The notes under the pieces were generated by a model. That model did not search any database, had not been told where the DNA came from, and saw only the letters and a list, made by a program, of their open reading frames with translations. A stretch of DNA of 64,000 nt from Gammaproteobacteria bacterium. GTDB lineage: Bacteria > Pseudomonadota > Gammaproteobacteria > GCA-001735895. Shown piece by piece: positions 1-64,000 of this stretch. The number at the start of each line of letters is the position of its first letter. Positions within the stretch are counted from its first letter, which is position 1. Location of the stretch: assembly GCA_029862005.1 (NCBI GenBank), contig JAOTYD010000001.1, positions 62,001 through 126,000 of the forward strand, read 5' to 3'. The position numbers and the translations under genes were made by a program.

Positions 1-114
1 CCAGATATTGCCGTATAAGTTGTAATCAGTTCAAAAGTTAGGGTTATGACAGACGAATTCTACGGCAAAATTCGAGAATTTTCAGATTTATGACTCTGGC
101 TGACGGGATCAGGG

Positions 115-1293
115 CTAACCCGAAGCAAACTTGTTACGCGCTTTACACCAGCCCGTAGGATTCTGTGGCTTACCCTTTTTACGTATTTCGAAGTAGAGAC
201 CGGGTTTTTTCTGTCCACCACTAGTGCCGATCGTGCTGATGATATCGCCGGCTTCAACCCATTCACCCGCGGTTTTAAATAGCGATTCATTGTGGCCATA
301 AAGCGACAGGTAGGAATTGCCATGATCGATAATGATCAGGTTTCCAAGCCCGCGTAACCAGTCAGCGAATGCAATCCGTCCATGAGAGACTGCCTTGACC
401 TCGCGACCGCCGGGTGCCTCGATCATGACACCCTGCCAACGCAGTTGAGACAATGGCTTGGTGCGACCGAAAAGTTTCTTGAGCTTACCCTTGACAGGCC
501 AGGCCAGTTTTCCTTTTAACTCAGCAAAGGCTTTCTGTGAAATCTCGGATTCGGGTGCATCGACGAATATCTCCTCGATCGACTTGATCAGATTCTGTAA
601 CTGCCTGGCCTCGTCTTCCAGCCTGGAGAGACTGCCGCTGTGTTGTTTTAACTCTTTGTCGAGTGAACCAATGATTGTTTTGCGTTTTCCGAGATCGACA
701 CCCAACTCCTTTTTCTGTTGACCGAGTTGTTGCTGGTTTTTCTCCAGGTCTGCCTTTGCCTGCTGAATCAGCTGCTCTGTTTCGATAATTTTATCGATAT
801 TGCCCTGCACTTCATTGATCAAAGCGACCCGGGCGTTTGAAAAATACTGGTAGTAAACAAGGTTACGTTGCAGCGCCTGCGGGTCCTGCTGGGAGAACAG
901 CAGCTTTGCTTTTTCCTGTCTGCCAACGGTAAATGCCGCGTATACCTGTTCGGCCAGGTAATCGTGCTCCTTGCTGAGTTGACGTTGATGTTTCGAACGC
1001 GTGGCTCGTAACTTGGAGAGTTCCGATTTCTTGGCCTTGATTTTCTTACCTGTCGCCCTTATTTGTTGATTGACCTTGCCAATCTTGCGCTCAATCGATT
1101 TAAGTTCCTTGATTGAACTCGATTTGCTGTCTTCCTTGCGATCGATGTTCTGTTTTAATTTATCAATCTTGCGCAGCAGCGTTTTGAGCTGTTTCTCCTT
1201 AGCTGACTTGTCATCCGCCATCGACACCGGATGCACCACGAGAGTGATAAGCAGCAATGGCAGTAACAGTTTATAGAGCGGTGATGTAGACAT
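115..1293 (-). CDS. envC: Murein hydrolase activator EnvC
   Basis: Periplasmic activator of cell-division amidases (AmiA/AmiB in E. coli), recruited to the septum by FtsEX. The 392-residue protein has a signal peptide (about 1-26), a long Lys/Glu/Gln-rich coiled coil (about 28-240) and a C-terminal LytM/M23 domain (about 265-388). The LytM domain looks catalytically degenerate: YGHN is kept, but the usual first zinc-ligand segment reads GVMIEAP and the usual HLHFE motif reads GLYFE. This fits the family's role as an activator rather than a hydrolase. It is divergent from the ArsR/yibN/secB/gpsA block, a neighbourhood like E. coli envC-yibN. The 114 bases before its stop codon at the window edge hold no gene I can support. 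Confidence 0.93.
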   Translation of the reverse strand: MSTSPLYKLLLPLLLITLVVHPVSMADDKSAKEKQLKTLLRKIDKLKQNIDRKEDSKSSSIKELKSIERKIGKVNQQIRATGKKIKAKKSELSKLRATRSKHQRQLSKEHDYLAEQVYAAFTVGRQEKAKLLFSQQDPQALQRNLVYYQYFSNARVALINEVQGNIDKIIETEQLIQQAKADLEKNQQQLGQQKKELGVDLGKRKTIIGSLDKELKQHSGSLSRLEDEARQLQNLIKSIEEIFVDAPESEISQKAFAELKGKLAWPVKGKLKKLFGRTKPLSQLRWQGVMIEAPGGREVKAVSHGRIAFADWLRGLGNLIIIDHGNSYLSLYGHNESLFKTAGEWVEAGDIISTIGTSGGQKKPGLYFEIRKKGKPQNPTGWCKARNKFASG

Positions 1294-1354
1294 TGGCTCG
1301 ATGTTTATCCATAATTATTCTCTAATATTAACGTTTGGTAATACTCCTAGGCAA

Positions 1355-1687
1355 ATGAAAACTGAATCCCAGGCAGCAATTGATAGCGAGCAGCTACTGG
1401 CGCGAGCAGCAGACATCGAAGTTGCTTCACGCTCACTGAAGGCCATGTCGCACCCATTGCGACTGAAAATCCTCTGTACACTCGGGAATCGGGAAGTCTG
1501 CGTGCAGGGAATCGTCGAAAATGTCGGCACTTCGCAAAGTAATATCTCGCAACATCTCGCCATTTTAAGGGATAAAGGTATACTGTCGTCGCGCAAGGAT
1601 GCGAACAAGGTTTTTTACCGTGTCGGTGATGAACGCACCCTGCGTCTGATCGGAATGATGCAGGAAGTATTTTGTTCCGCCGACTGA
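1355..1687 (+). CDS. ArsR-family winged-helix transcriptional regulator
   Basis: Small DNA-binding repressor-type protein (110 residues from the ATG at 1355). An upstream in-frame start at 1301 would add 18 residues unlike the family, so I prefer 1355. The ArsR core is visible: SHPLRLKILCTLGNREVCVQGIV, then the recognition helix TSQSNISQHLAILRDKGIL and the wing DANKVFYRV. The metal-sensing ELCVCDL box of ArsR/SmtB is replaced by EVCVQGIV with only one cysteine, so classical metal sensing is doubtful. It may instead respond to a thiol or redox signal, in line with the rhodanese gene that follows; that link is inference. Confidence 0.85.
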   Translation: MKTESQAAIDSEQLLARAADIEVASRSLKAMSHPLRLKILCTLGNREVCVQGIVENVGTSQSNISQHLAILRDKGILSSRKDANKVFYRVGDERTLRLIGMMQEVFCSAD

Positions 1688-1723
1688 AACTTTACCCCTG
1701 ACGATTCGTTTTTTTCAGCACGT

Positions 1724-2152
1724 ATGTTGACTCAAATTTCTGAATTTGCGGTGAATCATCCATATCTGGTGATGGCATTTGTGGTGTTGCTGGCGCTGGT
1801 TTTTTTTAACGAGTTGAAAATCGCGACCCAGCGCTTTGCCAGCCTGACACCGGCCGCTGCGGTACAGTTGATGAATAAAGAAGATGTCGTCGTGCTCGAT
1901 GTGCGCGAACCATCCGAAACGGTTGGTGGAAAAATTGCGAAAGCAATCCAGATTCCCGTTAGTGCGATCGCTAAACGCGTGGGTGAACTGGAAAAATATA
2001 AAGACAAGACCCTGCTGGTTTACTGTAAATCCGGCGCCCGTGCCGGTATTGCCTGCAAGGAGCTCAGCAAGAGTGGGTTCGACAAGGTGTACAGTTTGAA
2101 TGGTGGTTTGTCAGCGTGGCAGGATGCCCACTTACCCGTGAGCAATAAATAG
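1724..2152 (+). CDS. yibN: Membrane-anchored rhodanese-like sulfurtransferase (YibN type)
   Basis: Single-domain rhodanese of 142 residues with an N-terminal membrane helix (about 13-30). The rhodanese fold spans about 38-138, with the active-site loop C101-KSGAR (Cys plus the conserved Arg that closes the loop) and the upstream LDVREPSE motif. The catalytic Cys forms a persulfide in this family; the acceptor for YibN is unknown. It starts the yibN-secB-gpsA run also seen in E. coli, where grxC lies between yibN and secB. Here grxC is missing and secB begins 4 bp after the yibN stop. Confidence 0.9.
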   Translation: MLTQISEFAVNHPYLVMAFVVLLALVFFNELKIATQRFASLTPAAAVQLMNKEDVVVLDVREPSETVGGKIAKAIQIPVSAIAKRVGELEKYKDKTLLVYCKSGARAGIACKELSKSGFDKVYSLNGGLSAWQDAHLPVSNK

Positions 2153-2155
2153 CAA

Positions 2156-2626
2156 ATGAACGAGACAACCGAAGCAACAAAGCAATTCGCCATCCAGAAG
2201 CTGTATGTCAAGGATGCTTCTTTTGAATCGCCGAATTCACCACGGTTATTCGGTTTTGAAAAGTGGAATCCCAAGATTGAGTTGAACATTAGCAATGAGC
2301 AGAAGCACATCGAAGAAGACCTTTACGAAATCGTGTTGAAAATCACCGTAACCGTGTCTCACGAGGATGAAACAGCATTCCTGGTCGAAGTTCAACAGGC
2401 CGGTTTGTTCAAGGTTGGTGGTTTTGACGAGGACCAGAAAAAATACCTGCTCGGCAGCCAGTGTTTGAACATTCTTTTTCCCTATGCCCGCGAAGCTATT
2501 TCAGATCTGTCGGTGAGAGGGGGTTTTCCGCCCCTGACCCTGTCACCGGTTAGTTTTGACGCGCTGTATCAACAGCACCTGCAGCGACAGCAGGCAGAAC
2601 AGGGCGAAACAGACGCCACCCATTAG
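2156..2626 (+). CDS. secB: Protein-export chaperone SecB
   Basis: Cytoplasmic tetrameric chaperone that keeps preproteins unfolded and hands them to SecA. The length of 156 residues matches the family. Recognisable segments are the QKLYVKDASFESPNSP strand near the N-terminus, the central EVQQAGLF segment, and FPYAREAISDLSVRGGFPPLTLSPVSFDALY near the C-terminus. It sits between yibN and gpsA with spacings of only 3-5 bp, so all three are probably co-transcribed. Confidence 0.97.
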   Translation: MNETTEATKQFAIQKLYVKDASFESPNSPRLFGFEKWNPKIELNISNEQKHIEEDLYEIVLKITVTVSHEDETAFLVEVQQAGLFKVGGFDEDQKKYLLGSQCLNILFPYAREAISDLSVRGGFPPLTLSPVSFDALYQQHLQRQQAEQGETDATH

Positions 2627-2631
2627 GGCCG

Positions 2632-3624
2632 ATGGCTGAAACCATTGCCGTACTCGGTGCAGGATCCTGGGGAACTGCGCTCGCGATACAGTTGGCACGC
2701 AACGAATTACAGGTCAGGCTCTGGGGTCACGACTCTGCTCATATAGAACGTTTACAGACGCTGCGAGAAAATACAGACTACCTGCCCGGCTTCGCCCTGG
2801 CTGAAAACATTGATCCGGTAGCGACCCTGGAAGCGGCCGTTGCCCAGGCGCCTTATCTGGTGATCGCCATTCCGAGCAAGGGATTTCGTATGCTGCTGAA
2901 GGAATTAAAACCGCTGATAACTGAAGACCAGGCCCTGTTCTGGGCCAGCAAAGGATTCGAGATCGAAACTGGTATGCTTTTGCACGAGGTTATTGACGAG
3001 GAACTACCGCTTCATCGCTATGGCGTGATTTCGGGCCCGACTTTTGCAACCGAGGTGGCCAGGGGGCTGCCAGCGGCGATTGCCTGTGCCGGCAATGATG
3101 CGCAAACCACGGCAGCCATTGCAGAGCGGCTCCGCGGTCATCATTTTCGCGCTTACACGACCGAGGACATTATTGGCGTCGAGCTTGGCGGGGCGCTTAA
3201 AAACGTACTTGCGATAGCGGTTGGGGTTGCGGATGGGCTGGGTTTCGGCGCTAACACGCGGGCTGCCTTGATGACCCGTGGGTTGTCGGAAATCATGCGC
3301 CTGGGGAAGCAACTCGGCGCCCACCAGGAAACCATGATGGGACTGGCCGGGCTCGGTGACATTATTCTTACCTGTACCGATGACCAGAGCCGCAATCGGC
3401 GCTTCGGGCTGGCGCTTGGGCAGGGTAAAACGATAGCGCAGGCCGAGATCGAAGTCGGTCAGACGGTCGAGGGTCTGCGTGCTGCCAGCGCCATACATAA
3501 CAAGGCGAAACAGCTCGGGCTCGACTTACCCATCATTCAGGAAGTTTACAGCGTGCTCTACGAGAACAAGGACCCCCATGACGCCGTGCGTGATCTCGAA
3601 AAGCGTCCCCAGGGCCACGAGTAG
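2632..3624 (+). CDS. gpsA: Glycerol-3-phosphate dehydrogenase [NAD(P)+]
   Basis: Cytosolic enzyme that reduces dihydroxyacetone phosphate to sn-glycerol-3-phosphate, the backbone of membrane phospholipids. The 330 residues match the family. The Rossmann motif G9-A-G11-SWG14 opens the protein. ASKGFE, SGPTFATEVA, the substrate-binding ELGGALKNVLAIA helix, and the ALMTRGLSEI / GLAGLGDIILTC segments follow in order. It is the last gene of the yibN-secB-gpsA run; trmL converges from the other strand 5 bp downstream. Confidence 0.97.
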   Translation: MAETIAVLGAGSWGTALAIQLARNELQVRLWGHDSAHIERLQTLRENTDYLPGFALAENIDPVATLEAAVAQAPYLVIAIPSKGFRMLLKELKPLITEDQALFWASKGFEIETGMLLHEVIDEELPLHRYGVISGPTFATEVARGLPAAIACAGNDAQTTAAIAERLRGHHFRAYTTEDIIGVELGGALKNVLAIAVGVADGLGFGANTRAALMTRGLSEIMRLGKQLGAHQETMMGLAGLGDIILTCTDDQSRNRRFGLALGQGKTIAQAEIEVGQTVEGLRAASAIHNKAKQLGLDLPIIQEVYSVLYENKDPHDAVRDLEKRPQGHE

Positions 3625-3629
3625 TATCG

Positions 3630-4088
3630 CTAACGCTTAAAATCCATTTGTCGCCAGGCTTCGTAAACCGCGATCGAAACCGTATTGGACAGGTTCAAAC
3701 TGCGGGAAGTCGACACCATCGGGATCAGAAGTTTATTGTCACCATTAAGTGACTCGAGAATTTCGAGTGGCAACCCACGACTTTCCGGACCAAATAACAG
3801 TGCGTCCCCGGGGCTGAATGTGGCCTCGCTATAAATTCTGCTGGCGCGGGTCGTGAATGCATATAAATTATTGAATTCACAGTTATTTATAAACGCTGTG
3901 TAACTTTCGTGACGCTCGGTATCGGCCCATTCGAGATAGTCGAGACCGGCACGACGCAACTGTTTATCGTCAAGTTCAAATCCCAGGGGCTCGATCAAAT
4001 GTAAGCTGAATCCGGTATTTGCCGCCAGGCGCATGATATTGCCTGTATTAGGCGGGATTTCAGGCTCAAAAAGAACGATGTTCAGCAT
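3630..4088 (-). CDS. trmL: tRNA (cytidine(34)-2'-O)-methyltransferase TrmL
   Basis: SPOUT-family enzyme that 2'-O-methylates the wobble nucleotide of the tRNA-Leu isoacceptors with CAA and UAA anticodons, using S-adenosylmethionine. The 152-residue length is typical of the minimal SPOUT fold. Motifs include EPEIPPNTGNIMRLAANTG, LFGPESRGLP and the C-terminal knot NLSNTVSIAVYEAWRQ. It converges with gpsA. In E. coli the homologue (yibK) also lies close to secB-gpsA-cysE. Confidence 0.95.
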   Translation of the reverse strand: MLNIVLFEPEIPPNTGNIMRLAANTGFSLHLIEPLGFELDDKQLRRAGLDYLEWADTERHESYTAFINNCEFNNLYAFTTRASRIYSEATFSPGDALLFGPESRGLPLEILESLNGDNKLLIPMVSTSRSLNLSNTVSIAVYEAWRQMDFKR

Positions 4089-4113
4089 ACCGGGAATTAT
4101 TTTAGCTAATAAC

Positions 4114-4141
4114 TTGAATAAACCCCACTATGATCTAATAT
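4114..4141 (+). promoter_or_regulatory. Candidate sigma-70 promoter of the msh operon
   Basis: TTGAAT at 4114-4119 and TAATAT at 4136-4141 are separated by 16 bp, upstream of mshI in the only sizeable gap before the operon. This would give a leader of about 180 nt that contains the 12-bp hairpin at 4215-4246. The call rests on consensus match alone. Confidence 0.35.
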
Positions 4142-4214
4142 TTCTAGCAATGACAATAAGTTAGGTCAATTTTCTGAAGGAAACTCTAGACTAAATTCGA
4201 GTCGGAATGGAGTC

Positions 4215-4246
4215 ATCACCTTGCGTGCTATGCAACGCAAGGTGAT
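4215..4246 (+). promoter_or_regulatory. Perfect 12-bp hairpin in the msh operon leader
   Basis: ATCACCTTGCGT (4215-4226) and its exact complement ACGCAAGGTGAT (4235-4246) flank an 8-nt loop, about 78 bp before the mshI start. No T-run follows, so it is not an ordinary terminator for the rightward direction, and trmL is transcribed the other way. It could be an RNA regulatory structure or a protein-binding palindrome. Confidence 0.55.
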
Positions 4247-4323
4247 TTGCTCGAAGGCAGCCGGTGATCGTGTCCGCTTGCCTGGTCAGCATTAGGTAAT
4301 AGTGATAACACTTGGAGTAAAAA

Positions 4324-5277
4324 GTGGGTCTGTTTTCCGCTGCACAAAAAGAGTCTCAAATCGGCGTTGATTTTCTGCCGACTGGAGTAGCAGTCACCCA
4401 GGTGCACACCGGGAAGAAGGATCCGGGTGCCGTCATTCGCAGTGAATTCATCGCGGCTGCTGGGACCCAGGCCCAGGTTCAGGCTCTGAAGCAATGGGTG
4501 AGCGACAACAACCTGCAAAAAACGCCCTGTGTTTGCCTGGTTGCTGACGATGACTGCGATATATACCAGGTAGAGAGACCCGAAGTCGATGATTCCGAGA
4601 TGATTCAGGCGGTGTCCTGGAAAATTAAAGACCTTATCAACTATGACGTCACCAATGCGGTAATCGACAGTTATCCCATGCCGGCTTCGAGCAAAAAAAA
4701 ACAGCAGCAGGTGGGGGTGGTTGCCGCCCGGGAAAACGTTGTCAGTAGCTATGTCGAAAGTATCAAGGCTACCTCCCTCGAGCTGGAAGCACTCGATGTT
4801 CATGAACTGGTGCGTTCCAATCTTGAGGCAGTACAAAAAAGCACCGGAGAAAGCCTGACGCTGCTGACGCTGACCTCCGACAAGGGATTACTCAGCGTCT
4901 ACCACGACACCGATTTATACGTGTCACGCGAGTTCATGATCGGTATCGATCAGCTAGCACAGGCTTCCAGTGACGACCAAGGCATTTTCGATGCATTGTT
5001 GCTCGAAATACAGCGCTCGCTGGATTACTTCGAAAGTTTTTACGGTATGGGCAACGTCACCAGTTTGCGCATATTCCCGCAGCTTGACGTGACCGAAAAA
5101 ATGGCGATGTATCTGCAGAATTTTTCCAACCTCGATATCGACTTTTTGAGCTTCAATAGTGCTCACAATGGAGCGATAAATGACGGGCACACTTCCGGTG
5201 AGGTTAAAGAAAGGCCTGTACTCGAACAGCAGTGCTTTCATGCTTACTGTGCAGCCCTGAGGGATTTAAGCCTGTGA
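4324..5277 (+). CDS. mshI: MSHA biogenesis protein MshI (PilM-like)
   Basis: Cytoplasmic actin-like assembly protein of the MSHA pilus, counterpart of PilM, which links the inner-membrane alignment proteins to the motor. 317 residues from a GTG start with GGAG 6 bp upstream (4314-4317). The N-terminal FSAAQKESQIGVDFLPTGVAV segment is the first strand of the PilM-type fold, and no membrane segment is present. It is the first gene of the msh run, and its TGA overlaps the GTG of the following pilN-like gene (GTGA). Confidence 0.88.
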   Translation: MGLFSAAQKESQIGVDFLPTGVAVTQVHTGKKDPGAVIRSEFIAAAGTQAQVQALKQWVSDNNLQKTPCVCLVADDDCDIYQVERPEVDDSEMIQAVSWKIKDLINYDVTNAVIDSYPMPASSKKKQQQVGVVAARENVVSSYVESIKATSLELEALDVHELVRSNLEAVQKSTGESLTLLTLTSDKGLLSVYHDTDLYVSREFMIGIDQLAQASSDDQGIFDALLLEIQRSLDYFESFYGMGNVTSLRIFPQLDVTEKMAMYLQNFSNLDIDFLSFNSAHNGAINDGHTSGEVKERPVLEQQCFHAYCAALRDLSL

Positions 5278-5876
5278 TCGTTCAGCAAATCAATCTTTAC
5301 CAGGAACGATTCAGGGAGAAAAAACTCTGGATTTCGGCGACCCAGGTAGCGGCAACATTGTTGATCGTGCTAGCCGCTGGCCTGATTTGGAGTCTCGTGT
5401 TGAGCTTCGAGCTGGGTCAGACTGAGCAGCGTAACCTGGCGCTCAAAGCAGACCGGGACAGCGTCGCGGTTGAAGTCGCAGTGGTTAATTCCGAGCTTGC
5501 CGAACTGCTTGAAGACAAACGGCTCGATCAGAAAATCGAAGGTACTGCACGCCAGATTTCTGCGCGCAAGCGGGTGTTAAAATTTGTCGAAGCCAACCGG
5601 TTTGGTTCTGGAGAAGGGTTCGCGGATTACCTGGTCGCGTTATCGAACCTGCAAGTCGACAATATCTGGCTTAACCGGATCAGGCTGTCAGAGAACTTTG
5701 TTCAGCTCAAAGGTAGTGCACTGAGTGCCACGGAGGTTCCGAGTTACTTCGATAGTTTTGGTGAAGAACAGATATTTCAGGGCAATCGCTTCGATTTGTT
5801 TCAGCTAAGCCGCGCCAAGGACAGCGACTGGAAAGTGGATTTTGAAATCGCAACCAGTGGTGACTTCAATGAATGA
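5274..5876 (+). CDS. MSHA biogenesis PilN-like protein (MshI2 type)
   Basis: Inner-membrane alignment-complex protein, 200 residues from the GTG at 5274, which overlaps the mshI stop. A longer reading from 5232 would overlap mshI by 46 bp and lacks family similarity. IVQQINLYQERFREKK is the typical PilN N-terminus, the cytoplasmic tail that docks on PilM. A membrane helix (about 26-46) and a coiled coil follow, then a periplasmic ferredoxin-like domain containing LQVDNIWLNRI and FVQLKGSALSA. In many msh loci this gene is annotated as a second mshI. Confidence 0.85.
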   Translation: MIVQQINLYQERFREKKLWISATQVAATLLIVLAAGLIWSLVLSFELGQTEQRNLALKADRDSVAVEVAVVNSELAELLEDKRLDQKIEGTARQISARKRVLKFVEANRFGSGEGFADYLVALSNLQVDNIWLNRIRLSENFVQLKGSALSATEVPSYFDSFGEEQIFQGNRFDLFQLSRAKDSDWKVDFEIATSGDFNE

Positions 5877-6525
5877 CAAGCTGAAACGTTACGCACAGCA
5901 GTTTAACGCATATTCCATGCGCGAGCGTGGATTGATTGCGATTTCGATAATTGTTGTGATCTGCTTTTTATGGTGGATTAATTACGCTAGCCCGATGATG
6001 CAGAATGTCGAGGCTCTGCAAACGGAAAATCAACGTATCGCTCGCGAAATTGAAAGTAACCGTGCCATTGTGCGCAATACCCGCCAGGCCATCGAAGCAG
6101 GAGTTTACCAGGAGAAAGAAAAACAGATACTCAAGCTAAGCAAAGAATTAGCCGCGTTGGAGGATCAACTACAGGTAACCACAATCGAGTTGATCGATCC
6201 TGAAAAAATGTTCCTGTTAATGAACGAACTGATTTATCGGGATTCACGCCTGAAGTTGCTAAGTCTCAAGCGCCGTGAAGTCAAACCTGCGATTCCTCCG
6301 ATCAACGAAGAAGAAGTCGATGAAGTAAGTATTTTCCGGCACGTGCTCGAAATCGAATTTGCCGGTAAGTATCTCGATATTCTCAAGTACATGCAGAAAC
6401 TCGAGGCGCTCGACTGGAAACTGCTCTGGGACGAGATTGAACTTGCAAGCGACGAATATCCGAATGTTACCGTCAAGGTAGTGATTTCGACATTGTCGAC
6501 ACGCAAAGAATGGGTTGGGATCTAG
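5869..6525 (+). CDS. mshJ: MSHA biogenesis protein MshJ (PilO-like)
   Basis: Inner-membrane alignment protein that pairs with the PilN-like protein. 218 residues from the ATG at 5869, overlapping the previous stop by 8 bp; the longer frame from 5842 would add nine unlikely residues. It has a membrane helix at about 21-40, a coiled coil at about 45-115 and a C-terminal periplasmic domain. The LKLLSLKRREVKP and HVLEIEFAGKYLDILKYMQKLEAL segments are characteristic of MshJ/PilO. The next gene starts directly after the TAG. Confidence 0.87.
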   Translation: MNDKLKRYAQQFNAYSMRERGLIAISIIVVICFLWWINYASPMMQNVEALQTENQRIAREIESNRAIVRNTRQAIEAGVYQEKEKQILKLSKELAALEDQLQVTTIELIDPEKMFLLMNELIYRDSRLKLLSLKRREVKPAIPPINEEEVDEVSIFRHVLEIEFAGKYLDILKYMQKLEALDWKLLWDEIELASDEYPNVTVKVVISTLSTRKEWVGI

Positions 6526-6942
6526 ATGCCGCGCATTGATGCAACATATGTCACGTTAATTGTCTTGATGGCGCCCGCGTTTTCTGGTTTCGGTACTTTG
6601 GCCTCGGCGCAGGAACTGCGCGACCCGATGCAACCCCCACCATTTGCGTTGCAGAAATTTCGCGAAGCCAAATGGGCTGGCAAGCCCACGACCTCTAAAG
6701 AAAAGGCGGAAAAACCAAAACAGAAACCCCTGCAACTCACATCAATCCTTTATGCAAAGGATCGCAAAATCGCGATCATCAATGATCAGATGCTCGCGGT
6801 CGGAGATCGTATCAGGGGTGCCGAGCTGGTTAAGTTGACCCGTGCAACAGCACGCCTTGTGCGCAAGGGGAAGGTGATAAATTTGAGTCTAGACAACAAT
6901 TTAACAGCGATCAAGAGAAAAGCTGTCGAGAGTGACTTATGA
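6526..6942 (+). CDS. mshK: MSHA biogenesis protein MshK (PilP-like)
   Basis: Periplasmic linker between the alignment complex and the secretin, 138 residues. It has a signal peptide (about 1-28, ending LASA), then RDPMQPPPF, the proline-rich start typical of MshK. A basic linker and a small beta domain follow (LQLTSILYAKDRKIAIINDQMLAVGDRI... GAELVKLTRATARLVRKGKVINLSL), which resembles the GspC/PilP HR domain that binds secretin N-domains. Its stop overlaps the mshL start (ATGA). Confidence 0.87.
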   Translation: MPRIDATYVTLIVLMAPAFSGFGTLASAQELRDPMQPPPFALQKFREAKWAGKPTTSKEKAEKPKQKPLQLTSILYAKDRKIAIINDQMLAVGDRIRGAELVKLTRATARLVRKGKVINLSLDNNLTAIKRKAVESDL

Positions 6943-8636
6943 TTAGACGACACTTGAGTATTATTTTACTGGCTGGTTTTTTAAGCGCCTGTGCCTCCTC
7001 ACTAAACCGGGAAATCGCACAACAGAATCGACAAAGCATCGATGATGCATTAAACGAAGCTGCCGCGGTAGCAATACCTGACGTGGAATCACCATCGGAT
7101 GAAATCCTTGACGACCTGGTGCCGGGAAGCAGTATTGCGGTGCCGGGCCTCGATCAGGATATCGAACTCGAAATCGCATTCGATGTCTCGGTGTCTAATG
7201 CTCCGGCGCGTTTATTTTTCATGAGCCTGGTGAAAGATACCAGCGTCAACATGGTGGTGCACCCGAGCGTGGAAGGTGTAATTTCGCTGGATTTGAAGAA
7301 TGTCACGGTGCGCGAAGTCATGAATCTTACCCGCGAAGTTTATGGCTACGAATACCAGCAAAACCAGACCGGCTATATTGTTTTGCCAGCGCGCATTCAA
7401 TCGCGAATTTTTCCGGTCGACTATCTCAATGTCAGTCGCGCCGGCGAATCGCTAATGACCGTGAGTTCGGGTCAGATTAAAGATAACGACAACGGAGGCA
7501 GCGACAATAATTCGAATTCTGGCTCGACTTCACTTAAATCAAGCAGTATCAATACCATCAGCAAAGCAGATTTCTGGTCTGAACTGCAGTCCACTCTAAC
7601 TTCGATCGTCGGTGCCGGCGAAGGGCGTTCGATCGTGGTAGATCGTCATTCCGGCCTGGTCATCGTGCGCGCCATGCCGGGTGAGTTGCGTGATGTTGAA
7701 GCCTATCTCAATAATGCGCAGGATAACTTGCAGCGCCAGGTGATACTCGAGGCCAAGGTGATCGAGGTCGATCTCAACGACAGTTTCCAGTCTGGTATTG
7801 ACTGGGCCGCGATATCGTCCAGTCGCGACCTGGCGGTCGGTAACGCCGGTGTAGTCAGGGGCACCGGGCGAGTGCTTGCGGACGAGGCCGGCGCACCCCT
7901 GCTCAATGCGGCTGGCGACGCGGTGATTTCATCCGGCCTCGATGTCAGCAATATTCCGTACGCTAATTTGTTTGCCGTGGGCAGTTCTTCGAGCACCTTT
8001 GCCTCGCTGATTACTTTTCTCAGCACCCAGGGTAACGTACATGTATTGTCGAGCCCGCGTGTCTCCACGGTCAATAATCAAAAGGCGGTGATCAAGGTGG
8101 GCTCAGACGAATTCTTTGTTACCGAAGTTTCCTCCGACAGTACCAGTACAGCCAGCGGGACTACCACGACTCCCGAGCTGACTTTGACCCCGTTTTTCTC
8201 GGGAATTGCGCTGGACGTAACGCCACAGATTAGCGAGAAGGGTGAAGTTATATTGCATATCCATCCAAGTATTAGCGAGGTCGACGACCAGTTGAAGGTC
8301 ATAACCCTGGGTGGCGAAACCTTTGAGCTGCCGCTGGCGTTAAGCACGGTGCGCGAATCGGACTCTATCGTAAAGGCCCAGAACGGTCAGGTGGTTGTCA
8401 TCGGTGGGCTCATGAAAAACATTACCAGCGATGAGCTCGGCGCGGTTCCGGGTGCTGCCGATATACCGTTTTTCGGCGAGGCATTTAAGCAAAAGCGCAA
8501 ACTCAATCGACGCAGCGAGCTCGTAATCCTGTTACGGCCGATTGTCGTCGACAATAACAAGGTCTGGACTAACTATATTCAAAAAAGCGCTGAGCGCGTT
8601 CAACAGATCAATATAAATCCTGTGAAAGGTGAGTAA
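6939..8636 (+). CDS. mshL: MSHA pilus secretin MshL
   Basis: Outer-membrane secretin forming the pilus exit pore. 565 residues with a lipoprotein signal peptide (lipobox LSAC, Cys18). Periplasmic N-domains follow (about 60-260), including a Ser/Asn/Gly-rich low-complexity loop near 180-205. The secretin core (about 270-550) contains VHVLSSPRVSTVNNQKAVIKVG and QVVVIGGLMKNI, then the closing segment PFFGEAFKQKRKLNRRSELVILLRP. Overlaps mshK by 4 bp and mshM by 1 bp (TAATG). Confidence 0.95.
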   Translation: MIRRHLSIILLAGFLSACASSLNREIAQQNRQSIDDALNEAAAVAIPDVESPSDEILDDLVPGSSIAVPGLDQDIELEIAFDVSVSNAPARLFFMSLVKDTSVNMVVHPSVEGVISLDLKNVTVREVMNLTREVYGYEYQQNQTGYIVLPARIQSRIFPVDYLNVSRAGESLMTVSSGQIKDNDNGGSDNNSNSGSTSLKSSSINTISKADFWSELQSTLTSIVGAGEGRSIVVDRHSGLVIVRAMPGELRDVEAYLNNAQDNLQRQVILEAKVIEVDLNDSFQSGIDWAAISSSRDLAVGNAGVVRGTGRVLADEAGAPLLNAAGDAVISSGLDVSNIPYANLFAVGSSSSTFASLITFLSTQGNVHVLSSPRVSTVNNQKAVIKVGSDEFFVTEVSSDSTSTASGTTTTPELTLTPFFSGIALDVTPQISEKGEVILHIHPSISEVDDQLKVITLGGETFELPLALSTVRESDSIVKAQNGQVVVIGGLMKNITSDELGAVPGAADIPFFGEAFKQKRKLNRRSELVILLRPIVVDNNKVWTNYIQKSAERVQQININPVKGE

Positions 8637-9439
8637 TGTACGAACAATACTATGGACTCGCTGAAAAGCCATTCGACCTGACCCCGGATACCGGATTTTT
8701 CTACCAGTCAATTACCCACAGGGAAGCACTCAACGTCTTACGGGTGGCTATCAGATCCGGTGATGGATTCATCAAGGTGACCGGCGAGGTAGGCACGGGC
8801 AAGACCCTGCTGTGTCGAAAATTGTTGCAGGCGTTAGAGAAAAATTTCGATACCATTTACATCCCCAATCCCTACATGGGTTGCAATGCGTTGTTCCACG
8901 CAATTTTAGTCGAAATGGGCATCACGGATAGACTGAACAAGGCCAATTATCTTACCTGTATCAACGAGTATTTAATCGAAAACGCGCACCGACATCGCGG
9001 CACGGTCATCATTCTCGATGAAGCGCAATCGATGCCGCAAGAGAGCCTGGAGGCGATTCGATTACTCAGTAACCTCGAAACGCGCAAACGGAAACTGGTA
9101 CAAATCGCTATGTTCGGTCAACCCGAGCTCGATGTCAGGTTGGCACAAAACACCAGCCGGCAACTCAAACAGAGAATCGTGCATTCTTATCAACTCAAAC
9201 CTCTAAACCAGGCGTCAGTTCGATCGTATCTTCAGCACCGCATCAAAGCGGCGGGCTATCGTGGACCGGAGTTATTTGATAATGCTGCGCAACGTCGGCT
9301 TTACAAACACAGCCACGGAATTCCCAGAGTTATCAACGTCTTGTGCAACAAGGCACTGATGCTTTCCTACGCCAGTGGTGAATTCTACGTCAAGGGCAGG
9401 CACATTGAGGTCGCCGCTGCCGACAGCCAGATGCAATGA
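8636..9439 (+). CDS. mshM: MSHA biogenesis ATPase MshM (ExeA/GspA type)
   Basis: AAA+ ATPase of the ExeA family, 267 residues. YYGLAEKPFDLTPDTGFFY is the typical N-terminus. Walker A is GEVGTGKT at 50-57, Walker B VIILDEAQSM near 125-134, and sensor/arginine-finger elements follow (LKQRIVHSYQLKPL). Unlike the second-locus paralogue at 18882 it has no membrane segment or peptidoglycan-binding domain. ExeA-type proteins help secretins insert through peptidoglycan; the exact role of MshM is less clear. Overlaps mshN by 4 bp. Confidence 0.93.
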   Translation: MYEQYYGLAEKPFDLTPDTGFFYQSITHREALNVLRVAIRSGDGFIKVTGEVGTGKTLLCRKLLQALEKNFDTIYIPNPYMGCNALFHAILVEMGITDRLNKANYLTCINEYLIENAHRHRGTVIILDEAQSMPQESLEAIRLLSNLETRKRKLVQIAMFGQPELDVRLAQNTSRQLKQRIVHSYQLKPLNQASVRSYLQHRIKAAGYRGPELFDNAAQRRLYKHSHGIPRVINVLCNKALMLSYASGEFYVKGRHIEVAAADSQMQ

Positions 9440-10812
9440 GTGTTATTAATAACGTTCTCAAGGATCTTGAAAGCAGGGAAAGTCAGTTTACCCCAATCGA
9501 AATTGATGCGGTCGGACTCAGGCCCGCCCCGGCGCGTGATCTGAAACCACTGTTATTGGCTGGATTGTTGCTATTGCTATTGATGGTGGCGGCAGGGATT
9601 TACCTGCTGGATCATTTCACCGGCAGTCAGGTTTTTCCGTCAACGGCGATGCCCGGCCCGGCCCCATCAGTCGCTGAACAGCCGGTGACGGAACCAGAAA
9701 TCAAGGAAGTCGTGGTCACGGATCAAATGATCGGTAATCAGATTATCGGTTTGCAGATCCGCGAATCCGAAGACGATATGCGTATGGAGTTCGCGTTGCG
9801 CGACAAGGTAGTAGCGTTCCTGAAGGAGCGTGGCGAAAATAGGTTTAGTTACCATTTGCGTGATATCGAAAGCCAGATATTGGCACCGGTGATAAGCGAT
9901 AACCGCTGGATCCGGAAACTCGTTATCACTTCCTCTGATTCAGGGGTAGACGTCAGTTTTCAGACCGCAGAGGATATCCTGGTCGAAACTCGCCAGAGCC
10001 TGGTTAACGGCGAACCGAACTGGGTCATTAATTTGCGTAAGCCTGCTGAGCCGGTGGTGATCGATACCGCGGTTAAAAATGTTGCCGTCGATGAACCTGC
10101 CACGATCGATACGAAGCGGGTTTTGGAAACAGTAGAACTTGAAGCAAACCAAACAGCTGTGGACGAAGTCGAACCAGAGTCGCGACAATCCCTCGCCCCC
10201 GAGGAGTCAGCCGTTGTTAGTCTTGATATAAAATCGACCAATCCGAATGCAAAATCGATCAATCAACTCGGCTATGCGCTCGAATTAATCAACAAACGTC
10301 GGTTTGCGAAGGCCCAGGCGATATTGCAGGAACTACTGGGTGGTAGCGAGGACTACGCGGCCCGCCAGCATTTGCTCGCACTTTACAACAGCCAGAATCG
10401 GAGCGATCGATTTCGGCGCCTGATACGCGATTCGATGGCGAAGTATCCCGACGATACACTGTTTAAAACCGAGTACGCTCGGTCGCTATACCAATCAGCA
10501 GCTTACACCGCGGTGGTCCAGCTGTTTGCCACCGAGGATCCGGTGGACGCAAATCAACAGTCGCTGTTGGCGGCCAGTTATCAGCGCCTTGACGAGCATC
10601 AAAATGCGATCAGGCATTACCAACTCGCGCTCGAGCAGGATGTGACCAATGCCAAAAACTGGATCGGACTCGGCATTTCCCAGGAGCACACTGCAGCGTT
10701 TGAAGACGCGCTGAACTCTTACCAACGTGCCGCGAAACTGGGTAATTTGAATGCTCGCCTGCAGGCATTTGTTGACAAGAAACGTCGCACGCTAGCGCAG
10801 GTGTTGAATTAA
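9436..10812 (+). CDS. mshN: MSHA biogenesis TPR protein MshN
   Basis: Bitopic membrane protein of 458 residues. It has a short cytoplasmic N-terminus (MSVINNVLKDLESRE), a very hydrophobic membrane helix (about 38-58), an acidic/proline-rich periplasmic linker (about 60-265) and C-terminal TPR repeats (about 270-455; for example NQLGYALELINKRRFAKAQAIL and QNAIRHYQLALEQDVTNAKNW). The N-terminal helix resembles the GspB/ExeB N-terminus that pairs with ExeA-type ATPases, fitting its place right after mshM. Followed directly by mshE (TAATG). Confidence 0.9.
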   Translation: MSVINNVLKDLESRESQFTPIEIDAVGLRPAPARDLKPLLLAGLLLLLLMVAAGIYLLDHFTGSQVFPSTAMPGPAPSVAEQPVTEPEIKEVVVTDQMIGNQIIGLQIRESEDDMRMEFALRDKVVAFLKERGENRFSYHLRDIESQILAPVISDNRWIRKLVITSSDSGVDVSFQTAEDILVETRQSLVNGEPNWVINLRKPAEPVVIDTAVKNVAVDEPATIDTKRVLETVELEANQTAVDEVEPESRQSLAPEESAVVSLDIKSTNPNAKSINQLGYALELINKRRFAKAQAILQELLGGSEDYAARQHLLALYNSQNRSDRFRRLIRDSMAKYPDDTLFKTEYARSLYQSAAYTAVVQLFATEDPVDANQQSLLAASYQRLDEHQNAIRHYQLALEQDVTNAKNWIGLGISQEHTAAFEDALNSYQRAAKLGNLNARLQAFVDKKRRTLAQVLN

Positions 10813-11174
10813 TGGCGTTCACCAAAAAAATCAGGCTGGGTGATCTGCTCGTTGATAAAGGGCTGATCACCGAGCAGCAGTTGCAGCACGCGCTTAGCGA
10901 GCAAAAGAAACTGGGTCGAAAACTCGGTGGCACTCTAGTAGAGCTGGGCATGATCGATGAAGACAGCCTGCTCAATCTGCTGGCCAGCCAATTGAGTATT
11001 CCGTTAATCGATATCAATAACTACAACTACAATAACGACGTTGCCAAGCTGTTGCCGGAGTCGATTGCGAGACGCTACCGAGCGCTTGTAATCGAAGATC
11101 GTGATCGCGATTACCTGGTGGAATGGCGGATCCCACCGATATTTACGCGCTTGATGAAATTCAGTCCAAATTGA
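10812..11174 (+). CDS. mshE: MshE N-terminal fragment (c-di-GMP-binding MshEN part; frameshifted mshE)
   Basis: First part of the MSHA extension ATPase. It carries the MshEN c-di-GMP-binding motif: R8-L-G10 through L24, L28 and Q31, followed by the tandem second motif LGGTLVELGMIDEDSLLNLLASQ. Reading runs correctly to Val103 (codon 11118-11120) and then leaves the MshE frame: the last 17 residues (EWRIPPIF...) are out-of-frame. Continuation in the next frame (ATG at 11123, MADPTDIYALDEIQ) matches intact MshE. Restoring one G in the GTGGAATG stretch at 11118-11125 gives LVGMADPTD and a continuous protein of about 579 residues, the normal MshE length. It is either a real inactivating deletion or a sequencing error. 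Confidence 0.88.
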   Translation: MAFTKKIRLGDLLVDKGLITEQQLQHALSEQKKLGRKLGGTLVELGMIDEDSLLNLLASQLSIPLIDINNYNYNNDVAKLLPESIARRYRALVIEDRDRDYLVEWRIPPIFTRLMKFSPN

Positions 11175-12550
11175 AAAAACCGGTGAGTCAGGCGATCGTG
11201 CGCGAGTCCGCGCTACTAGAAAACTTTGACCTGGTTTATCGACGCACCGAAGAAATCAGCGCACTGGCATCCGAGCTCGGACAGGATCTCACCGAATCGG
11301 CTACTGATCTCAATGAAATGTTGCAGTCCGAAATGGTCGATGCACCAGTTGCGAAACTGTTGCAATCAATTTTCGAAGATGCGGTTCAGGTTGGGGCTTC
11401 GGATATCCATATCGAACCCGACCAGCATGTGATTCGAGTACGTCAGCGAATCGATGGCGTGCTTTACGAGCAAGTCATGCAGGAAACCCAGATCGCGCCG
11501 GCGGTAGTGGTGCGCTTGAAACTCATGTGCGGGCTGAATATCTCTGAAAAAAGGCTGCCGCAGGACGGTCGCTTTCACGTATTAGTCAACCATCGCGATA
11601 TCGATGTGCGATTGTCGACCATGCCGGTGCAATACGGCGAATCGGTGGTCATGCGCCTGCTAGATCAGACCAGCGGTGCGCTTGATCTGGAACAACTGGG
11701 TATGCCGCCGGAATTGCTGCACCGATTTCGAAAAAATTTCCATTTGCCCAACGGCATGGTTCTGGTTACCGGGCCTACCGGAAGTGGTAAAACCACCACG
11801 CTCTACGCTGCGCTTTCGGAATTAAACGTAAAAGAGTCGAAAATTGTCACGGTTGAAGACCCAGTCGAGTATCGTCTCGATCGCATCAGCCAGGTGCAGG
11901 TTAATCCGCGCATCGGCTTAAGCTTTGCCAGCGTACTGCGTTCCGCCTTGCGCCAGGATCCGGACATCATCATGGTAGGTGAAATGCGCGATGCCGAGAC
12001 CGTCGAAATTGGTGTTAGCGCGGCGATGACAGGGCACCTGGTGCTGTCGACACTGCACACCAATGACACCATATCGACAGCAACTCGCCTCATGGATATG
12101 GGTGTCGAGGGTTATTTACTCGCCTCCACGTTGCGTACCATCATTGCCCAGCGCCTGGTGCGTAAGGTTTGCCCAAGCTGTAGTGAAGACTATTCCCCGA
12201 CCGAGTTCGAGGCCGGTTGGCTGCGCGATGATCTGTTGATTGATATCAACCAGTATCGATATAAGAAAGGCAACGGTTGCAAGCAATGCGGAGAAACCGG
12301 GTACCAGGGACGTATGGGTGTTTACGAGCTGCTCGACATGAATGCGGAGTTAGCCGAAAAACTACGCCATGACGATTCGCAGGGTTTTGTCGAGGCGGCC
12401 GAGCGCGCGCCCGGCTACCAACCGCTGGTCATGGTCGCACATACTCACGCTGCTAGTGGCCTGACGACGATCGAAGAAATGCTGCGCCTGGCCGGTGAAG
12501 TGCCTGATGATGTGCTCGATCATCCTCCGGTGCGGGATATAAACGACTAA
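11123..12550 (+). CDS. mshE: MshE extension ATPase, C-terminal fragment (frameshifted mshE)
   Basis: The rest of the MSHA GspE/PilB-type ATPase (475 residues from ATG 11123). It has the end of the N-terminal domain, then N2E (ASDIHIEPDQHVIRVRQRIDG) and the ATPase core: Walker A GPTGSGKTTT (near 11772-11800), the Asp box, Walker B DPDIIMVGEMRDAET and the His box MTGHLVLSTLHTND. A tetra-cysteine zinc subdomain follows (CPSC ... CKQC). All catalytic motifs are intact, so the lesion is confined to the junction at about 11120. If really separate, this fragment would lack the first c-di-GMP motif; MshE needs c-di-GMP for pilus extension in Vibrio. mshG starts at its last base. Confidence 0.9.
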   Translation: MADPTDIYALDEIQSKLKKPVSQAIVRESALLENFDLVYRRTEEISALASELGQDLTESATDLNEMLQSEMVDAPVAKLLQSIFEDAVQVGASDIHIEPDQHVIRVRQRIDGVLYEQVMQETQIAPAVVVRLKLMCGLNISEKRLPQDGRFHVLVNHRDIDVRLSTMPVQYGESVVMRLLDQTSGALDLEQLGMPPELLHRFRKNFHLPNGMVLVTGPTGSGKTTTLYAALSELNVKESKIVTVEDPVEYRLDRISQVQVNPRIGLSFASVLRSALRQDPDIIMVGEMRDAETVEIGVSAAMTGHLVLSTLHTNDTISTATRLMDMGVEGYLLASTLRTIIAQRLVRKVCPSCSEDYSPTEFEAGWLRDDLLIDINQYRYKKGNGCKQCGETGYQGRMGVYELLDMNAELAEKLRHDDSQGFVEAAERAPGYQPLVMVAHTHAASGLTTIEEMLRLAGEVPDDVLDHPPVRDIND

Positions 12551-13773
12551 TGCCTTTTTACGAGTTCAAGGGTAGAAATAGCAACGGGCAACCGGTCGAC
12601 GGTGAAATCGAAGGCTCGAGCACCAACGCCGTCGCGGGCCTGTTGATGGATCGCGGCATTATCCCGATATCGATCGTCGAAAAGACAGAGCAGATAGACG
12701 TCATTGAGGTTATTAAGGATCGCTTCGATCTGCACAAGATCAGTATCGAGGAACTGCTGATGTTTACCCGGCAGATGGGAGCGTTAATTAAGGCGGGTAT
12801 TCCGATTACGCGAGCGATCACGGGGATCCTTGAATCGGCAGAAAATCCTCTGCTGATAAGATCCTTGCGAGATATCCTTGAACAACTCGAATCGGGGCGC
12901 AGCCTGTCGATTTCATGCGCTCGTCATCCCAAGGTGTTCTCGAATCTTTACATCAGCATGATCCAGGTTGGTGAAAATACCGGTCGCCTGGAAGAGTCAT
13001 TTACATTGATGGCGGACTATATCGATCGTAATCGACGCATCACGCAAAATATCAAGACCGCATTACGTTATCCGACCACAGTGATAATTGCGATTGCAAT
13101 TGCGATGGCGATTGTTAATTTGTTCGTGATTCCCAAGTTTGCAAGTTTTTTCGAGGCAAACAAACTCGAATTGCCCTGGCAGACGCTGTTGCTGCTGAAC
13201 ACCTCCAACTTTGTCGTCGAATACTGGATGTATATCGGCGCCGCGTTAATTGTCGCAGTTTTAGGATTCAAGCATTACATCAATACCCCGGATGGACGCT
13301 ACCGATGGCACAGATTTATCGTCAAAGCACCTGTTGTTGGCGAAATACTGCACCGCTCGTTTATGGCACGTTTCGCGCGCTCCTTCGCGATGGCTTATAG
13401 TGCCGGGGTTCCAATTGTTCAGGCGATGGGTGTGATTTCACGCTCGATCGGAAATGATTATATTTCAGGTCACGTCAACGGTATGCGCGAAGGCATCGAG
13501 CGTGGCGAGGCGTTAACACGAACCGCAAATCAGACTCGCATGTTTACGCCGGTGGTCATGCAAATGTTTGCAGTTGGTGAAGAAGCCGGTAATCTCGACG
13601 AAATGATGACCTTCATTGCTGACTTCTATGAAGAAGAAGTCGATTACGACGTCAAAACCCTGTCGGATAAAATTGAACCATTGATCTATGTCGCAATCGG
13701 CGGACTGGTGCTGGTGCTTGCACTGGGTATCTTCGTGCCGATGTGGGATGTGGCGAAGCTCGCGGGGCGATGA
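12550..13773 (+). CDS. mshG: MSHA inner-membrane platform protein MshG (GspF/PilC family)
   Basis: Polytopic platform protein on which the ATPase acts to polymerise pilin. 407 residues with the duplicated GspF domain: first copy about 65-190 (FTRQMGALIKAGIPITRAITGI ... MIQVGENTGRLEESF), second about 270-395 (RFARSFAMAYSAGVPIVQAM ... MFAVGEEAGNLDEMM). Membrane helices lie near 175-195, 225-245 and 378-398. Overlaps mshF by 4 bp (ATGA). Confidence 0.95.
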   Translation: MPFYEFKGRNSNGQPVDGEIEGSSTNAVAGLLMDRGIIPISIVEKTEQIDVIEVIKDRFDLHKISIEELLMFTRQMGALIKAGIPITRAITGILESAENPLLIRSLRDILEQLESGRSLSISCARHPKVFSNLYISMIQVGENTGRLEESFTLMADYIDRNRRITQNIKTALRYPTTVIIAIAIAMAIVNLFVIPKFASFFEANKLELPWQTLLLLNTSNFVVEYWMYIGAALIVAVLGFKHYINTPDGRYRWHRFIVKAPVVGEILHRSFMARFARSFAMAYSAGVPIVQAMGVISRSIGNDYISGHVNGMREGIERGEALTRTANQTRMFTPVVMQMFAVGEEAGNLDEMMTFIADFYEEEVDYDVKTLSDKIEPLIYVAIGGLVLVLALGIFVPMWDVAKLAGR

Positions 13774-14267
13774 ATACGATCGGCTCCCATCCGGGGGCGA
13801 TACTATTTCGGCTCAGTATCATGGTTATCCTGATTGCGATCTTGACAGTAATATTCTTTTCCTATGTCGACGATACCGAAAGAGAGCTGGAACGCGCGTC
13901 TGTGCTGCAGACCAAGAAGATTATCGATAGCGCGCTTGCGGTTGTTTTTGCAACCTACGCGACCAAGAATCGTCTGCATCAGCTGAACGAACTTGATGGC
14001 GGCAACCCCTTCGTTTTTCTCAAGGAATACCAAATACTGCCGCCCGCCTATGTCGGTGAAATCGGCCATGATTTGAGCACAGAAGAGATACCAGGCTGGT
14101 ATTACCTGAGGCATCGCAGGCAGGTTGTTTACCATTCGAATTTCAATCAACCCGATAGCTATTTCACAATCGTGTTGAACTACCAGGACAACGACAAGTC
14201 AGGCTCATACGAGCCAGCTACCGATAAGTTTCAAAGTCTTCGATTCGTCAAGATTGCTGAATTATGA
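13770..14267 (+). CDS. mshF: MSHA biogenesis protein MshF
   Basis: 165 residues from the ATG at 13770, which overlaps the mshG stop; the longer frame from 13743 would begin inside the mshG tail. It has a membrane helix near the N-terminus (LFRLSIMVILIAILTVIFFSYV) and a mainly extracytoplasmic domain with FVFLKEYQILPPAYVGEI and GWYYLRHRRQVVYH. MshF is required for the MSHA locus in Vibrio but its biochemical role is unknown. It ends the rightward part of the operon; a bidirectional terminator follows at 14381-14406. Confidence 0.85.
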   Translation: MNTIGSHPGAILFRLSIMVILIAILTVIFFSYVDDTERELERASVLQTKKIIDSALAVVFATYATKNRLHQLNELDGGNPFVFLKEYQILPPAYVGEIGHDLSTEEIPGWYYLRHRRQVVYHSNFNQPDSYFTIVLNYQDNDKSGSYEPATDKFQSLRFVKIAEL

Positions 14268-14378
14268 GTTGGTATCACTTTCACCTCGGCGTGCAATAGT
14301 TCAAAAGACAGGTAAAAACTGGAGGCCTGTCGGCCAGCTTTACAGGTATTTGATTGGAACGTGACTTGCAGCCAACAC

Positions 14379-14407
14379 AAAAAACCCGCGACTGGCGCGG
14401 GTTTTTA
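14379..14407. terminator. Bidirectional rho-independent terminator between mshF and the pilin gene
   Basis: AAAACCCGCG (14381-14390), a 5-nt loop ACTGG, and CGCGGGTTTT (14396-14405), with A-runs on one side and T-runs on the other. It can end transcription of both the mshI-mshF run and the convergent mshA-like pilin gene. Confidence 0.88.
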
Positions 14408-14429
14408 TTGTGTAGGCAGGAATATCTTC

Positions 14430-14834
14430 TTAAGGACCGGTGCACACCACTGTGGCGGTAGCTGCTACGCCAAGGGCGGCAGTATCCGTGATGGTGCAGG
14501 TATAAGTGTCGCCCGCCGCAGCACAAGCGCCCGCGCCGGCCGCACTGTCGATACCAGTGGGGAAGGCTCCAGATTGAAATAAAGGCGCAAGGCTTGCTTC
14601 GGCGCAGTCGTCGTTGGCGCTGGTCATGGCCACGCCACCGCCGTTGACAATGTTGGCTGCATAGTTGATTGCCGCGGCCGATGAAATTTCGGCAGCTACA
14701 CCACTATTGGCGGCATTGGCGGCATCGCCCGACAAATCTTCGAACTTACCCAGGGCAGTAACTCCGAGAATTCCCAGCAGAACGATAACGACGACCAGTT
14801 CTACCAGCGTGAAACCCTTTTGTGTCTTATACAT
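14430..14834 (-). CDS. mshA: MSHA major pilin (MshA-like)
   Basis: Type IV prepilin of 134 residues. It has a short basic leader MYKTQKG cleaved before FTLVELVVVIVLLGILGVTAL (E5 present), then the alpha1 motif and an Ala/Gly-rich globular domain with four cysteines (near DDC, GAC, YTC, VVC). It lies inside the msh locus but on the opposite strand to all other msh genes. With its own promoter and strong RBS (GGGAG 8 bp before ATG) and its own terminator, it is probably the highly expressed major subunit. Low complexity and an Ala-rich C-terminal half are normal for major pilins. Confidence 0.85.
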   Translation of the reverse strand: MYKTQKGFTLVELVVVIVLLGILGVTALGKFEDLSGDAANAANSGVAAEISSAAAINYAANIVNGGGVAMTSANDDCAEASLAPLFQSGAFPTGIDSAAGAGACAAAGDTYTCTITDTAALGVAATATVVCTGP

Positions 14835-14909
14835 GTTTTATACTCCCTACCGTAGAGTAAAAATGTTTGATGACTTTTTGAGTATAGTTCAAATAATCCA
14901 AGTTAAAGT

Positions 14910-14937
14910 AATATAGGCTATAAATGCTATAAGTAAA
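14910..14937 (-). promoter_or_regulatory. Candidate sigma-70 promoter of the MshA-like pilin gene
   Basis: Read on the minus strand, TTTACT (14937-14932) and TATATT (14915-14910) are separated by 16 bp, in an AT-rich 170-bp gap, about 75 bp before the ATG. No GG-N10-GC sigma-54 signature was found in this gap, unlike the prepilin gene at 36238. Confidence 0.45.
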
Positions 14938-15003
14938 TGATTTCTGTCAGATTTATTTTGTGAAATTATTCAAAATTGGACCTGAAACGGTGACCTGAAT
15001 CAC

Positions 15004-15480
15004 ATGAGTCTAGTAAAAAATTACCACAATGCAGGATTTTCTCTGGTCGAGTTGTTAACCGTGATTTTATTGCTCGGAATACTCGGTATCGTCGCGCTGG
15101 GGCGCTTCACCGACCAGAACTTGATCGCTGCAAGAGGATTTTTCGACGATACCGTGAACGCGGTGCGTTTTGCGCAGAAACTCGCGCTCAGTACCGGTTG
15201 TGACGTGCGCGTCATCACCACCGCGAGCAGTTATCAACTGCGTCAATCTTCGACCTGTACTGCCAATGACTTCACCAACCCGGTTGTCAATCCGGCGAAT
15301 CGTGGCAATAACTACCAGAACGTCGATATTCCCTCAGGTTTTTCGTTGACTGCCGGTAACATCACGTTCGATGCACGTGGCCGACGCGAAGGGGCAACTT
15401 CGGATTTCACCGTCAGCGACGGCTCGACAACCTACAGCTTTCGCGTGCACGCCAGCACCGGCCTGGTCGAGGTGCTCTAG
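15004..15480 (+). CDS. mshC: MSHA minor pilin MshC
   Basis: Prepilin of 158 residues with the cleavage motif AG|FSLVELLTVILLLGILGIVALGRF (Glu5 present). The next segment, FFDDTVNAVRFAQKLALSTGCDVRV, is typical of MshC and other GspH-like minor pilins. The C-terminal half is beta-rich and contains two Cys (GCDVR and TCTAN), likely a disulfide. It heads the second rightward run mshC-D-O-P. Minor pilins of this type prime pilus assembly at the tip. Confidence 0.88.
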   Translation: MSLVKNYHNAGFSLVELLTVILLLGILGIVALGRFTDQNLIAARGFFDDTVNAVRFAQKLALSTGCDVRVITTASSYQLRQSSTCTANDFTNPVVNPANRGNNYQNVDIPSGFSLTAGNITFDARGRREGATSDFTVSDGSTTYSFRVHASTGLVEVL

Positions 15481-15556
15481 TTCGTGTCCTGTTCTCCTTA
15501 CGGTCAACGTTTTCAAGCCTCGTTGAACTCGACGTTATCAGGGGTATAGAGCACTG

Positions 15557-16009
15557 ATGCGTCGGCAATCTGCTTTCACCCTGATCGAAATTATCGTCAC
15601 CATCATCGTGATCGGCGTCGCTGCCACCGCATTGTTGGGCGTATTTGCCAACATGATTCGTGGCAGTGCTGATCCGATGATCCAGCAACAGGCAACTACG
15701 ATTGCCGAAGCCTATCTGGAAGAAATCATGCTGCGGGCATATGACGATCCACAGGTGGCCGAATCGGGCGGGGCCGAGGCCGGTGAAACCCGTCCGACCT
15801 ATGATGATGTGCAGGATTACAATAGCCTCGGTACTACGCAGGTGCGTGATCAGAACAATAATCCAATCGCTGCATTGAGCGATTACCAGGTTAGCGTTAC
15901 TGTCAACGGGGCTGTACTCAATGCGGTTGCGGCGATGCAGATTGATGTCAGTGTTAGTCATCCGGCAACGGGTACTATCGTGTTAAGCGCCTTCCGGACC
16001 GATTACTGA
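15557..16009 (+). CDS. mshD: MSHA minor pilin MshD
   Basis: Prepilin of 150 residues with a short leader MRRQSA before FTLIEIIVTIIVIGVAATALLGVF (Glu5 present). The conserved QATTIAEAYLEEIMLRAYDDP helix identifies MshD (GspI/PilV-like). Its TGA overlaps the mshO ATG (TGATG). The preceding 76 bp gap after mshC has no clear signal. Confidence 0.9.
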   Translation: MRRQSAFTLIEIIVTIIVIGVAATALLGVFANMIRGSADPMIQQQATTIAEAYLEEIMLRAYDDPQVAESGGAEAGETRPTYDDVQDYNSLGTTQVRDQNNNPIAALSDYQVSVTVNGAVLNAVAAMQIDVSVSHPATGTIVLSAFRTDY

Positions 16010-16875
16010 TGCATAGGCCCATCGCTCAATCCGGATTCTCGCTGGTTGAACTGATCGTCGTAGTTGTAGTGCTCGGGGTGCTGGCGGGTGGCGCCGGGCT
16101 TTTGATTCTCCAGCCAATCGAAGCTTACGATGACCAGGTGCGTCGCCAGCAACTCGTCGACCAGGGTGAAATGGCGCTGCGCCAGATTGCGCGTGATGTA
16201 CGCCGGGCGTTGCCGAACAGTGTTCGTGTCGCGCCTTTCGGGGCGGGATTTGCGGTCGAAATGGTGAATACGGTTGACGGCGCCCGCTATCGCGACGAGG
16301 TGGGCGGTGAATTCATTACCGCCAACGATACGCTCGAGTTCGCCACAAGTGATACCGATTTCAACCTGCTTGGCCTGTTCAATACTCCGGGCGTGCTCAC
16401 CCCCGGACGCCGCCTGGTAATTTACAATACCTCGGCCGCCGGGATTTATACCGACGCGGCGTTAAACAACAATCCGGGTATCGTTACCACCGTCGGAACC
16501 ACGTTAACCCTGTCGACTGTTACGCCGGCAACCGAGGACGACGAACACCATATCAACATGAACCCGGCATTTCAGTTTGCGCAGCAGTCGCCGGGGCAGC
16601 GTGTTTTCGTGATCGACGGGCCGACCAGCTATATTTGCGATCCGGCCACAAATCGGATGCTGCGATACAGTAACTACGCCTTTAGTGCGGCGCAACCAAC
16701 GCCTCCGGTGGGCGGCACCAGCGGTGTGGTCATATCGCAGTTGAGCGGCTGCAGTATGACCTATAGCCCGGGAACCTCGCAGCGAGGCGGTATACTGACC
16801 ATTGAAATCACCGTTACTGACAGCGGTGAATCGATTAATTTATTGCACCAGGTGCACGTGGTGAACGTGCCATGA
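16009..16875 (+). CDS. mshO: MSHA minor pilin MshO
   Basis: Prepilin of 288 residues, GspJ/PilW-like: leader MHRPIAQSG before FSLVELIVVVVVLGVLAGGAGLLIL. The RQQLVDQGEMALRQIARDVRRALPNSVRV segment is characteristic of MshO/GspJ. A long beta-rich globular domain with two Cys (YICDP, SGCSM) follows. Overlaps mshP by 4 bp. Likely part of the pilus tip complex with MshD and MshP. Confidence 0.9.
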   Translation: MHRPIAQSGFSLVELIVVVVVLGVLAGGAGLLILQPIEAYDDQVRRQQLVDQGEMALRQIARDVRRALPNSVRVAPFGAGFAVEMVNTVDGARYRDEVGGEFITANDTLEFATSDTDFNLLGLFNTPGVLTPGRRLVIYNTSAAGIYTDAALNNNPGIVTTVGTTLTLSTVTPATEDDEHHINMNPAFQFAQQSPGQRVFVIDGPTSYICDPATNRMLRYSNYAFSAAQPTPPVGGTSGVVISQLSGCSMTYSPGTSQRGGILTIEITVTDSGESINLLHQVHVVNVP

Positions 16876-17273
16876 AAACTCTGCAGCGCGGTTTTTCGCT
16901 GATTACGGCAATATTCCTGCTGGTCGTCGTTGCCGCCCTGGTGGTCTATATGACCAATATACGCGCGGTACAGCAGACCACGCTGGTTTACGGGGTGCAG
17001 GGTGCACGGGCAACCCAGGCGGCTCGCAGCGGCATTGAATGGGGAATTTACCAGTCAATTGTCAATGGCAGCTGTGCCGGGTCGGCGAGCTTCACCGATC
17101 CTGCATTCGCAGGCTTTAACATCGAAGTCCAATGTGGCCAGACTACCCATATCGAAGGTACTACGCCGATCGATACGTTTCAGTTAACCGCGATCGCGAG
17201 CAGCGGCATCTATGGTTCGCTCGACTACGTTCAACGTCGAATCCAGGCAACCGTTTCTCAGGATCCGCCCTAG
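16872..17273 (+). CDS. mshP: MSHA minor pilin-like protein MshP
   Basis: 133 residues with a PilX/GspK-like N-terminus: MKTLQRG before FSLITAIFLLVVVAALVVYMTN, lacking Glu at position 5 as is usual for tip-cap pseudopilins. The segment RATQAARSGIEWGIYQSI is typical of the PilX/MshP family. It is the last gene of the msh locus here. No MshQ-like adhesin gene follows, although mshQ is next in Vibrio. Confidence 0.88.
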   Translation: MKTLQRGFSLITAIFLLVVVAALVVYMTNIRAVQQTTLVYGVQGARATQAARSGIEWGIYQSIVNGSCAGSASFTDPAFAGFNIEVQCGQTTHIEGTTPIDTFQLTAIASSGIYGSLDYVQRRIQATVSQDPP

Positions 17274-17483
17274 TGGTATCCGCTTATCAGCGAGAAGCGA
17301 ATGAGAAACCTTGAAGCAGTTAACAGAGATGCGCGGTTATTGTCGATAAACTCGACACTTACTTGCAGTTCAACTTAAATTTCCTTTTATATTTCAGATA
17401 CTTTTAATTCAATATTAAAGTATGATTTGAGTTGTTGAAATATAGACACTATACTTGATTGATTAAACGCTGGGTTACTTCGA

Positions 17484-18878
17484 ATGCCGCTGGACAGTGA
17501 AAAGAAACCAACACTGTTACTGGTCGACGATGATGCAATTATCGCCGACAGTCTCGAGTATGTGCTCAGTGAAGAATATGAAATCGAGCGCGCTTCAGAT
17601 CGAGCCTCCAGCTTCCAGTTGATGAGCCAGATGACTGACTCGCCGACGCTGGCACTGGTCGACCTCGGGCTACCGCCCAATACGCATCGTCCCGATGAAG
17701 GTCTGGCGGTAATCAGAAAGATATCGCAGTTGCATCCGTCCACCCGTATCCTGGTCCTGTCCGGACAGGACAACAAGAAACACCTGTTTCAGGCCAAGGC
17801 CGACGGTGCTGTCGATTTTATCGCCAAGCCCTGTGATATCGCTGAAATCAGGGTGCGCCTGAAACGCCAGATCATCGCCGGCGGTGGCGCCGATTCAGGG
17901 CACGATGATATCGAAGGCATTGTCGGTTCCAGCGAAGAAATCGAACTGCTGCGTATGCAAATTCGCCAGCTGGCAGATTCACCCTACCCGGTGCTGATCG
18001 AAGGTGAGTCTGGAAGTGGCAAGGAAGTGGCCGCGCGCAATCTACATCGCTGCAGTTCGCGCAACCAGGCACCCTTCATGACCCTGAATTGCGCCGCCTT
18101 CAACGGTGAATTACTCGAGTCGCAGCTGTTTGGGCACGTCAAGGGTGCATTTACGGGGGCCACCGACACCAAGAACGGATTTTTTGCAGAGGCTGGCTCG
18201 GGGACTTTATTGCTTGACGAAGTGGCCGACCTGCCGCTGGATCTGCAGGCCAAGCTACTGCGTGTACTTGAAAATGGCGAGTACTATCGGCTTGGCGAAA
18301 CCCAGCCGCGACACTCCTCGGCACGGGTTCTGGCGGCCACTAACAAGGATATTTTTTCGGCCATCAAGAGTAACCAGTTCCGTGAAGATTTATACCATCG
18401 CCTCAGTGTTCTGACCCTACGCGTGCCCTCGCTTAAAGAACGCAACGGCGACAAGAATGAATTACTGTTTTACTTCATGCAGCAGGTCGCTGAAGAAGTG
18501 GCTGCATTTCAGCTCGATGAAGATGCACTAAGGCTTTGGAATGATTATACATTTCCGGGAAATGTGCGAGAATTGCGCAACATAATAATCAGGCTTTCAG
18601 CGAAGTATCCAGGACAGACCATAAAACCTGAGGTGCTGAAGAGGGAAATGTCAGGACTACAGCGACACAACGGTTCGTCTAGCAACGAAGACTGGCTTAA
18701 TAATGCCTTGCACGACAGCGGTTTTCAGCTTGATCAATTGCTCAAGGCGGTTGAAAAAGAAGTGATCGATCTGGCGATGCACAAGCACGATGGCAATGTC
18801 AGCAAGGCGGCTGAAATGCTGGGCATCAACCGGACGACCCTGTATGGCCGCATGGACCGGCTCGAGGTCAAGGAATAG
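17484..18878 (+). CDS. NtrC-family sigma-54 response regulator of the second pilus-like locus
   Basis: Full-length NtrC-type activator, 464 residues. The receiver spans about 10-130, with DDD at 15-17 and phospho-acceptor D60 in VDLGLP. The AAA+ domain spans about 145-380: Walker A GESGSGKE at 174-181, the sigma-54-contacting GAFTGA loop at 221-226, and Walker B LLLDEVADL near 242-250. The C-terminus is a Fis-type helix-turn-helix (NVSKAAEMLGINRTTLYGRM). It resembles the PrsR/PilR group. It starts the second machinery locus and abuts the ExeA-SPOR gene by 3 bp. The likely partner kinase is the orphan at 32921-34600 and a likely target is the sigma-54 promoter at 36181; both are inference from context. 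Confidence 0.9.
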   Translation: MPLDSEKKPTLLLVDDDAIIADSLEYVLSEEYEIERASDRASSFQLMSQMTDSPTLALVDLGLPPNTHRPDEGLAVIRKISQLHPSTRILVLSGQDNKKHLFQAKADGAVDFIAKPCDIAEIRVRLKRQIIAGGGADSGHDDIEGIVGSSEEIELLRMQIRQLADSPYPVLIEGESGSGKEVAARNLHRCSSRNQAPFMTLNCAAFNGELLESQLFGHVKGAFTGATDTKNGFFAEAGSGTLLLDEVADLPLDLQAKLLRVLENGEYYRLGETQPRHSSARVLAATNKDIFSAIKSNQFREDLYHRLSVLTLRVPSLKERNGDKNELLFYFMQQVAEEVAAFQLDEDALRLWNDYTFPGNVRELRNIIIRLSAKYPGQTIKPEVLKREMSGLQRHNGSSSNEDWLNNALHDSGFQLDQLLKAVEKEVIDLAMHKHDGNVSKAAEMLGINRTTLYGRMDRLEVKE

Positions 18879-18881
18879 ATC

Positions 18882-20591
18882 ATGTACGAAGACTATTTCG
18901 GCCTCGAACGTCCGCCGTTTAAAATTACTCCGGACACCAGCTTATTCTACGAAGGCGGCAAACGTGGCGATATTCTCGCCGCGCTGGTATACGCAATTCA
19001 TCGCGGTGAAGGCATCATCAAGGTTGTCGGTGAAGTCGGCAGCGGCAAGACCATGCTGTGTCGAATGCTGCAGCTCAAGTTACCGGACACGATAGAAATC
19101 GTCTACATCGCCAATCCGAGTGTATCGCCTGAGGATATTCTGTTTGTCATCGCACACGAGTTGGCGCTGCCGGTGACCAAGGATGATTCCAAGCATGAAG
19201 TCATGCATCTGTTGCAGGATTACCTGCTGCAGCGGCACATGGAAAACAAGCAGGTGGTCCTGTTCATCGAGGAGGCGCAGGGCATGCCGCTCGATACGCT
19301 CGAGGAAATCCGGCTGTTGTCAAATCTCGAGACGGATCAAAACAAGCTGCTGCAAATCGTCCTGTTCGGGCAACCTGAACTGGATCACAACCTGGCACAA
19401 CAGTCGATTCGACAATTACGTGAACGGATTACGCACAGTTTTGATCTTGAGCCATTGACGCAGGATGAAATACATAATTACCTGAATTTCCGCATGCGGG
19501 AGGTGGGTTACACCGGCCCAGAATTGATTAATCCCACGGTCGCGAAGAAGGTCGAGCAACATTCGAATGGACTATTACGCCGCATCAATATCATTGCCGA
19601 CAAAATCCTGCTGTCGGCGTTTGCAGAGGGTACCCACAACCTCAGCGCCAAGCACGTAACCGCGGCCGTTAACGATAGCACTTTTAATCCGAAGGTGCCG
19701 CGCAGATCCCGCGCTTTGTGGTGGCTCGGCATTCTGGTCGTCATTGCGCTGGCCGTGGCACTTTACCAGACCCGGTCACAATGGACCTCGATCCAGGTTT
19801 CGGATTTGTGGACTTCGACCCAGGCCTCGGATCAGATGCCCAAATCGGAAAATGCTGCAGAAATTGACAATCCGGTCACAGATATTGCGCCCCGGGCATT
19901 AGAAACTGATGCGACGTTAAAAACGGATGGGAGCGCTGAAGCCGACTCTAGTGATGCACCGGTTAAGGTTGCTACAGAGCCCGTATTGAGCACGGATGCA
20001 ACACCGGCCGAAACGGTGACCCAGGAGAGCATACAGACACCAGACCCGTTGGTGCAGGAAGCTGCAGTATCGGATCAGCCGTCCGAAAAAAAGATTACAA
20101 AGGTCGATGTGGCCGTGCTGCAGGCGACGGAAAAGGAACCGGTTGAAGCTGCACCGGTACCGGTTGTAGAAGACGAAGTCCTGCAGAGTGCGCTTGATCA
20201 GGCCGCCTCGAGCGATGCGCTCGTGACTGATAGCAGCAGTGATCTGGGCTTGACCGCGGATTACGATCAGTGGCTAAATGCAAAGTTGCGTGAGAGCCGT
20301 GACTGGCTGGTGAACGCAAACCGGGATAACGTGTCGATCCAGGTCCTGATGCGCAGTAAATCCGCCGCGCGAGAACTGGTCTATTATTTACGTAATGAAT
20401 GGCCGCTGGATTTGTCGCAAACGTATTTGTACGAGGTAAACACCGATACCAGAAGCATCTATCGGGTTTTTTATAGCGAGTTTAATTCTCTATCCCTGGG
20501 CAGGAATCAACTGGAACGTCTGCCCGATTCGGTAAAGAAAAATTCGCCTTACCTGCATTCGGTTTACCGGATGCAGAAAGCCTTGCTGTAG
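18882..20591 (+). CDS. ExeA/GspA-type AAA+ ATPase with transmembrane helix and SPOR domain
   Basis: 569 residues. The AAA+ domain (about 1-265) has Walker A GEVGSGKT at 50-57 and Walker B VVLFIEEAQGM. A membrane helix follows (about 278-295; ALWWLGILVVIALAVAL), then a long acidic, Thr/Ala-rich periplasmic linker (about 300-455). The C-terminal domain (about 480-566) has the SPOR pattern: VSIQVLMRSKSAARELV, YRVFYSEFNSLSLGRNQLERLP and YLHSVYRMQ. SPOR domains bind glycan strands lacking stem peptides. This matches the logic of GspA, which binds peptidoglycan and guides secretin insertion, but with SPOR as the wall-binding module. The secretin gene follows 28 bp later. Confidence 0.88.
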   Translation: MYEDYFGLERPPFKITPDTSLFYEGGKRGDILAALVYAIHRGEGIIKVVGEVGSGKTMLCRMLQLKLPDTIEIVYIANPSVSPEDILFVIAHELALPVTKDDSKHEVMHLLQDYLLQRHMENKQVVLFIEEAQGMPLDTLEEIRLLSNLETDQNKLLQIVLFGQPELDHNLAQQSIRQLRERITHSFDLEPLTQDEIHNYLNFRMREVGYTGPELINPTVAKKVEQHSNGLLRRINIIADKILLSAFAEGTHNLSAKHVTAAVNDSTFNPKVPRRSRALWWLGILVVIALAVALYQTRSQWTSIQVSDLWTSTQASDQMPKSENAAEIDNPVTDIAPRALETDATLKTDGSAEADSSDAPVKVATEPVLSTDATPAETVTQESIQTPDPLVQEAAVSDQPSEKKITKVDVAVLQATEKEPVEAAPVPVVEDEVLQSALDQAASSDALVTDSSSDLGLTADYDQWLNAKLRESRDWLVNANRDNVSIQVLMRSKSAARELVYYLRNEWPLDLSQTYLYEVNTDTRSIYRVFYSEFNSLSLGRNQLERLPDSVKKNSPYLHSVYRMQKALL

Positions 20592-20619
20592 CAGTCCGTA
20601 ATATAACTGGAATAAAACG

Positions 20620-22200
20620 ATGAAAAAAATTGTATTGTTACTTGCTCTCGTAAACCTGGTAGCCTGTGCGAGTCTCATGGAAGACAGAGACGAACGCCTC
20701 AAGGTCGTGGATAGCCACGTCGATACGCCGCCTCCGGCAGTTGAGCAGGCCGCCCCTGGAATACCTCCAGTGGTCGAGCAGGTACCAATCATAGCGGCGC
20801 CTGAGCCTGCGGAACCCATGCAAACCTACACCGTCGTTGCGACCGATTTACCGGCGAATGAATTGCTGTTTGCGCTGGCTCGCGATGCCCGACTGAATCT
20901 TGATATCGATCCCGCGATCGATGGCCGTGTCAGCATCAATGCCATCGACCAGACCTTGCCCCAGATATTGAAGCGGATCTCGCGCCAGGTTCAGTTGCGC
21001 TATTATCTCGACGGCCCGAACCTGGTAGTCGAACAGGATCGACCCTTTGTCCGCCTTTACCGAATTGAATATCTTAATATGTCGCGAGTAACCACCTCTA
21101 GCGTTGGTATCGAGACAGCATTAGCTGCTGGCGACGAAGACACCGGCAGCACTGGTGATTCGTCCACCTCGGTCAGTAATGAATCCAATAACGATTTCTG
21201 GCAAACTCTGGAGGCGAATATCGGTTTGCTGGCCAATAGCGGCGACGTGGAGGGCACGGTTATCTCGAACCGGGAATCCGGTACCATTTCGGTACTGACA
21301 ACCTCCAGCGCGCATGAAGATATTCAGCGATTCATTGATTCAGTGATGGGCAGCGCGCGTCGGCAGGTGCTGATCGAAGCCACGGTGGTTGAAGTTACCC
21401 TCAACGATGAATTTCAGGCCGGCATCGACTGGAGGCGAATGGCCGTCGGCGATGGTTGGACGGTGGGACAGGAACTGCTAGGCTCGACAACGACGCTCGG
21501 ATCGCTATCCGGGGGAGGACCCGTTGTGGAGGCCGCTTACCTCAACACCAATTCAGACCGGGATATTACCGCCGCGATAAGGGCGCTGGATACCTTTGGC
21601 GATGTATCGGTTATGTCGAGCCCGAAAATCATGGCCCTGAATAATCAGACTTCGTTGCTGAAAGTTGCCGACAACACGGTTTATTTTGAAATAGATGCAA
21701 CCACTGATACCGATGAAGGCGTGACAACCAGAACCTTTAATACCAATATAAAAACAGTTCCGGTTGGCTTCGTCATGAATGTAACACCGTTCATAACCGC
21801 AGATAATGAAGTCATCCTCAATATTCGTCCTACCATCACGCGGATACTGAGATTTGTAAATGATCCCAACCCTACCCTCGCGGAAGCAGGTGTTACATCA
21901 CAGGTTCCGGAAATCCAGGTCCGTGAAATGGAATCCGTGCTCAGGGTAACAAGCGGTGATACCGCGGTCATCGGGGGCTTGATGCAGGATACCGCCAGTA
22001 AAAATGACGCTGGGTTACCAGGGCTGCACGATGCCAAGGGATTCGGACTGTTGTTTGGCACGAAAACACGTGAATTCGATAAATCAGAGCTGGTTATTTT
22101 CCTGCGGCCACGGATATTGGACAATGCCAGCATCGAGACCAACCTGAGCGACTTTAAGAAATTTTTGAAACCCGAGGCATTCTCTGGGACCGCGGAATAA
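20620..22200 (+). CDS. Secretin of the second pilus-like system (MshL/PilQ family)
   Basis: 526-residue outer-membrane secretin with a lipoprotein signal peptide (lipobox LVAC, Cys16) and a Pro/Val-rich linker. STN-like and N-domains follow (about 65-240; LFALARDARLNLDIDPAIDGRVSI). The secretin core (about 245-515) has VSVMSSPKIMALNNQTSLLKV and DTAVIGGLMQDTA, closing with FGLLFGTKTREFDKSELVIFLRPRI. It has the same architecture as MshL at 6939 but is clearly divergent. It lies in one direction with the ExeA-SPOR and TPR genes, a gene order parallel to mshL-M-N. Confidence 0.92.
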   Translation: MKKIVLLLALVNLVACASLMEDRDERLKVVDSHVDTPPPAVEQAAPGIPPVVEQVPIIAAPEPAEPMQTYTVVATDLPANELLFALARDARLNLDIDPAIDGRVSINAIDQTLPQILKRISRQVQLRYYLDGPNLVVEQDRPFVRLYRIEYLNMSRVTTSSVGIETALAAGDEDTGSTGDSSTSVSNESNNDFWQTLEANIGLLANSGDVEGTVISNRESGTISVLTTSSAHEDIQRFIDSVMGSARRQVLIEATVVEVTLNDEFQAGIDWRRMAVGDGWTVGQELLGSTTTLGSLSGGGPVVEAAYLNTNSDRDITAAIRALDTFGDVSVMSSPKIMALNNQTSLLKVADNTVYFEIDATTDTDEGVTTRTFNTNIKTVPVGFVMNVTPFITADNEVILNIRPTITRILRFVNDPNPTLAEAGVTSQVPEIQVREMESVLRVTSGDTAVIGGLMQDTASKNDAGLPGLHDAKGFGLLFGTKTREFDKSELVIFLRPRILDNASIETNLSDFKKFLKPEAFSGTAE

Positions 22201-22210
22201 GAGATAACTG

Positions 22211-24331
22211 ATGAGTTTACTGCTAGACGCGCTCAAGAAAGCCGCCGAGCAAAAGGCGAAAAAGAGCAAGGAAGATATTCCGGGGGCGGAAACGTCCGAC
22301 GAGACCATTGTGGTTTCGGCCCCGGAAGATATTTCCGAGCTTGAAGATACGGATCGCAATCTTCAGAAATCTCAGCGTGACATGCAGGATCAGACGGAAT
22401 TTGACGAATCCAGGTTACAAACTCAGGTTGAAGATACGCATGTTGAGCGCGATGATGAAACTATCGTCGAAACCGCCGACACACAGCTGACGGATTTAAG
22501 TACCCAGATGCAAACCGGCGAGGATGAAACCATTGTCTTTGCCGAGGAAGATGTCTCGGATTTTATGGGAGAACCGGAACTAGTCAGGCGTGAGGCAGAA
22601 GATGTTACCGAACTGAGCCAGGTTACGACAAGCGAAGATCGAACCGAAGTTCAGACGCATATCGAGCCCGAGGATGAACCTCCAGTTGGCGAAGATACCG
22701 AATTTGATCAGACCGCCCTTCAGACGCAGTTGGAATCAACCCAGATCGAGGCGGACAGGGACGAAACCGAGTTCGATCAAACCCTTCACCAAACTAATGT
22801 CCAGGCTGATGATGCAGAGTCCACCCGTGCTGAAGTCGAGGATGACCTGACCGAATTGCAGGAAGACATGTCCCTATTACTGGTGGAGCGTGACGACACG
22901 CATTTTACCAGTCATACATCGCTGACCGATCCCCGGCAGCAGACGGAGCAGATCCCGGGCGATGCTACCGAAACCGATGGTCTCGGGCTGATGGATACCA
23001 CGCGGCATCAACCTCCTCCCGGCGAAGCAACCCAGACCAAATCGGCAACACAAACCGGCGTCACCGGTACTGCGCTTGATACCCAGTCGACCGCCACGCG
23101 CACAGATTCTACCGGTACCTACACCTATGCCCCGGATAACTACGATCGCACTTTGATGAAACTGCCAAGTGACGATGCGTCCCGATTATTTGCCGGTATG
23201 AAAAATGATTCCGAGGCGGTAATGACGCCAGACTATGCGAAGAAGGTTTTTCGCAGCAAATCGTCAGCGCAGCGCATGCATAATGCCAAAATTTACACAG
23301 GTATTGCAATCGTGATCATTCTCGCAATCGGCATCTTTGGCGCCTTCGAGTTTCAGTTTGAATCGGACCAAATTGACACCAGTTTACGCCCGTTAAAGCG
23401 TGATCCCATGCCGGGCTTGATAAAGTCCGGAAGCCAGGATCAGGATTCGAATTTGTTTGCGCAGCCCGAACCCAGTGTAGACACGCGTGCGATGGAAATA
23501 ATCGAAAGTGCCGAAAGCACTACCGATACAGGTGAAGTTGCGGTCGGATCTGAAGAAATCGAAGCGGCGATCGAGCCCGAGGCTGTGATCACGGAACCCG
23601 AGCCCGAGGTTGCTTATGTAAGCCCGGAGCAGGTTCAGGTTCAGCCTCAAATGGACCAGGCCACGAATACCGAGGTCGCAAGTATAGATCAGGCCGAAAC
23701 CCCGGCGAAAGAGCCTGAAGGCGCTGTGTCAAACCTCCAGATTTCATTGAGCAGCCAGGTTGGGCAAAAAGATATCTGGCTGCGTGAGGCCTATGCTGCC
23801 TATAAATCCGGTAATGACGAACTGGCGATGACGCGCTATAACCAGGTGCTTGATATAGATCCCGGTAACCGCAATGCACTCCTGGCGCGGGCAGCTATCA
23901 ATGTTCAAAATGGCAACAGCAGAGCCGCGTTTGAGGACTACCAGGCACTGTTGCTGGCTAATCCCAAGGATTCGCTGGCGATGGCATCGTTAATATCCGT
24001 TGCCAATTATTCTCCCCTGGAAACCGAGTCGCAGTTGAAACTGATGCTTCGCGATGAACCCGGTTCGCCGCATTTGAATTTTACGTTGGCAAATGTCTAT
24101 GGCGCGCAAAATCGCTGGCAAGAAGCGCAGGGCTATTATTTCAGGGCGCTGCAGAGTAATCCGGGCGATCCGAATTACGCCTATAATCTTGCCGTAAGCC
24201 TGGAACACATTTCCCAACCCGCTAGTGCGATCACATACTATCGACGCGCGCTGGATAATTTCGAGAATGGACCCGCGACGTTCAGCAGAGACGTCGTCGA
24301 CCAGCGACTGGAGTTGCTAGCAAAACAATGA
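22211..24331 (+). CDS. TPR membrane protein with long acidic Thr-rich cytoplasmic repeat region
   Basis: 706 residues, positional counterpart of MshN. The N-terminal helix MSLLLDALKKAAEQK resembles GspB/ExeB N-termini. Then about 340 residues of acidic, Thr/Gln-rich, probably disordered sequence follow with short repeats: DETIV at 30-34, 82-86 and 105-109, and TEFD...LQTQ-type units near 62, 165 and 190. A membrane helix lies at about 363-382 (IAIVIILAIGIFGAFEF), then an acidic linker and TPR repeats (about 517-700; REAYAAYKSGNDELAMTRYNQVLDI). By topology the repeat region would be cytoplasmic and the TPRs periplasmic. Overlaps the following ATPase gene by 4 bp. Confidence 0.85.
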   Translation: MSLLLDALKKAAEQKAKKSKEDIPGAETSDETIVVSAPEDISELEDTDRNLQKSQRDMQDQTEFDESRLQTQVEDTHVERDDETIVETADTQLTDLSTQMQTGEDETIVFAEEDVSDFMGEPELVRREAEDVTELSQVTTSEDRTEVQTHIEPEDEPPVGEDTEFDQTALQTQLESTQIEADRDETEFDQTLHQTNVQADDAESTRAEVEDDLTELQEDMSLLLVERDDTHFTSHTSLTDPRQQTEQIPGDATETDGLGLMDTTRHQPPPGEATQTKSATQTGVTGTALDTQSTATRTDSTGTYTYAPDNYDRTLMKLPSDDASRLFAGMKNDSEAVMTPDYAKKVFRSKSSAQRMHNAKIYTGIAIVIILAIGIFGAFEFQFESDQIDTSLRPLKRDPMPGLIKSGSQDQDSNLFAQPEPSVDTRAMEIIESAESTTDTGEVAVGSEEIEAAIEPEAVITEPEPEVAYVSPEQVQVQPQMDQATNTEVASIDQAETPAKEPEGAVSNLQISLSSQVGQKDIWLREAYAAYKSGNDELAMTRYNQVLDIDPGNRNALLARAAINVQNGNSRAAFEDYQALLLANPKDSLAMASLISVANYSPLETESQLKLMLRDEPGSPHLNFTLANVYGAQNRWQEAQGYYFRALQSNPGDPNYAYNLAVSLEHISQPASAITYYRRALDNFENGPATFSRDVVDQRLELLAKQ

Positions 24332-26034
24332 ACGCGGAAAACAAGCCCAAGCGTTTAGGCGAGATCCTGATCGATGAAGGTGTTATCACCGAAGATCAGC
24401 TGAACATCGCCCTGACCGAACAGAAGAAGGTTCACGAACCGCTAGGCAAGTTGCTGGTCAATCTGGGATTTGCGACCGAAGCCATCATGCGTTCGGCGCT
24501 CGGAGAAGCGCTCGAGCAGGAGAGCGTTGACCTGTCGCGCGTGGTACCTGATCCCGATGCGATCAAGATGATCAATTCGGATACCGCGCGCAAGCACAAG
24601 ATCATACCGCTCAACTATGACCCGATCCGCAGCACGTTGACGATCGCGATGTCAGATACCTTCAACCTGTTTACGCTGGACCGGATTCGAATTCAGATTG
24701 GTCAACATATTGAATTATTACCAGTACTTGCCGGCGAGGCTGAAATCTCCAACGCGATCGACCAGTTCTACGGTTACGAACTGTCGATTGATGGCATTCT
24801 GCGTGAAATCGAAACCGGGGAAGCCGACTACACCAATTACCAGGGTGATATCGAGGAGTATAGCCAGCCGCTGGTGCGTCTTGTCGACGTTATGCTTTCC
24901 GATGCGGTCAAGCGCGGCGCCTCCGATTTACACTTTGAACCCGAAGAGAGCTTCCTCCGCATCCGTTACCGTATTGATGGCGTGTTGCGCCAGATTCGAA
25001 GCCTGCACAAGACTTACTGGCCGGCGATCGCAGTACGTCTCAAGGTCATGGCGGACATGAACATTGCCGAAACCCGGGCGCCGCAGGATGGTCGTATTTC
25101 GCGCACCATCATCGGTCGCCAGATCGATTTCCGCGTTGCTTCTCAACCGACCATTCACGGTGAAAATATCGTGCTCAGGGTGCTCGACCGTGAGAAAGGT
25201 GTAATTCCACTCGAAAATCTGGAATTGCCCGCGGAGTCATTGCGTACACTCAAAATCATGATGTCGCGCCCGGAAGGTATCATCCTCGTAACCGGTCCAA
25301 CCGGTAGCGGTAAAACCACGACGCTATACTCGTTGTTGAACTATCTGAGCAGCGAGCAAATTAACGTCATGACACTCGAAGATCCGGTGGAATATCCGTT
25401 CCCCTTGATTCGACAGACCTCGGTTAACGAGGCTGCAGGCATGGATTTTGCGAGTGGAATCAAGTCGCTGATGCGCCAGGACCCGGATGTTATCCTCGTG
25501 GGCGAGGTGCGTGACGAGGAAACGGCTGAAATGGCGTTTCGCGCCGCCATGACGGGTCACCAGGTCTATTCGACGTTGCATACCAATTCCGCGATCGGTG
25601 CGCTGCCGCGACTTCGGGACATCGGTATTATCCCGGAAATCATGGCGGGAAATATTATCGGCGTCGTCGCTCAGCGCCTGATACGCAAGCTGTGCAAGTT
25701 CTGTAAAGTTGCTTACGAGCCCAGCAAGGAAGAAATGCAAATGCTCAGCAACTCTCGCGGTGATGTTCCCGCCAAGATTTACCGGGCTAAAGGTTGCACC
25801 AGCTGCGATAACACGGGTTTCAAAGGACGTATGGCCCTGCTCGAAATCCTGAAGATGAATTCGGACCTCGACGATCTCCTCGCGCATGGAGCGACCACTA
25901 AAGAGATTAGGGACGCGGCTTACAAACAGGGATTTTTCACGCTTGCCGATGATGGAATTCGTCACATCATCGAGGGCGTTACGTCAATCAAGGAAGTCGC
26001 GCGTGTTGCCGATCTGACCGAGCGGATGGAATAG
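24328..26034 (+). CDS. GspE/PilB-type assembly ATPase with MshEN c-di-GMP motif (second system)
   Basis: Intact 568-residue secretion/pilus extension ATPase. The N-terminal MshEN motif is perfect: R9-L-G11 through G18, L25, L29 and Q32. A second tandem copy begins LGKLLVNLGF but ends in Leu instead of Gln. The core has Walker A GPTGSGKTTT (near residue 322), Walker B DPDVILVGEVRDEET and His box MTGHQVYSTLHTNS. A tetra-Cys zinc site (CKFC ... CTSC) follows. By analogy with MshE, activity is probably stimulated by c-di-GMP. Followed after 2 bp by the platform gene. Confidence 0.95.
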   Translation: MNAENKPKRLGEILIDEGVITEDQLNIALTEQKKVHEPLGKLLVNLGFATEAIMRSALGEALEQESVDLSRVVPDPDAIKMINSDTARKHKIIPLNYDPIRSTLTIAMSDTFNLFTLDRIRIQIGQHIELLPVLAGEAEISNAIDQFYGYELSIDGILREIETGEADYTNYQGDIEEYSQPLVRLVDVMLSDAVKRGASDLHFEPEESFLRIRYRIDGVLRQIRSLHKTYWPAIAVRLKVMADMNIAETRAPQDGRISRTIIGRQIDFRVASQPTIHGENIVLRVLDREKGVIPLENLELPAESLRTLKIMMSRPEGIILVTGPTGSGKTTTLYSLLNYLSSEQINVMTLEDPVEYPFPLIRQTSVNEAAGMDFASGIKSLMRQDPDVILVGEVRDEETAEMAFRAAMTGHQVYSTLHTNSAIGALPRLRDIGIIPEIMAGNIIGVVAQRLIRKLCKFCKVAYEPSKEEMQMLSNSRGDVPAKIYRAKGCTSCDNTGFKGRMALLEILKMNSDLDDLLAHGATTKEIRDAAYKQGFFTLADDGIRHIIEGVTSIKEVARVADLTERME

Positions 26035-26036
26035 GC

Positions 26037-27242
26037 GTGCCGCTCTATCAATACAAGGCCATTGATGCCAGCGGCAAATTTATCTCGGGCAGTCTCGATG
26101 CCGGTAATATCAATGATCTCGAGGTGCGTCTTGAAAAAATGGAGATGGACCTCGTTACCTACAAACAAAAGGATCTGGGTTCAGACCTGTTTGGGCGCAA
26201 CAAGATCGGCCGCCGTGACTTAATCAACTTTTCGTTTTACCTCGAGCAACTAACCCGTGCCGGGGTGCCGCTGCTAGAGGGGCTAGCCGATTTACGTGAT
26301 GGCGAAGAGAATCCGACTTTTCGAGATATTGTTACCGGTCTGATTGAAGCGATCGAGGGTGGTAACTCGTTTTCGCAAGCGCTGGATCTATACCCCAAAG
26401 TTTTTGACGATGTATTCATCAGCCTGATCCGTGTAGGCGAGCGTAGCGGCAAGATGAGCGAGGTTCTGGTCGACATTACCGAAACCCTGAAGTGGCAGGA
26501 TGAACTGCTTTCCAAGGCCAAGAAAATAATGACCTATCCCGCGGTTATCGGCACGCTGGTGTTGTCGGTCATCATGTTTATGATGATCTTTGTTGTGCCG
26601 GACATCATGGATGCGATTGTCTCGCTGGGCGGAGAGATTCCGTTCGAAACACGAATGTTGATCATGGTGTCGAACTTTCTGATCGATTACTGGTACTTGG
26701 TGATTGCCGCACCTTTCGTGATTTTCTTTGTTCTCAAGTATCTCTACCGGACGAGCAGCAAGGCGCGCTTCCGACTGGATGGCCTGTTGCTGAAACTGTG
26801 GGTGATTGGTCCGGTAAATGAAAAGATCAAAATCTCGCGCTTCACGCGTTACTTTTCGCTGATGTTTGCCTCGGGAATTACGGTACTGGATGCAATCGAC
26901 CTGAGTAAGGGTGTCGTCAGTAACGCCGTGCTTGAGGACGGTATCGACCGCGCCTGGCAGCAGATTTCAGAAGGTAGCAGTATTAGCGAAGCGTTCAAGA
27001 ATATCGGGATATTCCCGCCACTTGTCGTACGCATGTTGCGGGTTGGCGAATCCAGTGGTCAGATGGACAAATCTTTGAATAACGTGAGCTACTTTTTTGA
27101 TCGTGACATCAACGACAGCATCGAGAAAATGGAGCCGGTATTGCAGACTTCCTTGATGGCAACTATCGGCATCATCGTTCTTTGGCTTGCACTTTCTGTA
27201 CTGGGGCCGATTTACGACACCATCTCGACGATCGATTTTTAA
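26037..27242 (+). CDS. GspF/PilC-family platform protein (second system)
   Basis: 401 residues from a GTG start 2 bp after the ATPase stop. Duplicated GspF domain: first FSFYLEQLTRAGVPLLEGLADL ... LIRVGERSGKMSEVL, second RFTRYFSLMFASGITVLDAI ... MLRVGESSGQMDKSL. Membrane helices lie near 172-195, 218-240 and 372-395. It is the inner-membrane partner of the preceding ATPase and parallels MshG in the first locus. Confidence 0.94.
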   Translation: MPLYQYKAIDASGKFISGSLDAGNINDLEVRLEKMEMDLVTYKQKDLGSDLFGRNKIGRRDLINFSFYLEQLTRAGVPLLEGLADLRDGEENPTFRDIVTGLIEAIEGGNSFSQALDLYPKVFDDVFISLIRVGERSGKMSEVLVDITETLKWQDELLSKAKKIMTYPAVIGTLVLSVIMFMMIFVVPDIMDAIVSLGGEIPFETRMLIMVSNFLIDYWYLVIAAPFVIFFVLKYLYRTSSKARFRLDGLLLKLWVIGPVNEKIKISRFTRYFSLMFASGITVLDAIDLSKGVVSNAVLEDGIDRAWQQISEGSSISEAFKNIGIFPPLVVRMLRVGESSGQMDKSLNNVSYFFDRDINDSIEKMEPVLQTSLMATIGIIVLWLALSVLGPIYDTISTIDF

Positions 27243-27252
27243 CGGTATAGAC

Positions 27253-28851
27253 ATGAGAAGAGTCCTATATTTCACAGGTTACAGAATGGTTGCGCAGGAA
27301 TGGTCCGGTCGTAAACTAATGAGCAGCGTTTACTTCGAACCCGATGACCAGGGCCTTGATCTGTTCAGTGCCTACCTGCGTTCATTCAAGAACGAGCCGG
27401 TGCGCCTGCTGGTTGATTTGATCGAAGAAGAATTCCGTCAAGTCAGGGTGCCGTTACTGAGAGGTTCCGATCGTCAGGCTATCCTGAATCGTAATTTTGC
27501 CAAGTATTTCCGCACCTCGGAATACAAGTTTGCGATATCGCAATCGGTGGAGAAGAAAACCCGCAAGGAAGAAAAGCTATTACTGATTGGTCTTACCAAT
27601 CAATACCTGCTTGAGCCTTGGCTCAAAATAATCGAAGAAACACGTACCCCGTTGTCAGGCATCATCAGCTTGCCCCTGTTATCTGAAAATTACATCAAGG
27701 AACTTCAGTCAGATAACAGGGCAGTAATCCTGGTTAGTCAACAGGTACCCAGCAATCTGCGTCAATCGGTCTTCGTCGATGGCAAACTGGTGCTGAGTCG
27801 TCTGGTTCCGATCGCAAGCTTTTACCAGGGTGATTATGCTTCTGATGTGCTGCGCGATGTCGAATCGACGCAGCGATACCTGATCAGCCAGCGCATTGTT
27901 GAGCGCTCGGAAACCGTGGCGGTCCACATTCTCACCAATAAACGGCATTTCGATAAATTGACGGTACGCTGTGAGCAGGAGAGTTACTTCGACTTCAAGA
28001 TTTATGAAATCAACCAGTTGCTTGAACGCGAAAAAATCGACGTTGATGACGAACAGGATTTCAGTTCGGGGCTTTATTGCTACCTGGCGAGTAAAAAATT
28101 AATGCTCAATCATTATGCCAGACCGAACGAACGCCGCTATTTTCAGCACCATCGTGCAGGACTGGCACTGCGTTTTGCCAGCATCGCGTTGCTTGCGCTG
28201 GGATTAGGCATGGCGTTAACCAGCGGGGTCAAAGGCTGGCTTTATCAGGACACCATCAACGAAACGACGCTGATCGAGCAAAAATACAAGGCCAAGTATA
28301 ATCAACTCAGCGAGAATCGGATTGATTCGACGACGTCGACCACGAGCATGCAGCATGTTGTGCAAACCGTGGACGCTATCCAGGATCGATACCTGCGGGA
28401 TCCGGAAGAATTGCTGGCCCTGATCAGTAACGATGTCAGCATTTTTCCCGACATTCGCGTCAAAAAGATCGACTGGTTTGTCTCGAACTATTCGGACAGT
28501 AAGGTCTATCGAGAAGTCAGCTGGGGCAAACCCAGAAAACGCAGGCGCACGACTGATAATAAGGCAAAGAACCTGCCTAAACCGAAAAAGGGATATTTTG
28601 AAATCGCATTGGTTGAGGGCGAATTCCTCAATTTTGACGGCAACTATCGTTATGCACTAAGCGCAGTAGAAGACCTCGAAAAAACGTTGGCCGAATCGGG
28701 GAAATACTATTCGGTTGAAATCACTAAGCGTCCACTGAATATAGAATCGGAGAATCAACTGGCTGGCGATGCGGGCACAGGGCGCAGGGACAGTGTGTCG
28801 GTTGCTGAACTAGCGTTTCGTGTTGTCAGGGAGGTGCCAGAGAATGAATAA
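27253..28851 (+). CDS. GspL/PilM-N-like alignment protein (second system)
   Basis: 532 residues from the ATG at 27253; the frame extends upstream to 27187 but that part lies inside the platform gene. The N-terminal about 310 residues look like a divergent actin-like PilM/MshI domain. A membrane helix follows (about 318-338; ALRFASIALLALGLGMAL), then a coiled coil and a periplasmic domain of about 170 residues. The layout is that of GspL, one protein doing the work of PilM plus PilN, whereas the first locus has two separate genes for these parts. Overlaps the next, PilO-like gene by 8 bp. Confidence 0.7.
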   Translation: MRRVLYFTGYRMVAQEWSGRKLMSSVYFEPDDQGLDLFSAYLRSFKNEPVRLLVDLIEEEFRQVRVPLLRGSDRQAILNRNFAKYFRTSEYKFAISQSVEKKTRKEEKLLLIGLTNQYLLEPWLKIIEETRTPLSGIISLPLLSENYIKELQSDNRAVILVSQQVPSNLRQSVFVDGKLVLSRLVPIASFYQGDYASDVLRDVESTQRYLISQRIVERSETVAVHILTNKRHFDKLTVRCEQESYFDFKIYEINQLLEREKIDVDDEQDFSSGLYCYLASKKLMLNHYARPNERRYFQHHRAGLALRFASIALLALGLGMALTSGVKGWLYQDTINETTLIEQKYKAKYNQLSENRIDSTTSTTSMQHVVQTVDAIQDRYLRDPEELLALISNDVSIFPDIRVKKIDWFVSNYSDSKVYREVSWGKPRKRRRTTDNKAKNLPKPKKGYFEIALVEGEFLNFDGNYRYALSAVEDLEKTLAESGKYYSVEITKRPLNIESENQLAGDAGTGRRDSVSVAELAFRVVREVPENE

Positions 28852-29440
28852 GATAGACTGGTTTTACCTGAGGCGACCCCTGATCATGTTTGGGGTGGCA
28901 ATCCTGATTGCAGCAGCACTCGTGGTCGCGGGTTTCCAGTATGAAAAGGCGCGGCAGGAAGAATACGAAAAAGCGGTTTCCACGTTACGCTCAACTCATA
29001 AACTTTACAGCAATATTATCAACGATATTGACCTGCTCGAGCAGTACCGCAATCTGTATAACGGGTACAAAGCTTCGGGGTTGATTGGCAAGGAACGCCG
29101 CCTGAGCTGGATCGAAAGTCTGGAAACCACCAACGAGGTTTTGCGTTTGCCGACTCTGACCTACAACCTGCTTCCCCAGGAAGAATTCAAGCGCCCTGGA
29201 TTCAAGGTAAAACGCGGCGTTACGGTAAAGAGTTCGCCGATGAACCTGAACATTGGTTTACTGCACGAAGAAGACCTGTTTGCGCTGTTGGAAGGATTGC
29301 GCCTGTCGATAAAAAACCTATTTACGGTAGATAGTTGCTCGATCAGTCGGAATACCAATATCAATCGCTCGCTTGATACAAAAAGAGCAAACCTGAGTAC
29401 CGATTGCACTTTTCGCTGGGTGACCATCGATGCAAGTTAA
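28844..29440 (+). CDS. PilO/MshJ-like alignment protein (second system)
   Basis: 198 residues from the ATG at 28844, within the stop of the previous gene (ATGAATAA). It has a membrane helix at about 13-33 (LIMFGVAILIAAALVVAGF), then a coiled coil (about 35-70) and a small periplasmic domain ending with two Cys (VDSCSI, TDCTF). Sequence similarity is weak. The call rests on topology and on its place between GspL-like and PilP-like genes, the same order as mshI-J-K. Overlaps the next gene by 11 bp. Confidence 0.6.
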   Translation: MNKIDWFYLRRPLIMFGVAILIAAALVVAGFQYEKARQEEYEKAVSTLRSTHKLYSNIINDIDLLEQYRNLYNGYKASGLIGKERRLSWIESLETTNEVLRLPTLTYNLLPQEEFKRPGFKVKRGVTVKSSPMNLNIGLLHEEDLFALLEGLRLSIKNLFTVDSCSISRNTNINRSLDTKRANLSTDCTFRWVTIDAS

Positions 29441-29891
29441 AAGCGTAAAACAACAGGCAAACACGGGGCTGGTAGCCTTGCTTTTGTTGGTGACGCAAGT
29501 GGCAAGCGCGGCCGAATTGTCGACATTGTTCACGACGCCAGAAGAGCGCCAGATTATCAATTCAAATCGTTATAAGAGTGACGAGATAAAGCAAAAACAA
29601 CTGGTTGTGGTGGAGGAACCGATCGAAGGGCCAATTCAGGCTAGGTTCCAGGAAGAAGTTATCCGCGAATATAAAATTTCTGGAATTACGATTTCGCGCG
29701 ACGGATCACGCACCGTATGGATTAATTCGCAGGCCTACGAGGATGGCGCGGCACTCGATAACAACAGCAAGATCAGGGTAATGATGAACGGCGATATCCG
29801 GGTCAGGATTACCGCACCAGATGGTAAGCATTACTATGCTGCCAGTGGCGAAACAATTGAGATTACGTTCTTGGCCCCTGTCGAGAATTAG
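29430..29891 (+). CDS. Periplasmic PilP/MshK-like protein (second system)
   Basis: 153 residues with a signal peptide (about 1-28, ending ASAAE). Then LFTTPEERQIINSNR, a linker, and a small beta domain: EYKISGITISRDGSRTVWINSQAYEDGAAL and IRVRITAPDGKHYYAASGETIEI. The ...GITISRDGSRTVWING pattern is the one seen in PilP/GspC-type HR domains that contact the secretin. Position after the PilO-like gene supports this. No name is justified by sequence alone. Confidence 0.55.
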   Translation: MQVKSVKQQANTGLVALLLLVTQVASAAELSTLFTTPEERQIINSNRYKSDEIKQKQLVVVEEPIEGPIQARFQEEVIREYKISGITISRDGSRTVWINSQAYEDGAALDNNSKIRVMMNGDIRVRITAPDGKHYYAASGETIEITFLAPVEN

Positions 29892-29893
29892 TC

Positions 29894-31942
29894 GTGATGG
29901 GTAGCGGCGACAATAGGCAAAACGGTTACGTACTATTGTTGACACTGTTGGCGTTGATGGGAATCGGTGGCGTTGTGGTTGCTGGCTTCACCCAGGATGC
30001 CAAGCAGCAGGTTGAACACGAGAAATATCTTCACAACAAGCGCGTACTCGCTGAGGCCAAACAGGCCCTGCTGCAATTCGCTTATAACTACCCGGCGACT
30101 AACCAGCGCGGACCGGGGCGCCTTCCCTGTGCGGATACTGATAATGATGGTACACCGAACACGGTTATTGGCACCTGTATACAGCTGGGGAGACTGCCCT
30201 GGGGCCAGCCTGATTTAAATCTCTACGATATACGTGACGCCGACGGGCAACGATTGTGGTACGCGGTATCTGATAGTTTTGCAACCAATGTTGCAGGTGG
30301 TAATGTCATCAACAGCGACGCTTTCGGTACGATCACCATTCGCGATCAGGTTGGCAATATCATTTTTGATGGCTCGACTGGAAACGGCGTGGCCGCGGTG
30401 ATTATCGCTCCTGGCGCCCCCACTGCCCGCGCCGGAGTCACTCAGGATCGCAGCATTGCCAACGCCGATGATGCTTTTGATACCACTGCGGATACGGATC
30501 CCGGTATTATCAACCCTGTTAATTATCTTGACCTTTTTTTCGGCATCGAGGACAACGCCCAGTTCGCTCAGAGCGCAACCAACGGCTTTATCCTCGGGCG
30601 GGTTGACGATCTGACGTCGGCGTCGATTATCGTCAATGATCAATTCGCGGTGATCACCGCCGCGGAAGTGATCGAAGTCGCGGAAAAAGCGACCCTGCAG
30701 GCTTATCGAAATGCGTTTACGGCCTACGATTTGCGAATCGATAACGACGTGGCGGCTGGCGATAATTACCCCTGGTTGTATAACTACGCGGTCAATGATT
30801 TGGGCGGTGGATACCCGGAGCTCGACGACTATCCATCCGACCCGGTGTTTGCAACCGAGCAGGCTAATTTTCTGGGGCGTATCGGGCGCGTCCCGTCCAT
30901 TTACAGCAATTACTTTATTGAAGCGGGAAGTCAGCCTATCGAGTCCGAGCTTCAATTTGATTTCAGTCTGAGCTACCCGGTTACCCCTACGAAGGTCGGT
31001 TTCGATCAGCTTACCCCGATAGTTACAACCGGTACTTTCGACTTTAACGCGGGAGCTCAGCACGTCTTTAGCGCGATATCGACACTGCCACAAACGATTT
31101 CCTTTAATGATATCGCGGATGTGGTCGGGGATGACGGCCGCTTATCGGCTACCGCAATCGTCAATGAGACTTTCCAGGTCGAACGCTGGTTCTGGGATGA
31201 GAATGCTCTGGGCCCAGCTACCGGCATTTGGACCATATGCCCTGCCGGTGGGGACCAGTTGTCGGACTGCAATCGTGATGCGATCGGTAATCCGACACCG
31301 GGAAGCCCCAATAACCTGGCCGCTGTCGAGGCACTTCGCGTGATTGCCGAAATAGATTTTCCGGTGGGTACGCCGGTCAATTTCGATATGGATTACACCA
31401 ATGCGCCTGTTATAACAGCTACCAGTGCCGCCGATGGCGGCAGTCACGCGACGATCCAGGGTGTTTATCTTGGGGCGGATATGTTGGCTGTACCGGTAAC
31501 CTTAAGCTATGAAATCGATCGGTTTTACTTAAATAATTTCGACATACAGGAAACCGGCACCCTAGTGGCCGGCGATATGACTGTCGGTAACGTTACACTT
31601 GGTTTGCGCTACTACCCGGAGCTGCCCGACTGGGCCTTTAGCGATGCCTGGTATGACAGTATTCAGATGGCTTACGCCAGCGATTATCTGCCGGGCGGAG
31701 CTGGCGGACCCTGCACCGCGGGAACCGACTGCCTGCAGGTCGAGAACTTGGCCGGCGGTAATAATGACAAGATATCGATCCTCGCGATAGCCGGTCAACA
31801 TGACTGGGTGGATGAAGCTTTGGATAATTTAAGTAATGATGTTAGCGATGTTTTCGACCTTGAGAACGATGATATAGATGATAACTTCGATGTCAGGGCC
31901 TTGAACGGCAATGATAAAATCCTTGTGGTGGACGAGTTATGA
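29894..31942 (+). CDS. Giant GspK/PilX-like prepilin (682 residues)
   Basis: Start is GTG at 29894 or the adjacent ATG at 29897. The N-terminus has a short polar leader ending in Gly11 followed by YVLLLTLLALMGIGGVVVAGF, a class III-like segment without Glu5, as in GspK/PilX tip pseudopilins. After the alpha1 helix comes an RLPC motif at 76-79 followed by a Ca-loop-like DTDNDG, then about 600 residues of beta-rich, Asp/Asn-rich extracellular sequence with few Cys. The size is far beyond usual pseudopilins (150-350). A role as tip adhesin or cap is inference. Overlaps the following prepilin by 4 bp. Confidence 0.75.
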   Translation: MMGSGDNRQNGYVLLLTLLALMGIGGVVVAGFTQDAKQQVEHEKYLHNKRVLAEAKQALLQFAYNYPATNQRGPGRLPCADTDNDGTPNTVIGTCIQLGRLPWGQPDLNLYDIRDADGQRLWYAVSDSFATNVAGGNVINSDAFGTITIRDQVGNIIFDGSTGNGVAAVIIAPGAPTARAGVTQDRSIANADDAFDTTADTDPGIINPVNYLDLFFGIEDNAQFAQSATNGFILGRVDDLTSASIIVNDQFAVITAAEVIEVAEKATLQAYRNAFTAYDLRIDNDVAAGDNYPWLYNYAVNDLGGGYPELDDYPSDPVFATEQANFLGRIGRVPSIYSNYFIEAGSQPIESELQFDFSLSYPVTPTKVGFDQLTPIVTTGTFDFNAGAQHVFSAISTLPQTISFNDIADVVGDDGRLSATAIVNETFQVERWFWDENALGPATGIWTICPAGGDQLSDCNRDAIGNPTPGSPNNLAAVEALRVIAEIDFPVGTPVNFDMDYTNAPVITATSAADGGSHATIQGVYLGADMLAVPVTLSYEIDRFYLNNFDIQETGTLVAGDMTVGNVTLGLRYYPELPDWAFSDAWYDSIQMAYASDYLPGGAGGPCTAGTDCLQVENLAGGNNDKISILAIAGQHDWVDEALDNLSNDVSDVFDLENDDIDDNFDVRALNGNDKILVVDEL

Positions 31943-32802
31943 GCAGGAAACAAGGCCAACTGGGTTTTACCCTGGTCGAAATTGCAATCGTACTGTTGAT
32001 TGTGGGAATTTTACTCGGCTATACGGTGGCTTTGTTTCCGAAGCAGCAGGACTTGAAAAAGTATCGCGCGGTCGAGGTGGAAATGGACCGGGTGATCGAG
32101 GCGATCATCGGCTTTGCGCAGGTTAACGGTCGCTTACCCTGCCCGGCAATTCCGAACTCGAACGGCAACGAAGATGGCGGTGGTGGAGTCGATTGTAACA
32201 ACTACGGCGGCTTTGTCCCGGTAAATACACTGGGGCTTACCGGAAAACTCAATCAGGATACCCTGTTGCTCGATCCCTGGGGTAATCCCTACCGGTATTA
32301 TGTGACCAATAATGATGCCAATGGTGCGGGTGGTTCCGATTTTGTGCGAAATGGGCAAATGCGTACCGTTGGATTGGTGGATGTGTTACCTGGTCCACCG
32401 GATGGATACATTGATCTCGACGGTCGCTACCTGATCTGCGATGACAATGGCACCACGACCGATGACGAGTGCACCGGGGCGAATCAAGTGTTCGGCAATG
32501 CCAACGGTGTCGGAGCTTATGCGGGCGCGCCATTTGTGTTGCTTTCGCAGGGCAAGAACTGGAATGCGGTTGTTCCGGTCAACGATGAACTGGAGAACAT
32601 TGGAAGTGTTTTAACTACTACCAACCTGGGCATGGTACTCGGACCCAGTGGCAACGAGTACCTGCTCAAGGATGTTGGCGTCGGTCAAACCACGTTCGTA
32701 CGTCGTCCCACCGGTTTTGCCGACGATTTCGACGACGTCGTCAGGTGGGCATCACCGCATGTCCTCTACTCGAAGATGATCGAAGCAGGCCAACTCCCCT
32801 GA
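31939..32802 (+). CDS. Type IV prepilin (287 residues, RLPC-type; second system)
   Basis: Canonical prepilin N-terminus: leader MSRKQGQLG, then FTLVEIAIVLLIVGILLGYTVALF with Glu5. It shares the RLPC motif (65-68) at the end of alpha1 with the giant prepilin just upstream. It also has DPWGNPYRYYV, a GspG-like feature, and a long Gly/Asn/Asp-rich globular part with four to five Cys. Overlap with the giant prepilin gene suggests coupled translation. It is the last rightward gene before the histidine kinase on the other strand. Confidence 0.87.
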   Translation: MSRKQGQLGFTLVEIAIVLLIVGILLGYTVALFPKQQDLKKYRAVEVEMDRVIEAIIGFAQVNGRLPCPAIPNSNGNEDGGGGVDCNNYGGFVPVNTLGLTGKLNQDTLLLDPWGNPYRYYVTNNDANGAGGSDFVRNGQMRTVGLVDVLPGPPDGYIDLDGRYLICDDNGTTTDDECTGANQVFGNANGVGAYAGAPFVLLSQGKNWNAVVPVNDELENIGSVLTTTNLGMVLGPSGNEYLLKDVGVGQTTFVRRPTGFADDFDDVVRWASPHVLYSKMIEAGQLP

Positions 32803-32920
32803 AACCTCGCATTCCGGGCAATCGCGCCCTGACCCGGGATCCCATCTTGCAGGAGCCTGGAGTTTTAATGGTACTACTGTTGATACGCGCAGCCCGTCGC
32901 CGAGGGTCGTAACCGGTTAT

Positions 32921-34600
32921 TCACTCCCCCAGTTGCTGAATTAAATTGAAGCAAACACGACCGTGTTCATTCTGGCTGAGTTCGAGTTCGTAGTTGAACG
33001 CCAGTGCCATGATGGCCGACTGGTACAAGCCGATACCCATGCCACTCCCGGACGATACCGGTTGCATAAACAGGTTCTTTTCGATTTCGGGTTCGATCGC
33101 CTCGCCGTCATCGCAAACGGATAACACGATAACGTCTTTGCTGGATAACAGGCGCAGATCGATCAGCTTAGCGGATGGTTTGTTGAGCGCGTTGTTGATC
33201 AGATTATCGGCGACGCTGTCGAACAAATCGACCGGTACCGCCACGTTATTGTCAATATCGTGGTGAAAATGCAGGCGCGCGATTGCATTATGCCGCTTGG
33301 AAATGCGTTTGATCCACTTTTCGCAATCGACCAGGGTGATCTGGGTGTTGAGCTTTGGTGCTTTCAGCTTGTTGAGCGTATTTTCGAGGCGAATCCCAAT
33401 TTGATTCAGGTTGGTTTGCAACAGTTTTTGTGAATCTGCGGTTCCACTATCCGTATCGAGAATATCAATCGAGGTTTTGATTGATTGCAGTATGTTCTTG
33501 ATGTCATGCGTCAGCCGGGCGCCGGTGTGGTGGATGGTAGCGAAATGTTCCTGCGCGCGTATTTTTTCCTGATTTAGTTTGGCCAGATAGAACTGGTAGG
33601 CCATGCGGACTAAAAGAAAGGTGTGTTGCTCGAGTGCAGTGCCTGGATCGGCCTTGAAGTAAAGTACAACGCTCAGTTTGTCATCTAGTTGGTGTTTGAG
33701 CCGGGTGCCGATTTTTTCACCGGCGCCGATCTTGAAGTGCTCAAATGACCATTCAATCGCGTTGAGCCAGTCGTTGTTGACCAGGTGTTCGCAGGCGGCC
33801 TCGAGATATTCGCTAGGCGTCAGGTAGCGCTCTTCAATCAGGGTGGTCAAAGTGTTAATCCAGGCTTCAAATGGTCCCCCGATCGTCATTGCATAGCGAT
33901 TCCACAAAACTCCAATGCCGGAATAACCCACTCCTGGATTCCAGAACCAGCTAATGCCGATAGTCAGGGTTGCAACGATAAATACCGTCAGCAGCAGGCC
34001 ATCAATGTAATCAACCCCGTAAAGCAGGTTGATGACAATACCACCCAGTAACACGATAAACAGCAGGGTTGATGCCAGCAGTCCATGCATCAAGTCTACC
34101 TGGCTGCGGCCCTGCGTCTGGTGGTCGGGATTGGGCGCAAAGAAAAACAGCAGCACCGGCACCAGGATCACGGTTTGCATGTACTCTGCAAATAAGGATG
34201 GTAACTGGATCTGTGGAAACGCTTCCGGAATCACTCCAACCGACATTTCGAGCGTGATAATCAGCAGCGCCAGCAGGTCAAAGGATCGGAATGCGGTCTG
34301 ACTGAGTAAGCGGCTGCCAATCAAACCGGACAAAATGAGGCCAAAGAAGACCAATGATTCGTCGGGAAAAGAATAAGCCAGCCCCATGAATACCAGTGCC
34401 AAAAAAACAACTGGCGCCCGCTTGATTGTTACTTTCTTGCTCCACAGTGGTTGCCAGAGCAGGAATAGGCCATACAATATGAAAGTTAGACTAAACTGCT
34501 GTAAAGGCTGATCCACCGCCCAGATCAGTAAATGGAAAAGCAACAAGATGGAGGCCAGGATTTGCTGGCCATGTTGCAGTAACGAATTGATTCTAATCAA
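32921..34600 (-). CDS. Membrane sensor histidine kinase
   Basis: 559 residues. About seven hydrophobic helices occupy roughly 1-230, a cytoplasmic linker follows, then the kinase core: H-box RLTHDIKNILQSI (HDxKN type, near residue 360), N-box DNLINNAL, G1 CDDGEAIEP and G2 GSGMGIGLYQ. The annotated start is TTG at 34600 without a clear RBS, so the N-terminus is uncertain. No regulator gene is adjacent on its strand; the NtrC-family regulator at 17484 in the same locus is the best candidate partner. It resembles the PilS/PrsK style (polytopic sensor, HATPase near the C-terminus). Confidence 0.85.
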   Translation of the reverse strand: MIRINSLLQHGQQILASILLLFHLLIWAVDQPLQQFSLTFILYGLFLLWQPLWSKKVTIKRAPVVFLALVFMGLAYSFPDESLVFFGLILSGLIGSRLLSQTAFRSFDLLALLIITLEMSVGVIPEAFPQIQLPSLFAEYMQTVILVPVLLFFFAPNPDHQTQGRSQVDLMHGLLASTLLFIVLLGGIVINLLYGVDYIDGLLLTVFIVATLTIGISWFWNPGVGYSGIGVLWNRYAMTIGGPFEAWINTLTTLIEERYLTPSEYLEAACEHLVNNDWLNAIEWSFEHFKIGAGEKIGTRLKHQLDDKLSVVLYFKADPGTALEQHTFLLVRMAYQFYLAKLNQEKIRAQEHFATIHHTGARLTHDIKNILQSIKTSIDILDTDSGTADSQKLLQTNLNQIGIRLENTLNKLKAPKLNTQITLVDCEKWIKRISKRHNAIARLHFHHDIDNNVAVPVDLFDSVADNLINNALNKPSAKLIDLRLLSSKDVIVLSVCDDGEAIEPEIEKNLFMQPVSSGSGMGIGLYQSAIMALAFNYELELSQNEHGRVCFNLIQQLGE

Positions 34601-34617
34601 AGGTGCAGGAAACTCAT

Positions 34618-35397
34618 ATGCTCGCTCAAACTATATCATTGTTCCGTTACCTGATGCTTGGAATTATGAGTAGACGATTGCTTGTGTTGCTGATACTTCT
34701 CGTGCTTGCCTCGGTATTGACGGGAAGCTTCATCAGTGAACTGGCAATCATTAATGGCAAGGCGATCGCGAGTGCTTTTATCGCCGATTTTTTACGCTAC
34801 AGCCTTGCGCTGCTGGCCCTGTTGACGATAGCCATCAGCGTTGCCGAAGACTATGAGTCGGGCCAGTTTGAGCGTTTATTGACAATGCCTCTGGCACGTT
34901 GGCAATACGTAGCGGCACAAACCCTGGTGATTGCGAGCCTATGCCTGTTGCTGGTATTACCGGTATTGATGCTGGTGTCGATGTACAGCGGTATCGCAAT
35001 CGGATTTTACTGGGCCACGGCCCTGTGGATGGAGCTGTTTTTACTGGGTGTGCTCGGATTGCTCGCTATCTTGAGCCTCGAAAAAATACCGCAGGCGGTG
35101 TTCTTTGCGCTGGCTATATACCTGCTGGCAAAATTGTCCGGACTGATAACCCTGATGTTGAGCGAAACGGTCAGACTATCAGAAGGCAGTGCTACTAGCC
35201 GTGCGATTGAATTTATTTTCAGCTCGATACTCTATATCGTACCGGGCGTCAATAGCTTTGCCGAAAATGATGTTTTCTTTGGCGGCGTCGATCTGTTGAC
35301 AACGCTGGGGGACCAGTTTGTCACGGTGGCAATCTATGCGCTGTTCATCCTGGCGGTCTGCCTGGTTGATTTTTATCGCAAGGAAATCAGTTTCTAG
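34618..35397 (+). CDS. ABC-2 type transporter permease
   Basis: 259 residues from the ATG at 34618, which has AGGA 7 bp upstream; a GTG at 34603 is possible. About six membrane helices in the ABC-2/NosY pattern (LLVLLILLVLASVLTG, then SLALLALLTIAISVAEDYESGQFERLLTMPLARWQYVAAQTLVI). The EDYESGQFERLLTMPL segment is typical of this permease family, near the coupling helix. Its ATPase is probably the gene at 36986, separated by an accessory gene and a prepilin gene. Start lies only 17 bp from the divergent kinase start. Stop overlaps the next GTG (TAGTG). Confidence 0.85.
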   Translation: MLAQTISLFRYLMLGIMSRRLLVLLILLVLASVLTGSFISELAIINGKAIASAFIADFLRYSLALLALLTIAISVAEDYESGQFERLLTMPLARWQYVAAQTLVIASLCLLLVLPVLMLVSMYSGIAIGFYWATALWMELFLLGVLGLLAILSLEKIPQAVFFALAIYLLAKLSGLITLMLSETVRLSEGSATSRAIEFIFSSILYIVPGVNSFAENDVFFGGVDLLTTLGDQFVTVAIYALFILAVCLVDFYRKEISF

Positions 35398-36134
35398 TGC
35401 ATCGATCCGAACGTCCGATTCTACAGTTACCGCGACCCGTACTGCTGGGATTCCTGGTTTTACTGGGCATTCAGATCTGCTACTACCACACTGGTAAGTC
35501 ACGCTTCGAAACCAGCTTCAGAGCGCTTGCGCCACCGTTTGACGCCTCGATTTATCGCAGTATCGCGATGGGGTCGGAACAATTGCTGGGATACTTGCTG
35601 GCGGTCCGCCTGCAGCTGCACGATAGCCAGGCCGGGCAACACTTCGTCTACAGCCAGATCGATTACCATGTGCTGATCGATTGGCTCGAGCAGATCACTC
35701 TGGTCAGCCCGGGGACAGAGTACCCAATGCTGCTGTCGTCCCGGATTTACACGACAACGCGAGATCATCAGCGGCTGCGATTGATTCTCGATTTTATCCA
35801 GCGCCGCTTCGACGACAATCCCCAGCTACACTGGCGCCGGTTGGCGGAGGCCAGCGTGATTGCCAAGCACCGTCTCGCCGACCTGGAGTTGGCGCTGAAA
35901 CTGGCCGAGAAAATCGCACAGCAACCGACCCACCTGAAAATCCCGCCCTGGGCGCGAGATATCCAGTTCTTATTGCTTGCCGACCTGAATGAACTGGAAT
36001 CAGCAATCGCAATCGTCCAGTCATTGCTGCAGACGAGTGCGGTGCACGACCCGGACGAAAGGCGTTTTCTCGAAAGTAAGCTGTTGGAATTTCAACAAAA
36101 GCTGACTGAATCCCGACAATCAACCCTCAATTGA
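35397..36134 (+). CDS. Membrane-anchored helical protein between ABC permease and prepilin
   Basis: 245 residues from a GTG that overlaps the permease stop. One N-terminal membrane helix (about 13-30; PVLLGFLVLLGIQICYY), then an all-helical, TPR/solenoid-like domain (for example YHVLIDWLEQITLVSP, LHWRRLAEASVIAKHRLADLELALKLAEKIAQQP, LNELESAIAIVQSLL). I do not recognise a named family. Position next to an ABC permease, a prepilin and an ABC ATPase suggests an accessory subunit, in the manner of PilG in the Myxococcus PilGHI transporter; that is analogy, not homology shown here. Confidence 0.75.
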   Translation: MHRSERPILQLPRPVLLGFLVLLGIQICYYHTGKSRFETSFRALAPPFDASIYRSIAMGSEQLLGYLLAVRLQLHDSQAGQHFVYSQIDYHVLIDWLEQITLVSPGTEYPMLLSSRIYTTTRDHQRLRLILDFIQRRFDDNPQLHWRRLAEASVIAKHRLADLELALKLAEKIAQQPTHLKIPPWARDIQFLLLADLNELESAIAIVQSLLQTSAVHDPDERRFLESKLLEFQQKLTESRQSTLN

Positions 36135-36180
36135 GTAAAAAATCTGCTGTGTGGCTAAGAATTACATAGATTTATTCGTT

Positions 36181-36197
36181 TTGGCATGTTAAATGCA
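36181..36197 (+). promoter_or_regulatory. Sigma-54 promoter of the prepilin gene at 36238
   Basis: TGGCATG-TTAA-ATGCA (36182-36197) matches the sigma-54 consensus TGGCACG-N4-TTGCA, with GG at 36183-36184 and GC at 36195-36196 exactly 10 bp apart. The expected start of transcription is near 36208, giving a leader of about 30 nt and a good RBS (GGGAGA) before the ATG. A full NtrC-type activator is encoded in the same locus at 17484. Confidence 0.8.
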
Positions 36198-36237
36198 TAC
36201 ATATTTTTAGACACAACCGAAACATAGGGAGAATTAC

Positions 36238-36900
36238 ATGCAGTTAATAAAACAAAAAGGTTTCACGCTTGTAGAAATCGCCATCGTACTGGTTATCGTG
36301 GGCCTGCTGATAGGCGGCGTCCTGAAGGGCCAGGAAATGATTACCAATGCCAAGCTCAAGCGTATCGAAAGCGATAACGCGGGTATCGCTGCGGCCATGT
36401 TTTCTTACCAGGACCGCTATCTGCAGCTGCCGGGGGATGACAGTGACGCCGTAAATAGGTTCACAGTATACGCGCCCGCCGATAACCCCAATGGTAACGG
36501 CGACGGCGTTATTGGTCTTGGAAATGACTGGGATGCTCCCATAGCTGCCCCTCCCTGGGCTGTCGGCGCTGATGAAACGCTAAAATTTTATGCTCATTTG
36601 CGCGCGGCGGGACTGGTTCCAGGCGATCCGAAAGACACTACCCGTCCATCCAATGCCTACGGTGGCCAAATCGGGGTCCAGGATGGATCACTGGCGATTT
36701 CCGGTCATGTCACCATTTTTGGCGCAATTGAGGGGCCGATCGCGAAAATTATCGAGGGCAGGCTCGATGACGGGACCCCAGATTCCGGGCGTATCCAGTC
36801 GGATGTACCTCCCGCACCAATGGATGCTGGCGCGGTTAATACCCAGGCCGGCCTGCCTTATGATGACAATGTGCGCTACAATATGGCTTTTCGTCTATAA
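36238..36900 (+). CDS. Type IV prepilin, likely major subunit of the second system
   Basis: 220 residues, canonical: leader MQLIKQKG before FTLVEIAIVLVIVGLLIGGVL (Glu5). KGQEMITNAKLKRIESDNAGIAAAMFSYQDRYLQLPGDDSDAVNRF follows, the alpha1-to-LPGDD signature of a widespread prepilin family. The globular part has almost no Cys. It has its own sigma-54 promoter, a strong RBS (GGGAGA 7-12 bp before ATG) and a dedicated terminator, so it is a separately controlled and probably abundant subunit. It lies between ABC transporter genes. Confidence 0.9.
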   Translation: MQLIKQKGFTLVEIAIVLVIVGLLIGGVLKGQEMITNAKLKRIESDNAGIAAAMFSYQDRYLQLPGDDSDAVNRFTVYAPADNPNGNGDGVIGLGNDWDAPIAAPPWAVGADETLKFYAHLRAAGLVPGDPKDTTRPSNAYGGQIGVQDGSLAISGHVTIFGAIEGPIAKIIEGRLDDGTPDSGRIQSDVPPAPMDAGAVNTQAGLPYDDNVRYNMAFRL

Positions 36901-36921
36901 ATCACAATCTTAGTTTGCCAC

Positions 36922-36953
36922 AATGGCCTGCCCGTTCGGCGGGCCATTTTTGT
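36922..36953 (+). terminator. Rho-independent terminator after the sigma-54 prepilin gene
   Basis: TGGCCTGCC (36924-36932), loop CGTTC, GGCGGGCCA (36938-36946), then TTTTTG. A 9-bp stem with one T-G wobble sits directly downstream of the prepilin stop. Confidence 0.88.
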
Positions 36954-36985
36954 TTAGGACGGAGATTTTTGAATACTGTTAATTT

Positions 36986-37705
36986 ATGACCCCGGCGCTC
37001 TCGATTTCCAATATCAGTTACTCGGTTTCGGGCCTCGAAATCCTTAAAGCCCTCAACCTGGAAGTGGACGAACAGCGATACTGCGCGATCGCGGGTGTAA
37101 ACGGTGCCGGCAAATCAACCCTGATCAAGCTAATTCTCGATCTAATCCGGCCTCAACCCGGTGGTGAGATACGTGTCTTCGGTTTCGATAACCAGGATCG
37201 GCAATGCCGCGATCAACTCACTTACCTGCCGGAAAAATTCAACGTCAAGAAAAACATTACCGGGCGCCAGTACCTCGATTTTATCGCCGCGGTTTACCAT
37301 CAGAATCCCGGCCGTAAAAAAATAGACGAACTCGCTGAACGCCTCGACTTTCCGTCCCGGCGGCTGGATTCCAGGGTAGGCGGGTACTCCAAGGGCATGG
37401 TGCAGAAACTGGGATTGGTAAGCTGCTTCATGCTTGAGCGGCGGTTGCTGATCCTCGATGAACCCTTAAGCGGTCTCGACCCGCGTGCGCGTTACCGGTT
37501 CAAGGAATTGATGCGCGATGAAAAATCTTCCGCGCGCACGGTTTTGTACAGCACCCATCTGCTCACCGATGCTGAAGATCTTTGCGATCGGTTCGGAATT
37601 TTGCATGATGGCGAAATGAAGTACCAGGGTACCCCGGACGATTGCCTGCAGCACTACCAGGCGGAAACGCTTGAACAAGCCTACATGAAATGCATTTCCG
37701 AATGA
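36986..37705 (+). CDS. ABC transporter ATP-binding protein
   Basis: 239 residues with all ABC motifs: Walker A GVNGAGKST (about 38-46), Q-loop-like LPEKFNVKKNITG, signature YSKGM, Walker B LLILDEPLSGLDP, and switch STHLLTDAEDLCDR. It belongs to the CcmA/NosF-like group that partners with ABC-2 permeases, so it probably powers the permease at 34618. The ATG has no close RBS: GGACGGAG lies 21 bp upstream, and an in-frame TAA at 36980 rules out an earlier start. The M. xanthus PilH ATPase of the pilGHI transporter is a functional analogue near a pilin gene. Confidence 0.9.
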   Translation: MTPALSISNISYSVSGLEILKALNLEVDEQRYCAIAGVNGAGKSTLIKLILDLIRPQPGGEIRVFGFDNQDRQCRDQLTYLPEKFNVKKNITGRQYLDFIAAVYHQNPGRKKIDELAERLDFPSRRLDSRVGGYSKGMVQKLGLVSCFMLERRLLILDEPLSGLDPRARYRFKELMRDEKSSARTVLYSTHLLTDAEDLCDRFGILHDGEMKYQGTPDDCLQHYQAETLEQAYMKCISE

Positions 37706-37765
37706 TTCGTTGCTCCTGTGACCTATTCCTGGGTAGCGGGATTTTTTCGCGCGTCCATTAAAGAC

Positions 37766-37792
37766 TGGATTCCGGCTTGTGCCGGAATGACA
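37766..37792. repeat. REP-like palindrome (TGGATTCCGGC type)
   Basis: ATTCCGGC (37769-37776), loop TTGT, GCCGGAAT (37781-37788), inside the familiar TGGATTCCGGC...GCCGGAATGACA frame found dispersed in many bacterial genomes. It lies between two convergent stop codons and may also help end transcription. Confidence 0.7.
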
Positions 37793-37795
37793 ATT

Positions 37796-38440
37796 CTAGC
37801 CGAGTTCCTTTAATTTACGCGTCAGCGTATTACGACCCCAGCCGAGCAATCGTGCGGCATCCTGTTTACGTCCACGCGTGGCCTCGAGGGCGCAGTCGAG
37901 CAGGGTTTTTTCAAAGGTCCGGGCGGCATTTTTCAGAATGTCGGTTTCGCCCTGGGACAATTGCTGCTTCGCCCACAGGCGCAGCTGTTCCTGCCAGTCG
38001 CTGATTTGGGCCGGCAGTCGCGATGGCCCCGGGCTGGCTTCGATCACCGGGTCGCAGGCGCGTGCCACGAGCTCGAGCGCGTCGTCGATATCGAAGGGTT
38101 TGGGAAGATACTCGAAAGCGCCATCGTGAAACGCCTGCACCGTGGTATCGAGATCGGTATAGGCCGTCATCACGATGATCGGTGTTTGTGGTGATATGTT
38201 TTTGATTTGCTTGAGCAATTCAAATCCGTTGATTCCGGGCATGCGGACATCGGTTATAATCAGGCTTGGTCGCGCCCCGGGATCGGTGCGCTTGAAACTT
38301 GCCAGTGCTACCGAGCCGGATTCAAAGGCCCTCACCTGGTAGCCATTATTGGTCAGGGTCTTTTCCAGTACCCAGCGCATTGATTGATCATCATCGATGA
38401 CCCAGATTAAGACAGGTACTTTATTGGTCGCTTGAGTCAT
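37796..38440 (-). CDS. ntrC: NtrC-like nitrogen response regulator lacking the AAA+ domain
   Basis: 214 residues instead of about 470. The receiver (about 8-128) is intact, with DDD at 16-18, phospho-acceptor D64 in ITDVRMPG, T92 and K114. A linker (about 130-172) with DWQEQLRLWAKQQLSQGETD follows, then the NtrC-type Fis domain (about 175-213) with RKQDAARLLGWGRNTLTRKLKELG, almost identical to the end of enteric NtrC. The whole sigma-54-contacting ATPase domain (GAFTGA, Walker A/B, about 240-250 residues) is absent, with no frameshift or leftover. Overlaps ntrB by 4 bp. It can still be phosphorylated and bind DNA but should not activate sigma-54 promoters. Confidence 0.92.
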   Translation of the reverse strand: MTQATNKVPVLIWVIDDDQSMRWVLEKTLTNNGYQVRAFESGSVALASFKRTDPGARPSLIITDVRMPGINGFELLKQIKNISPQTPIIVMTAYTDLDTTVQAFHDGAFEYLPKPFDIDDALELVARACDPVIEASPGPSRLPAQISDWQEQLRLWAKQQLSQGETDILKNAARTFEKTLLDCALEATRGRKQDAARLLGWGRNTLTRKLKELG

Positions 38441-39516
38441 GTTTTTTCCATGGGCAAAATGGTGCTGAAGGTCGTTCCGGTTTCCGAACTGTGCAGGTGG
38501 ATGGTACCCCCGTGTCGGGAGATGATTTCCTGGGCAATCGGCAGACCCAGGCCACTGCCTTCGGGCCTGTCGGTAATCATCGGCAGAAATATAGTTTCGC
38601 CGAGATCTGGCGGAATGCCGCGGCCGCTATCAATGATATCGACCTGTACCACCAGCGGATGAGTGACCCGGCCGATTGTAAACTGACGTCCTACGCGGGT
38701 TTTGAAGATTACCGCACCGCTTCCGTCGATTGCCTGTACCGCGTTGCGCACGATATTCAGGAAGGCCTGGATCAGCATGTCACGATCCGCCATGATTTCC
38801 GGAATGCTCGGGTCGTAATCGCGCTCTATCGTTATTCGATCGGGCTCGGCCGCCAGTATGATCCTGCGGATATGCTCCAGCACCTCGAGGATATTTACCG
38901 GTTTGCGCTGCATTTTGTTGCCGGGCACCAGCATCTTGCTGGTCAGGGATTGCAGGCGATCGACCTCGCTGACGATGATCTCGGTATACTCGTTCCACTC
39001 GGGACGATCGAGCGCGCGTTGTAGCAATTGTGCCGCACCGCGAATGCCACCCAGCGGATTGTTGATCTCGTGCGCGATCCCGCGCGCGAGCTGCTGAGTG
39101 GCCTGTTTCTGCAACTGATTGAGTTCGTCCTGTGCAAACTGTGCCTGGTGCTCGTGCTGACGAATTTCAATGACGAGCGCGTCATCCGACTGCCCCCCGT
39201 CGAGCGGATAGATGCTGTAGCTGGCCGTAATGGCCTTACCATTTTCAAGAGTGATCACCGCTTCGTGCTCGGTAAACGCAATTGAGTCGAGTTTCAGCTT
39301 CGAGAGGATACTGGAAGGTTCTACCTGGCTCAGCAGGCTGTCGAATCTGCGCCCGATCAGGCTCGAGGCGCTGCTTTCGAACAGCACTTCTGCGGCTGTG
39401 TTAACGTAGGTGATGCAACGCTCGCCATCGAGACAGAGTATCGACGAGTTAAGCGTATCGAGAATACGATAACCGTTGTCGATCTCCTGGACCGAATTTA
39501 GTTTTGGCTGCTGCAT
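38437..39516 (-). CDS. glnL: Nitrogen regulation sensor kinase NtrB (GlnL)
   Basis: Soluble histidine kinase/phosphatase that controls NtrC phosphorylation in response to PII. 359 residues: PAS domain (about 15-120), H-box with H149 in ARGIAHEINNPLGGIRGAAQLL (the NtrB signature, here EINNP), N-box FLNIVRNAVQAI, and G boxes DSGRGIPPD and GSGLGLPIAQ. It is complete even though its partner NtrC lacks the AAA+ domain. Separated from glnA by a strong terminator, so ntrBC probably has its own promoter. Confidence 0.95.
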   Translation of the reverse strand: MQQPKLNSVQEIDNGYRILDTLNSSILCLDGERCITYVNTAAEVLFESSASSLIGRRFDSLLSQVEPSSILSKLKLDSIAFTEHEAVITLENGKAITASYSIYPLDGGQSDDALVIEIRQHEHQAQFAQDELNQLQKQATQQLARGIAHEINNPLGGIRGAAQLLQRALDRPEWNEYTEIIVSEVDRLQSLTSKMLVPGNKMQRKPVNILEVLEHIRRIILAAEPDRITIERDYDPSIPEIMADRDMLIQAFLNIVRNAVQAIDGSGAVIFKTRVGRQFTIGRVTHPLVVQVDIIDSGRGIPPDLGETIFLPMITDRPEGSGLGLPIAQEIISRHGGTIHLHSSETGTTFSTILPMEKT

Positions 39517-39556
39517 TTAATCGCTGCTGACTCGAATCATGATCATACGGTTGCAG

Positions 39557-39589
39557 ACAAAAAAGGCCCCGCGCGAGGGGCCTTTTTGT
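39557..39589. terminator. Rho-independent terminator downstream of glnA
   Basis: AAAAAGGCCCC (about 39560-39570), loop GCGCGA, GGGGCCTTTTT (39577-39587). A symmetric strong hairpin with A/T runs on both sides, between glnA and ntrB, both leftward. Confidence 0.9.
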
Positions 39590-39608
39590 CGGTCGTACAA
39601 ACGAAAGC

Positions 39609-41018
39609 CTAGCAGCTGTAGTAAAGGTCAAACTCAACCGGATTGGTCGCGAGGCGAAGACGCTGTACTTCCTCGTCCTTCAGTTCGATGTAGCCGTCGA
39701 TCACGTCATCGGTGAAGACGCCTCCGGCCTTGAGGAATTCGCGATCCTGGTCCAGCGCATCCAGCGCCTGGTCGAATGAAAAGGCGACCTGTGGAATTTC
39801 GGCCTCTTCCTCGGGCGGTAAATCGTAGAGATCCTTGTCCATCGCTTCACCCGGGTGCAGCTGGTTCTTGATGCCATCCAGTCCCGCCATCATCAGTGCG
39901 GCAAACGCGAGATAAGGATTGGCGGTTGAATCCGGGAAGCGTACTTCGATACGGCGTGCTTTCGGATTACTGACGTAGGGAATACGTATCGAAGCGGAGC
40001 GATTGCGCGCGGAGTAGGCGAGCATGACCGGAGCTTCGAAACCCGGTACCAGTCGTTTATAGCTATTGGTGGCAGCATTGGCAAAAGCATTGATCGCGCG
40101 CGCGTGCTTGATCACCCCGCCGATGTAGTACAACGCGGTATCCGATAAACCGCCATAGCCTTCGCCGGCGAACAGGTTAACCCCGTCCTTGACCAGGGAC
40201 ATGTGCACGTGCATACCGTTACCGTTGTCACCGACCAGTGGCTTCGGCATGAAGGTTGCGGTCTTGCCGTAGCTGTGTGCGACGTTGTGGACACAGTATT
40301 TCAGCACCTGGATTTCATCGGCTTTACGCACCAGGGTATTGAATTCCACACCTATTTCACACTGTCCCGCGGTTGCGACCTCATGGTGGTGAACCTCGAC
40401 CTTGAGGCCCATTTCTTCCATCGCCAGGCACATTGCCGAGCGAATGTCGTGTAACGAATCCACCGGGGGTACCGGGAAATAGCCCCCTTTAACGCCTGGC
40501 CGATGTCCGATGTTGCCGTCTTCGTACATTTTAATCGAGCTCCAGGCGGCTTCCTCGGACTCGATCTGGTAAGAGCAATGCCCCATTTCGGTCGACCACT
40601 TGACGTCGTCGAAGACAAAAAACTCGTTTTCCGGGCCGAAGTAAGCAGCATCGGCGATTCCGGATGCCTTCAGGTAAGCCTCGGCGCGCTCGGCAATGGA
40701 GCGAGGGTCGCGCTCGTAGCCTTCACCCGTGGCGGGCTCGACCACGTTACAGGTAAGGTTGATGGTGGGTTCATCGGTAAACGGATCCAGCACCGCGGTT
40801 GCCGGGTCGGGCATCAGGATCATGTCGGATTCGTTTATGCCTTTCCAGCCAGCCACCGAGGAGCCGTCAAACATTTTGCCTTCGGTAAAGGTATCTTCCC
40901 CGAGGGTACTTGCCGGGACCGAGACATGCTGCTCCTTTCCCTTGGTATCGGTAAAGCGGAAATCGACGAATTTCACGCCGTACTCGTTAATCTTGCTCAA
41001 CACATCAGACGCAGACAT
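39609..41018 (-). CDS. glnA: Glutamine synthetase type I
   Basis: Dodecameric cytosolic enzyme making glutamine from glutamate, ammonia and ATP. 469 residues, the normal GSI-beta length. Motifs: [15 protein letters not shown] near the N-terminus, [30 protein letters not shown] and [10 protein letters not shown]. The adenylylation site is the Tyr in [10 protein letters not shown], so activity is probably also controlled by GlnE. The RBS GGAGAA precedes the ATG. Its upstream region holds a sigma-70-like promoter and NtrC-type sites. Confidence 0.98.
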
Positions 41019-41056
41019 GATTCAGTTCTCCAAAATCGGGGCCAAAAACAGGGCAG

Positions 41057-41084
41057 ATTGTACCGATTAATGCCTCGATGCCAA
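41057..41084 (-). promoter_or_regulatory. Sigma-70-like promoter of glnA
   Basis: Read on the minus strand: TTGGCA (41084-41079), 16-bp spacer, TACAAT (41062-41057), each with one mismatch to consensus, about 40 bp before the glnA ATG. No GG-N10-GC sigma-54 signature was found between the NtrC-type site and the ATG. Confidence 0.6.
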
Positions 41085-41147
41085 CTTATCGTGCAAAAAT
41101 CCGGGTTTGGGAGTCAATTATGACAAAATTGCACCAATAAAGTGCAA
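41079..41147 (-). promoter_or_regulatory. NtrC-type binding sites upstream of glnA
   Basis: TTGCAC-N7-GTGCAA at 41129-41147 is a perfect match to the NtrC palindrome (TGCAC-N7-GTGCA). A weaker second copy, TGCCA-N7-GTGCA at 41079-41095, lies 51 bp closer to glnA and overlaps the -35 element. The strong site would be centred about 88 bp and the weak one about 37 bp upstream of the predicted start of transcription. Confidence 0.65.
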
Positions 41148-41149
41148 AA

Positions 41150-42283
41150 TCAAGCGACGTAGTAGATATTCACCTTACCCACATAGTCGAGGCTGGCGGC
41201 CGCATGCTGCAATTTGCCTATAGTTGCTGCCTGCTCTGGTGTGCACATCGATACCGGCAGCACCAGGTCGACCTCGATGAGCTCATCCAGGTAATGTAGC
41301 TTGGTCTGGATGATTTGCGCATGCCCGGGCAATTTATCCCAGGCATGTTGAAGATCCTTTTCGATGGTGTCGCGTTCGGGAAGTTTCGCGAGCACCGAAT
41401 CCTTGACCGCATCGTCCAGCGGGTCGATGTGGATCTGCACGTCGATGATCTTCGGGAACTGCTTTTTCACGAGATGTTCTATGTTGTGCGCGATAAAATG
41501 CGCCTCGGAAACGGTCAGATCCGAATCGACCTCGATATGGGCGTCAATATACCCTAAACCGCCCATCGAGCGGGTGCGCAGGTTGTGGATTCCAACAACG
41601 CTCGCGTTAGCCAGCATCGCCTGGCGCACTTCCTCAACCAGGTCGAAGTTGAGACCCGTATCGATCAACTCATACAGTGCTTTCTGTCCCAGGCGAAATC
41701 CCATTACCGAAATCATCACGGCGACCACGATCGCGGCCAGTGCGTCCATGTATGGAACACCCAGCAACTGCGCCGAAATACCGATCACGACGACGATCGA
41801 CGAGAGTGCATCGGAACGGTGATGCCAGGCGTTGGATTCGAGCAGCGTCGAATGCGTTTTACGCGCAGCTCGCAGCGTGTAGTGGTAAAGACCTTCTTTC
41901 GCCACGACGGCAAGCAGCGCAAAAACAACAGTTATAACCTCGGGATTTACCGTTAGCGGGGCAAGTATACTTTCTACTCCGCGCAGGCCAATGCCGACCC
42001 CGACCATGATAAGAATGCTACCCAGCAGCAGCGATGCCAGGGTTTCGATACGACCGTGGCCGTAGGGATGGTCCTCGTCCGCTTCCTTGGCGGCGCGCCC
42101 GGACGCGTAAAGCACGATAAAGTCGGTGCTCAGGTCGGAGAGTGTATGAAATCCATCGGCGAGCAGCGCCTGTGACTTACCGAGAAGACCAAAGGTGATT
42201 TGCAGCGCCGCAAGACCGCAATTGACTGCTGCTCCGGTGAGTGTAACCCGGCGCGTTATACGGTGGCGCTGTTTAATTTCCAT
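41150..42283 (-). CDS. Cation diffusion facilitator (FieF/CzcD family) transporter
   Basis: 378 residues from the ATG at 42283; the frame runs to 42310 but that start would lie deeper inside tusA. About six membrane helices, metal-site signatures ADGFHTLSDLSTDF (helix 2) and NAWHHRSDALSS (helix 5), and the CDF loop DEDHPYGHGRIE. The C-terminal cytoplasmic domain (about 210-295) has VVGIHNLRTRSMGG and an extra about 80-residue tail beyond the usual CDF length (about 300). Likely exports Zn2+, Fe2+ or a similar divalent cation. Overlaps tusA by 11 bp. Confidence 0.92.
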   Translation of the reverse strand: MEIKQRHRITRRVTLTGAAVNCGLAALQITFGLLGKSQALLADGFHTLSDLSTDFIVLYASGRAAKEADEDHPYGHGRIETLASLLLGSILIMVGVGIGLRGVESILAPLTVNPEVITVVFALLAVVAKEGLYHYTLRAARKTHSTLLESNAWHHRSDALSSIVVVIGISAQLLGVPYMDALAAIVVAVMISVMGFRLGQKALYELIDTGLNFDLVEEVRQAMLANASVVGIHNLRTRSMGGLGYIDAHIEVDSDLTVSEAHFIAHNIEHLVKKQFPKIIDVQIHIDPLDDAVKDSVLAKLPERDTIEKDLQHAWDKLPGHAQIIQTKLHYLDELIEVDLVLPVSMCTPEQAATIGKLQHAAASLDYVGKVNIYYVA

Positions 42284-42512
42284 CGAGGTCTTTTTGCACC
42301 AGAAAGACAAACTCCTGCTCCAGTTGCTCGCTCACAAGCACTCGGTGCCCGTTGATCCGGCACCAGGTCGGGATATCGATCATGGTACCCGGATCGGTGC
42401 AGGTAATCCTGACCTTAGCGCCGCTGGCCTGTTTCTCGACGCAATCCTGCAAGCGAATCACCGGCATCGGGCAAAGCAGACGACGTGCATCGAGCTCCAC
42501 CACAGGGCTCAT
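42273..42512 (-). CDS. tusA: TusA-family sulfurtransferase
   Basis: 79-residue cytosolic sulfur carrier with the family active site CPMP in ARRLLCPMPVIRLQDCVEKQ. TusA proteins hand persulfide sulfur to thiolation enzymes. Here the gene overlaps a PP-loop thiolase gene by 4 bp, so it is probably the dedicated sulfur donor for that enzyme. Start ATG lies within the stop of the upstream gene. Confidence 0.9.
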   Translation of the reverse strand: MSPVVELDARRLLCPMPVIRLQDCVEKQASGAKVRITCTDPGTMIDIPTWCRINGHRVLVSEQLEQEFVFLVQKDLDGN

Positions 42513-43552
42513 ACAATGACCCAGTCCGGATTGATCTGTGCCGCGGGCAGCGGCTTGACGTGAATGCTGCGCGATCCCTGTTCACGGTCGCTGAAACGCA
42601 ACTCGACCGAATCGGCGTCGCGGCCCTTGCTGTAACGGGCGGTGATCGCGCAGGCGAGTTCCAGCTGTTTGGAATCGAGCGCTTCGCCTTCGATCAGTGT
42701 CAGCGGACCGGCATGGCTCACGGTGCTGATCGTCTGAAATTGTCGCTTGTAACCGCTCAGGAACCGGTTTTCGCCTTCTTCACGCGCGATAATCAGTTTG
42801 AAGGCCTGGCTCGGGCGTATGTGACGCCCGACTTTGAGCAGCATGATGTCGTCCAGATCGTAAGCGCGTTGACCGCGGTTATCCCAGAGATCCTGCAGTT
42901 TGACCGAGTAACTGTGATCGGTCAGAAAGCAGCAGCCCCCAGCGGGTTGCGCATAGTCCTCGAACCCGAGTTCCGCGGCCAGTGTTATCTGGGGTTTACG
43001 CGAACGTCCGCCAAAATCCTTCAGTTGTTCGCGATCGATCCAGCCCTCGATTTCGGGCAGCGTCGGCGGCAGGTTCATGGCGCATAACGGCCGCAGCAGC
43101 AGATCCTCGGCACCCGATTCCGTCGCCACCACCGGCATCAACCGTTTACGCTGGGATTTGGGTCTCTGACCGATGACTTCACCGGTCACGATAAAGTCGA
43201 AATCATGTTGTTGTAACCATTCATAAGCCTTGCGCACCATGAAAATCTTGCAATCCAGGCAGGGATTTAAATTGGCGCCGTAGCCGTGCCTGGGATTGAT
43301 CACGACGTCCTTGTATTCGTCGACGATGTCGATGATGTGCAACTTGATACCGAGCTGTTCGGCGACCCAGAGCGCATTGTTGCGTTTCGCCCGATTGCGA
43401 TCGTGCTTGCGAATCGCATGGGTATGTCCTTCGACGCAGAAGCCGGTAAAGAAATTGATACCTTCGACCTGGATGCCTTGTCGCTGGACCAGGCTGGCGG
43501 CCAGCAGGGAATCGAGGCCGCCGGAAATAAGCGCAACAGCTTTGCGGGTCAT
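42509..43552 (-). CDS. PP-loop ATPase, MnmA/ThiI-like thiolation enzyme
   Basis: 347 residues. The N-terminal PP-loop SGGLDSLLAA (10-19) adenylates the target base in this superfamily. A Cys pair in NPCLDCK and a second in AGGCCFL are placed like the catalytic cysteines of MnmA-type tRNA thiolases. A C-terminal domain of about 120 residues (IMLLKVGRHIRPSQAFKLIIAREEGEN) is unlike MnmA or ThiI and may bind RNA. It is not MnmA itself. Linked to tusA by overlap, which supports a sulfur-transfer role. Target nucleotide unknown. Confidence 0.8.
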   Translation of the reverse strand: MTRKAVALISGGLDSLLAASLVQRQGIQVEGINFFTGFCVEGHTHAIRKHDRNRAKRNNALWVAEQLGIKLHIIDIVDEYKDVVINPRHGYGANLNPCLDCKIFMVRKAYEWLQQHDFDFIVTGEVIGQRPKSQRKRLMPVVATESGAEDLLLRPLCAMNLPPTLPEIEGWIDREQLKDFGGRSRKPQITLAAELGFEDYAQPAGGCCFLTDHSYSVKLQDLWDNRGQRAYDLDDIMLLKVGRHIRPSQAFKLIIAREEGENRFLSGYKRQFQTISTVSHAGPLTLIEGEALDSKQLELACAITARYSKGRDADSVELRFSDREQGSRSIHVKPLPAAQINPDWVIV

Positions 43553-43587
43553 GCGTTTACCCTGACAGGTTAAAACGCGAAGTATAC

Positions 43588-43620
43588 CAATAACAAACGG
43601 AGTCGATAAATCGACTCCGT
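43588..43620 (-). terminator. Terminator of the minor pilin operon
   Basis: Perfect 11-bp stem: ACGGAGTCGAT (43597-43607), 2-nt AA loop, ATCGACTCCGT (43610-43620). Read leftward it is followed by TTTGTTATT, and it lies 22 bp downstream of the pilE stop. Confidence 0.75.
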
Positions 43621-43642
43621 GGTTAGCAGTAAAAAGTCTAGC

Positions 43643-44044
43643 TTACCAGCATTCAGCGGGGACGGCGCCGGTTCCGGCCTTGACGCCGGTATGGGTCAGT
43701 GACAGGCTGGTGCAATCCGTATCGTTTGCCTGGGGCTGACCACCAACCGGGGTTGCGACCAGCGTAAACTGGGTGTTGTTAAGCGTCGTAGCGCTGATCG
43801 TGTAGTAGTTGGTAGTCGTGGTAAACGGCAGAATCAGGGTGCAATTGGCGTGGTTGTAAGCGCCGTACAGGCTCTTGCATTTCTCCAGCGTTGCCGCTGC
43901 CTGGGTCAATGCCCCGCGACCGTCGGAACGGTTTGCGGCAATAACGTTACCGCCGTAAAAGCTCATGGCGATGGCGCCGAGAATGCCAATAATCGCAAGC
44001 ACGATCATCAATTCGATCAATGTAAAGCCTTTTGAGTATTTCAT
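43643..44044 (-). CDS. pilE: Type IV pilin PilE-like minor pilin
   Basis: 133 residues from the ATG at 44044; the frame extends to 44110 but would overlap the previous gene by 43 bp. Leader MKYSKG before FTLIELMIVLAIIGILGAIAMSF (Glu5). RGALTQAAATLEKCKSLYGAYNHANC is the PilE-type alpha1/alpha-beta loop, and C-terminal Cys residues (TDCTS, PAECW) form the D-region. It ends the fimU-pilV-W-X-Y1 run, which is where pilE lies in Pseudomonas. A terminator follows. Confidence 0.9.
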   Translation of the reverse strand: MKYSKGFTLIELMIVLAIIGILGAIAMSFYGGNVIAANRSDGRGALTQAAATLEKCKSLYGAYNHANCTLILPFTTTTNYYTISATTLNNTQFTLVATPVGGQPQANDTDCTSLSLTHTGVKAGTGAVPAECW

Positions 44045-44067
44045 AGTATTGCTCTGCATGTAATTGA

Positions 44068-44376
44068 CTAGGACGGTTCCGGAGTATAGTAGATGATCAA
44101 ATCGACCCAATTGACTCCATTAAGTATCTTGCCCTTTAAATAGATTTCGTCTCCTTTCTTAAAATCCGAAAACTTTTTTCGACTGGCAACACTACTGTGA
44201 AGCTTGGCGCCAGAGGCAATTCTGTACACTTGACCATTTACGACAAGCTTGCCAGAACCGATTGAATAGATTCCGCCGGCCTGTTCGAAAGTCTCCTGCG
44301 CTTCCGTGGTTGCCCACGGAAGCATCAGAGCCGTAATAACCAGTAGCTGGGTCAGGAAAGATTTAAACTGTTTCAT
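44068..44376 (-). CDS. Small secreted protein downstream of pilY1 (PilY2-like position)
   Basis: 102 residues from the ATG at 44376, which overlaps the pilY1 stop and has CAGGAGT upstream. Signal peptide about 1-27 (ALMLPWATTEAQE). The mature part is a small beta domain: GIYSIGSGKLVVNGQVYRIASGAKL and FKKGDEIYLKGKILNGVNWVDLIIYY. In P. aeruginosa a small PilY2 protein is encoded at this position; identity with PilY2 is suggested by context more than by sequence. Confidence 0.7.
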   Translation of the reverse strand: MKQFKSFLTQLLVITALMLPWATTEAQETFEQAGGIYSIGSGKLVVNGQVYRIASGAKLHSSVASRKKFSDFKKGDEIYLKGKILNGVNWVDLIIYYTPEPS

Positions 44377-47300
44377 TGGATTAACTCCTGCCACCCGAAG
44401 CGGCCGGTTGGGGGTTCTGGAAGCTCAATTACCTTGGACGGTGTTTCCGCGGTATAGGCAATGTCTTCGATAAATACCGGTTCCGGCAGGAAGCCTTCCT
44501 GGCGAATCGCGGCAATGGTATCGGTGTTACCCGAACCATCGGACGCCTTGTCGTTGTCATCGATAACACCATCACCGTTAACATCGACCGCGACCTCGTC
44601 GGGTGAACCGCCGCTAATCATATCGACGGCAAAGCGATAACCGAAGCCACCGACCGAACAGGGGTCGCTGACCGGGACAAAGCTGTTGAAGAACACGAGT
44701 CCGCCCCTTACCACGGGATTGGTCACCGAGCGCTCACCATTAACATCCAGTTCGAAGAACCAGCCGTATTTGCTGCCCAGGTAGTCGACCGCAGTTCGGG
44801 TCAGCACGCGTTCGGGCGCATAGGCCGGAATGAAGGTCTGCTCCTGCAGGTCTCCGTCGTCGAGATCGTAATCGCCCCGGTCCCAGACACCGTAGAAGTA
44901 GTTGTCATTGATGCTGGCCTTGTCAGCATCAACCAGGTATTGACCTGAACCGAAGTACACCATGACATTCGGCGCATTGGTGCCATCACTCGAGACGGTT
45001 GGATGCAAGGCGAGCGTCGGCTTGGAAGTGATTGGCTCATCGCCCTTGGTGGTGAACAACGGCTTGCCGCTGGCATCCGCAAGGTCCCAGGCACCGGGGG
45101 AGGAGTTGCTCAGGTCGAACGCCCACATCTGGCCCTTCAAATCGCCGGCATAAACCCGATCGACATCTCCGTCACCGTCGAGATCGGCCAGTGCTGGGGT
45201 CGCGAGGCCATTGCGGTCGACGCCGGTCCCACCGGAATTGGTGGTGATTTTGTAGTAGTCAGTACCGAGGATCCAGGCTCCGCCTGTAGTCTTGGCAATG
45301 TCAACGATGAAAAGTTTCGCCTTACCATCACCGGTGTCGTTATACCCGTTTCCGAATATCGCAACCCAGGTACCGGCGTTAGTCAACGCGATCTGTGGTC
45401 GACTATAGGTGTAACCCATGTCAGCATCATCTGCATTGCTGAATTCCCAAAGTGCGATCTTGTCTGCGTTTACTTCAGAAAAACCACTCGGAACGGTTAC
45501 ATCGAGCGCAAAAATGCCACGCCCGCCACCACGTTGTCCACTGATAAGCACGGTGCTCCATTTGAGACTACTGCCAAGATCGGCATAGATATCGGAAACC
45601 GTGGGAGTCAGGTCGTTGTAATACCTGTGACCGTAATTCGGATCGGTCAGGTAGTGTAAACCTGCACTGCTCGCAGTCGAAAACAGGTTGCTGGGAATAT
45701 AGGCGAGCTTCTCTTCGCCATCTGCCTCGGCAAAACCGTGCAACATGCCGCCGTTGGAACCGGCGTAAACGATGCCGGCCCGGGTCTTGGCCGGACCGTT
45801 CTTAAAGTCCGAGTAGCGCTCACCGGGCGCGCTTGGGAAAGGCGCCGTGTCGGGCCAGTTCAGCGCAGGCTCACCGACGAATACCGGGCCGGAATTAACC
45901 AGGTCGCTCAGTAACGACAGGCGTTCACGGAAAAAGTATCCGCTACCCTCGTTAGTACGGTCTCCGCGCAGGTACTCAAGGCGCGCCAGGCCGACCGCAT
46001 CAGGATCAACGCCGCCCGCCGGATTGGTCTTGAGATCATCCTTTTGCAGGGCGCTCAGGTCGGTCCATTGAAACGGCGCACCGTCAGTACCATCGTGGGT
46101 CAGGATGGTGCGCGGGTTGGTCACAATATTGCGAGCGTTGAGCTGGTCTGCCGCGGTCCACTCAGGAGTCGGGGAGAGCTCGCCGGTGTCCAGATCGATG
46201 ATCTTGAAGGCGAATATATTACCTTGCCAGCGGTTGGTATTGAATTGCGCCAGGTAGACTACCGACTGGGTCGTCAGCTTGGCCGAGTTGATCGATACCG
46301 CCGCCGCGGTCGCGGTACGTTCCGCGATATCGGCGATTGCCGCATTCAGCGAGTCCTTGAGCTGTTCCGGATCCTGTGCGCTCAGGTACGCACCACGTCC
46401 GTTGTAAGCCGCATGCCACATATCGTCAACGGTTGTGTTCGTATTGGCAACCGGTGTCGGCCACCCGGGAAAGCCGACTGCGAGTGGATCATCAACCGTC
46501 GGATCGAGCGTGCCGTTCAGACCGAAAGCAATGGTATAGGTCACCAGGTGCTGGTGATCGGCTTCGTCGATGCCGGGTTGAGTCGGTACGTTATCCGCCA
46601 GGTCGCCGCGCAAGTCTCGTTCATAATTATACATCGCGACATCGGCCAGGGTGTTGCTGTCGGTATCGGCATAGTTTCCGCCATCGTTGGATTGGGCAGC
46701 GTTACCATCGAATATCGTATCATTACTGCCGCCATCACGGTCCCTGTTACCGACATTGGGGCTACCACCATTCCAGAAACCATCCGACATCAGGATGTTG
46801 AAGTTTTGCTGACACTCACCACCGCTGGCCGCATCCAGGATCGGCGCACTGCCACCGGTGTCATCAAAGTAATTTCCGGTTGCCAGCAGCGAGGTTCGCG
46901 CCGGGGTGCCCTGGCGTTGTGTAACATATTGATAGAGTGTGTCTAGCAGGTCGCGCTTTTTAGCGGCATCACTCATGGTTTCCATGTCTTCCATGTGTCC
47001 CGTGTTGAACATGCGCATACCCATGCGTGACGCGTCGGTATTGTTAATGGTGCTACCGATGATCGCCTTGGTTGCATTCATTCTCGAGCGGTAATACTGG
47101 AACCAGTTGGCAAAATTCTGCATTTCCGTCGTACCGGCGGCAATCGTTACCCGGTGTGCGGCAATATCAGCTGGCAGGGTGAAGTCGGTGTCTTCGATAA
47201 TACCATCGCCATCACCGTCGGTCGGGGCCCAGGTATAGTAAACCGGGATCCACTGCGTGACGGTCGCGCCCATATTAGGCGAGGCAGGATCAGTACCGCA

Positions 47301-47867
47301 GTTAAAGGGCTCGGTATAGAGGTGCGGTACTGTCAGATCGATACTTTCGCCACCCGGATTGTCGGGATGCTCCAGCGCATTGGTCGGATCCGCATCGAGA
47401 TACATCGGCGAACCATCCGCCTTGGTACCAGGCCAGGGCTCGTAGGTGATGTTGGGATTATAATAATTCCGGTTCGCGAGGTGGGTACGAACGATCCATG
47501 CCCGGTCCCATTCGGGAATGACGCCGTTGGTGAACGGCGGCACCATGAAGTACTCCCGGCAGGGGTCATACAGATTATTAAACGTCGGGGTGTAATAAGC
47601 GCGACGTCGGGTATCGATAATCGGCAAGCCACCACTCGGAGCGGCTGAAGGGGGAGAGATGCTCGAAGCCGCCTGCATCGGATTCCAGTCCATACTGCCC
47701 GAGTCATCGAGCGTGAAATACACGTTGGGCTCGACGATGGTGGACAGGAACAGGGGTGCTGTCGCCAGCGTGCCTGGTCCGGCATAAGCCGACTGGATTG
47801 TTGACATACTGAAGACCGTGGTTGAAACGATCACTGCAAGTCCCTTACAAAGTTTTTTGGTAAACAT
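44373..47867 (-). CDS. pilY1: Type IV pilus tip adhesin/assembly factor PilY1
   Basis: 1164 residues. Signal peptide about 1-29. The N-terminal part (about 45-520) is a von Willebrand A-like region with MIDAS-type DDSGSMDWNP near 52-61 and long Asp/Asn-rich insertions. The C-terminal PilY1 beta-propeller (about 640-1100) has a calcium-binding loop of the form DLDGDGDVD (near residue 910) and VYAGSNGGMLHGF. PilY1 sits at the tip of type IVa pili, is needed for pilus assembly and can act in surface sensing. Operon context with PilX/W/V/FimU is classic. Confidence 0.95.
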   Translation of the reverse strand: MFTKKLCKGLAVIVSTTVFSMSTIQSAYAGPGTLATAPLFLSTIVEPNVYFTLDDSGSMDWNPMQAASSISPPSAAPSGGLPIIDTRRRAYYTPTFNNLYDPCREYFMVPPFTNGVIPEWDRAWIVRTHLANRNYYNPNITYEPWPGTKADGSPMYLDADPTNALEHPDNPGGESIDLTVPHLYTEPFNCGTDPASPNMGATVTQWIPVYYTWAPTDGDGDGIIEDTDFTLPADIAAHRVTIAAGTTEMQNFANWFQYYRSRMNATKAIIGSTINNTDASRMGMRMFNTGHMEDMETMSDAAKKRDLLDTLYQYVTQRQGTPARTSLLATGNYFDDTGGSAPILDAASGGECQQNFNILMSDGFWNGGSPNVGNRDRDGGSNDTIFDGNAAQSNDGGNYADTDSNTLADVAMYNYERDLRGDLADNVPTQPGIDEADHQHLVTYTIAFGLNGTLDPTVDDPLAVGFPGWPTPVANTNTTVDDMWHAAYNGRGAYLSAQDPEQLKDSLNAAIADIAERTATAAAVSINSAKLTTQSVVYLAQFNTNRWQGNIFAFKIIDLDTGELSPTPEWTAADQLNARNIVTNPRTILTHDGTDGAPFQWTDLSALQKDDLKTNPAGGVDPDAVGLARLEYLRGDRTNEGSGYFFRERLSLLSDLVNSGPVFVGEPALNWPDTAPFPSAPGERYSDFKNGPAKTRAGIVYAGSNGGMLHGFAEADGEEKLAYIPSNLFSTASSAGLHYLTDPNYGHRYYNDLTPTVSDIYADLGSSLKWSTVLISGQRGGGRGIFALDVTVPSGFSEVNADKIALWEFSNADDADMGYTYSRPQIALTNAGTWVAIFGNGYNDTGDGKAKLFIVDIAKTTGGAWILGTDYYKITTNSGGTGVDRNGLATPALADLDGDGDVDRVYAGDLKGQMWAFDLSNSSPGAWDLADASGKPLFTTKGDEPITSKPTLALHPTVSSDGTNAPNVMVYFGSGQYLVDADKASINDNYFYGVWDRGDYDLDDGDLQEQTFIPAYAPERVLTRTAVDYLGSKYGWFFELDVNGERSVTNPVVRGGLVFFNSFVPVSDPCSVGGFGYRFAVDMISGGSPDEVAVDVNGDGVIDDNDKASDGSGNTDTIAAIRQEGFLPEPVFIEDIAYTAETPSKVIELPEPPTGRFGWQELIQ

Positions 47868-47893
47868 GGCTCTTATCCTAGTAAAAATATGTG

Positions 47894-48451
47894 TTATGGC
47901 TTGTCTTTGCCAAAGTACGACTGCACGTATCGGAACGAATTACCGGTCAGTCCCACGCCGCGCGTGGTCGAACGGTAAATCGATACGGTCTTGCCGGTCT
48001 GTTGTGTTCCATAGCCCCCGATATTGACTGCGGCCAGGGGGTTTTGTGAGCGGTCTCCCAGGTATTCGATCATGTATCTTGGTTGTTCATAAGCATCCAG
48101 CGAGGTCGTGGATGTTTGTGATGCCGTGGTCCAGGTAGTGTCATCGAAGTAATTCGGACTGTAGTAAGTCGCATCGCTGGCCATTACCGTATACAGTCCC
48201 AATGCATTGTTGGGGCCGGTATTTTCAAAATCTGCATTCGTGTTCGAGGCTTCGATAAAATCCTCGGCACTGTCAAGGCCAATTTCGGCCGCCTGAAACA
48301 TGAGCCCGGTCTCGCGCTGGTTACCCGCCATGGCGAGATCCGTGGTCGTGCGCTGAATTGAAGTCAGGCCGAGCATGGTGAGGCTGACGAGGATAATCAA
48401 ACTGACTACCAGTGCGACGCCTTGCTGTTTTTGTCGGTTAAAATAAATCAT
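47894..48451 (-). CDS. pilX: Minor pilin PilX
   Basis: 185 residues. N-terminus MIYFNRQKQQG then VALVVSLIILVSLTMLGLTSIQRTT, lacking Glu5 as usual for PilX. The ELAMAGNQRE-like segment (DLAMAGNQRETGLMFQAAEIGLDSAEDFI) is the PilX family hallmark. Overlaps pilW by 4 bp; pilY1 starts 26 bp downstream. With PilV, PilW, FimU and PilE it forms the tip complex that primes the pilus. Confidence 0.92.
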   Translation of the reverse strand: MIYFNRQKQQGVALVVSLIILVSLTMLGLTSIQRTTTDLAMAGNQRETGLMFQAAEIGLDSAEDFIEASNTNADFENTGPNNALGLYTVMASDATYYSPNYFDDTTWTTASQTSTTSLDAYEQPRYMIEYLGDRSQNPLAAVNIGGYGTQQTGKTVSIYRSTTRGVGLTGNSFRYVQSYFGKDKP

Positions 48452-49452
48452 GATGAACCTATGCGATTACGCAGTGCGATAGTGGTCGTAAAAACCTGGC
48501 GCAGCCGACGATCGGCCGGCGTGGTTGTTACGCCGTTATAAGAATAAACCTGGGGGTCGTCAGCCACGAAATCGTCGATCGACTGCAACAGCAGCATGAT
48601 TCTGACCGATACCACGTTCTGGAAATTGGGCCCGACGTTATTCGAGGTTACGTATTGATTCGGAAACTGGTCGTTGTCGCTGTCGATGCCGTACAGGACC
48701 TGCATGCTTTGCACACCCTCAACCAGTTCCTGGGCTGCCCCGTTAAACTCCTGGCGAAACAGCGCGGGTAAGCCGCTGGCGCCGGCACCGATGGAATAGG
48801 TGACGGTTTGCAGTTCGATGACCATCGCGTCGTTTTCGAATTGCTGGCTCTTGTTCGCGCCCAGGCTAATCAGGCGCTGGTCTGAAGTCGTTCCGGGGAC
48901 GACGCCCGTTACCGGCAGAATATCGGCCTCGGCTTCGATCAACAGGTCATTCTCCCCGCAGCGCGCTACCAGGATAAGATCGCCGGCACCGATCGTATTA
49001 ATCGTATCGGTGTAAATTCTTTGATCCGTTGCGGCAAGGAAAGGCGCCTCAACATTGGTCTGGCCCGGCTTGCCGCCGCGAATGATCAACGTGTCCGAGC
49101 CGTTAAGACCGGTATCGTTGGTGCCCTGGATCGCTTCCTCGCCGAGGAAATCGTGAAAGTCTGTGTCGTAGCCAGTTACATTGCCGGCGTTTAACGCGTC
49201 GTTAATGTTGTCGGTGTCAGCCGGGTTGAAAGAGATGCATCCCCATTGATTGGTGAGACGCAGGTCCTGGCTCATCGAGTCGAGCGCAAAGCGGCCGTTT
49301 TCCTGGATTTCGGCGAGTGCATTGGTAAAGGCGAAAGTGGCCTTGTTGCCGACATACACTTGCACGATACCAGCCAGCAGGAACAGGCTGATGACAAGCG
49401 CAACCAGTATCTCGACCAGGGAAATACCCATTTGTTTGCTGAAGCGTCTCAT
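48448..49452 (-). CDS. pilW: Minor pilin PilW
   Basis: 334 residues. Leader MRRFSKQMG before ISLVEILVALVISLFLLAGIVQVYVGNKATF (Glu5), then ALAEIQENGRFALDSMSQDLRLTNQWGC, the PilW signature. A large beta-rich globular domain with PilW-type QSMQVLYGIDSDNDQFPNQYV follows. Overlaps pilV and pilX by 4 bp each, so translation is coupled. Confidence 0.93.
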   Translation of the reverse strand: MRRFSKQMGISLVEILVALVISLFLLAGIVQVYVGNKATFAFTNALAEIQENGRFALDSMSQDLRLTNQWGCISFNPADTDNINDALNAGNVTGYDTDFHDFLGEEAIQGTNDTGLNGSDTLIIRGGKPGQTNVEAPFLAATDQRIYTDTINTIGAGDLILVARCGENDLLIEAEADILPVTGVVPGTTSDQRLISLGANKSQQFENDAMVIELQTVTYSIGAGASGLPALFRQEFNGAAQELVEGVQSMQVLYGIDSDNDQFPNQYVTSNNVGPNFQNVVSVRIMLLLQSIDDFVADDPQVYSYNGVTTTPADRRLRQVFTTTIALRNRIGSS

Positions 49453-49925
49453 TGTGCCACCACCAGTGTGTAACAGGTTAAATCACCCGAATTCGTTGGA
49501 TCACAACCGGTGCCGGTTGCGCCGGTGCCATCATCATCCCACATGACATTGATCAACAATCCATCGGCGTTGCTGCCGATGATGCCGCGTCCAGCGGGAA
49601 GATTGCCAACCATGGTTGCCCAGTCCGCGATATCAGCGGTCACCATTTGTGCATTGGAGCAGTTATTGGTGATGCAATCCTGGGGAGCACTGCTGGCAGT
49701 GTCGGCGCCATCGTAAGTCGTGAACTCACTGATATTGGCCCGAATCCGGTCTGACATGTTATACGCCATCCAGACAGCCTGGCTGTGATTAAGCGAGCTG
49801 GAATTCTGGCTCATCGCGGTAATCTGCAACGATGCAATACCGAGTAAACCAACCGAAATCACGAGCAATGCAATCATTGCTTCGATCAGGGTTACGCCCT
49901 GCTGGATTTGTTTCTTGATTAACAT
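49449..49925 (-). CDS. pilV: Minor pilin PilV
   Basis: 158 residues. MLIKKQIQQG before VTLIEAMIALLVISVGLLGIASLQ (Glu5), then QITAMSQNSSSLNHSQAVWMAYNMSDRIRAN, the PilV pattern. Four Cys in the C-terminal half (PQDCITNNC, GCDP, LTCY) suggest two disulfides. Overlaps fimU by 7 bp and pilW by 4 bp. Confidence 0.92.
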   Translation of the reverse strand: MLIKKQIQQGVTLIEAMIALLVISVGLLGIASLQITAMSQNSSSLNHSQAVWMAYNMSDRIRANISEFTTYDGADTASSAPQDCITNNCSNAQMVTADIADWATMVGNLPAGRGIIGSNADGLLINVMWDDDGTGATGTGCDPTNSGDLTCYTLVVAQ

Positions 49926-50428
49926 GCTGAACCATCCTGGAGCCTGACGCGACCGGTATTGGAAATAGAAATGGTTTTGCCATACGGGCCGCTACGATTG
50001 TCACAAAGCTGAAAGCTGCCGGTGGAAGTGGCAAATCCGCGATAGTCGTAGGTGACCTGGCTTGCAAACGTGGTTGGCGTCAGAGTCTGGCTGGTGTTCA
50101 GCGCCTGCTGGGCGCGCAGCACTTCTTCAGACGCATCAAAGGTATTGCTGCCGTCGGCGTCGATGTAAATTATCCAGCCATCTTCCCAGTTGTTGCCACC
50201 GGTGCAGGTCGCTGCATCGTTGCTGACGCAGATGGAGACCTGCTGGCTTCGCTTGACCGCTTCACTGCGGGCGTAAGCCAGGTGACCGATGATGGTGTTG
50301 ATGTTCGTGACCAGCCGGTCGTTCTGGTTAAAAGTTGACATCGACGGTATCGCGATCGCCATGACGACAGATATCATCGTAACCGTCAGAACCAACTCCA
50401 ATAATGTAAAACCTGAATTCTTTTTCAT
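49919..50428 (-). CDS. fimU: Minor pilin FimU/FimT (GspH-like)
   Basis: 169 residues. Leader MKKNSG before FTLLELVLTVTMISVVMAIAIPSM (Glu5). HLAYARSEAVKRSQQVSICVSND and WEDGWIIYIDADGSNTFD are the GspH/FimT signature, and the C-terminal NTGRVRLQDGSAC is also typical. First gene of the minor pilin operon; the promoter must lie in the 113 bp gap before the divergent trmB. Confidence 0.93.
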   Translation of the reverse strand: MKKNSGFTLLELVLTVTMISVVMAIAIPSMSTFNQNDRLVTNINTIIGHLAYARSEAVKRSQQVSICVSNDAATCTGGNNWEDGWIIYIDADGSNTFDASEEVLRAQQALNTSQTLTPTTFASQVTYDYRGFATSTGSFQLCDNRSGPYGKTISISNTGRVRLQDGSAC

Positions 50429-50559
50429 GCTTGTATCCTAATTCAATCGGGAGAAAAGTCTGCTTAAACAAGATAGGGTATGAAAAAGCACCGATAAACG
50501 GTACATAGCTCTAAAAACCGTTAAAATCAAGCACCTACAAGTTGAGAAGCGTGTCACAA

Positions 50560-51240
50560 ATGTCCACCGACAAGCAGTATCCGCGTTCGATCAGAAGCTT
50601 TGTTCGCCGGCGCGGTCGCATGACCGATGCGCAGAAAAATGCGATCCAGCTATATTGGCCTTCATACGGTCTGGAGTTTCAGCAAAACGGGCTGGAATTG
50701 CCCGCCGGATTCGATGCGCTGAAACTTGAAATCGGCATCGGTAACGGTGATGCGTTACTCCATATGGCCGAGGCAGACCGCAGCAGCCTGTATATCGGGG
50801 TTGAAGTGCATACCCCGGGTGTAGGGCGCTGCCTGAACCGCATCCACCAGATGGCGCTGGCCAACGTACGCCTGGTCATGCACGATGCAGTCGAAGTGCT
50901 CGAATATATGATTACGCCCGGGACGCTGGACCGAATCCTGCTGTTTTTCCCGGATCCCTGGCATAAAAAACGCCATCACAAGCGGCGTATCGTCAATCAA
51001 CACTTCCGTGATCTGGTTTACCGGGACCTGAAACCGGGCGCGTCGATCCACGTGGCGACCGACTGGCAGGACTATGCCGAGTCCATCGCGGCGCAGTTTC
51101 TGGCGGATGCCCGTTTTTCAAATGAGGGTGATGACAGCGGTTACGCTGAACGCCCGGCCTACCGGGGGCAAACACGCTTCGAGCAACGTGGCCTCAGGCT
51201 CGGGCACGGTGTCTGCGACCTGGTGTTCACTAAAAAATAA
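50560..51240 (+). CDS. trmB: tRNA (guanine(46)-N7)-methyltransferase TrmB
   Basis: SAM-dependent enzyme making m7G46 in tRNA variable loops. 226 residues from the ATG at 50560; a TTG at 50542 would add six residues. Motifs: RSFVRRRGRMTDAQ near the N-terminus, LEIGIGNGDALLHMAE (SAM site), FFPDPWHKKRHHKRR (catalytic region) and a C-terminal RPxxRGQTRFEQRG segment. It overlaps tail-to-tail by 11 bp with the SLC13 gene, so both genes share their last bases. Confidence 0.95.
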   Translation: MSTDKQYPRSIRSFVRRRGRMTDAQKNAIQLYWPSYGLEFQQNGLELPAGFDALKLEIGIGNGDALLHMAEADRSSLYIGVEVHTPGVGRCLNRIHQMALANVRLVMHDAVEVLEYMITPGTLDRILLFFPDPWHKKRHHKRRIVNQHFRDLVYRDLKPGASIHVATDWQDYAESIAAQFLADARFSNEGDDSGYAERPAYRGQTRFEQRGLRLGHGVCDLVFTKK

Positions 51241-53224
51241 GATTCATCATCACCAGCATGACGACGATGAACAGGATACTCATAAAAATACCGGCCCGCA
51301 TAAAATCCGGCACCCGGTAGCCGCCGGGGCCTTTTATCAGCGCATTGACCTGGTGAGTGGGTATCAGGAAAGAATTGGAGGTCGCCAGTGCCACGGTGAG
51401 TGCAAATACCGCGGGATTGGCGTCGGCACCGATGGCAATGTTAACTGCTAATGGCACCAGCAAGACGGTGGCCCCCACATTCGACATTACCAGTGTGAAA
51501 AAGGTTGCCAGCAGGGCGACCGCCGCCTGGATCACCCAGATCGGCATGTCGCCGACCACCAGCAGGGTTTGTTCGGCGATCCACTTCGCGGTACCGCTGG
51601 TTTCGACGGCGAGCCCGAGTGGAATCAGGCTGGCCAGCAGGAAGACGGTACTCCAGGACACCGATTCATAGGCTTCCTCTATTTTAAGTACACCTGAAAT
51701 AATCATGCCGATGGCGCCGGTCATCAGCGCAATCGAGAGTCGTAAATCGGTAAACAACACCATGAACAGTGCCAGCGAGAAAAAAAACGTGGCCCAGCCG
51801 ACCTTGTTGGGGCGCGTATGTTCGCGCGGATACTCCGACGTGACGATAACAAAATTGCGATCACGTTCGAGATGAGCCAGGGTTCTCCAGGTGGTGTGGG
51901 CCAGAATAGTGTCGCCGGCCTCGAGCGGCATGTCGCGAATGTTGTCACCTTCGACCATGGTTTCGCCATCGCGATACAGGGCCACCATCGCAATTCCGTA
52001 GGTCTTGCGCATCCAGACCTCGAGTGCCGATTTACCGATCAGGGCCGAACCGGGTGGGATTACGATTTCGGCGACACCTGCCTGTGTCGACGACAATACC
52101 TCGGAGAACACTTTTAGTCCCTTCTGGATATTCAAGCCATAGGCGTCGACGAAATCCTTTAAATGGGCCGGGGAGCAAAGTATTCCGATTGTGGAGTTGG
52201 CGGCAAACTCGACATCACGCGATAGATCACCTCGACCTGCGCGCATACCAGCACCAGCTGCCTTGATCGCAACGATACGGATCTTGTTGACCGATTCGAT
52301 ATCATTGAGTGTCTCGCCAACCAGCGGGCTGTCCTCGGGAATATTGACTTCGAAGGTCAGGTAATCAACCCCGTAGACCTCTTCCAGGTACTTGGTGCTG
52401 CCGGCAACGGCAGTGGAAGATTCGTGGGTGATTGTTGGCAGCACGTACTTGCCGGCCAGCATGAAGTAAATAATACCGGTTGCCACCAGTGCCAGCCCGA
52501 TTGGAGTGACCGAGAACAGTTCCCAGGTCTGCATTTGCTGGTCCTGTGGCAGGGCCACGTTCGAGGTCAGGATCAAGTCATTCAGCAGAATTAACGGGGA
52601 AGACCCTACCATCGTAACGGTGCCGCCGAGAATCGCAGTAAAGCCCATTGGCATCAGCAAACGCGACATCGGCAGGTTGGAGCGCGCCGAAATGCGGCTC
52701 ACCACCGGCAGGAACAGCGCGGCAGCGCCGACATTCTGCATGAACGAAGAAATGATTCCGACCGTCCCCGAGACAATCGGAATTATGCGGTTCTCGGAAC
52801 TCCCGCCGATCCTTAGAATGAATCCCGCGACCGTGCCCATCATCCCGGTCTTGTCGAGGCCCGCGCCGATAATCATGACCGCGATGATCGATATCACCGC
52901 ATTACTGGCGAAGCCGTCAAACAGGTGCTGGGTATCGACCAGCCCCTGTTCCAGTCCCATTGAAGGGGCCAGCAAGGAAGTCAGGCCGAGTATCACCATG
53001 ATCGTAATCGCGGTTTCATCGACACTGACGATTTCGAAAACAAACAGGTATATGGTAAAGAGCAGTATGCCCGTGACCCAGGCAATGTCGGAGCTGGGGG
53101 CCAGGTCGGTTATAAACCAGCCAAACTCGACAAAAATTATTCCGGCAATCCACTTTACGCTGCGCAGTTTTTTGAGTTTGACTTTTTTAAGCCTGACCCT
53201 GAGTATTCTTGTTAATCTGCTCAA
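51230..53224 (-). CDS. SLC13/DASS-type anion:Na+ symporter with RCK-C domains
   Basis: 664 residues starting at TTG 53224 with no clear RBS, so the exact start is uncertain. A very basic N-terminus precedes about 11-12 membrane helices in two blocks (about 25-265 and 475-664). Between them (about 285-465) lie two TrkA-C/RCK-C-like domains (FEVNIPEDSPLVGETLNDIESVNKIRIVAIK; EIVIPPGSALIGKSALEVWMRKTYGIAMVALYRDGE). SLC13-type signatures are GAAALFLPVVSRISARSNLPMSRLLMPMGFTAILGGTVTMVGSSP and ATSNSFLIPTHQVNALI. The substrate is probably sulfate or a dicarboxylate and cannot be told from sequence. Confidence 0.9.
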   Translation of the reverse strand: MSRLTRILRVRLKKVKLKKLRSVKWIAGIIFVEFGWFITDLAPSSDIAWVTGILLFTIYLFVFEIVSVDETAITIMVILGLTSLLAPSMGLEQGLVDTQHLFDGFASNAVISIIAVMIIGAGLDKTGMMGTVAGFILRIGGSSENRIIPIVSGTVGIISSFMQNVGAAALFLPVVSRISARSNLPMSRLLMPMGFTAILGGTVTMVGSSPLILLNDLILTSNVALPQDQQMQTWELFSVTPIGLALVATGIIYFMLAGKYVLPTITHESSTAVAGSTKYLEEVYGVDYLTFEVNIPEDSPLVGETLNDIESVNKIRIVAIKAAGAGMRAGRGDLSRDVEFAANSTIGILCSPAHLKDFVDAYGLNIQKGLKVFSEVLSSTQAGVAEIVIPPGSALIGKSALEVWMRKTYGIAMVALYRDGETMVEGDNIRDMPLEAGDTILAHTTWRTLAHLERDRNFVIVTSEYPREHTRPNKVGWATFFFSLALFMVLFTDLRLSIALMTGAIGMIISGVLKIEEAYESVSWSTVFLLASLIPLGLAVETSGTAKWIAEQTLLVVGDMPIWVIQAAVALLATFFTLVMSNVGATVLLVPLAVNIAIGADANPAVFALTVALATSNSFLIPTHQVNALIKGPGGYRVPDFMRAGIFMSILFIVVMLVMMNLIF

Positions 53225-53474
53225 GTGTTGGTCGAATCCTCACTAAATTACTACCAGTCGGGGTTACTGTTCCCGCTGGTCCTGCATCGATGTTGCTTAT
53301 CTGTTTGAATCCAGTAGTGCTAAAGATTTTAGCGCTGACAAGATGAGACAGGAATATCCAAATGAGTGTACACAATATTACCACCAGCCACAAAGACAGA
53401 CCCGGTTTGCCCGTCACCCTGGTCGAGTATAATAAGTGCCGGAATCTGCAAGGAATTTGACCAGGATTTAAATC

Positions 53475-54368
53475 ATGTCGAAAAAACATCCCGTCATCGT
53501 CATCACCGGTTCCTCCGGTGCCGGAACCACGACGGTTAAAAAGGCACTGGAAGCGATTTTTTATCGACAAAAGTTAACACCCGTCGTCATCGAAGGTGAC
53601 AGCTTTCATCGCTATGATCGTGAAGGCATGCAGCAGAAAGTGATTGAAGCCAATCGCGCCGGCGTCAACTTTAGTCATTTCGGGGAAGCGGCTAACCAGT
53701 TTGAGAAACTGGAACAGTTGTTTAGAGTCTATGGTGAAACGGGCGGCGGCCAGAAAAGGTATTACCTGCACGATAAGGAAGAGGCGCAACAGCACGCTAA
53801 ACGCCTCGGTATCAGGCTCGCGGCAGGGCAATTTACCCCCTGGGAAGATATCGAGTCCGGCACTGATCTATTGTTTTACGAAGGACTGCACGGACTCGTT
53901 AAAACCGCAAACGTGGACATGACGCGCTACGTTGATCTGAAGGTGGGGGTGGTTCCCGTGGTCAACCTCGAGTGGATCCAGAAAATTCACCGTGACAGTG
54001 CCGAACGGGGATATAGCCAGGACGAGGTTGTCGATAATATTTTGCGTCGCATGCCGGACTACGTGAAACATATCACGCCCCAGTTTTCGGAAACGGATAT
54101 CAACTTCCAGCGCGTGGCCACGGTAGATACCTCGAATCCGTTCATCGCGCGAGACATTCCAACACTGGACGAAAGCTTTGTCGTGATTCGCTTCAGGAAG
54201 CCTGACATACGCAATACCGATTTTACCAACCTGCTGTCCATGATCAGCGGTGCCTTTATGTCGAGGCGCAACACGATCGTGGTGCCCGGCGGGAAAATGG
54301 GCATGGCTATGGAAATTATTCTGACCCCGATTATCCGTGATTTGATCAATCGCCGACACGAGGTATGA
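53475..54368 (+). CDS. prkB: Phosphoribulokinase (PrkB type)
   Basis: 297 residues, bacterial class I phosphoribulokinase fold. P-loop GSSGAGTTT (12-20), EGDSFHRYDREGM, FYEGLHGL, and RKIHRD-like IQKIHRDSAERG. It phosphorylates ribulose-5-phosphate in the Calvin cycle, but this PrkB form is widespread in gammaproteobacteria without a Calvin cycle, where its role is unsettled. No RuBisCO or other Calvin gene is in the window. The next gene, tatD, starts 5 bp later. Confidence 0.93.
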   Translation: MSKKHPVIVITGSSGAGTTTVKKALEAIFYRQKLTPVVIEGDSFHRYDREGMQQKVIEANRAGVNFSHFGEAANQFEKLEQLFRVYGETGGGQKRYYLHDKEEAQQHAKRLGIRLAAGQFTPWEDIESGTDLLFYEGLHGLVKTANVDMTRYVDLKVGVVPVVNLEWIQKIHRDSAERGYSQDEVVDNILRRMPDYVKHITPQFSETDINFQRVATVDTSNPFIARDIPTLDESFVVIRFRKPDIRNTDFTNLLSMISGAFMSRRNTIVVPGGKMGMAMEIILTPIIRDLINRRHEV

Positions 54369-54372
54369 AATC

Positions 54373-55134
54373 ATGGAGTTGATTGACAGTCACTGCCATC
54401 TTGATGATGACCGCTTTGATAGTCGTCGTGAAGATGTCATTGCACAGGCCACGGCCGTCAATGTGACGCGCATGGTTATTCCGGCGACCACCGCTAATCG
54501 TTGGGAAAAAGTAAAACAGGTTTGCGAAGGCAGAGACGGGCTATACCCTGCATACGGATTGCATCCGATGTTTATCGAACAGCACCAGGCCAACCATTTA
54601 CGTGAACTCGACGAATGGCTGGAACGCGAGCAGCCGGTCGCGGTGGGCGAATGCGGCATCGACTTCTATGCGTCACGGGTCGATGAAAAATGGCAGCTGC
54701 AGTTATTCACCGAGCAACTGCAGCTAGCCAATAACCACCATCTACCGGTGATCGTGCACGTGCGCAAGGCTATGGATGAAGTCATCAGCCTGGTGCGCAA
54801 ACAGGCCCGGTTTGGCGGCGTCGTACACAGTTTCTCGGGCAGCCAGCAGCAGGCACAGCAACTGTATGACACGGGATTCAAGCTGGGCATTGCCGCAACC
54901 TTGAGTTTTGAGCGGGCGCAGAAGTTGCGCAGGGTGGTCGCCGCGATGCCGAAGGATGCCCTGTTAATCGAGTCCGATGCACCCGATCAGCCGGGCGCCG
55001 AGCACCGCGGTGAACTGAACGAGCCGGCGTTTATCGTCGATCACCTGCAAACCATGGCTGAATTGCGCAACTGCGGCGTCGAAGACCTCGCCGTCACCCT
55101 CACCCGCAACACCGAATCTCTCTTTAATATATAA
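54373..55134 (+). CDS. tatD: TatD-family metal-dependent hydrolase/DNase
   Basis: 253 residues, TIM-barrel hydrolase with metal ligands in order: DSHCHLDD (H7/H9), VGECGID (E near 94), HVRKAMDE, HSFSG and ESDAPDQPG. Members act as 3'-5' exonuclease/DNase or D-aminoacyl-related hydrolases; YjjV or YcfH type cannot be told apart here. Co-directional with prkB. Confidence 0.92.
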   Translation: MELIDSHCHLDDDRFDSRREDVIAQATAVNVTRMVIPATTANRWEKVKQVCEGRDGLYPAYGLHPMFIEQHQANHLRELDEWLEREQPVAVGECGIDFYASRVDEKWQLQLFTEQLQLANNHHLPVIVHVRKAMDEVISLVRKQARFGGVVHSFSGSQQQAQQLYDTGFKLGIAATLSFERAQKLRRVVAAMPKDALLIESDAPDQPGAEHRGELNEPAFIVDHLQTMAELRNCGVEDLAVTLTRNTESLFNI

Positions 55135-55145
55135 AGCTCACCAAA

Positions 55146-55275
55146 GCCACCCCCGGGGATAAGCCACAAAAGGCGCTCCCAACCGGCGCTGGCGCCGGTT
55201 GGTCCATCCATGGAATCGCTTGGAGCGCGGCATCCCTGCCGCGCTACACTTTTGCGGCTTATCCCCGGAGGTGCC
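55146..55275. repeat. 130-bp nested palindromic element, copy A
   Basis: 27-bp arms (55146-55172 and 55249-55275; 24 of 27 pairs match) enclose a 76-bp core. The core holds two hairpins (AACCGGCGC/GCGCCGGTT at 55181-55200 and AGCGCGGCA/TGCCGCGCT near 55224-55245) around CCATCCATGG. The same 76-bp core, 71/76 identical, recurs inverted at 63187-63262 with different arms. Occupies most of the gap between tatD and the convergent SDR gene; no coding potential. Confidence 0.88.
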
Positions 55276-55330
55276 TTCGGTTGCCGGCTTGAAACGATTT
55301 AGTCATCTTACTTTTGAGGTTGAATAGAGC

Positions 55331-56089
55331 TCAGGGGCTGACCCAGCCACCGCAGATGTCGAGGATTGCGCCGGTGGCGTAGGATGACTTGTCGGACAGC
55401 AGGAACATCGCACCGTTGGCTATTTCGGCCACCTCGGCCGGACGCCCCAGCGGCACCTGTGGCAATACCCAGTCGAGCCATTCGGGATGTTCCTTTGCGT
55501 ACTCGGTACTGATTTCCGTCATCGTGACACCGGGTCGCAGGCAGTTCACCCGTATGCCCTGGTCAGCCTGCTCCTTGGCGAGACCGACCGTAAACGTATC
55601 GATTGCAGCCTTGGAGGCTGCATAGTCGATGTAGCTGAAGGGTCCGCCGTGCCTGGACGCGGCCGACGAAACGTTGACGATCGAGCCGCCGCCGCCGCCG
55701 TGACGTTTCGCCATGCGCCTGATTGCGTGCTTGGCGCAGGTAAAAGCCCCCAGTACGTTGATATCGAAAACCCGCCTCGACACCGCGGCATCCATTTCAT
55801 CGACTCGCGTGCCGCCCCCGTTGATAGCGGCATTGTTGACGAGCCCGGTTAGAGGCCCCAGTTCAAGGTCGATGCGTTCGAACATCCTGATGACTTCATC
55901 CTCGTTGGCGACGTTTGCCTGCAGCGCAATCGCAATGCCTCCGCGCTGACGAATCTCGGCAACCACGCGATCGGCTTCATCCTCGGAATGGGCATAGTTG
56001 ATACAGACCTTCCAGCCGTCGGCCGCCGCCTGGCGACAAATCTCGGCCCCGATGCCGCGGCTGCTGCCGGTTACCAGCAATACTTTCAT
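55331..56089 (-). CDS. Short-chain dehydrogenase/reductase (SDR)
   Basis: 252-residue classical SDR: cofactor motif TGSSRGIGAE (7-16), NNAAING (about 88-94), and catalytic Ser in NVSSAAS plus YxxxK in YIDYAASKAA (about 155-160). The C-terminal AEIANGAMFLLSDKSSYATGAILDICGGW is typical. Close to glucose/3-oxoacyl-ACP reductase-like SDRs such as YgfF; the substrate is unknown. The Ser/Arg after the first Gly favours NADP(H). Ends the leftward run NRDE - dioxygenase - SDR. Confidence 0.92.
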   Translation of the reverse strand: MKVLLVTGSSRGIGAEICRQAAADGWKVCINYAHSEDEADRVVAEIRQRGGIAIALQANVANEDEVIRMFERIDLELGPLTGLVNNAAINGGGTRVDEMDAAVSRRVFDINVLGAFTCAKHAIRRMAKRHGGGGGSIVNVSSAASRHGGPFSYIDYAASKAAIDTFTVGLAKEQADQGIRVNCLRPGVTMTEISTEYAKEHPEWLDWVLPQVPLGRPAEVAEIANGAMFLLSDKSSYATGAILDICGGWVSP

Positions 56090-56111
56090 TTTGATTTCAC
56101 TGCAGCTTCAT

Positions 56112-57317
56112 TCATCTTCGTCCCCGGTATCCAAAGGATCCGTAAGCCCCCCGCAGCAGCGGGCTATCGTCTCGCGCAAGCCCGAGCCGATCGGCAATGA
56201 TACGCAGGCTGGAATAAAAATCGCCACGCTCGATTTGAACCCACTGTAACCAGCGTTGACCGTTTATCGACAGGTCGCTGCGCCCGTGTAAAATCCGGTG
56301 ATTATCAAATATTGCAATATCACCCGGCTGCAGGGTAATTTTCATCATCAGCTTGTCGTCTTCGGCAAGCCCGAGCAGGTACAGCAGGCCTCGATAAAAG
56401 ACTGCAACCTGGTCGGGTGGAATCGACAGGGGTGCCGCGACGCGATCATTCAAGCGGATTCCGCAGAGGTTGCCGAACTCGTCGACGCTTAGAATCGGAA
56501 ACTCGGCGATCAGATCGACGTCGTTTTCGAAATGACGCCGGTAGGATTGTGCATGGGTGCATAGCGCCTCAAATCCGTCCGGGTCCCTGGCCCGTAATTG
56601 CTCCGCGATTTCGAAACCGTCCATGAAGAGCGATGATCCGGCTCCGGTCTGATCGTGGGCAATGCAGTGAAACAATAGCAATCCGGGAGGCGAAGCCCGG
56701 TAAGGTTCATCGGTATGCAGCTTGAGCGCTTTGATATCGTTCGCGATGCTGCGCCTGCCTGGATCGAAAACCAGGTCCTGTACGCGCCCGAAATTGGATT
56801 CCTGGGGGAAGCCGAAGCGTCGTGCAAATGCCTCCACGACCCCGGGCTCGGTGGGTGCATTCTGTAGCAGGCAAATTCCGCTATCGCGAACCTGTTGCAG
56901 CACCTGTAGCAGGACTGCATCGTCATCTTCGAGCCCGGCGTAATCAAAGCGAGGCGGTGCGTCACGAAAATCCTGGTCCCAGAGCCTGGGTTTAAACACG
57001 CGCGCCTCGCGTGCGGTCATGTTGCCGGCATGCACGTGCAACCAGGGCGCGGTAAAAGTCGAGCGGTGGCTGTCAGGCCAGCTGACCGTGAGCAGGTCGG
57101 GTTCTAGCGCGAGTGCGCCGGGCATGATGTCGAGATCGAGCGCAGTCAGGCGCAGGTTTCGATAACCGATTGCGGGATCGCCGCAGGATTCACAGCGGCA
57201 GTTATCACGCAGCCAGAGCGGGTGAAAGATGCTGCTGCTGGAATCGCTCCAGACTACCTCCACCATTCCGTTGTCGAGGTTGGCGTAGCGCAGTTGAGGA
57301 ACGGTATTGCTGATCAC
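56112..57317 (-). CDS. Gamma-butyrobetaine hydroxylase-like Fe(II)/2-oxoglutarate dioxygenase
   Basis: 401 residues from a GTG that overlaps the upstream stop (GTGA). The N-terminal DUF971/GBBH domain (about 8-95) has Zn-site cysteines C40, C42, C45 (DNCRCESC) and H84. The C-terminal TauD-fold (about 120-385) has Fe ligands H201-T-D203 and the second His in DNHRILHGR, and binds 2-oxoglutarate through the downstream Arg. The family includes gamma-butyrobetaine and trimethyllysine hydroxylases of carnitine synthesis. The actual substrate in this organism cannot be fixed from sequence. Confidence 0.9.
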   Translation of the reverse strand: MISNTVPQLRYANLDNGMVEVVWSDSSSSIFHPLWLRDNCRCESCGDPAIGYRNLRLTALDLDIMPGALALEPDLLTVSWPDSHRSTFTAPWLHVHAGNMTAREARVFKPRLWDQDFRDAPPRFDYAGLEDDDAVLLQVLQQVRDSGICLLQNAPTEPGVVEAFARRFGFPQESNFGRVQDLVFDPGRRSIANDIKALKLHTDEPYRASPPGLLLFHCIAHDQTGAGSSLFMDGFEIAEQLRARDPDGFEALCTHAQSYRRHFENDVDLIAEFPILSVDEFGNLCGIRLNDRVAAPLSIPPDQVAVFYRGLLYLLGLAEDDKLMMKITLQPGDIAIFDNHRILHGRSDLSINGQRWLQWVQIERGDFYSSLRIIADRLGLARDDSPLLRGAYGSFGYRGRR

Positions 57318-58075
57318 TGGGTTAGCTCGAATAATTCCTCGACAAGCTTACCGCGATGCTCCGCGTCAGGATAGTTTTGTTCCTTGAAATTAATCCGGTT
57401 ATTGGTCCCGATAGTCACCACGCTACAAGCACGGGTGCCATACTCGGAGGAGCGGATAAACCGGCTCGATAACATGCGTTCAATATCGAGAGTTACACCG
57501 GTACTCGGCAGTTCATGGTCCTGCGCAATCTGGTGGTCGGTGAGTATTTCCATGAGTTCTGCGGTATCAATATCGCCACTGAGCAAGTTCTCGAGTTCGG
57601 CCTTGCCCGAGCTGAGCTTGGGCCAGGGTTCGTCGAATCCTCCGTTGCTGATACCGTAAACGCCGGGTTCGATCCTGTGGATTCCGTGATCCCGGTTCGA
57701 ATAAAACCAGAGTCCCGCTGGATTCCCCAGTAGCAGGTTGAATCCCGCGAAATCCTGGTCGTGCCGCGAAAGTCGGTGCAGATAATCCTCGGGTTGCTCA
57801 TTTGCAGCGAGGTAATCTCGAGTCAGGTCACCCCGAGACTTTTTGCCCGCGCGCATACCGCCGGGTTCGCGCACGTTGGTGACCGCGGCGATATGGCCCT
57901 GGCGATTAACCCCGAGCCAGGTGCCTCCGGCCTCGAGGTCGCGCCCGGCAAAAATTTCTGCGTCATCCCACCAGTGCGCGTCCCGGGTGAGTCGTACGTA
58001 GTACTCGTCACGATTGGCGATCAGGATCAGCGGATATTCGGGATGCTGTTGGTAGGCAAACAGGATCAGGCACAT
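57314..58075 (-). CDS. NRDE (TANGO2-like) family protein
   Basis: 253 residues starting MCLILFA, with the diagnostic LIANRDEYY (19-27), GGTWLGVNRQGHIAAVTN and HGIHRIEPGVYGISNG. Cys2 after Met could act as an N-terminal nucleophile, as in Ntn hydrolases, though activity of the family is unproven; the human homologue TANGO2 is linked to lipid/heme handling. Overlaps the dioxygenase gene by 4 bp. Confidence 0.9.
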   Translation of the reverse strand: MCLILFAYQQHPEYPLILIANRDEYYVRLTRDAHWWDDAEIFAGRDLEAGGTWLGVNRQGHIAAVTNVREPGGMRAGKKSRGDLTRDYLAANEQPEDYLHRLSRHDQDFAGFNLLLGNPAGLWFYSNRDHGIHRIEPGVYGISNGGFDEPWPKLSSGKAELENLLSGDIDTAELMEILTDHQIAQDHELPSTGVTLDIERMLSSRFIRSSEYGTRACSVVTIGTNNRINFKEQNYPDAEHRGKLVEELFELTQ

Positions 58076-58208
58076 GAGCGCGAAGTATAAAGGATTCGGT
58101 TATTAATTCGCTGTTATAATGCCGCGCTTCGAGGTATTTAGTCTTCAGATTTGCAACTCGCGGGTTGTCTGGATGTCTGCCCTATAACATTAAATAAAGA
58201 GGAATCCG

Positions 58209-59204
58209 ATGTTTCGCTCATTTTTCATGAACAAGAGTTGGCTGCACTGGTCACTGGCGGGATCGATCGTAATTTTATGGTCGATTTGGTACCAGGTCGA
58301 TCTGTCGGTACAAATTAACGACTGGTATGGTGAGTTTTACAATATGATCCAGAAAGCCCTGTCTGCGCCCAACCAGATTACCCTCAATGAATTCTTCAGC
58401 GTCATGACGGGTTTCCTCAAGCTGGCTTCTTTCTGGATCCTGATTCAGGTCGGGACTTCGTTTTTCACGAGTCATTACGTGTTTCGCTGGCGCACCGCGA
58501 TGAACAACTTTTACATGCAGAACTGGCCCGTGTTGCGCAAGGTAGAAGGGGCCGCACAGCGGGTGCAGGAAGACACCATGCGCTTCGCCAGCATCGTTGA
58601 AAGCCTCGGTGTTCATTTTTTTCGCTCGATACTGACCCTGATTGCTTTTTTACCGATCCTGTTCGAGTTGAGCAAACATATTACTGAATTACCCTGGATC
58701 GGCCCGGTCGAACATTCATTAATCTATATTGCCATCCTGTCGGCTATTTTCGGAACCGTGGTGGTGGCACTGGTCGGTATTAAGCTGCCGGGACTTGAAT
58801 TCAACAACCAGCTGGTCGAAGCCGCCTACCGCAAGGAACTGGTTTACGGCGAGGACCACGAAGACCGGGCGGAACCGCTCACCGTGGTGGAGCTGTTCGG
58901 CCATGTCAGAAAGAATTACTATCGACTTTATCTGCACTACGGATATTTTAATTTCGCACGCTTCGCCTATATCCAGTACAGCGTGCTGTTGCCACTGATT
59001 GCGATGGGGCCGACCATCGTTGCGGGAGCGATTACCTTTGGCCTGTTCCGGCAGATTACGAACGCGTTCGAGCAAGTGGAAAGCTCGTTCCAGTACCTTG
59101 TGAATTCGTGGTCGACCATTGTCGAGCTGATCTCGATCTACAAGCGATTGCAGGCGTTCGAGTCGAATATCAAAACTGCGGCCCTTTCTGAAGCGCCGGC
59201 CTAG
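58209..59204 (+). CDS. SbmA/BacA-like peptide-antibiotic transporter
   Basis: 331 residues, all inner-membrane, with the SbmA/BacA signature: FFTSHYVFRWRTAMNNFYMQNW, RVQEDTMRFASIVESLGVHFFRSILTLIAFLPILFEL, and FNNQLVEAAYRKELVYGEDHEDRAEP. E. coli SbmA has about 406 residues; the N-terminal segment is shorter here. The family takes up peptides such as microcins and bleomycin by proton gradient and has no ATPase domain. RBS AGAGGAA precedes the ATG. The stop codon shares CTAG with the convergent hemH. Confidence 0.92.
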   Translation: MFRSFFMNKSWLHWSLAGSIVILWSIWYQVDLSVQINDWYGEFYNMIQKALSAPNQITLNEFFSVMTGFLKLASFWILIQVGTSFFTSHYVFRWRTAMNNFYMQNWPVLRKVEGAAQRVQEDTMRFASIVESLGVHFFRSILTLIAFLPILFELSKHITELPWIGPVEHSLIYIAILSAIFGTVVVALVGIKLPGLEFNNQLVEAAYRKELVYGEDHEDRAEPLTVVELFGHVRKNYYRLYLHYGYFNFARFAYIQYSVLLPLIAMGPTIVAGAITFGLFRQITNAFEQVESSFQYLVNSWSTIVELISIYKRLQAFESNIKTAALSEAPA

Positions 59205-60160
59205 GTGAGGTGAGGTTCGACCAGCTGGCGCATCATTTCGATGTGAGCGTCGCGGTCGTTGAGCGCATGGATATAGCTGAACTGCTCGCCGCCGAGTTCG
59301 ATAAACTCGTTGCGGTACTCGACCTCGATCTCATCCAGGGTTTCGAGGCAGTCTGAAGAGAATCCGGGGCAAACGACATCAACTGCCTTGATGCCGCGCG
59401 CAACCAGTCGCTGCAGCATGTCTGAGGTATAGGGCTGGATCCAGGCCTGCTTGCCGAAACGCGATTGGTAACCGATCGACCAGTCGGATTCGCCGAGTCC
59501 GAGGCTGGCCGCCAGCAGGTTGGCCGTTTTTTCACATTGTGCCTGGTAGGGGTCGCCACGGTCGACGTTCGCCTGCGGTAGACCGTGAAAGGACATCAGC
59601 AGATGCCTTTGCCCTTGCTGCCAGTGCTCACGAATCGATTCGGCCAGCGCCTCGATATAGGCCGGGTGATCGGGGTAATAACCGACGAACTCGAGCGCCG
59701 GCGTGAAGTCCAGGTTTTTCAGTGTGTTTATTAAATGCTTGTAGCTGGTCGCGGTTGTCGTCACCGAGTACTGGGGATAAAGCGGCAGCACTACCAGCTT
59801 GTCGATCCCGGCATCGCGCAGCAGGCGCAGTACCGATTCGTAAGAGGGGTTGCCATAGCGCATCGCGAGGTCGACGTGCGCCTGTTCAAGTAGTTTTTGC
59901 TGCAATGCCGCGCGCTGTTTGTTTGAGTATGCCATCAACGGGGAGCCTGCTTCACTCCAGACCCGGCTGTAGGCTTGCAGTGTTTTACCGCTTCGTAGCG
60001 GCAGGATAATGCCGTAAAGTAATGGCAACCAGAAAATGCTGGGCAGCCGAACCACCAGTGGATCAGAAAGAAATTCCTTCAGGAATCGCTTCACCGAGGC
60101 TCGTTCAAGGCGGTCCGGTGTTCCAAGGTTGGTCAGCAGAACCGCGATTTTGGCGGACAT
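59201..60160 (-). CDS. hemH: Ferrochelatase
   Basis: Inserts Fe2+ into protoporphyrin IX, the last step of heme synthesis. 319 residues. LLTNLGTPDR at the N-terminus, MAYSNKQ, LPLYPQYSVTTT, catalytic His in LLMSFHGLPQ, FQSRFGKQAWIQPYTSDML-like (YQSRFGKQAWIQPYT), and DEIEVEYRNEF with the conserved acidic pair. No [2Fe-2S] cysteine tail, as usual for gammaproteobacteria. Convergent with the SbmA-like gene. Confidence 0.97.
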   Translation of the reverse strand: MSAKIAVLLTNLGTPDRLERASVKRFLKEFLSDPLVVRLPSIFWLPLLYGIILPLRSGKTLQAYSRVWSEAGSPLMAYSNKQRAALQQKLLEQAHVDLAMRYGNPSYESVLRLLRDAGIDKLVVLPLYPQYSVTTTATSYKHLINTLKNLDFTPALEFVGYYPDHPAYIEALAESIREHWQQGQRHLLMSFHGLPQANVDRGDPYQAQCEKTANLLAASLGLGESDWSIGYQSRFGKQAWIQPYTSDMLQRLVARGIKAVDVVCPGFSSDCLETLDEIEVEYRNEFIELGGEQFSYIHALNDRDAHIEMMRQLVEPHLT

Positions 60161-60704
60161 GGTGAATGGCTCGAGTGCAAAAACGTCGCTAGTTTAATCG
60201 TGGTACCGGGCAAAGTCACTGCGAAACAGGGCGCTGATTTTTTTGGTTTTGGCGGATTTAAGATTTCACTATTAATGAGATACTTTTAATTTATATATTT
60301 ACTTAAAAATGTGTTGCTTCCCTATTGACAAGGGCAAGATATACACATGAGGTTAATCGATCGGTATCTGTCCCCAATTAGTTTCCACACTATCGATCAA
60401 AAATTGACCAGTTGCTATAACCCTTTGATATATAAAAGAAATTTAAATCGATGCAAAAATGAGCAATCTAATAGATGATCAATGGAAATGCGGCTTGCAG
60501 CGTGTTATGTGCATTTCATGCACAGACTTATCCACAGAATATGTGGATAAATCCATTTGTTACCATTTCTTAACAATTTAGCTTTTAATTTCCAGAAACA
60601 ACTTTAACTTTGGACGGTAACTGATGTTCCAACTTCGTGCAAATGTGTCGCTGAGGTCGGTACTCAATTCGAGTATGATTCAGCTTTTCGCTTGAGTAAT
60701 CCGC
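60161..60704. other. Non-coding AT-rich gap between hemH and priA
   Basis: 544 bp with no supported gene. It contains an AT-rich block around 60260-60310, several GATC sites, a pair of perfect inverted DnaA boxes (60528-60550) and an inverted repeat TTGTTA-N8-TAACAA at 60557-60576. The divergent hemH and priA promoters should lie here; I could not place them with confidence. Confidence 0.7.
60528..60550. promoter_or_regulatory. Two perfect inverted DnaA boxes
   Basis: TTATCCACA (60528-60536), 5-bp spacer GAATA, TGTGGATAA (60542-60550), both exact matches to the consensus DnaA box. A weaker box-like GTTTCCACA lies near 60381. The pair is about 155 bp upstream of priA. Confidence 0.8.
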
Positions 60705-62900
60705 GTGCCGCAATCCCGATATGCCTCTTTCGCCATCGCACTGCCGCTGCACCGTGTTTTTGATTACCGGATTACGCCAGATGATTCTGCGGTGGTTGGT
60801 GCCCGTTACCGATTGCCCTTCGGCAACGGTGTCAAAACGGGAGTACTGCTGGACTCCAGCGACGTCAGTGAGCTCGATCCCGACCGAATCAAGCCGGTAC
60901 AAGAGCGGCTTGACGATGCTGCTATTATTAATGAGCACATGCTGGCGCTGGCCCGCTGGATGTCGGACTATTACCTGCAATCGCTGGGTGAGGTCATATT
61001 CCAGTGCTTACCGGGCTACCTGCGAGGTTTGCGTCCGCACAATCCGGTACGGGTAAAACGCTGGCGTCTCGTTAAATCTGATCCAGACCTGATTGCAGGG
61101 CTCAAACGGCGTTCGCCCAGACAGTTTGAAATTTGCGATGCTCTTTTCCAGCATGAGTCCGGCCTGACTGCAATCCAGCTCAAGCAGATCAATCCTGCCT
61201 GGCATACGGTGGTGAAGACATTGGAGTCCAAACAACTGGTGCGCTGGGAGTGGATGGAAAAACCTCTTCTCGAGACGCCGGCCGATAATGTGCCCAGGCT
61301 GAGTCACGAGCAGCAAGATTGTCTTGCTAAACTCGAACCACGCGTGGATCGCTTCGCCGTGCACTTGCTGGATGGCATCACTGGCAGCGGTAAGACGGAG
61401 ATCTACCTGCGGCTGATCCAGGGTCGACTTGCACTCGATCTTCAGGTTATTTACCTGGTGCCGGAAATTGGACTGACCAACCAGCTGATCGAGCGGGTCG
61501 AGCAGCGTTTTGGAGAGTGCTTCGCTATTTCGCACTCGGGTCTCACCGAGTTTCAGCGTTACCAGGCCTGGGATCGATTTCGCAGGGGTGAGGTCAGGAT
61601 TATGCTGGGTACGCGCTCCAGCCTGTTTTCACAATGCGATCGACTCGGCCTGATTATCATCGACGAAGAACATGATCAATCCTATCGTCAGGACGACGGT
61701 GTGCGCTATCACGCCCGCGATGTTGCGATCAAACGTGCCCAGATGCTGGATATACCGATCGTCCTTGGCTCAGCTACGCCGTCATTGGAAACCATTGCCA
61801 ACTGCACGCGTGACACTTATTTCCGTTATCGTCTTAACCAGCGCCCAACCCGGTTTGCACCACCGCCAATCCGGCTTATCGATGTGCGCAATAGTCGCTT
61901 CGAATTTGGCTGCGCCGTGCAAACCCTGGCGCAGATCGAGCGGCATCTGGCGCAGGAAGGCCAGGTTTTGATGTATCTGAATCGCCGAGGATTCGCACCG
62001 ATCGTGATGTGCCACGAATGCGGCTGGCAATCTCTTTGTCAAAATTGCGATGCACGGTTGACCTTGCACCAATCGGTGCAATCCCTGTTATGTCATCACT
62101 GTGGCTATGCCCAGGCCGTACCCGAAACCTGTCCGGAGTGTGGCCATGCCGAGATCAGGCATTATGGCATCGGTACCGAGCAGCTTGAACAGGGTTTGAT
62201 TCAGCGCTACCCGGACACCACCGTGCTGCGTATTGATCGAGACGTGATAGCGTCTCGTGCCGCGCTGAAGGCGCGGCTGAAACAATTGCAGAGTGGACAA
62301 CCCTGCATTCTGATTGGCACCCAGATGATCGCCAAGGGACACGATTATCCTGCAATTACGCTGAGCGTGATTCTGGATGCAGACCAGGCATTGTTTAGCG
62401 CTTCCTACCGTGCCAGCGAACGCCTGGCGCAAACGCTGTACCAGGTTTCCGGACGCTCGGGGCGGGGCGATCGGGAAGGCGAGGCTATCGTACAGACCCG
62501 GTTTCAGGATCATCCGTTAATGCAGGCACTAAGCCAGCGAGACTATCGCGATATCGCGAACGAGCTGTTACAGGAGCGTCGCCTGCTCGGATTTCCACCC
62601 TTTGCACGGGTCGTTATGTTTCGTGCCGATGCAATCGAGCTTAAGGCAGCGCTTGCCAGGCTCGAAGATATCAGGACGTTGCTCGAGGCAGCGCCTCGTT
62701 TCGAGGCACTGTCCTGCGTCGGGCCGATGCCGGCATTGATGACCCGCCGGGTCGGTCGCTACCGCGCGCAATTGACGCTGATCTCGCAGGATTACCAGGC
62801 GTTGCGCTCGGTTCTGCAGCAATCGATGCCAGCCCTCGAGCAACTCGCCAGCAGCGCCCGTGTCAGCTGGAGCATCGATGTCGATCCTCCCGACCTCTAA
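60705..62900 (+). CDS. priA: Primosomal replication restart helicase PriA
   Basis: 731 residues from a GTG start. N-terminal 3'DNA-binding domain with RYASFAIALPLHRVFDYRI, then superfamily-2 helicase: Walker A GITGSGKTEIY, DEEH box IIDEEHDQSY, and motif III LGSATPSLE. The paired zinc site has eight Cys in MCHECGWQSLCQNC and LCHHCGYAQAVPETCPECGH. Helicase motifs QMIAKGHD and QVSGRSGRGDREG follow. It reloads DnaB at stalled forks. Precedes argS with a 481-bp gap full of palindromes. Confidence 0.97.
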   Translation: MPQSRYASFAIALPLHRVFDYRITPDDSAVVGARYRLPFGNGVKTGVLLDSSDVSELDPDRIKPVQERLDDAAIINEHMLALARWMSDYYLQSLGEVIFQCLPGYLRGLRPHNPVRVKRWRLVKSDPDLIAGLKRRSPRQFEICDALFQHESGLTAIQLKQINPAWHTVVKTLESKQLVRWEWMEKPLLETPADNVPRLSHEQQDCLAKLEPRVDRFAVHLLDGITGSGKTEIYLRLIQGRLALDLQVIYLVPEIGLTNQLIERVEQRFGECFAISHSGLTEFQRYQAWDRFRRGEVRIMLGTRSSLFSQCDRLGLIIIDEEHDQSYRQDDGVRYHARDVAIKRAQMLDIPIVLGSATPSLETIANCTRDTYFRYRLNQRPTRFAPPPIRLIDVRNSRFEFGCAVQTLAQIERHLAQEGQVLMYLNRRGFAPIVMCHECGWQSLCQNCDARLTLHQSVQSLLCHHCGYAQAVPETCPECGHAEIRHYGIGTEQLEQGLIQRYPDTTVLRIDRDVIASRAALKARLKQLQSGQPCILIGTQMIAKGHDYPAITLSVILDADQALFSASYRASERLAQTLYQVSGRSGRGDREGEAIVQTRFQDHPLMQALSQRDYRDIANELLQERRLLGFPPFARVVMFRADAIELKAALARLEDIRTLLEAAPRFEALSCVGPMPALMTRRVGRYRAQLTLISQDYQALRSVLQQSMPALEQLASSARVSWSIDVDPPDL

Positions 62901-62948
62901 CCCCGTAGCTGTCATAAAGAGCTACCCAGTGAGAAAGCGTAATAGTGC

Positions 62949-63048
62949 GGCACGGTCATCGGGATATCTTTGCAGGATCGCCGTAAATACATTCGTGTAG
63001 GCTCGCGCCCGGAGTGCCGTCTCACAAAGATATCCCGATGACCGTGCC
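62949..63048. repeat. 100-bp nested palindromic element, copy C
   Basis: Perfect 24-bp inverted arms (62949-62972 and 63025-63048) enclose a 52-bp core. The core includes a TACA-TTCG-TGTA mini-hairpin (62987-62998). The core differs from copies A and B but the design (long perfect arms around a GC-rich core) is the same. A weaker palindrome, GTAGCT-N9-AGCTAC, lies at 62905-62925. Confidence 0.85.
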
Positions 63049-63085
63049 TTGTTGGTTCGCAACGAGCTCCAACATTAAAATCATC

Positions 63086-63105
63086 ATTTCCGCGAATGCG
63101 GAAAT
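63086..63105. repeat. Small REP-like hairpin
   Basis: ATTTCCGC (63086-63093), loop GAAT, GCGGAAAT (63098-63105). A stand-alone 8-bp hairpin between copies C and B in the priA-argS gap. Confidence 0.6.
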
Positions 63106-63159
63106 CATTTGGTAAATGAACTTTATAAGATTGCGATGACCACGCCTTTGAAACTGGTA

Positions 63160-63289
63160 GCTATCTCGGAAGATCGCCCGTAAAAGTGTAGCGCGGCATG
63201 GATGCCGCGTTCCAAGCGATTCCATGGATGGACCAACCGGCGCTTGCGCCGGTTGGGAGCGTCTTTTACGGGCGATCTTCCGAGATAGC
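63160..63289. repeat. 130-bp nested palindromic element, copy B (inverted)
   Basis: Perfect 27-bp arms (63160-63186 and 63263-63289) enclose a 76-bp core that is the reverse complement of the copy A core with five mismatches. Its arms match the copy A arms at only 17 of 27 positions but are fully complementary to each other. It lies about 90 bp before the argS start. Confidence 0.9.
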
Positions 63290-63381
63290 GAAATGGTTTG
63301 CAGAAATGATGGGTGGCCCAGGCAGGACAGCTCGGGTAAAATCCACGATCATTTTTCCCATCCGGGTACGAGTTTTAGCCC

Positions 63382-64000
63382 TTGAAGCAAATCATCACCG
63401 ATCTGATCGCGCAGGCTCTACGCGAGCTTGAGCAGGCTTCGCAGATTCCGTCTGAACTCAATGCCAATATCCAGGTGACGCCTGCCAGGGATCCCGGGCA
63501 GGGTGACTTTGCTTCGAATATTGCGCTGACACTGGCCAAGGCAGTGGGCACGCCGCCGCAGGCTCTGGCAGAACTGATCGTCGGTAAGCTAGACGCCATC
63601 GACACGATCGAAAAGGTTGAAGTGGCCGGCCCGGGCTTTATCAATTTCTTTGTCGCCAGCGCCGCGAGTCATTCGATTATTAACAGGATACTCGAGCAGG
63701 GCACCGAATTTGGAAGCAGTGCAATCGGGCAGGAGAGCAAGATCCAGGTCGAATTTGTATCTGCCAATCCGACCGGACCGCTGCATGTTGGTCACGGTCG
63801 CGGTGCCGCGATCGGTGCAACGCTTGCCAACTTGCTGGGCTTTATTGGCTACGAAGTGCAAAAAGAGTACTACGTCAACGATGCCGGGCGGCAAATGCAT
63901 ATTCTCGCCACCTCCGTCTGGTTGCGATACCTGGAACTCTGCGGGGAGACAATCAGTTTTCCGAGCAATGGTTACCAGGGTGATTACGTCTGGGACATCG
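63382..64000 (+). CDS. argS: Arginyl-tRNA synthetase (partial, runs off the window)
   Basis: The first 206 codons, from a TTG start at 63382 (KQIITDLIAQALRELEQ). N-terminal Add-1 domain (about 1-110; NIQVTPARDPGQGDFASNIALTLAK), then the class I signature PTGPLHVGHGRGAAIGATLANLL with HVGH as the HIGH motif, and VQKEYYVNDAGRQM. It charges tRNA-Arg and needs the tRNA for amino-acid activation. A full protein would be about 580 residues. No other in-frame start gives a family-like N-terminus. Confidence 0.95.
   Translation, partial: MKQIITDLIAQALRELEQASQIPSELNANIQVTPARDPGQGDFASNIALTLAKAVGTPPQALAELIVGKLDAIDTIEKVEVAGPGFINFFVASAASHSIINRILEQGTEFGSSAIGQESKIQVEFVSANPTGPLHVGHGRGAAIGATLANLLGFIGYEVQKEYYVNDAGRQMHILATSVWLRYLELCGETISFPSNGYQGDYVWDI

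Follow-up and report, generated by a model that had tools for sequence, protein, structure and literature searches.

A putative sigma-54 promoter and conserved tandem enhancer upstream of a prepilin gene in a gammaproteobacterial type IV pilus locus

Genes and signals at the prepilin locus

The DNA analysed here is a 64-kb stretch of a gammaproteobacterial genome, referred to throughout as the window. Two pilus clusters are adjacent within it, at 5232-17273 and 17484-37705, and the first contains a match to MshL above the curated cut-off (6939-8636). The second is bracketed by a regulator and a kinase. The regulator (17484-18878, plus strand) is of the NtrC type, with a receiver, an AAA+ domain carrying GAFTGA and a Fis-type helix-turn-helix (HTH), and is the likely activator of the system. 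About 14 kb away is a membrane histidine kinase (32921-34600, minus strand), which is its likely partner and is assigned from HATPase_c, weak similarity to PrsK, and synteny. The original prediction placed a GAFTGA-containing regulator and an orphan kinase in this locus, and both are present. Between them lies the second, MSHA-like type IV pilus cluster (18882-32802, plus strand), with a conserved gene order that includes an AAA ATPase, a secretin, a TPR protein, a PilB/MshE-type ATPase, a PilC/MshG-type protein, and a prepilin at 31939. It also holds proteins that we take to be like M, O, P, and MshQ, names which we assigned without a family match.

An ABC module stands on the other side of the kinase. 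It comprises an ABC-2 type permease-like protein (34603-35397, plus strand; a weak TIGR00025 match of 23.8 bits, and synteny), an accessory gene (35397-36134, plus strand) whose 3' end holds the putative enhancer described below, and an ABC transporter ATPase (36986-37705, plus strand; PF00005, 79.6 bits, and synteny). Within it is the prepilin gene of interest (36238-36900, plus strand), which is single copy in its own genome and encodes 220 amino acids with an N-methylation motif (Pfam PF07963, 28.2 bits). Its AlphaFold model is poor, with a mean pLDDT of 52.5. Genes of nitrogen regulation follow. The NtrC here (37796-38440, minus strand) consists of receiver and HTH only, in 213 amino acids without an AAA+ domain, and stands behind glnA-ntrB (ntrB at 38437-39516, glnA at 39609-41018). 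This short form is kept in relatives of the genus, and in sister genera an NtrC-like gene of greater length occupies the same place. In other families too, ntrB and an NtrC-like gene come after the pilin module (L228, L236, L237, L242, and L248).

The candidate sigma-54 (-24/-12) promoter of the prepilin occupies 36181-36197 on the plus strand and reads TTGGCATGTTAAATGCA, that is, a T followed by TGGCATGTTAAATGCA at 36182-36197. It contains the TGGCA/TGCA core, in which GG and GC are separated by ten bases (GG-N10-GC), and its distance to the prepilin ATG is 56 bp. The predicted transcription start, placed from promoter geometry 12 nt after the GC, is 36208, which would give a leader of ~30 nt with a ribosome binding site, AGGGAG, at 36226-36231. 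An intrinsic terminator of 11 pairs plus a T tract follows the gene (36922-36948, plus strand). The original description of TGGCATG-N4-ATGCA, with exact spacing, a short leader, a good ribosome binding site, and a private terminator, therefore agrees with the DNA in site, spacing, position, and each accompanying element. There is one rpoN gene in the genome. At the level of sequence, the observation of a sigma-54-type site before this prepilin is confirmed, and sigma-54 control of the gene is supported.

Within the window, TGGCA-N7-TGCA is unique to 36181-36197, and the same site has the top score (16.6) with a hand-entered sigma-54 matrix. A match in a single sequence is nevertheless weak evidence and not decisive by itself, because ten simulated windows yielded 8 chance sites scoring at least 16, spread over 6 of the windows (~0.8 per 64 kb). 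Across the genome, exact TGGCAYRNNNNWTGCW occurs at 11 sites on both strands, the promoter at 36181-36197 included, compared with 4 for the reversed control. The claim that such a signal precedes one prepilin only holds true within the window, where none of the other prepilin genes scores above 8.7 in the 300 bp upstream. The MshA-like pilin gene (14430-14834, minus strand) has a best score of -2.1 over that distance, and the values for the remaining genes are -2.1 (15004), 0.7 (15557), 8.7 (16009), 2.5 (16872), and 2.4 (31939). A site at 14355 on the plus strand, scoring 15.5, was rejected as a promoter of the MshA-like gene, as it lies beyond the 3' end of that minus-strand gene.

Conservation of the promoter and a tandem enhancer

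Conservation across homologues decides whether the sigma-54 site is real. Homologous pilins were taken from 143 relatives, 51 of which had a match, and from contigs of named genomes (25 loci); one named carrier is the Olavius algarvensis Gamma 3 endosymbiont. A site scoring at least 11 was present in 33 of 61 distinct homologous prepilin upstream regions, compared with 0.76 expected from shuffles; this count leaves out L037 and L064, which are without the N-terminal motif, and L069, whose start was not found. The distance from site to start in close orthologues is mostly 53-66 bp. Neither promoter nor enhancer was present before paralogous pilins encoded at other places in these genomes, away from kinase-ABC neighbours (6 distinct proteins: L057/L067, L068, L070, L071, L072, and L073). 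One contig in this set (L055) is labelled Rhodobacter sp., and its pilin protein is identical to that of the gammaproteobacterial L054; the label is probably a binning or labelling error.

A second set of loci was assembled from the kinase, and is independent of the first in starting point and genomes, with some families shared. The kinase was searched for in 369 genomes of the class and was present in 49, from which 38 previously unused loci were taken. A prepilin stood on the divergent side in 23 of these, representing 13 families; the other 15 had no prepilin open reading frame (ORF) on that side, several being cut by contig ends. Counting the prepilin with the best site where a locus has several, we found a sigma-54 site no more than 150 bp from the start in 21 of the 23, compared with 0.14 expected, none in the reversed control, and 9 of 148 other ORFs of the same prepilin-bearing loci. 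In the remaining two (G194 and G286) the sole sigma-54 site is more than 260 bp away. One genome (G253) carries two kinase-pilin loci (L236 and L238), both with a sigma-54 site, scoring 13.1 and 19.6.

A search for an enhancer upstream of 36181, proposed together with the original prediction, yielded a candidate at 36082-36118. Alignment of the promoters of relatives revealed two 16-bp palindromes of the form TGTYG-N6-CRACA, 21 bp apart. In the window these are TGTTGGAATTTCAACA at 36082-36097, within the 3' end of the accessory gene, and, 21 bp after it, TGACTGAATCCCGACA at 36103-36118, which has two mismatches. They are followed by a 62-nt spacer with a conserved A/T-rich block (36119-36180, plus strand). 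This is the sole tandem match in the 64 kb at up to 3 mismatches. Among the 33 site-bearing promoters, 29 have a palindrome that departs from the consensus at one position or none (0.6 expected) and 25 have the tandem pair 21 bp apart (0.02 expected), and in the large majority of relatives with the pair the first palindrome starts 98-102 bp before the TGG. In the later, kinase-based set, a palindrome matrix trained solely on the window's family reached p<0.05 for an enhancer in 16 of 23 loci, and in the other 7 none was recognised.

The strict enhancer-plus-promoter pattern, which requires TGTTG without mismatch and is thereby limited to 15 of the 143 genomes, occurs exactly once in each of those 15, and the reversed control gave 0. 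Fourteen of the matches are directly before the homologous pilin and the fifteenth is at a contig end, so that under this pattern the predicted regulon is apparently one gene. Taken singly, TGTYG-N6-CRACA shows no enrichment across the genome (17 occurrences versus 16 in the control), and the informative signal is the tandem or the enhancer-plus-promoter combination only.

The position of the enhancer inside the end of a coding sequence raises the question of which is conserved, the DNA or the protein. In the enhancer region of 18 stretches, from species that are not independent, TTG encodes 12 of 12 leucines (19% elsewhere in the gene) and CAA encodes 15 of 15 glutamines (36% elsewhere); L023 and its copy L049, with an open frame of less than 400 nt, were excluded. 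This uniform codon choice suggests conservation at the level of the DNA rather than the protein. In three genomes (G048, G131, and G051) the part of the preceding gene that aligns does not extend over the palindromes. Two others (G384 and G177) have the kinase and the pilin, with its promoter and enhancer, but not the ABC genes. Between enhancer and promoter in the window, a search with the sequence that we take to be the IHF consensus gave two weak matches, with 2 mismatches each, and none better.

Regulator, kinase, and related systems

The gene order around the kinase recurs widely. Of 30 stretches taken 3' of the kinases, 20 contain a pilus cluster and 10 do not; in all 18 cases where this end of the cluster was visible, the regulator adjoins the cluster's first gene, the other two stretches ending at a contig edge. 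The distance between regulator and kinase in these stretches is ~12-16 kb where measured, with one cut by the stretch end. Immediately upstream of the cluster's first gene, a regulator orthologue is likewise present in G029, G051, G106, G110, G126, G131, and G133, and the regulators of G072, G136, and G048 do not adjoin MshM-like genes. In G249, the sole such case, the orthologues of regulator and kinase are ~1 kb apart, and the recognition segment is the same, NRTTLYS. These segments are alike throughout (NRTTLYS/G, with variants NRTHFYS, NRTHLYS, NRSTLYS, and HRTTLYS) and differ from those of true PrsR (SRPTLYS) and of a second NtrC-type regulator of the same genome, on contig C16. Outside the family, 24 genomes with a pilin match divide into 6 with both site and regulator, 3 with the regulator only (G072, G126, and G136), 2 with the site only (G041 and G068), and 13 with neither. 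The association (one-sided Fisher p=0.013, in genomes that are related and with a site call that partly depends on the cut-off) is supportive of the link between regulator and promoter, and is not proof of it.

Pseudomonas, Geobacter, and commensal Neisseria are known to regulate pilins through RpoN together with a two-component system, according to the available parts of the sources (PMC6058289, PMC2725144, and PMC6528607). The original prediction suggested PilSR-like on/off control of the main subunit of the second system, and this stands in part: a sigma-54 promoter, a likely activator in 17484, and a kinase of the same system are all in place, but the surroundings are not those of PilSR. 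The likeness to PilS/PilR-pilA of Pseudomonas aeruginosa, Geobacter, and Myxococcus lies in the sigma-54 pilin promoter, the NtrC-type response regulator, and the membrane kinase. However, PilS and PilR are an adjacent gene pair, whereas here the pilus cluster separates the kinase from the regulator. In the available excerpt on Geobacter, pilR adjoins pilA and PilR has 54 predicted loci (PMC2725144), in contrast to the apparent one-gene regulon here. The PilR elements, quoted in the accessible part of another source as TGTN11AGA/GTCT (PMC6058289), differ from the tandem TGTYG-N6-CRACA. No PilR model is among the NCBIfam matches listed, and a separate NtrC-type pair on contig C16 adjoins two other prepilins; by position, its regulator is the better PilR/PilSR candidate.

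The best NCBIfam models for kinase 32921 and regulator 17484 are those of PrsK and PrsR. Neither assignment was retained: 17484 scores 341.3 bits against TIGR02915, with a cut-off of 502.6 and other regulators of the genome at 330-363, and 32921 scores 51 bits against TIGR02916, with a cut-off of 300. A true PrsR (636.1 bits) and PrsK (485.6 bits) are on contig C53 of the window's own genome (G000; L161/L178). Repeated TGTAAA-N5-TTTACA boxes accompany PEP-CTERM loci of that genome, with an exact match at 5 of the 7 examined (L192-L198; an eighth, L199, gave no ORF and is outside the count). The motif of Haft (2006) is described, in the part of the paper available, as having a TTTACA end, occasional repetition, and a mean spacer of 62.8 nt (PMC1569441), and the genome's boxes fit it as described rather than by its logo. 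The pilin promoter shares this layout of repeated palindrome and ~62-nt spacer with different letters, and the regulators have a related HTH; PrsK/PrsR controls PEP-CTERM genes, whereas the target here would be a pilin.

Two further systems can be compared by description. For pilE of commensal Neisseria, the excerpt consulted reports the Nps/Npa two-component system, an enhancer, and RpoN (PMC6528607), all of which, with the pilin, have a counterpart here; it also places an IHF site between enhancer and promoter, whereas here no IHF match has fewer than 2 mismatches. PilGHI of Myxococcus is called ABC-transport-like in the accessible text (PMC6060248), and the likeness, drawn from that description and from gene order, is that of ABC genes beside pilin and regulators.

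Several other explanations can be set against activation of the prepilin by 17484. The promoter may be real and its activator a different enhancer-binding protein, such as PrsR on C53, the candidate PilR on C16, or others, as the genome has seven full proteins of this class and, for PrsR, the promoter geometry is similar, with a repeated 17-nt motif and a mean spacer of 62.8 nt in the part of the source available (PMC1569441), compared with 62 nt here. On the other hand, the sequence upstream of the pilin has at least 4 mismatches to the PrsR box, and of all these regulators it is the 17484 orthologue that accompanies the locus, the others being encoded elsewhere; we regard this explanation as unlikely.

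The NtrC site is TGCACC-N5-GGTGCA, and an AAA+ domain is needed for sigma-54 activation. Both facts weigh against activation by NtrC of the adjacent glnA-ntrB-ntrC operon, which would couple the pilin to nitrogen status and is suggested by the position of ntrBC, which follows the module both in the window and in several families besides: the palindrome differs from this site, and NtrC in the window's genus is without the AAA+ domain, yet promoter and enhancer are kept. This coupling is very improbable. Least credence of all is given to a chance -24/-12 match with the pilin using a different promoter. Simulated windows do produce sites of this strength, as described above. Against chance stands the constancy of the site, which keeps its position across many families and is accompanied by an enhancer that is conserved as well; the paralogous pilins have neither element, and no sigma-70-like site is reported before prepilin 36238.

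A candidate switch for one pilin

These observations point towards 17484 as the likely activator of prepilin 36238. The kinase 32921 would phosphorylate the regulator, which would bind as dimers to the palindromes at 36082-36118, ~two helical turns apart and ~100 bp upstream, and sigma-54 RNA polymerase would then transcribe the prepilin from 36181-36197. Promoter and enhancer, with their conservation and geometry, can be read from the DNA, and so can the recurrence, across many families, of regulator and kinase genes in one place with the pilus cluster and the pilin. From this arrangement we infer the steps of phosphotransfer, binding, and transcription. Taken as a whole, the circuit from kinase through regulator, tandem enhancer, and sigma-54 to the prepilin, which may be a major subunit, is in our judgement probable. 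Regulator and kinase, bracketing the second pilus cluster, would form the system's own switch, apparently for one gene.

Functionally, the simplest reading is that the circuit resembles PilSR, is of separate descent, and ends in one pilin. We also lean, with modest conviction, towards a wider proposal, that this is a third, undescribed gammaproteobacterial lineage of sigma-54 two-component systems beside PilSR and PrsKR. It would be associated with a second pilus and an ABC module, would use the tandem TGTYG-N6-CRACA for an apparently pilin-only target, and in the window's family would have its enhancer in the coding end of the ABC accessory gene. A search of open-licence PMC literature found no paper on this locus. 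The lineage itself appears to be new, as do its enhancer code, the bracketing of a pilus cluster by regulator and kinase, and the restriction to what seems to be a single target.

What began as a single consensus match has become a circuit that can be tested in a widespread type of pilus, with an exact promoter, an exact enhancer, a named activator, and a kinase. The presence in one cell of two sister sigma-54 systems with different boxes may help in studying how Fis-type HTH domains choose their DNA (NRTTLY versus SRPTLY). If the third lineage is real, a whole machine would be armed by making one subunit.

Follow-up and report, generated by a model that had tools for sequence, protein, structure and literature searches.

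The window analysed here (the whole stretch of DNA, 64,000 nucleotides) comes from a group of uncultured, marine-type bacteria and carries genes for glutamine synthetase and for a nitrogen two-component system in the order glnA-ntrB-ntrC, with glnA upstream. We assigned the following features to these genes:

37796..38440, (-) strand: short ntrC, ATG start, 214 aa, a receiver joined to a Fis-type DNA-binding domain (Pfam and NtrC model)
37799..37999, (-) strand: complete NtrC-type DNA-binding domain with dimerisation helices, aa 148-214, 1NTC-like (1NTC match, dN/dS and model)
38000..38056, (-) strand: variable linker, aa 129-147, predicted to be disordered (alignment, dN/dS and pLDDT)
38057..38407, (-) strand: receiver domain, aa 12-128 (Pfam, alignment, dN/dS and model)
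38437..39516, (-) strand: ntrB, histidine kinase NR(II), 359 aa, HEINNP motif present (Pfam and NR(II) model)
39557..39590, (-) strand: hairpin resembling an intrinsic terminator, followed by a T run, between glnA and ntrB (read by eye, without a tool score)
39609..41018, (-) strand: glnA, glutamine synthetase

The start of ntrC and the end of ntrB share 4 bp, and the ntrB product clears the cut-off of the NR(II) model (289 versus 240 bits). The initial annotation had described the neighbouring protein as an NtrC receiver joined to the NtrC Fis-type domain, 214 residues in all, with the AAA+ domain gone, and this description held on analysis with Pfam and the NtrC model. Response_reg (PF00072) was detected at residues 12-124 (E = 3.4e-29) and HTH_8/Fis (PF02954) at residues 174-213 (E = 7e-14), and Sigma54_activat (PF00158) was absent from the 214-residue protein in the Pfam scan. 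The NtrC model TIGR01818, which has a cut-off of 558.6 bits, matched the protein with two end pieces only, for a total of 220 bits. The loss had been put at 240-250 residues; this was close, as we counted a gap of about 255 residues against an NtrC of 469 residues, and the linker stands where the AAA+ domain is placed in other NtrCs. The C-terminal end had been called nearly identical to enteric NtrC, and the kinship is supported by the alignment of residues 137-214 with 1NTC, the solved DNA-binding domain of enteric NtrC (E = 6e-16); the C-terminal end, GRKQDAARLLGWGRNTLTRKLKELG, is part of this segment.

Residues D16-D18, D64, T92 and K114 of the receiver were invariant in 13 aligned short NtrCs, and by homology D64 is the phospho-acceptor. 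An AlphaFold model, built on an alignment of 13 rows only, showed pLDDT values below 50 at residues 133-146 in the linker, and four helices in the DNA-binding module (residues 145-162, 168-187, 192-199 and 203-213). The 1NTC match from residue 137, along with this model, shows that the whole DNA-binding module is retained, including the helices that precede the helix-turn-helix. A fold search with the model returned matches mainly to receivers. Among the hallmarks of NtrC, the protein therefore has a receiver with phospho-acceptor and conserved T/K, a C-terminal Fis/dimerisation domain, an ntrB operon partner, linkage to glnA, and NtrC-type palindromes at glnA and glnK; an AAA+ domain bearing GAFTGA and the Walker A/B motifs, and target promoters of the -24/-12 type, are missing.

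Two further observations concern the surroundings of the gene. A REP-like palindrome, GATTCCGGCTTGTGCCGGAATGACA, lies at 37768-37792, a few bases beyond the ntrC stop codon, and is the sole copy in the window. On the (+) strand at 34603-37705, reading of the sequence only suggests a permease-like ABC ORF (34603-35397) and an ABC ATPase (36986-37705), separated by two unrelated ORFs, one of which is prepilin-like (36238-36900).

Distribution, selection and history of the AAA+ loss

We carried out a census of 41 genomes of the order (one family, three genera). The same continuous short ntrC ORF was found in 18 genomes of the genus, including our own; the short ntrC of G016 was cut by a contig end. 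In G015 and G020, ntrC likewise runs off a contig. Full-length NtrC was present in two genomes of the same genus (G007 and G008) and in eight genomes of two sister genera (g2 and g3), and these relatives carry a GAFTGA NtrC at the same locus. An assembly deletion, relatives with full-length ntrC at the locus, or another intact NtrC in the genome had been listed at the outset as possible refutations. The occurrence of the same short gene in 18 genomes excludes an assembly deletion. Full-length relatives do exist, and their position among congeners and in sister genera indicates that the loss is lineage-specific and not an error. Loss of the whole system in G003, G004, G019, G024 and G027 was considered and rejected, as glnA is missing from these genomes too. 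Most genomes without ntrC also lack the essential glnA, or carry only a copy truncated by the end of a contig, and we therefore regard these absences as assembly gaps.

The third possibility was addressed in our own genome (97% complete), where we found one rpoN and a strong AAA+ activator domain in seven proteins. No second NtrC was found among these seven sigma54 activators, the best reaching 394 bits against the NtrC cut-off. Five of the seven were scanned by name: one proved to be a PEP-CTERM-box response regulator, and the other four reached none of the curated cut-offs shown. The last two, which lie near each other on contig 6 (C6:19956-23099), were read only, without a model scan. Within the window, at about 17517-18930 on the (+) strand, lies a sigma54 activator with a receiver whose nearest model is that of the PEP-CTERM-box response regulator, below cut-off (341 versus 502.6 bits). 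The presence of rpoN indicates that sigma54 is kept for other genes, and rpoN was found in every genome of the genus tested, whether NtrC was short or full-length.

Within the main short clade, dN/dS had a median of 0.07 across the receiver, 0.05 across the DNA-binding domain and 0.68 across the linker. Both kept domains are thus under strong purifying selection, and the linker is near-neutral.

In a tree built from GlnA, NtrB and the receiver, the 16 main short genomes formed one clade (100%), and a second short clade (G009 and G022) grouped with the full-length G007/G008 and with G023, another member of the genus (95% bootstrap). A single loss was disfavoured in an AU test with few replicates (p-AU 0.04). 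It is therefore likely that AAA+ was lost twice within the genus, although a single origin is not strongly excluded. The ntrC of G023 (L142, G023:C21, frame from 4577) is full-length with a degenerate AAA+ domain, in which the GAFTGA loop is gone, Walker B is lost or degraded and Walker A reads GEQGTGKT; G023 is probably a living intermediate of the loss.

When one genome per species was scanned, further continuous copies of the short gene came up beside that of our own genome. Some were at approximately 75-88% identity (the Olavius algarvensis Gamma 3 endosymbiont has one of these), two more at approximately 57-61%, and a single copy, from an Acidiferrobacteraceae genome, at 47%. G046, a genome of another family (1.7 Mb, 96% complete), encodes an AAA-less NtrC of 198 aa after ntrB and glnA (L324, G046:C14, 5082-5675); no match to rpoN was found in G046, and two NtrC palindromes lie close to its glnA start, one containing TATAAT. 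The AAA-less NtrC at L024, 3923-4564 (Acidiferrobacteraceae), also adjoins ntrB and glnA, and the rpoN match of that genome is in a short frame of 200 aa.

Promoters of glnA and glnK-amtB

Three features were identified upstream of glnA:

41057..41084, (-) strand: sigma70-type core of glnA, TTGGCA - 16 bp - TACAAT, 10/12 consensus bases
41079..41095, (-) strand: second element, TGCAC-N7-TGGCA, a half-site overlapping -35
41130..41146, (-) strand: NtrC-type palindrome TGCACTTTATTGGTGCA, centre at about -88

The palindrome and a TTGG(C/T)A-16-TACAAT core were present at glnA across the genus, full-length species included, and the core was also seen in part of the sister genera. No convincing -24/-12 element was detected at glnA across the genus or in the sister genera examined; a more distant full-length relative (L031) carries TGGCACGGTTCATGCTA (-24/-12) there. 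Since the sigma70-type core is common to the full-length congeners, the switch of the glnA promoter appears to be older than the loss of AAA+.

Measured from the centre of the palindrome to -35, the spacing was 53-55 bp for the majority of genomes in the genus, 43-44 bp in G002, G020, G021 and G022, and 33 bp in G010. These distances differ by whole helical turns (P of about 0.002 under a simple model of four changes, uniform over 2-25 bp), a phasing that the sister genus g2 breaks (39 and 41 bp). A TTTGCAC half-site preceded -35 in 16/16 readable genomes of the main short clade and in 0/12 others compared, and in the same clade -35 is also altered to TTGGCA. The 16 comprise 15 genomes in which the short gene was read and G025, which lies inside the clade and has its ntrC cut by a contig end. 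A search of the genome for palindromes with up to one mismatch gave 89 sites against 47 control sites. The glnA palindrome was called terminator-like by a simple scan, a function that we rejected as the main reading because the TGCAC/GTGCA arms recur at glnK with no T run behind them, and because at glnA they stand at whole-turn distances from the promoter.

Our own genome contains two closely similar glnK-amtB units (C79:3459 and C4:167060). NtrC-type sites 31 bp apart precede both of these amtB-linked glnK genes, and similarly spaced sites were found at most such genes of the short-clade relatives. Where NtrC is full-length, amtB-linked glnK had a -24/-12 element 50-65 bp before its start codon in eight of nine cases (carriers G007, G008, G031, G032, G033, G038, G039 and G040). 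The elements were scored with our own approximate matrix (scores 8.8-14.9), with p values obtained from shuffles. Five of the eight had p values of 0.01 or less; those of G031 (0.15), G040 (0.09) and G038 (0.03) were not clearly above shuffles and rest on their constant position. None was found in the 11 main short-clade promoters or in G022 of the second clade. The manner of loss differs, in that the main clade lacks a segment of about 50 bp and the second clade retains the segment minus the element. In place of -24/-12, glnK of the short-NtrC species has a conserved block that is weakly sigma70-like, a reading that we consider tentative. No -24/-12 was found at the G023 glnK examined, and NtrC-type sites were also missing there, so this promoter may not be an NtrC target.

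The proposal in the initial annotation that nitrogen control proceeds without sigma54 at NtrC targets is thus supported by the promoter sequences, because the palindromes are kept, the glnA core is of the sigma70 type and -24/-12 at glnK tracks full-length NtrC. Whether this control is activation or repression remains a matter of inference.

Proposed mechanism and alternative explanations

We consider it likely that the short protein is an NtrB-controlled, ATPase-free NtrC that regulates, and most probably activates, sigma70 promoters; its expression, phosphorylation and DNA binding are inferred. A precise in-frame loss of AAA+ has cut an ntrC orthologue to a receiver, a linker and a dimeric Fis-type domain, and in this model NtrB would still phosphorylate the protein. 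The phospho-dimer would bind the palindromes upstream of glnA and glnK-amtB, the retention of which is shown. Short NtrC cannot open sigma54 promoters, which its putative targets lack, and sigma54 is retained for other activators. Activation would most likely work in the class-I manner, with the protein bound at about -88, always on one face of the helix, and touching sigma70 RNA polymerase directly; in the main clade the second element overlapping -35 may help. The regulatory sign is likewise inferred, activation being preferred because in the enteric system a need for glnA coincides with the phosphorylation of NtrC, and because of the helical phasing. With regard to the order of events, the sigma70-type core of glnA would predate the loss and leave AAA+ dispensable, after which the domain would have decayed (G023) or been deleted (the two short clades); the sigma54 element of glnK-amtB would have been lost alongside AAA+.

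The main rival, which remains possible, is that short NtrC acts as a repressor or as an anti-activator, its phospho-dimers at the palindrome and over -35 blocking RNA polymerase. Enteric NtrC represses sigma70 promoters by occlusion, for example glnAp1, and the short form would then have kept the half of that protein's activity which does not depend on AAA+, namely the repression of glnAp1 and of the ntrC operon itself. The second element of the main short clade, which lies partly over the -35 hexamer, is in favour of this reading, as are the palindromes near the glnA start in G046, one with TATAAT. However, phosphorylation of NtrC by enteric NtrB takes place when nitrogen is limiting and the cell needs glnA, and repression would have the wrong sign unless the logic is inverted. 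The phased far site at -88 also fits polymerase contact better, although looping between two sites could require phasing too. It is very unlikely, on the other hand, that short NtrC works with sigma54 by borrowing the AAA+ ring of another enhancer-binding protein in trans. The genome does have rpoN and seven activators with intact AAA+ domains, but -24/-12 is missing at glnA and at glnK of the short-form species, the other activators have receivers and DNA-binding domains of their own with no NtrC match, and G046 has no detectable rpoN.

Two further explanations are all but excluded. The gene could be decaying or misassembled, with AAA+ missing by artefact or the gene a pseudogene on its way out, and the absence of the locus from several draft genomes of the genus would be in line with this. 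Against it stand the single architecture across 18 genomes, the low dN/dS of the kept domains, the invariant phosphorylation residues, the binding sites, which are kept and even elaborated, and the assembly gaps that account for most drafts without ntrC. Alternatively, a separately evolved redox regulator of the RegA/PrrA/ActR type could have replaced ntrC at the locus, as these proteins have the identical plan of receiver, linker and Fis-type helix-turn-helix without AAA+. However, the ActR/PrrA/RegA model NF033791 gave 64.5 bits against a cut-off of 250, compared with 220 for the NtrC model; the DNA-binding domain matches that of NtrC in 1NTC, the protein occupies the place of ntrC beside ntrB and glnA, and its receiver is 55-63% identical to that of the full-length congeners.

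Returning to the sigma70 regulator that we favour, a bolder reading is that deletion of the AAA+ motor turned a sigma54 enhancer-binding protein into a classical two-domain sigma70 activator, at least twice in the genus and again in other families, with stepwise rewiring of promoters (the glnA core, then loss of -24/-12 at glnK, then the second site at -35) and living intermediates. The present evidence leaves this reading as apt to fail as to hold.

Relation to known NtrC proteins and response regulators

NtrC is the standard example of a sigma54 activator, and the AAA+ motor is generally held to be a part it cannot do without. Our search of open-access full text, which left out most subscription papers, brought up no earlier account of an NtrC that lacks AAA+ and is partnered with NtrB. 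A natural NtrC that is under selection without AAA+ shows the motor uncoupled from DNA binding and phospho-control. A genus with full-length, degenerate and deleted forms, together with matching promoters, makes the shift of a regulator between sigma classes testable. Caution is also needed in inferring sigma54-dependent nitrogen control from ntrC and rpoN alone, as both genes occur in these genomes and short NtrC cannot itself open sigma54 promoters.

The short form resembles enteric NtrC (NR(I), TIGR01818) in its position in glnA-ntrB-ntrC, its NtrB partner, its receiver and DNA-binding domain, and its sites of the TGCAC-N7-GTGCA type. Unlike enteric NtrC, it has no AAA+ domain and hence no ATPase, hexameric ring or sigma54 contact, and its targets lack -24/-12. 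The GAFTGA-less NtrCs of Rhodobacter capsulatus and Caulobacter also serve sigma70-type promoters in nitrogen control, but they keep and need AAA+. NtrC of R. capsulatus requires ATP binding (as cited in PMC10274813), and Caulobacter NtrC at sigma70 promoters requires Walker A, Walker B and the whole AAA+ domain (PMC10274813). Since Caulobacter NtrC is nonfunctional without AAA+, an active NtrC lacking the domain is not self-evident. The contrast drawn initially with R. capsulatus, of partial loss there and complete loss here, held, as the short form has no AAA+ at all and only G023 comes near the R. capsulatus and Caulobacter proteins.

ActR/PrrA/RegA regulators share the plan of the short form and act at sigma70 promoters, but they respond to redox and not to nitrogen and have another sensor kinase, and short NtrC falls far below the cut-off of their model. 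FixJ/NarL and OmpR/PhoB have a different DNA-binding domain, with only the receiver being similar; they nevertheless offer the probable working mode of short NtrC, that of a phospho-dimer touching sigma70 RNA polymerase.
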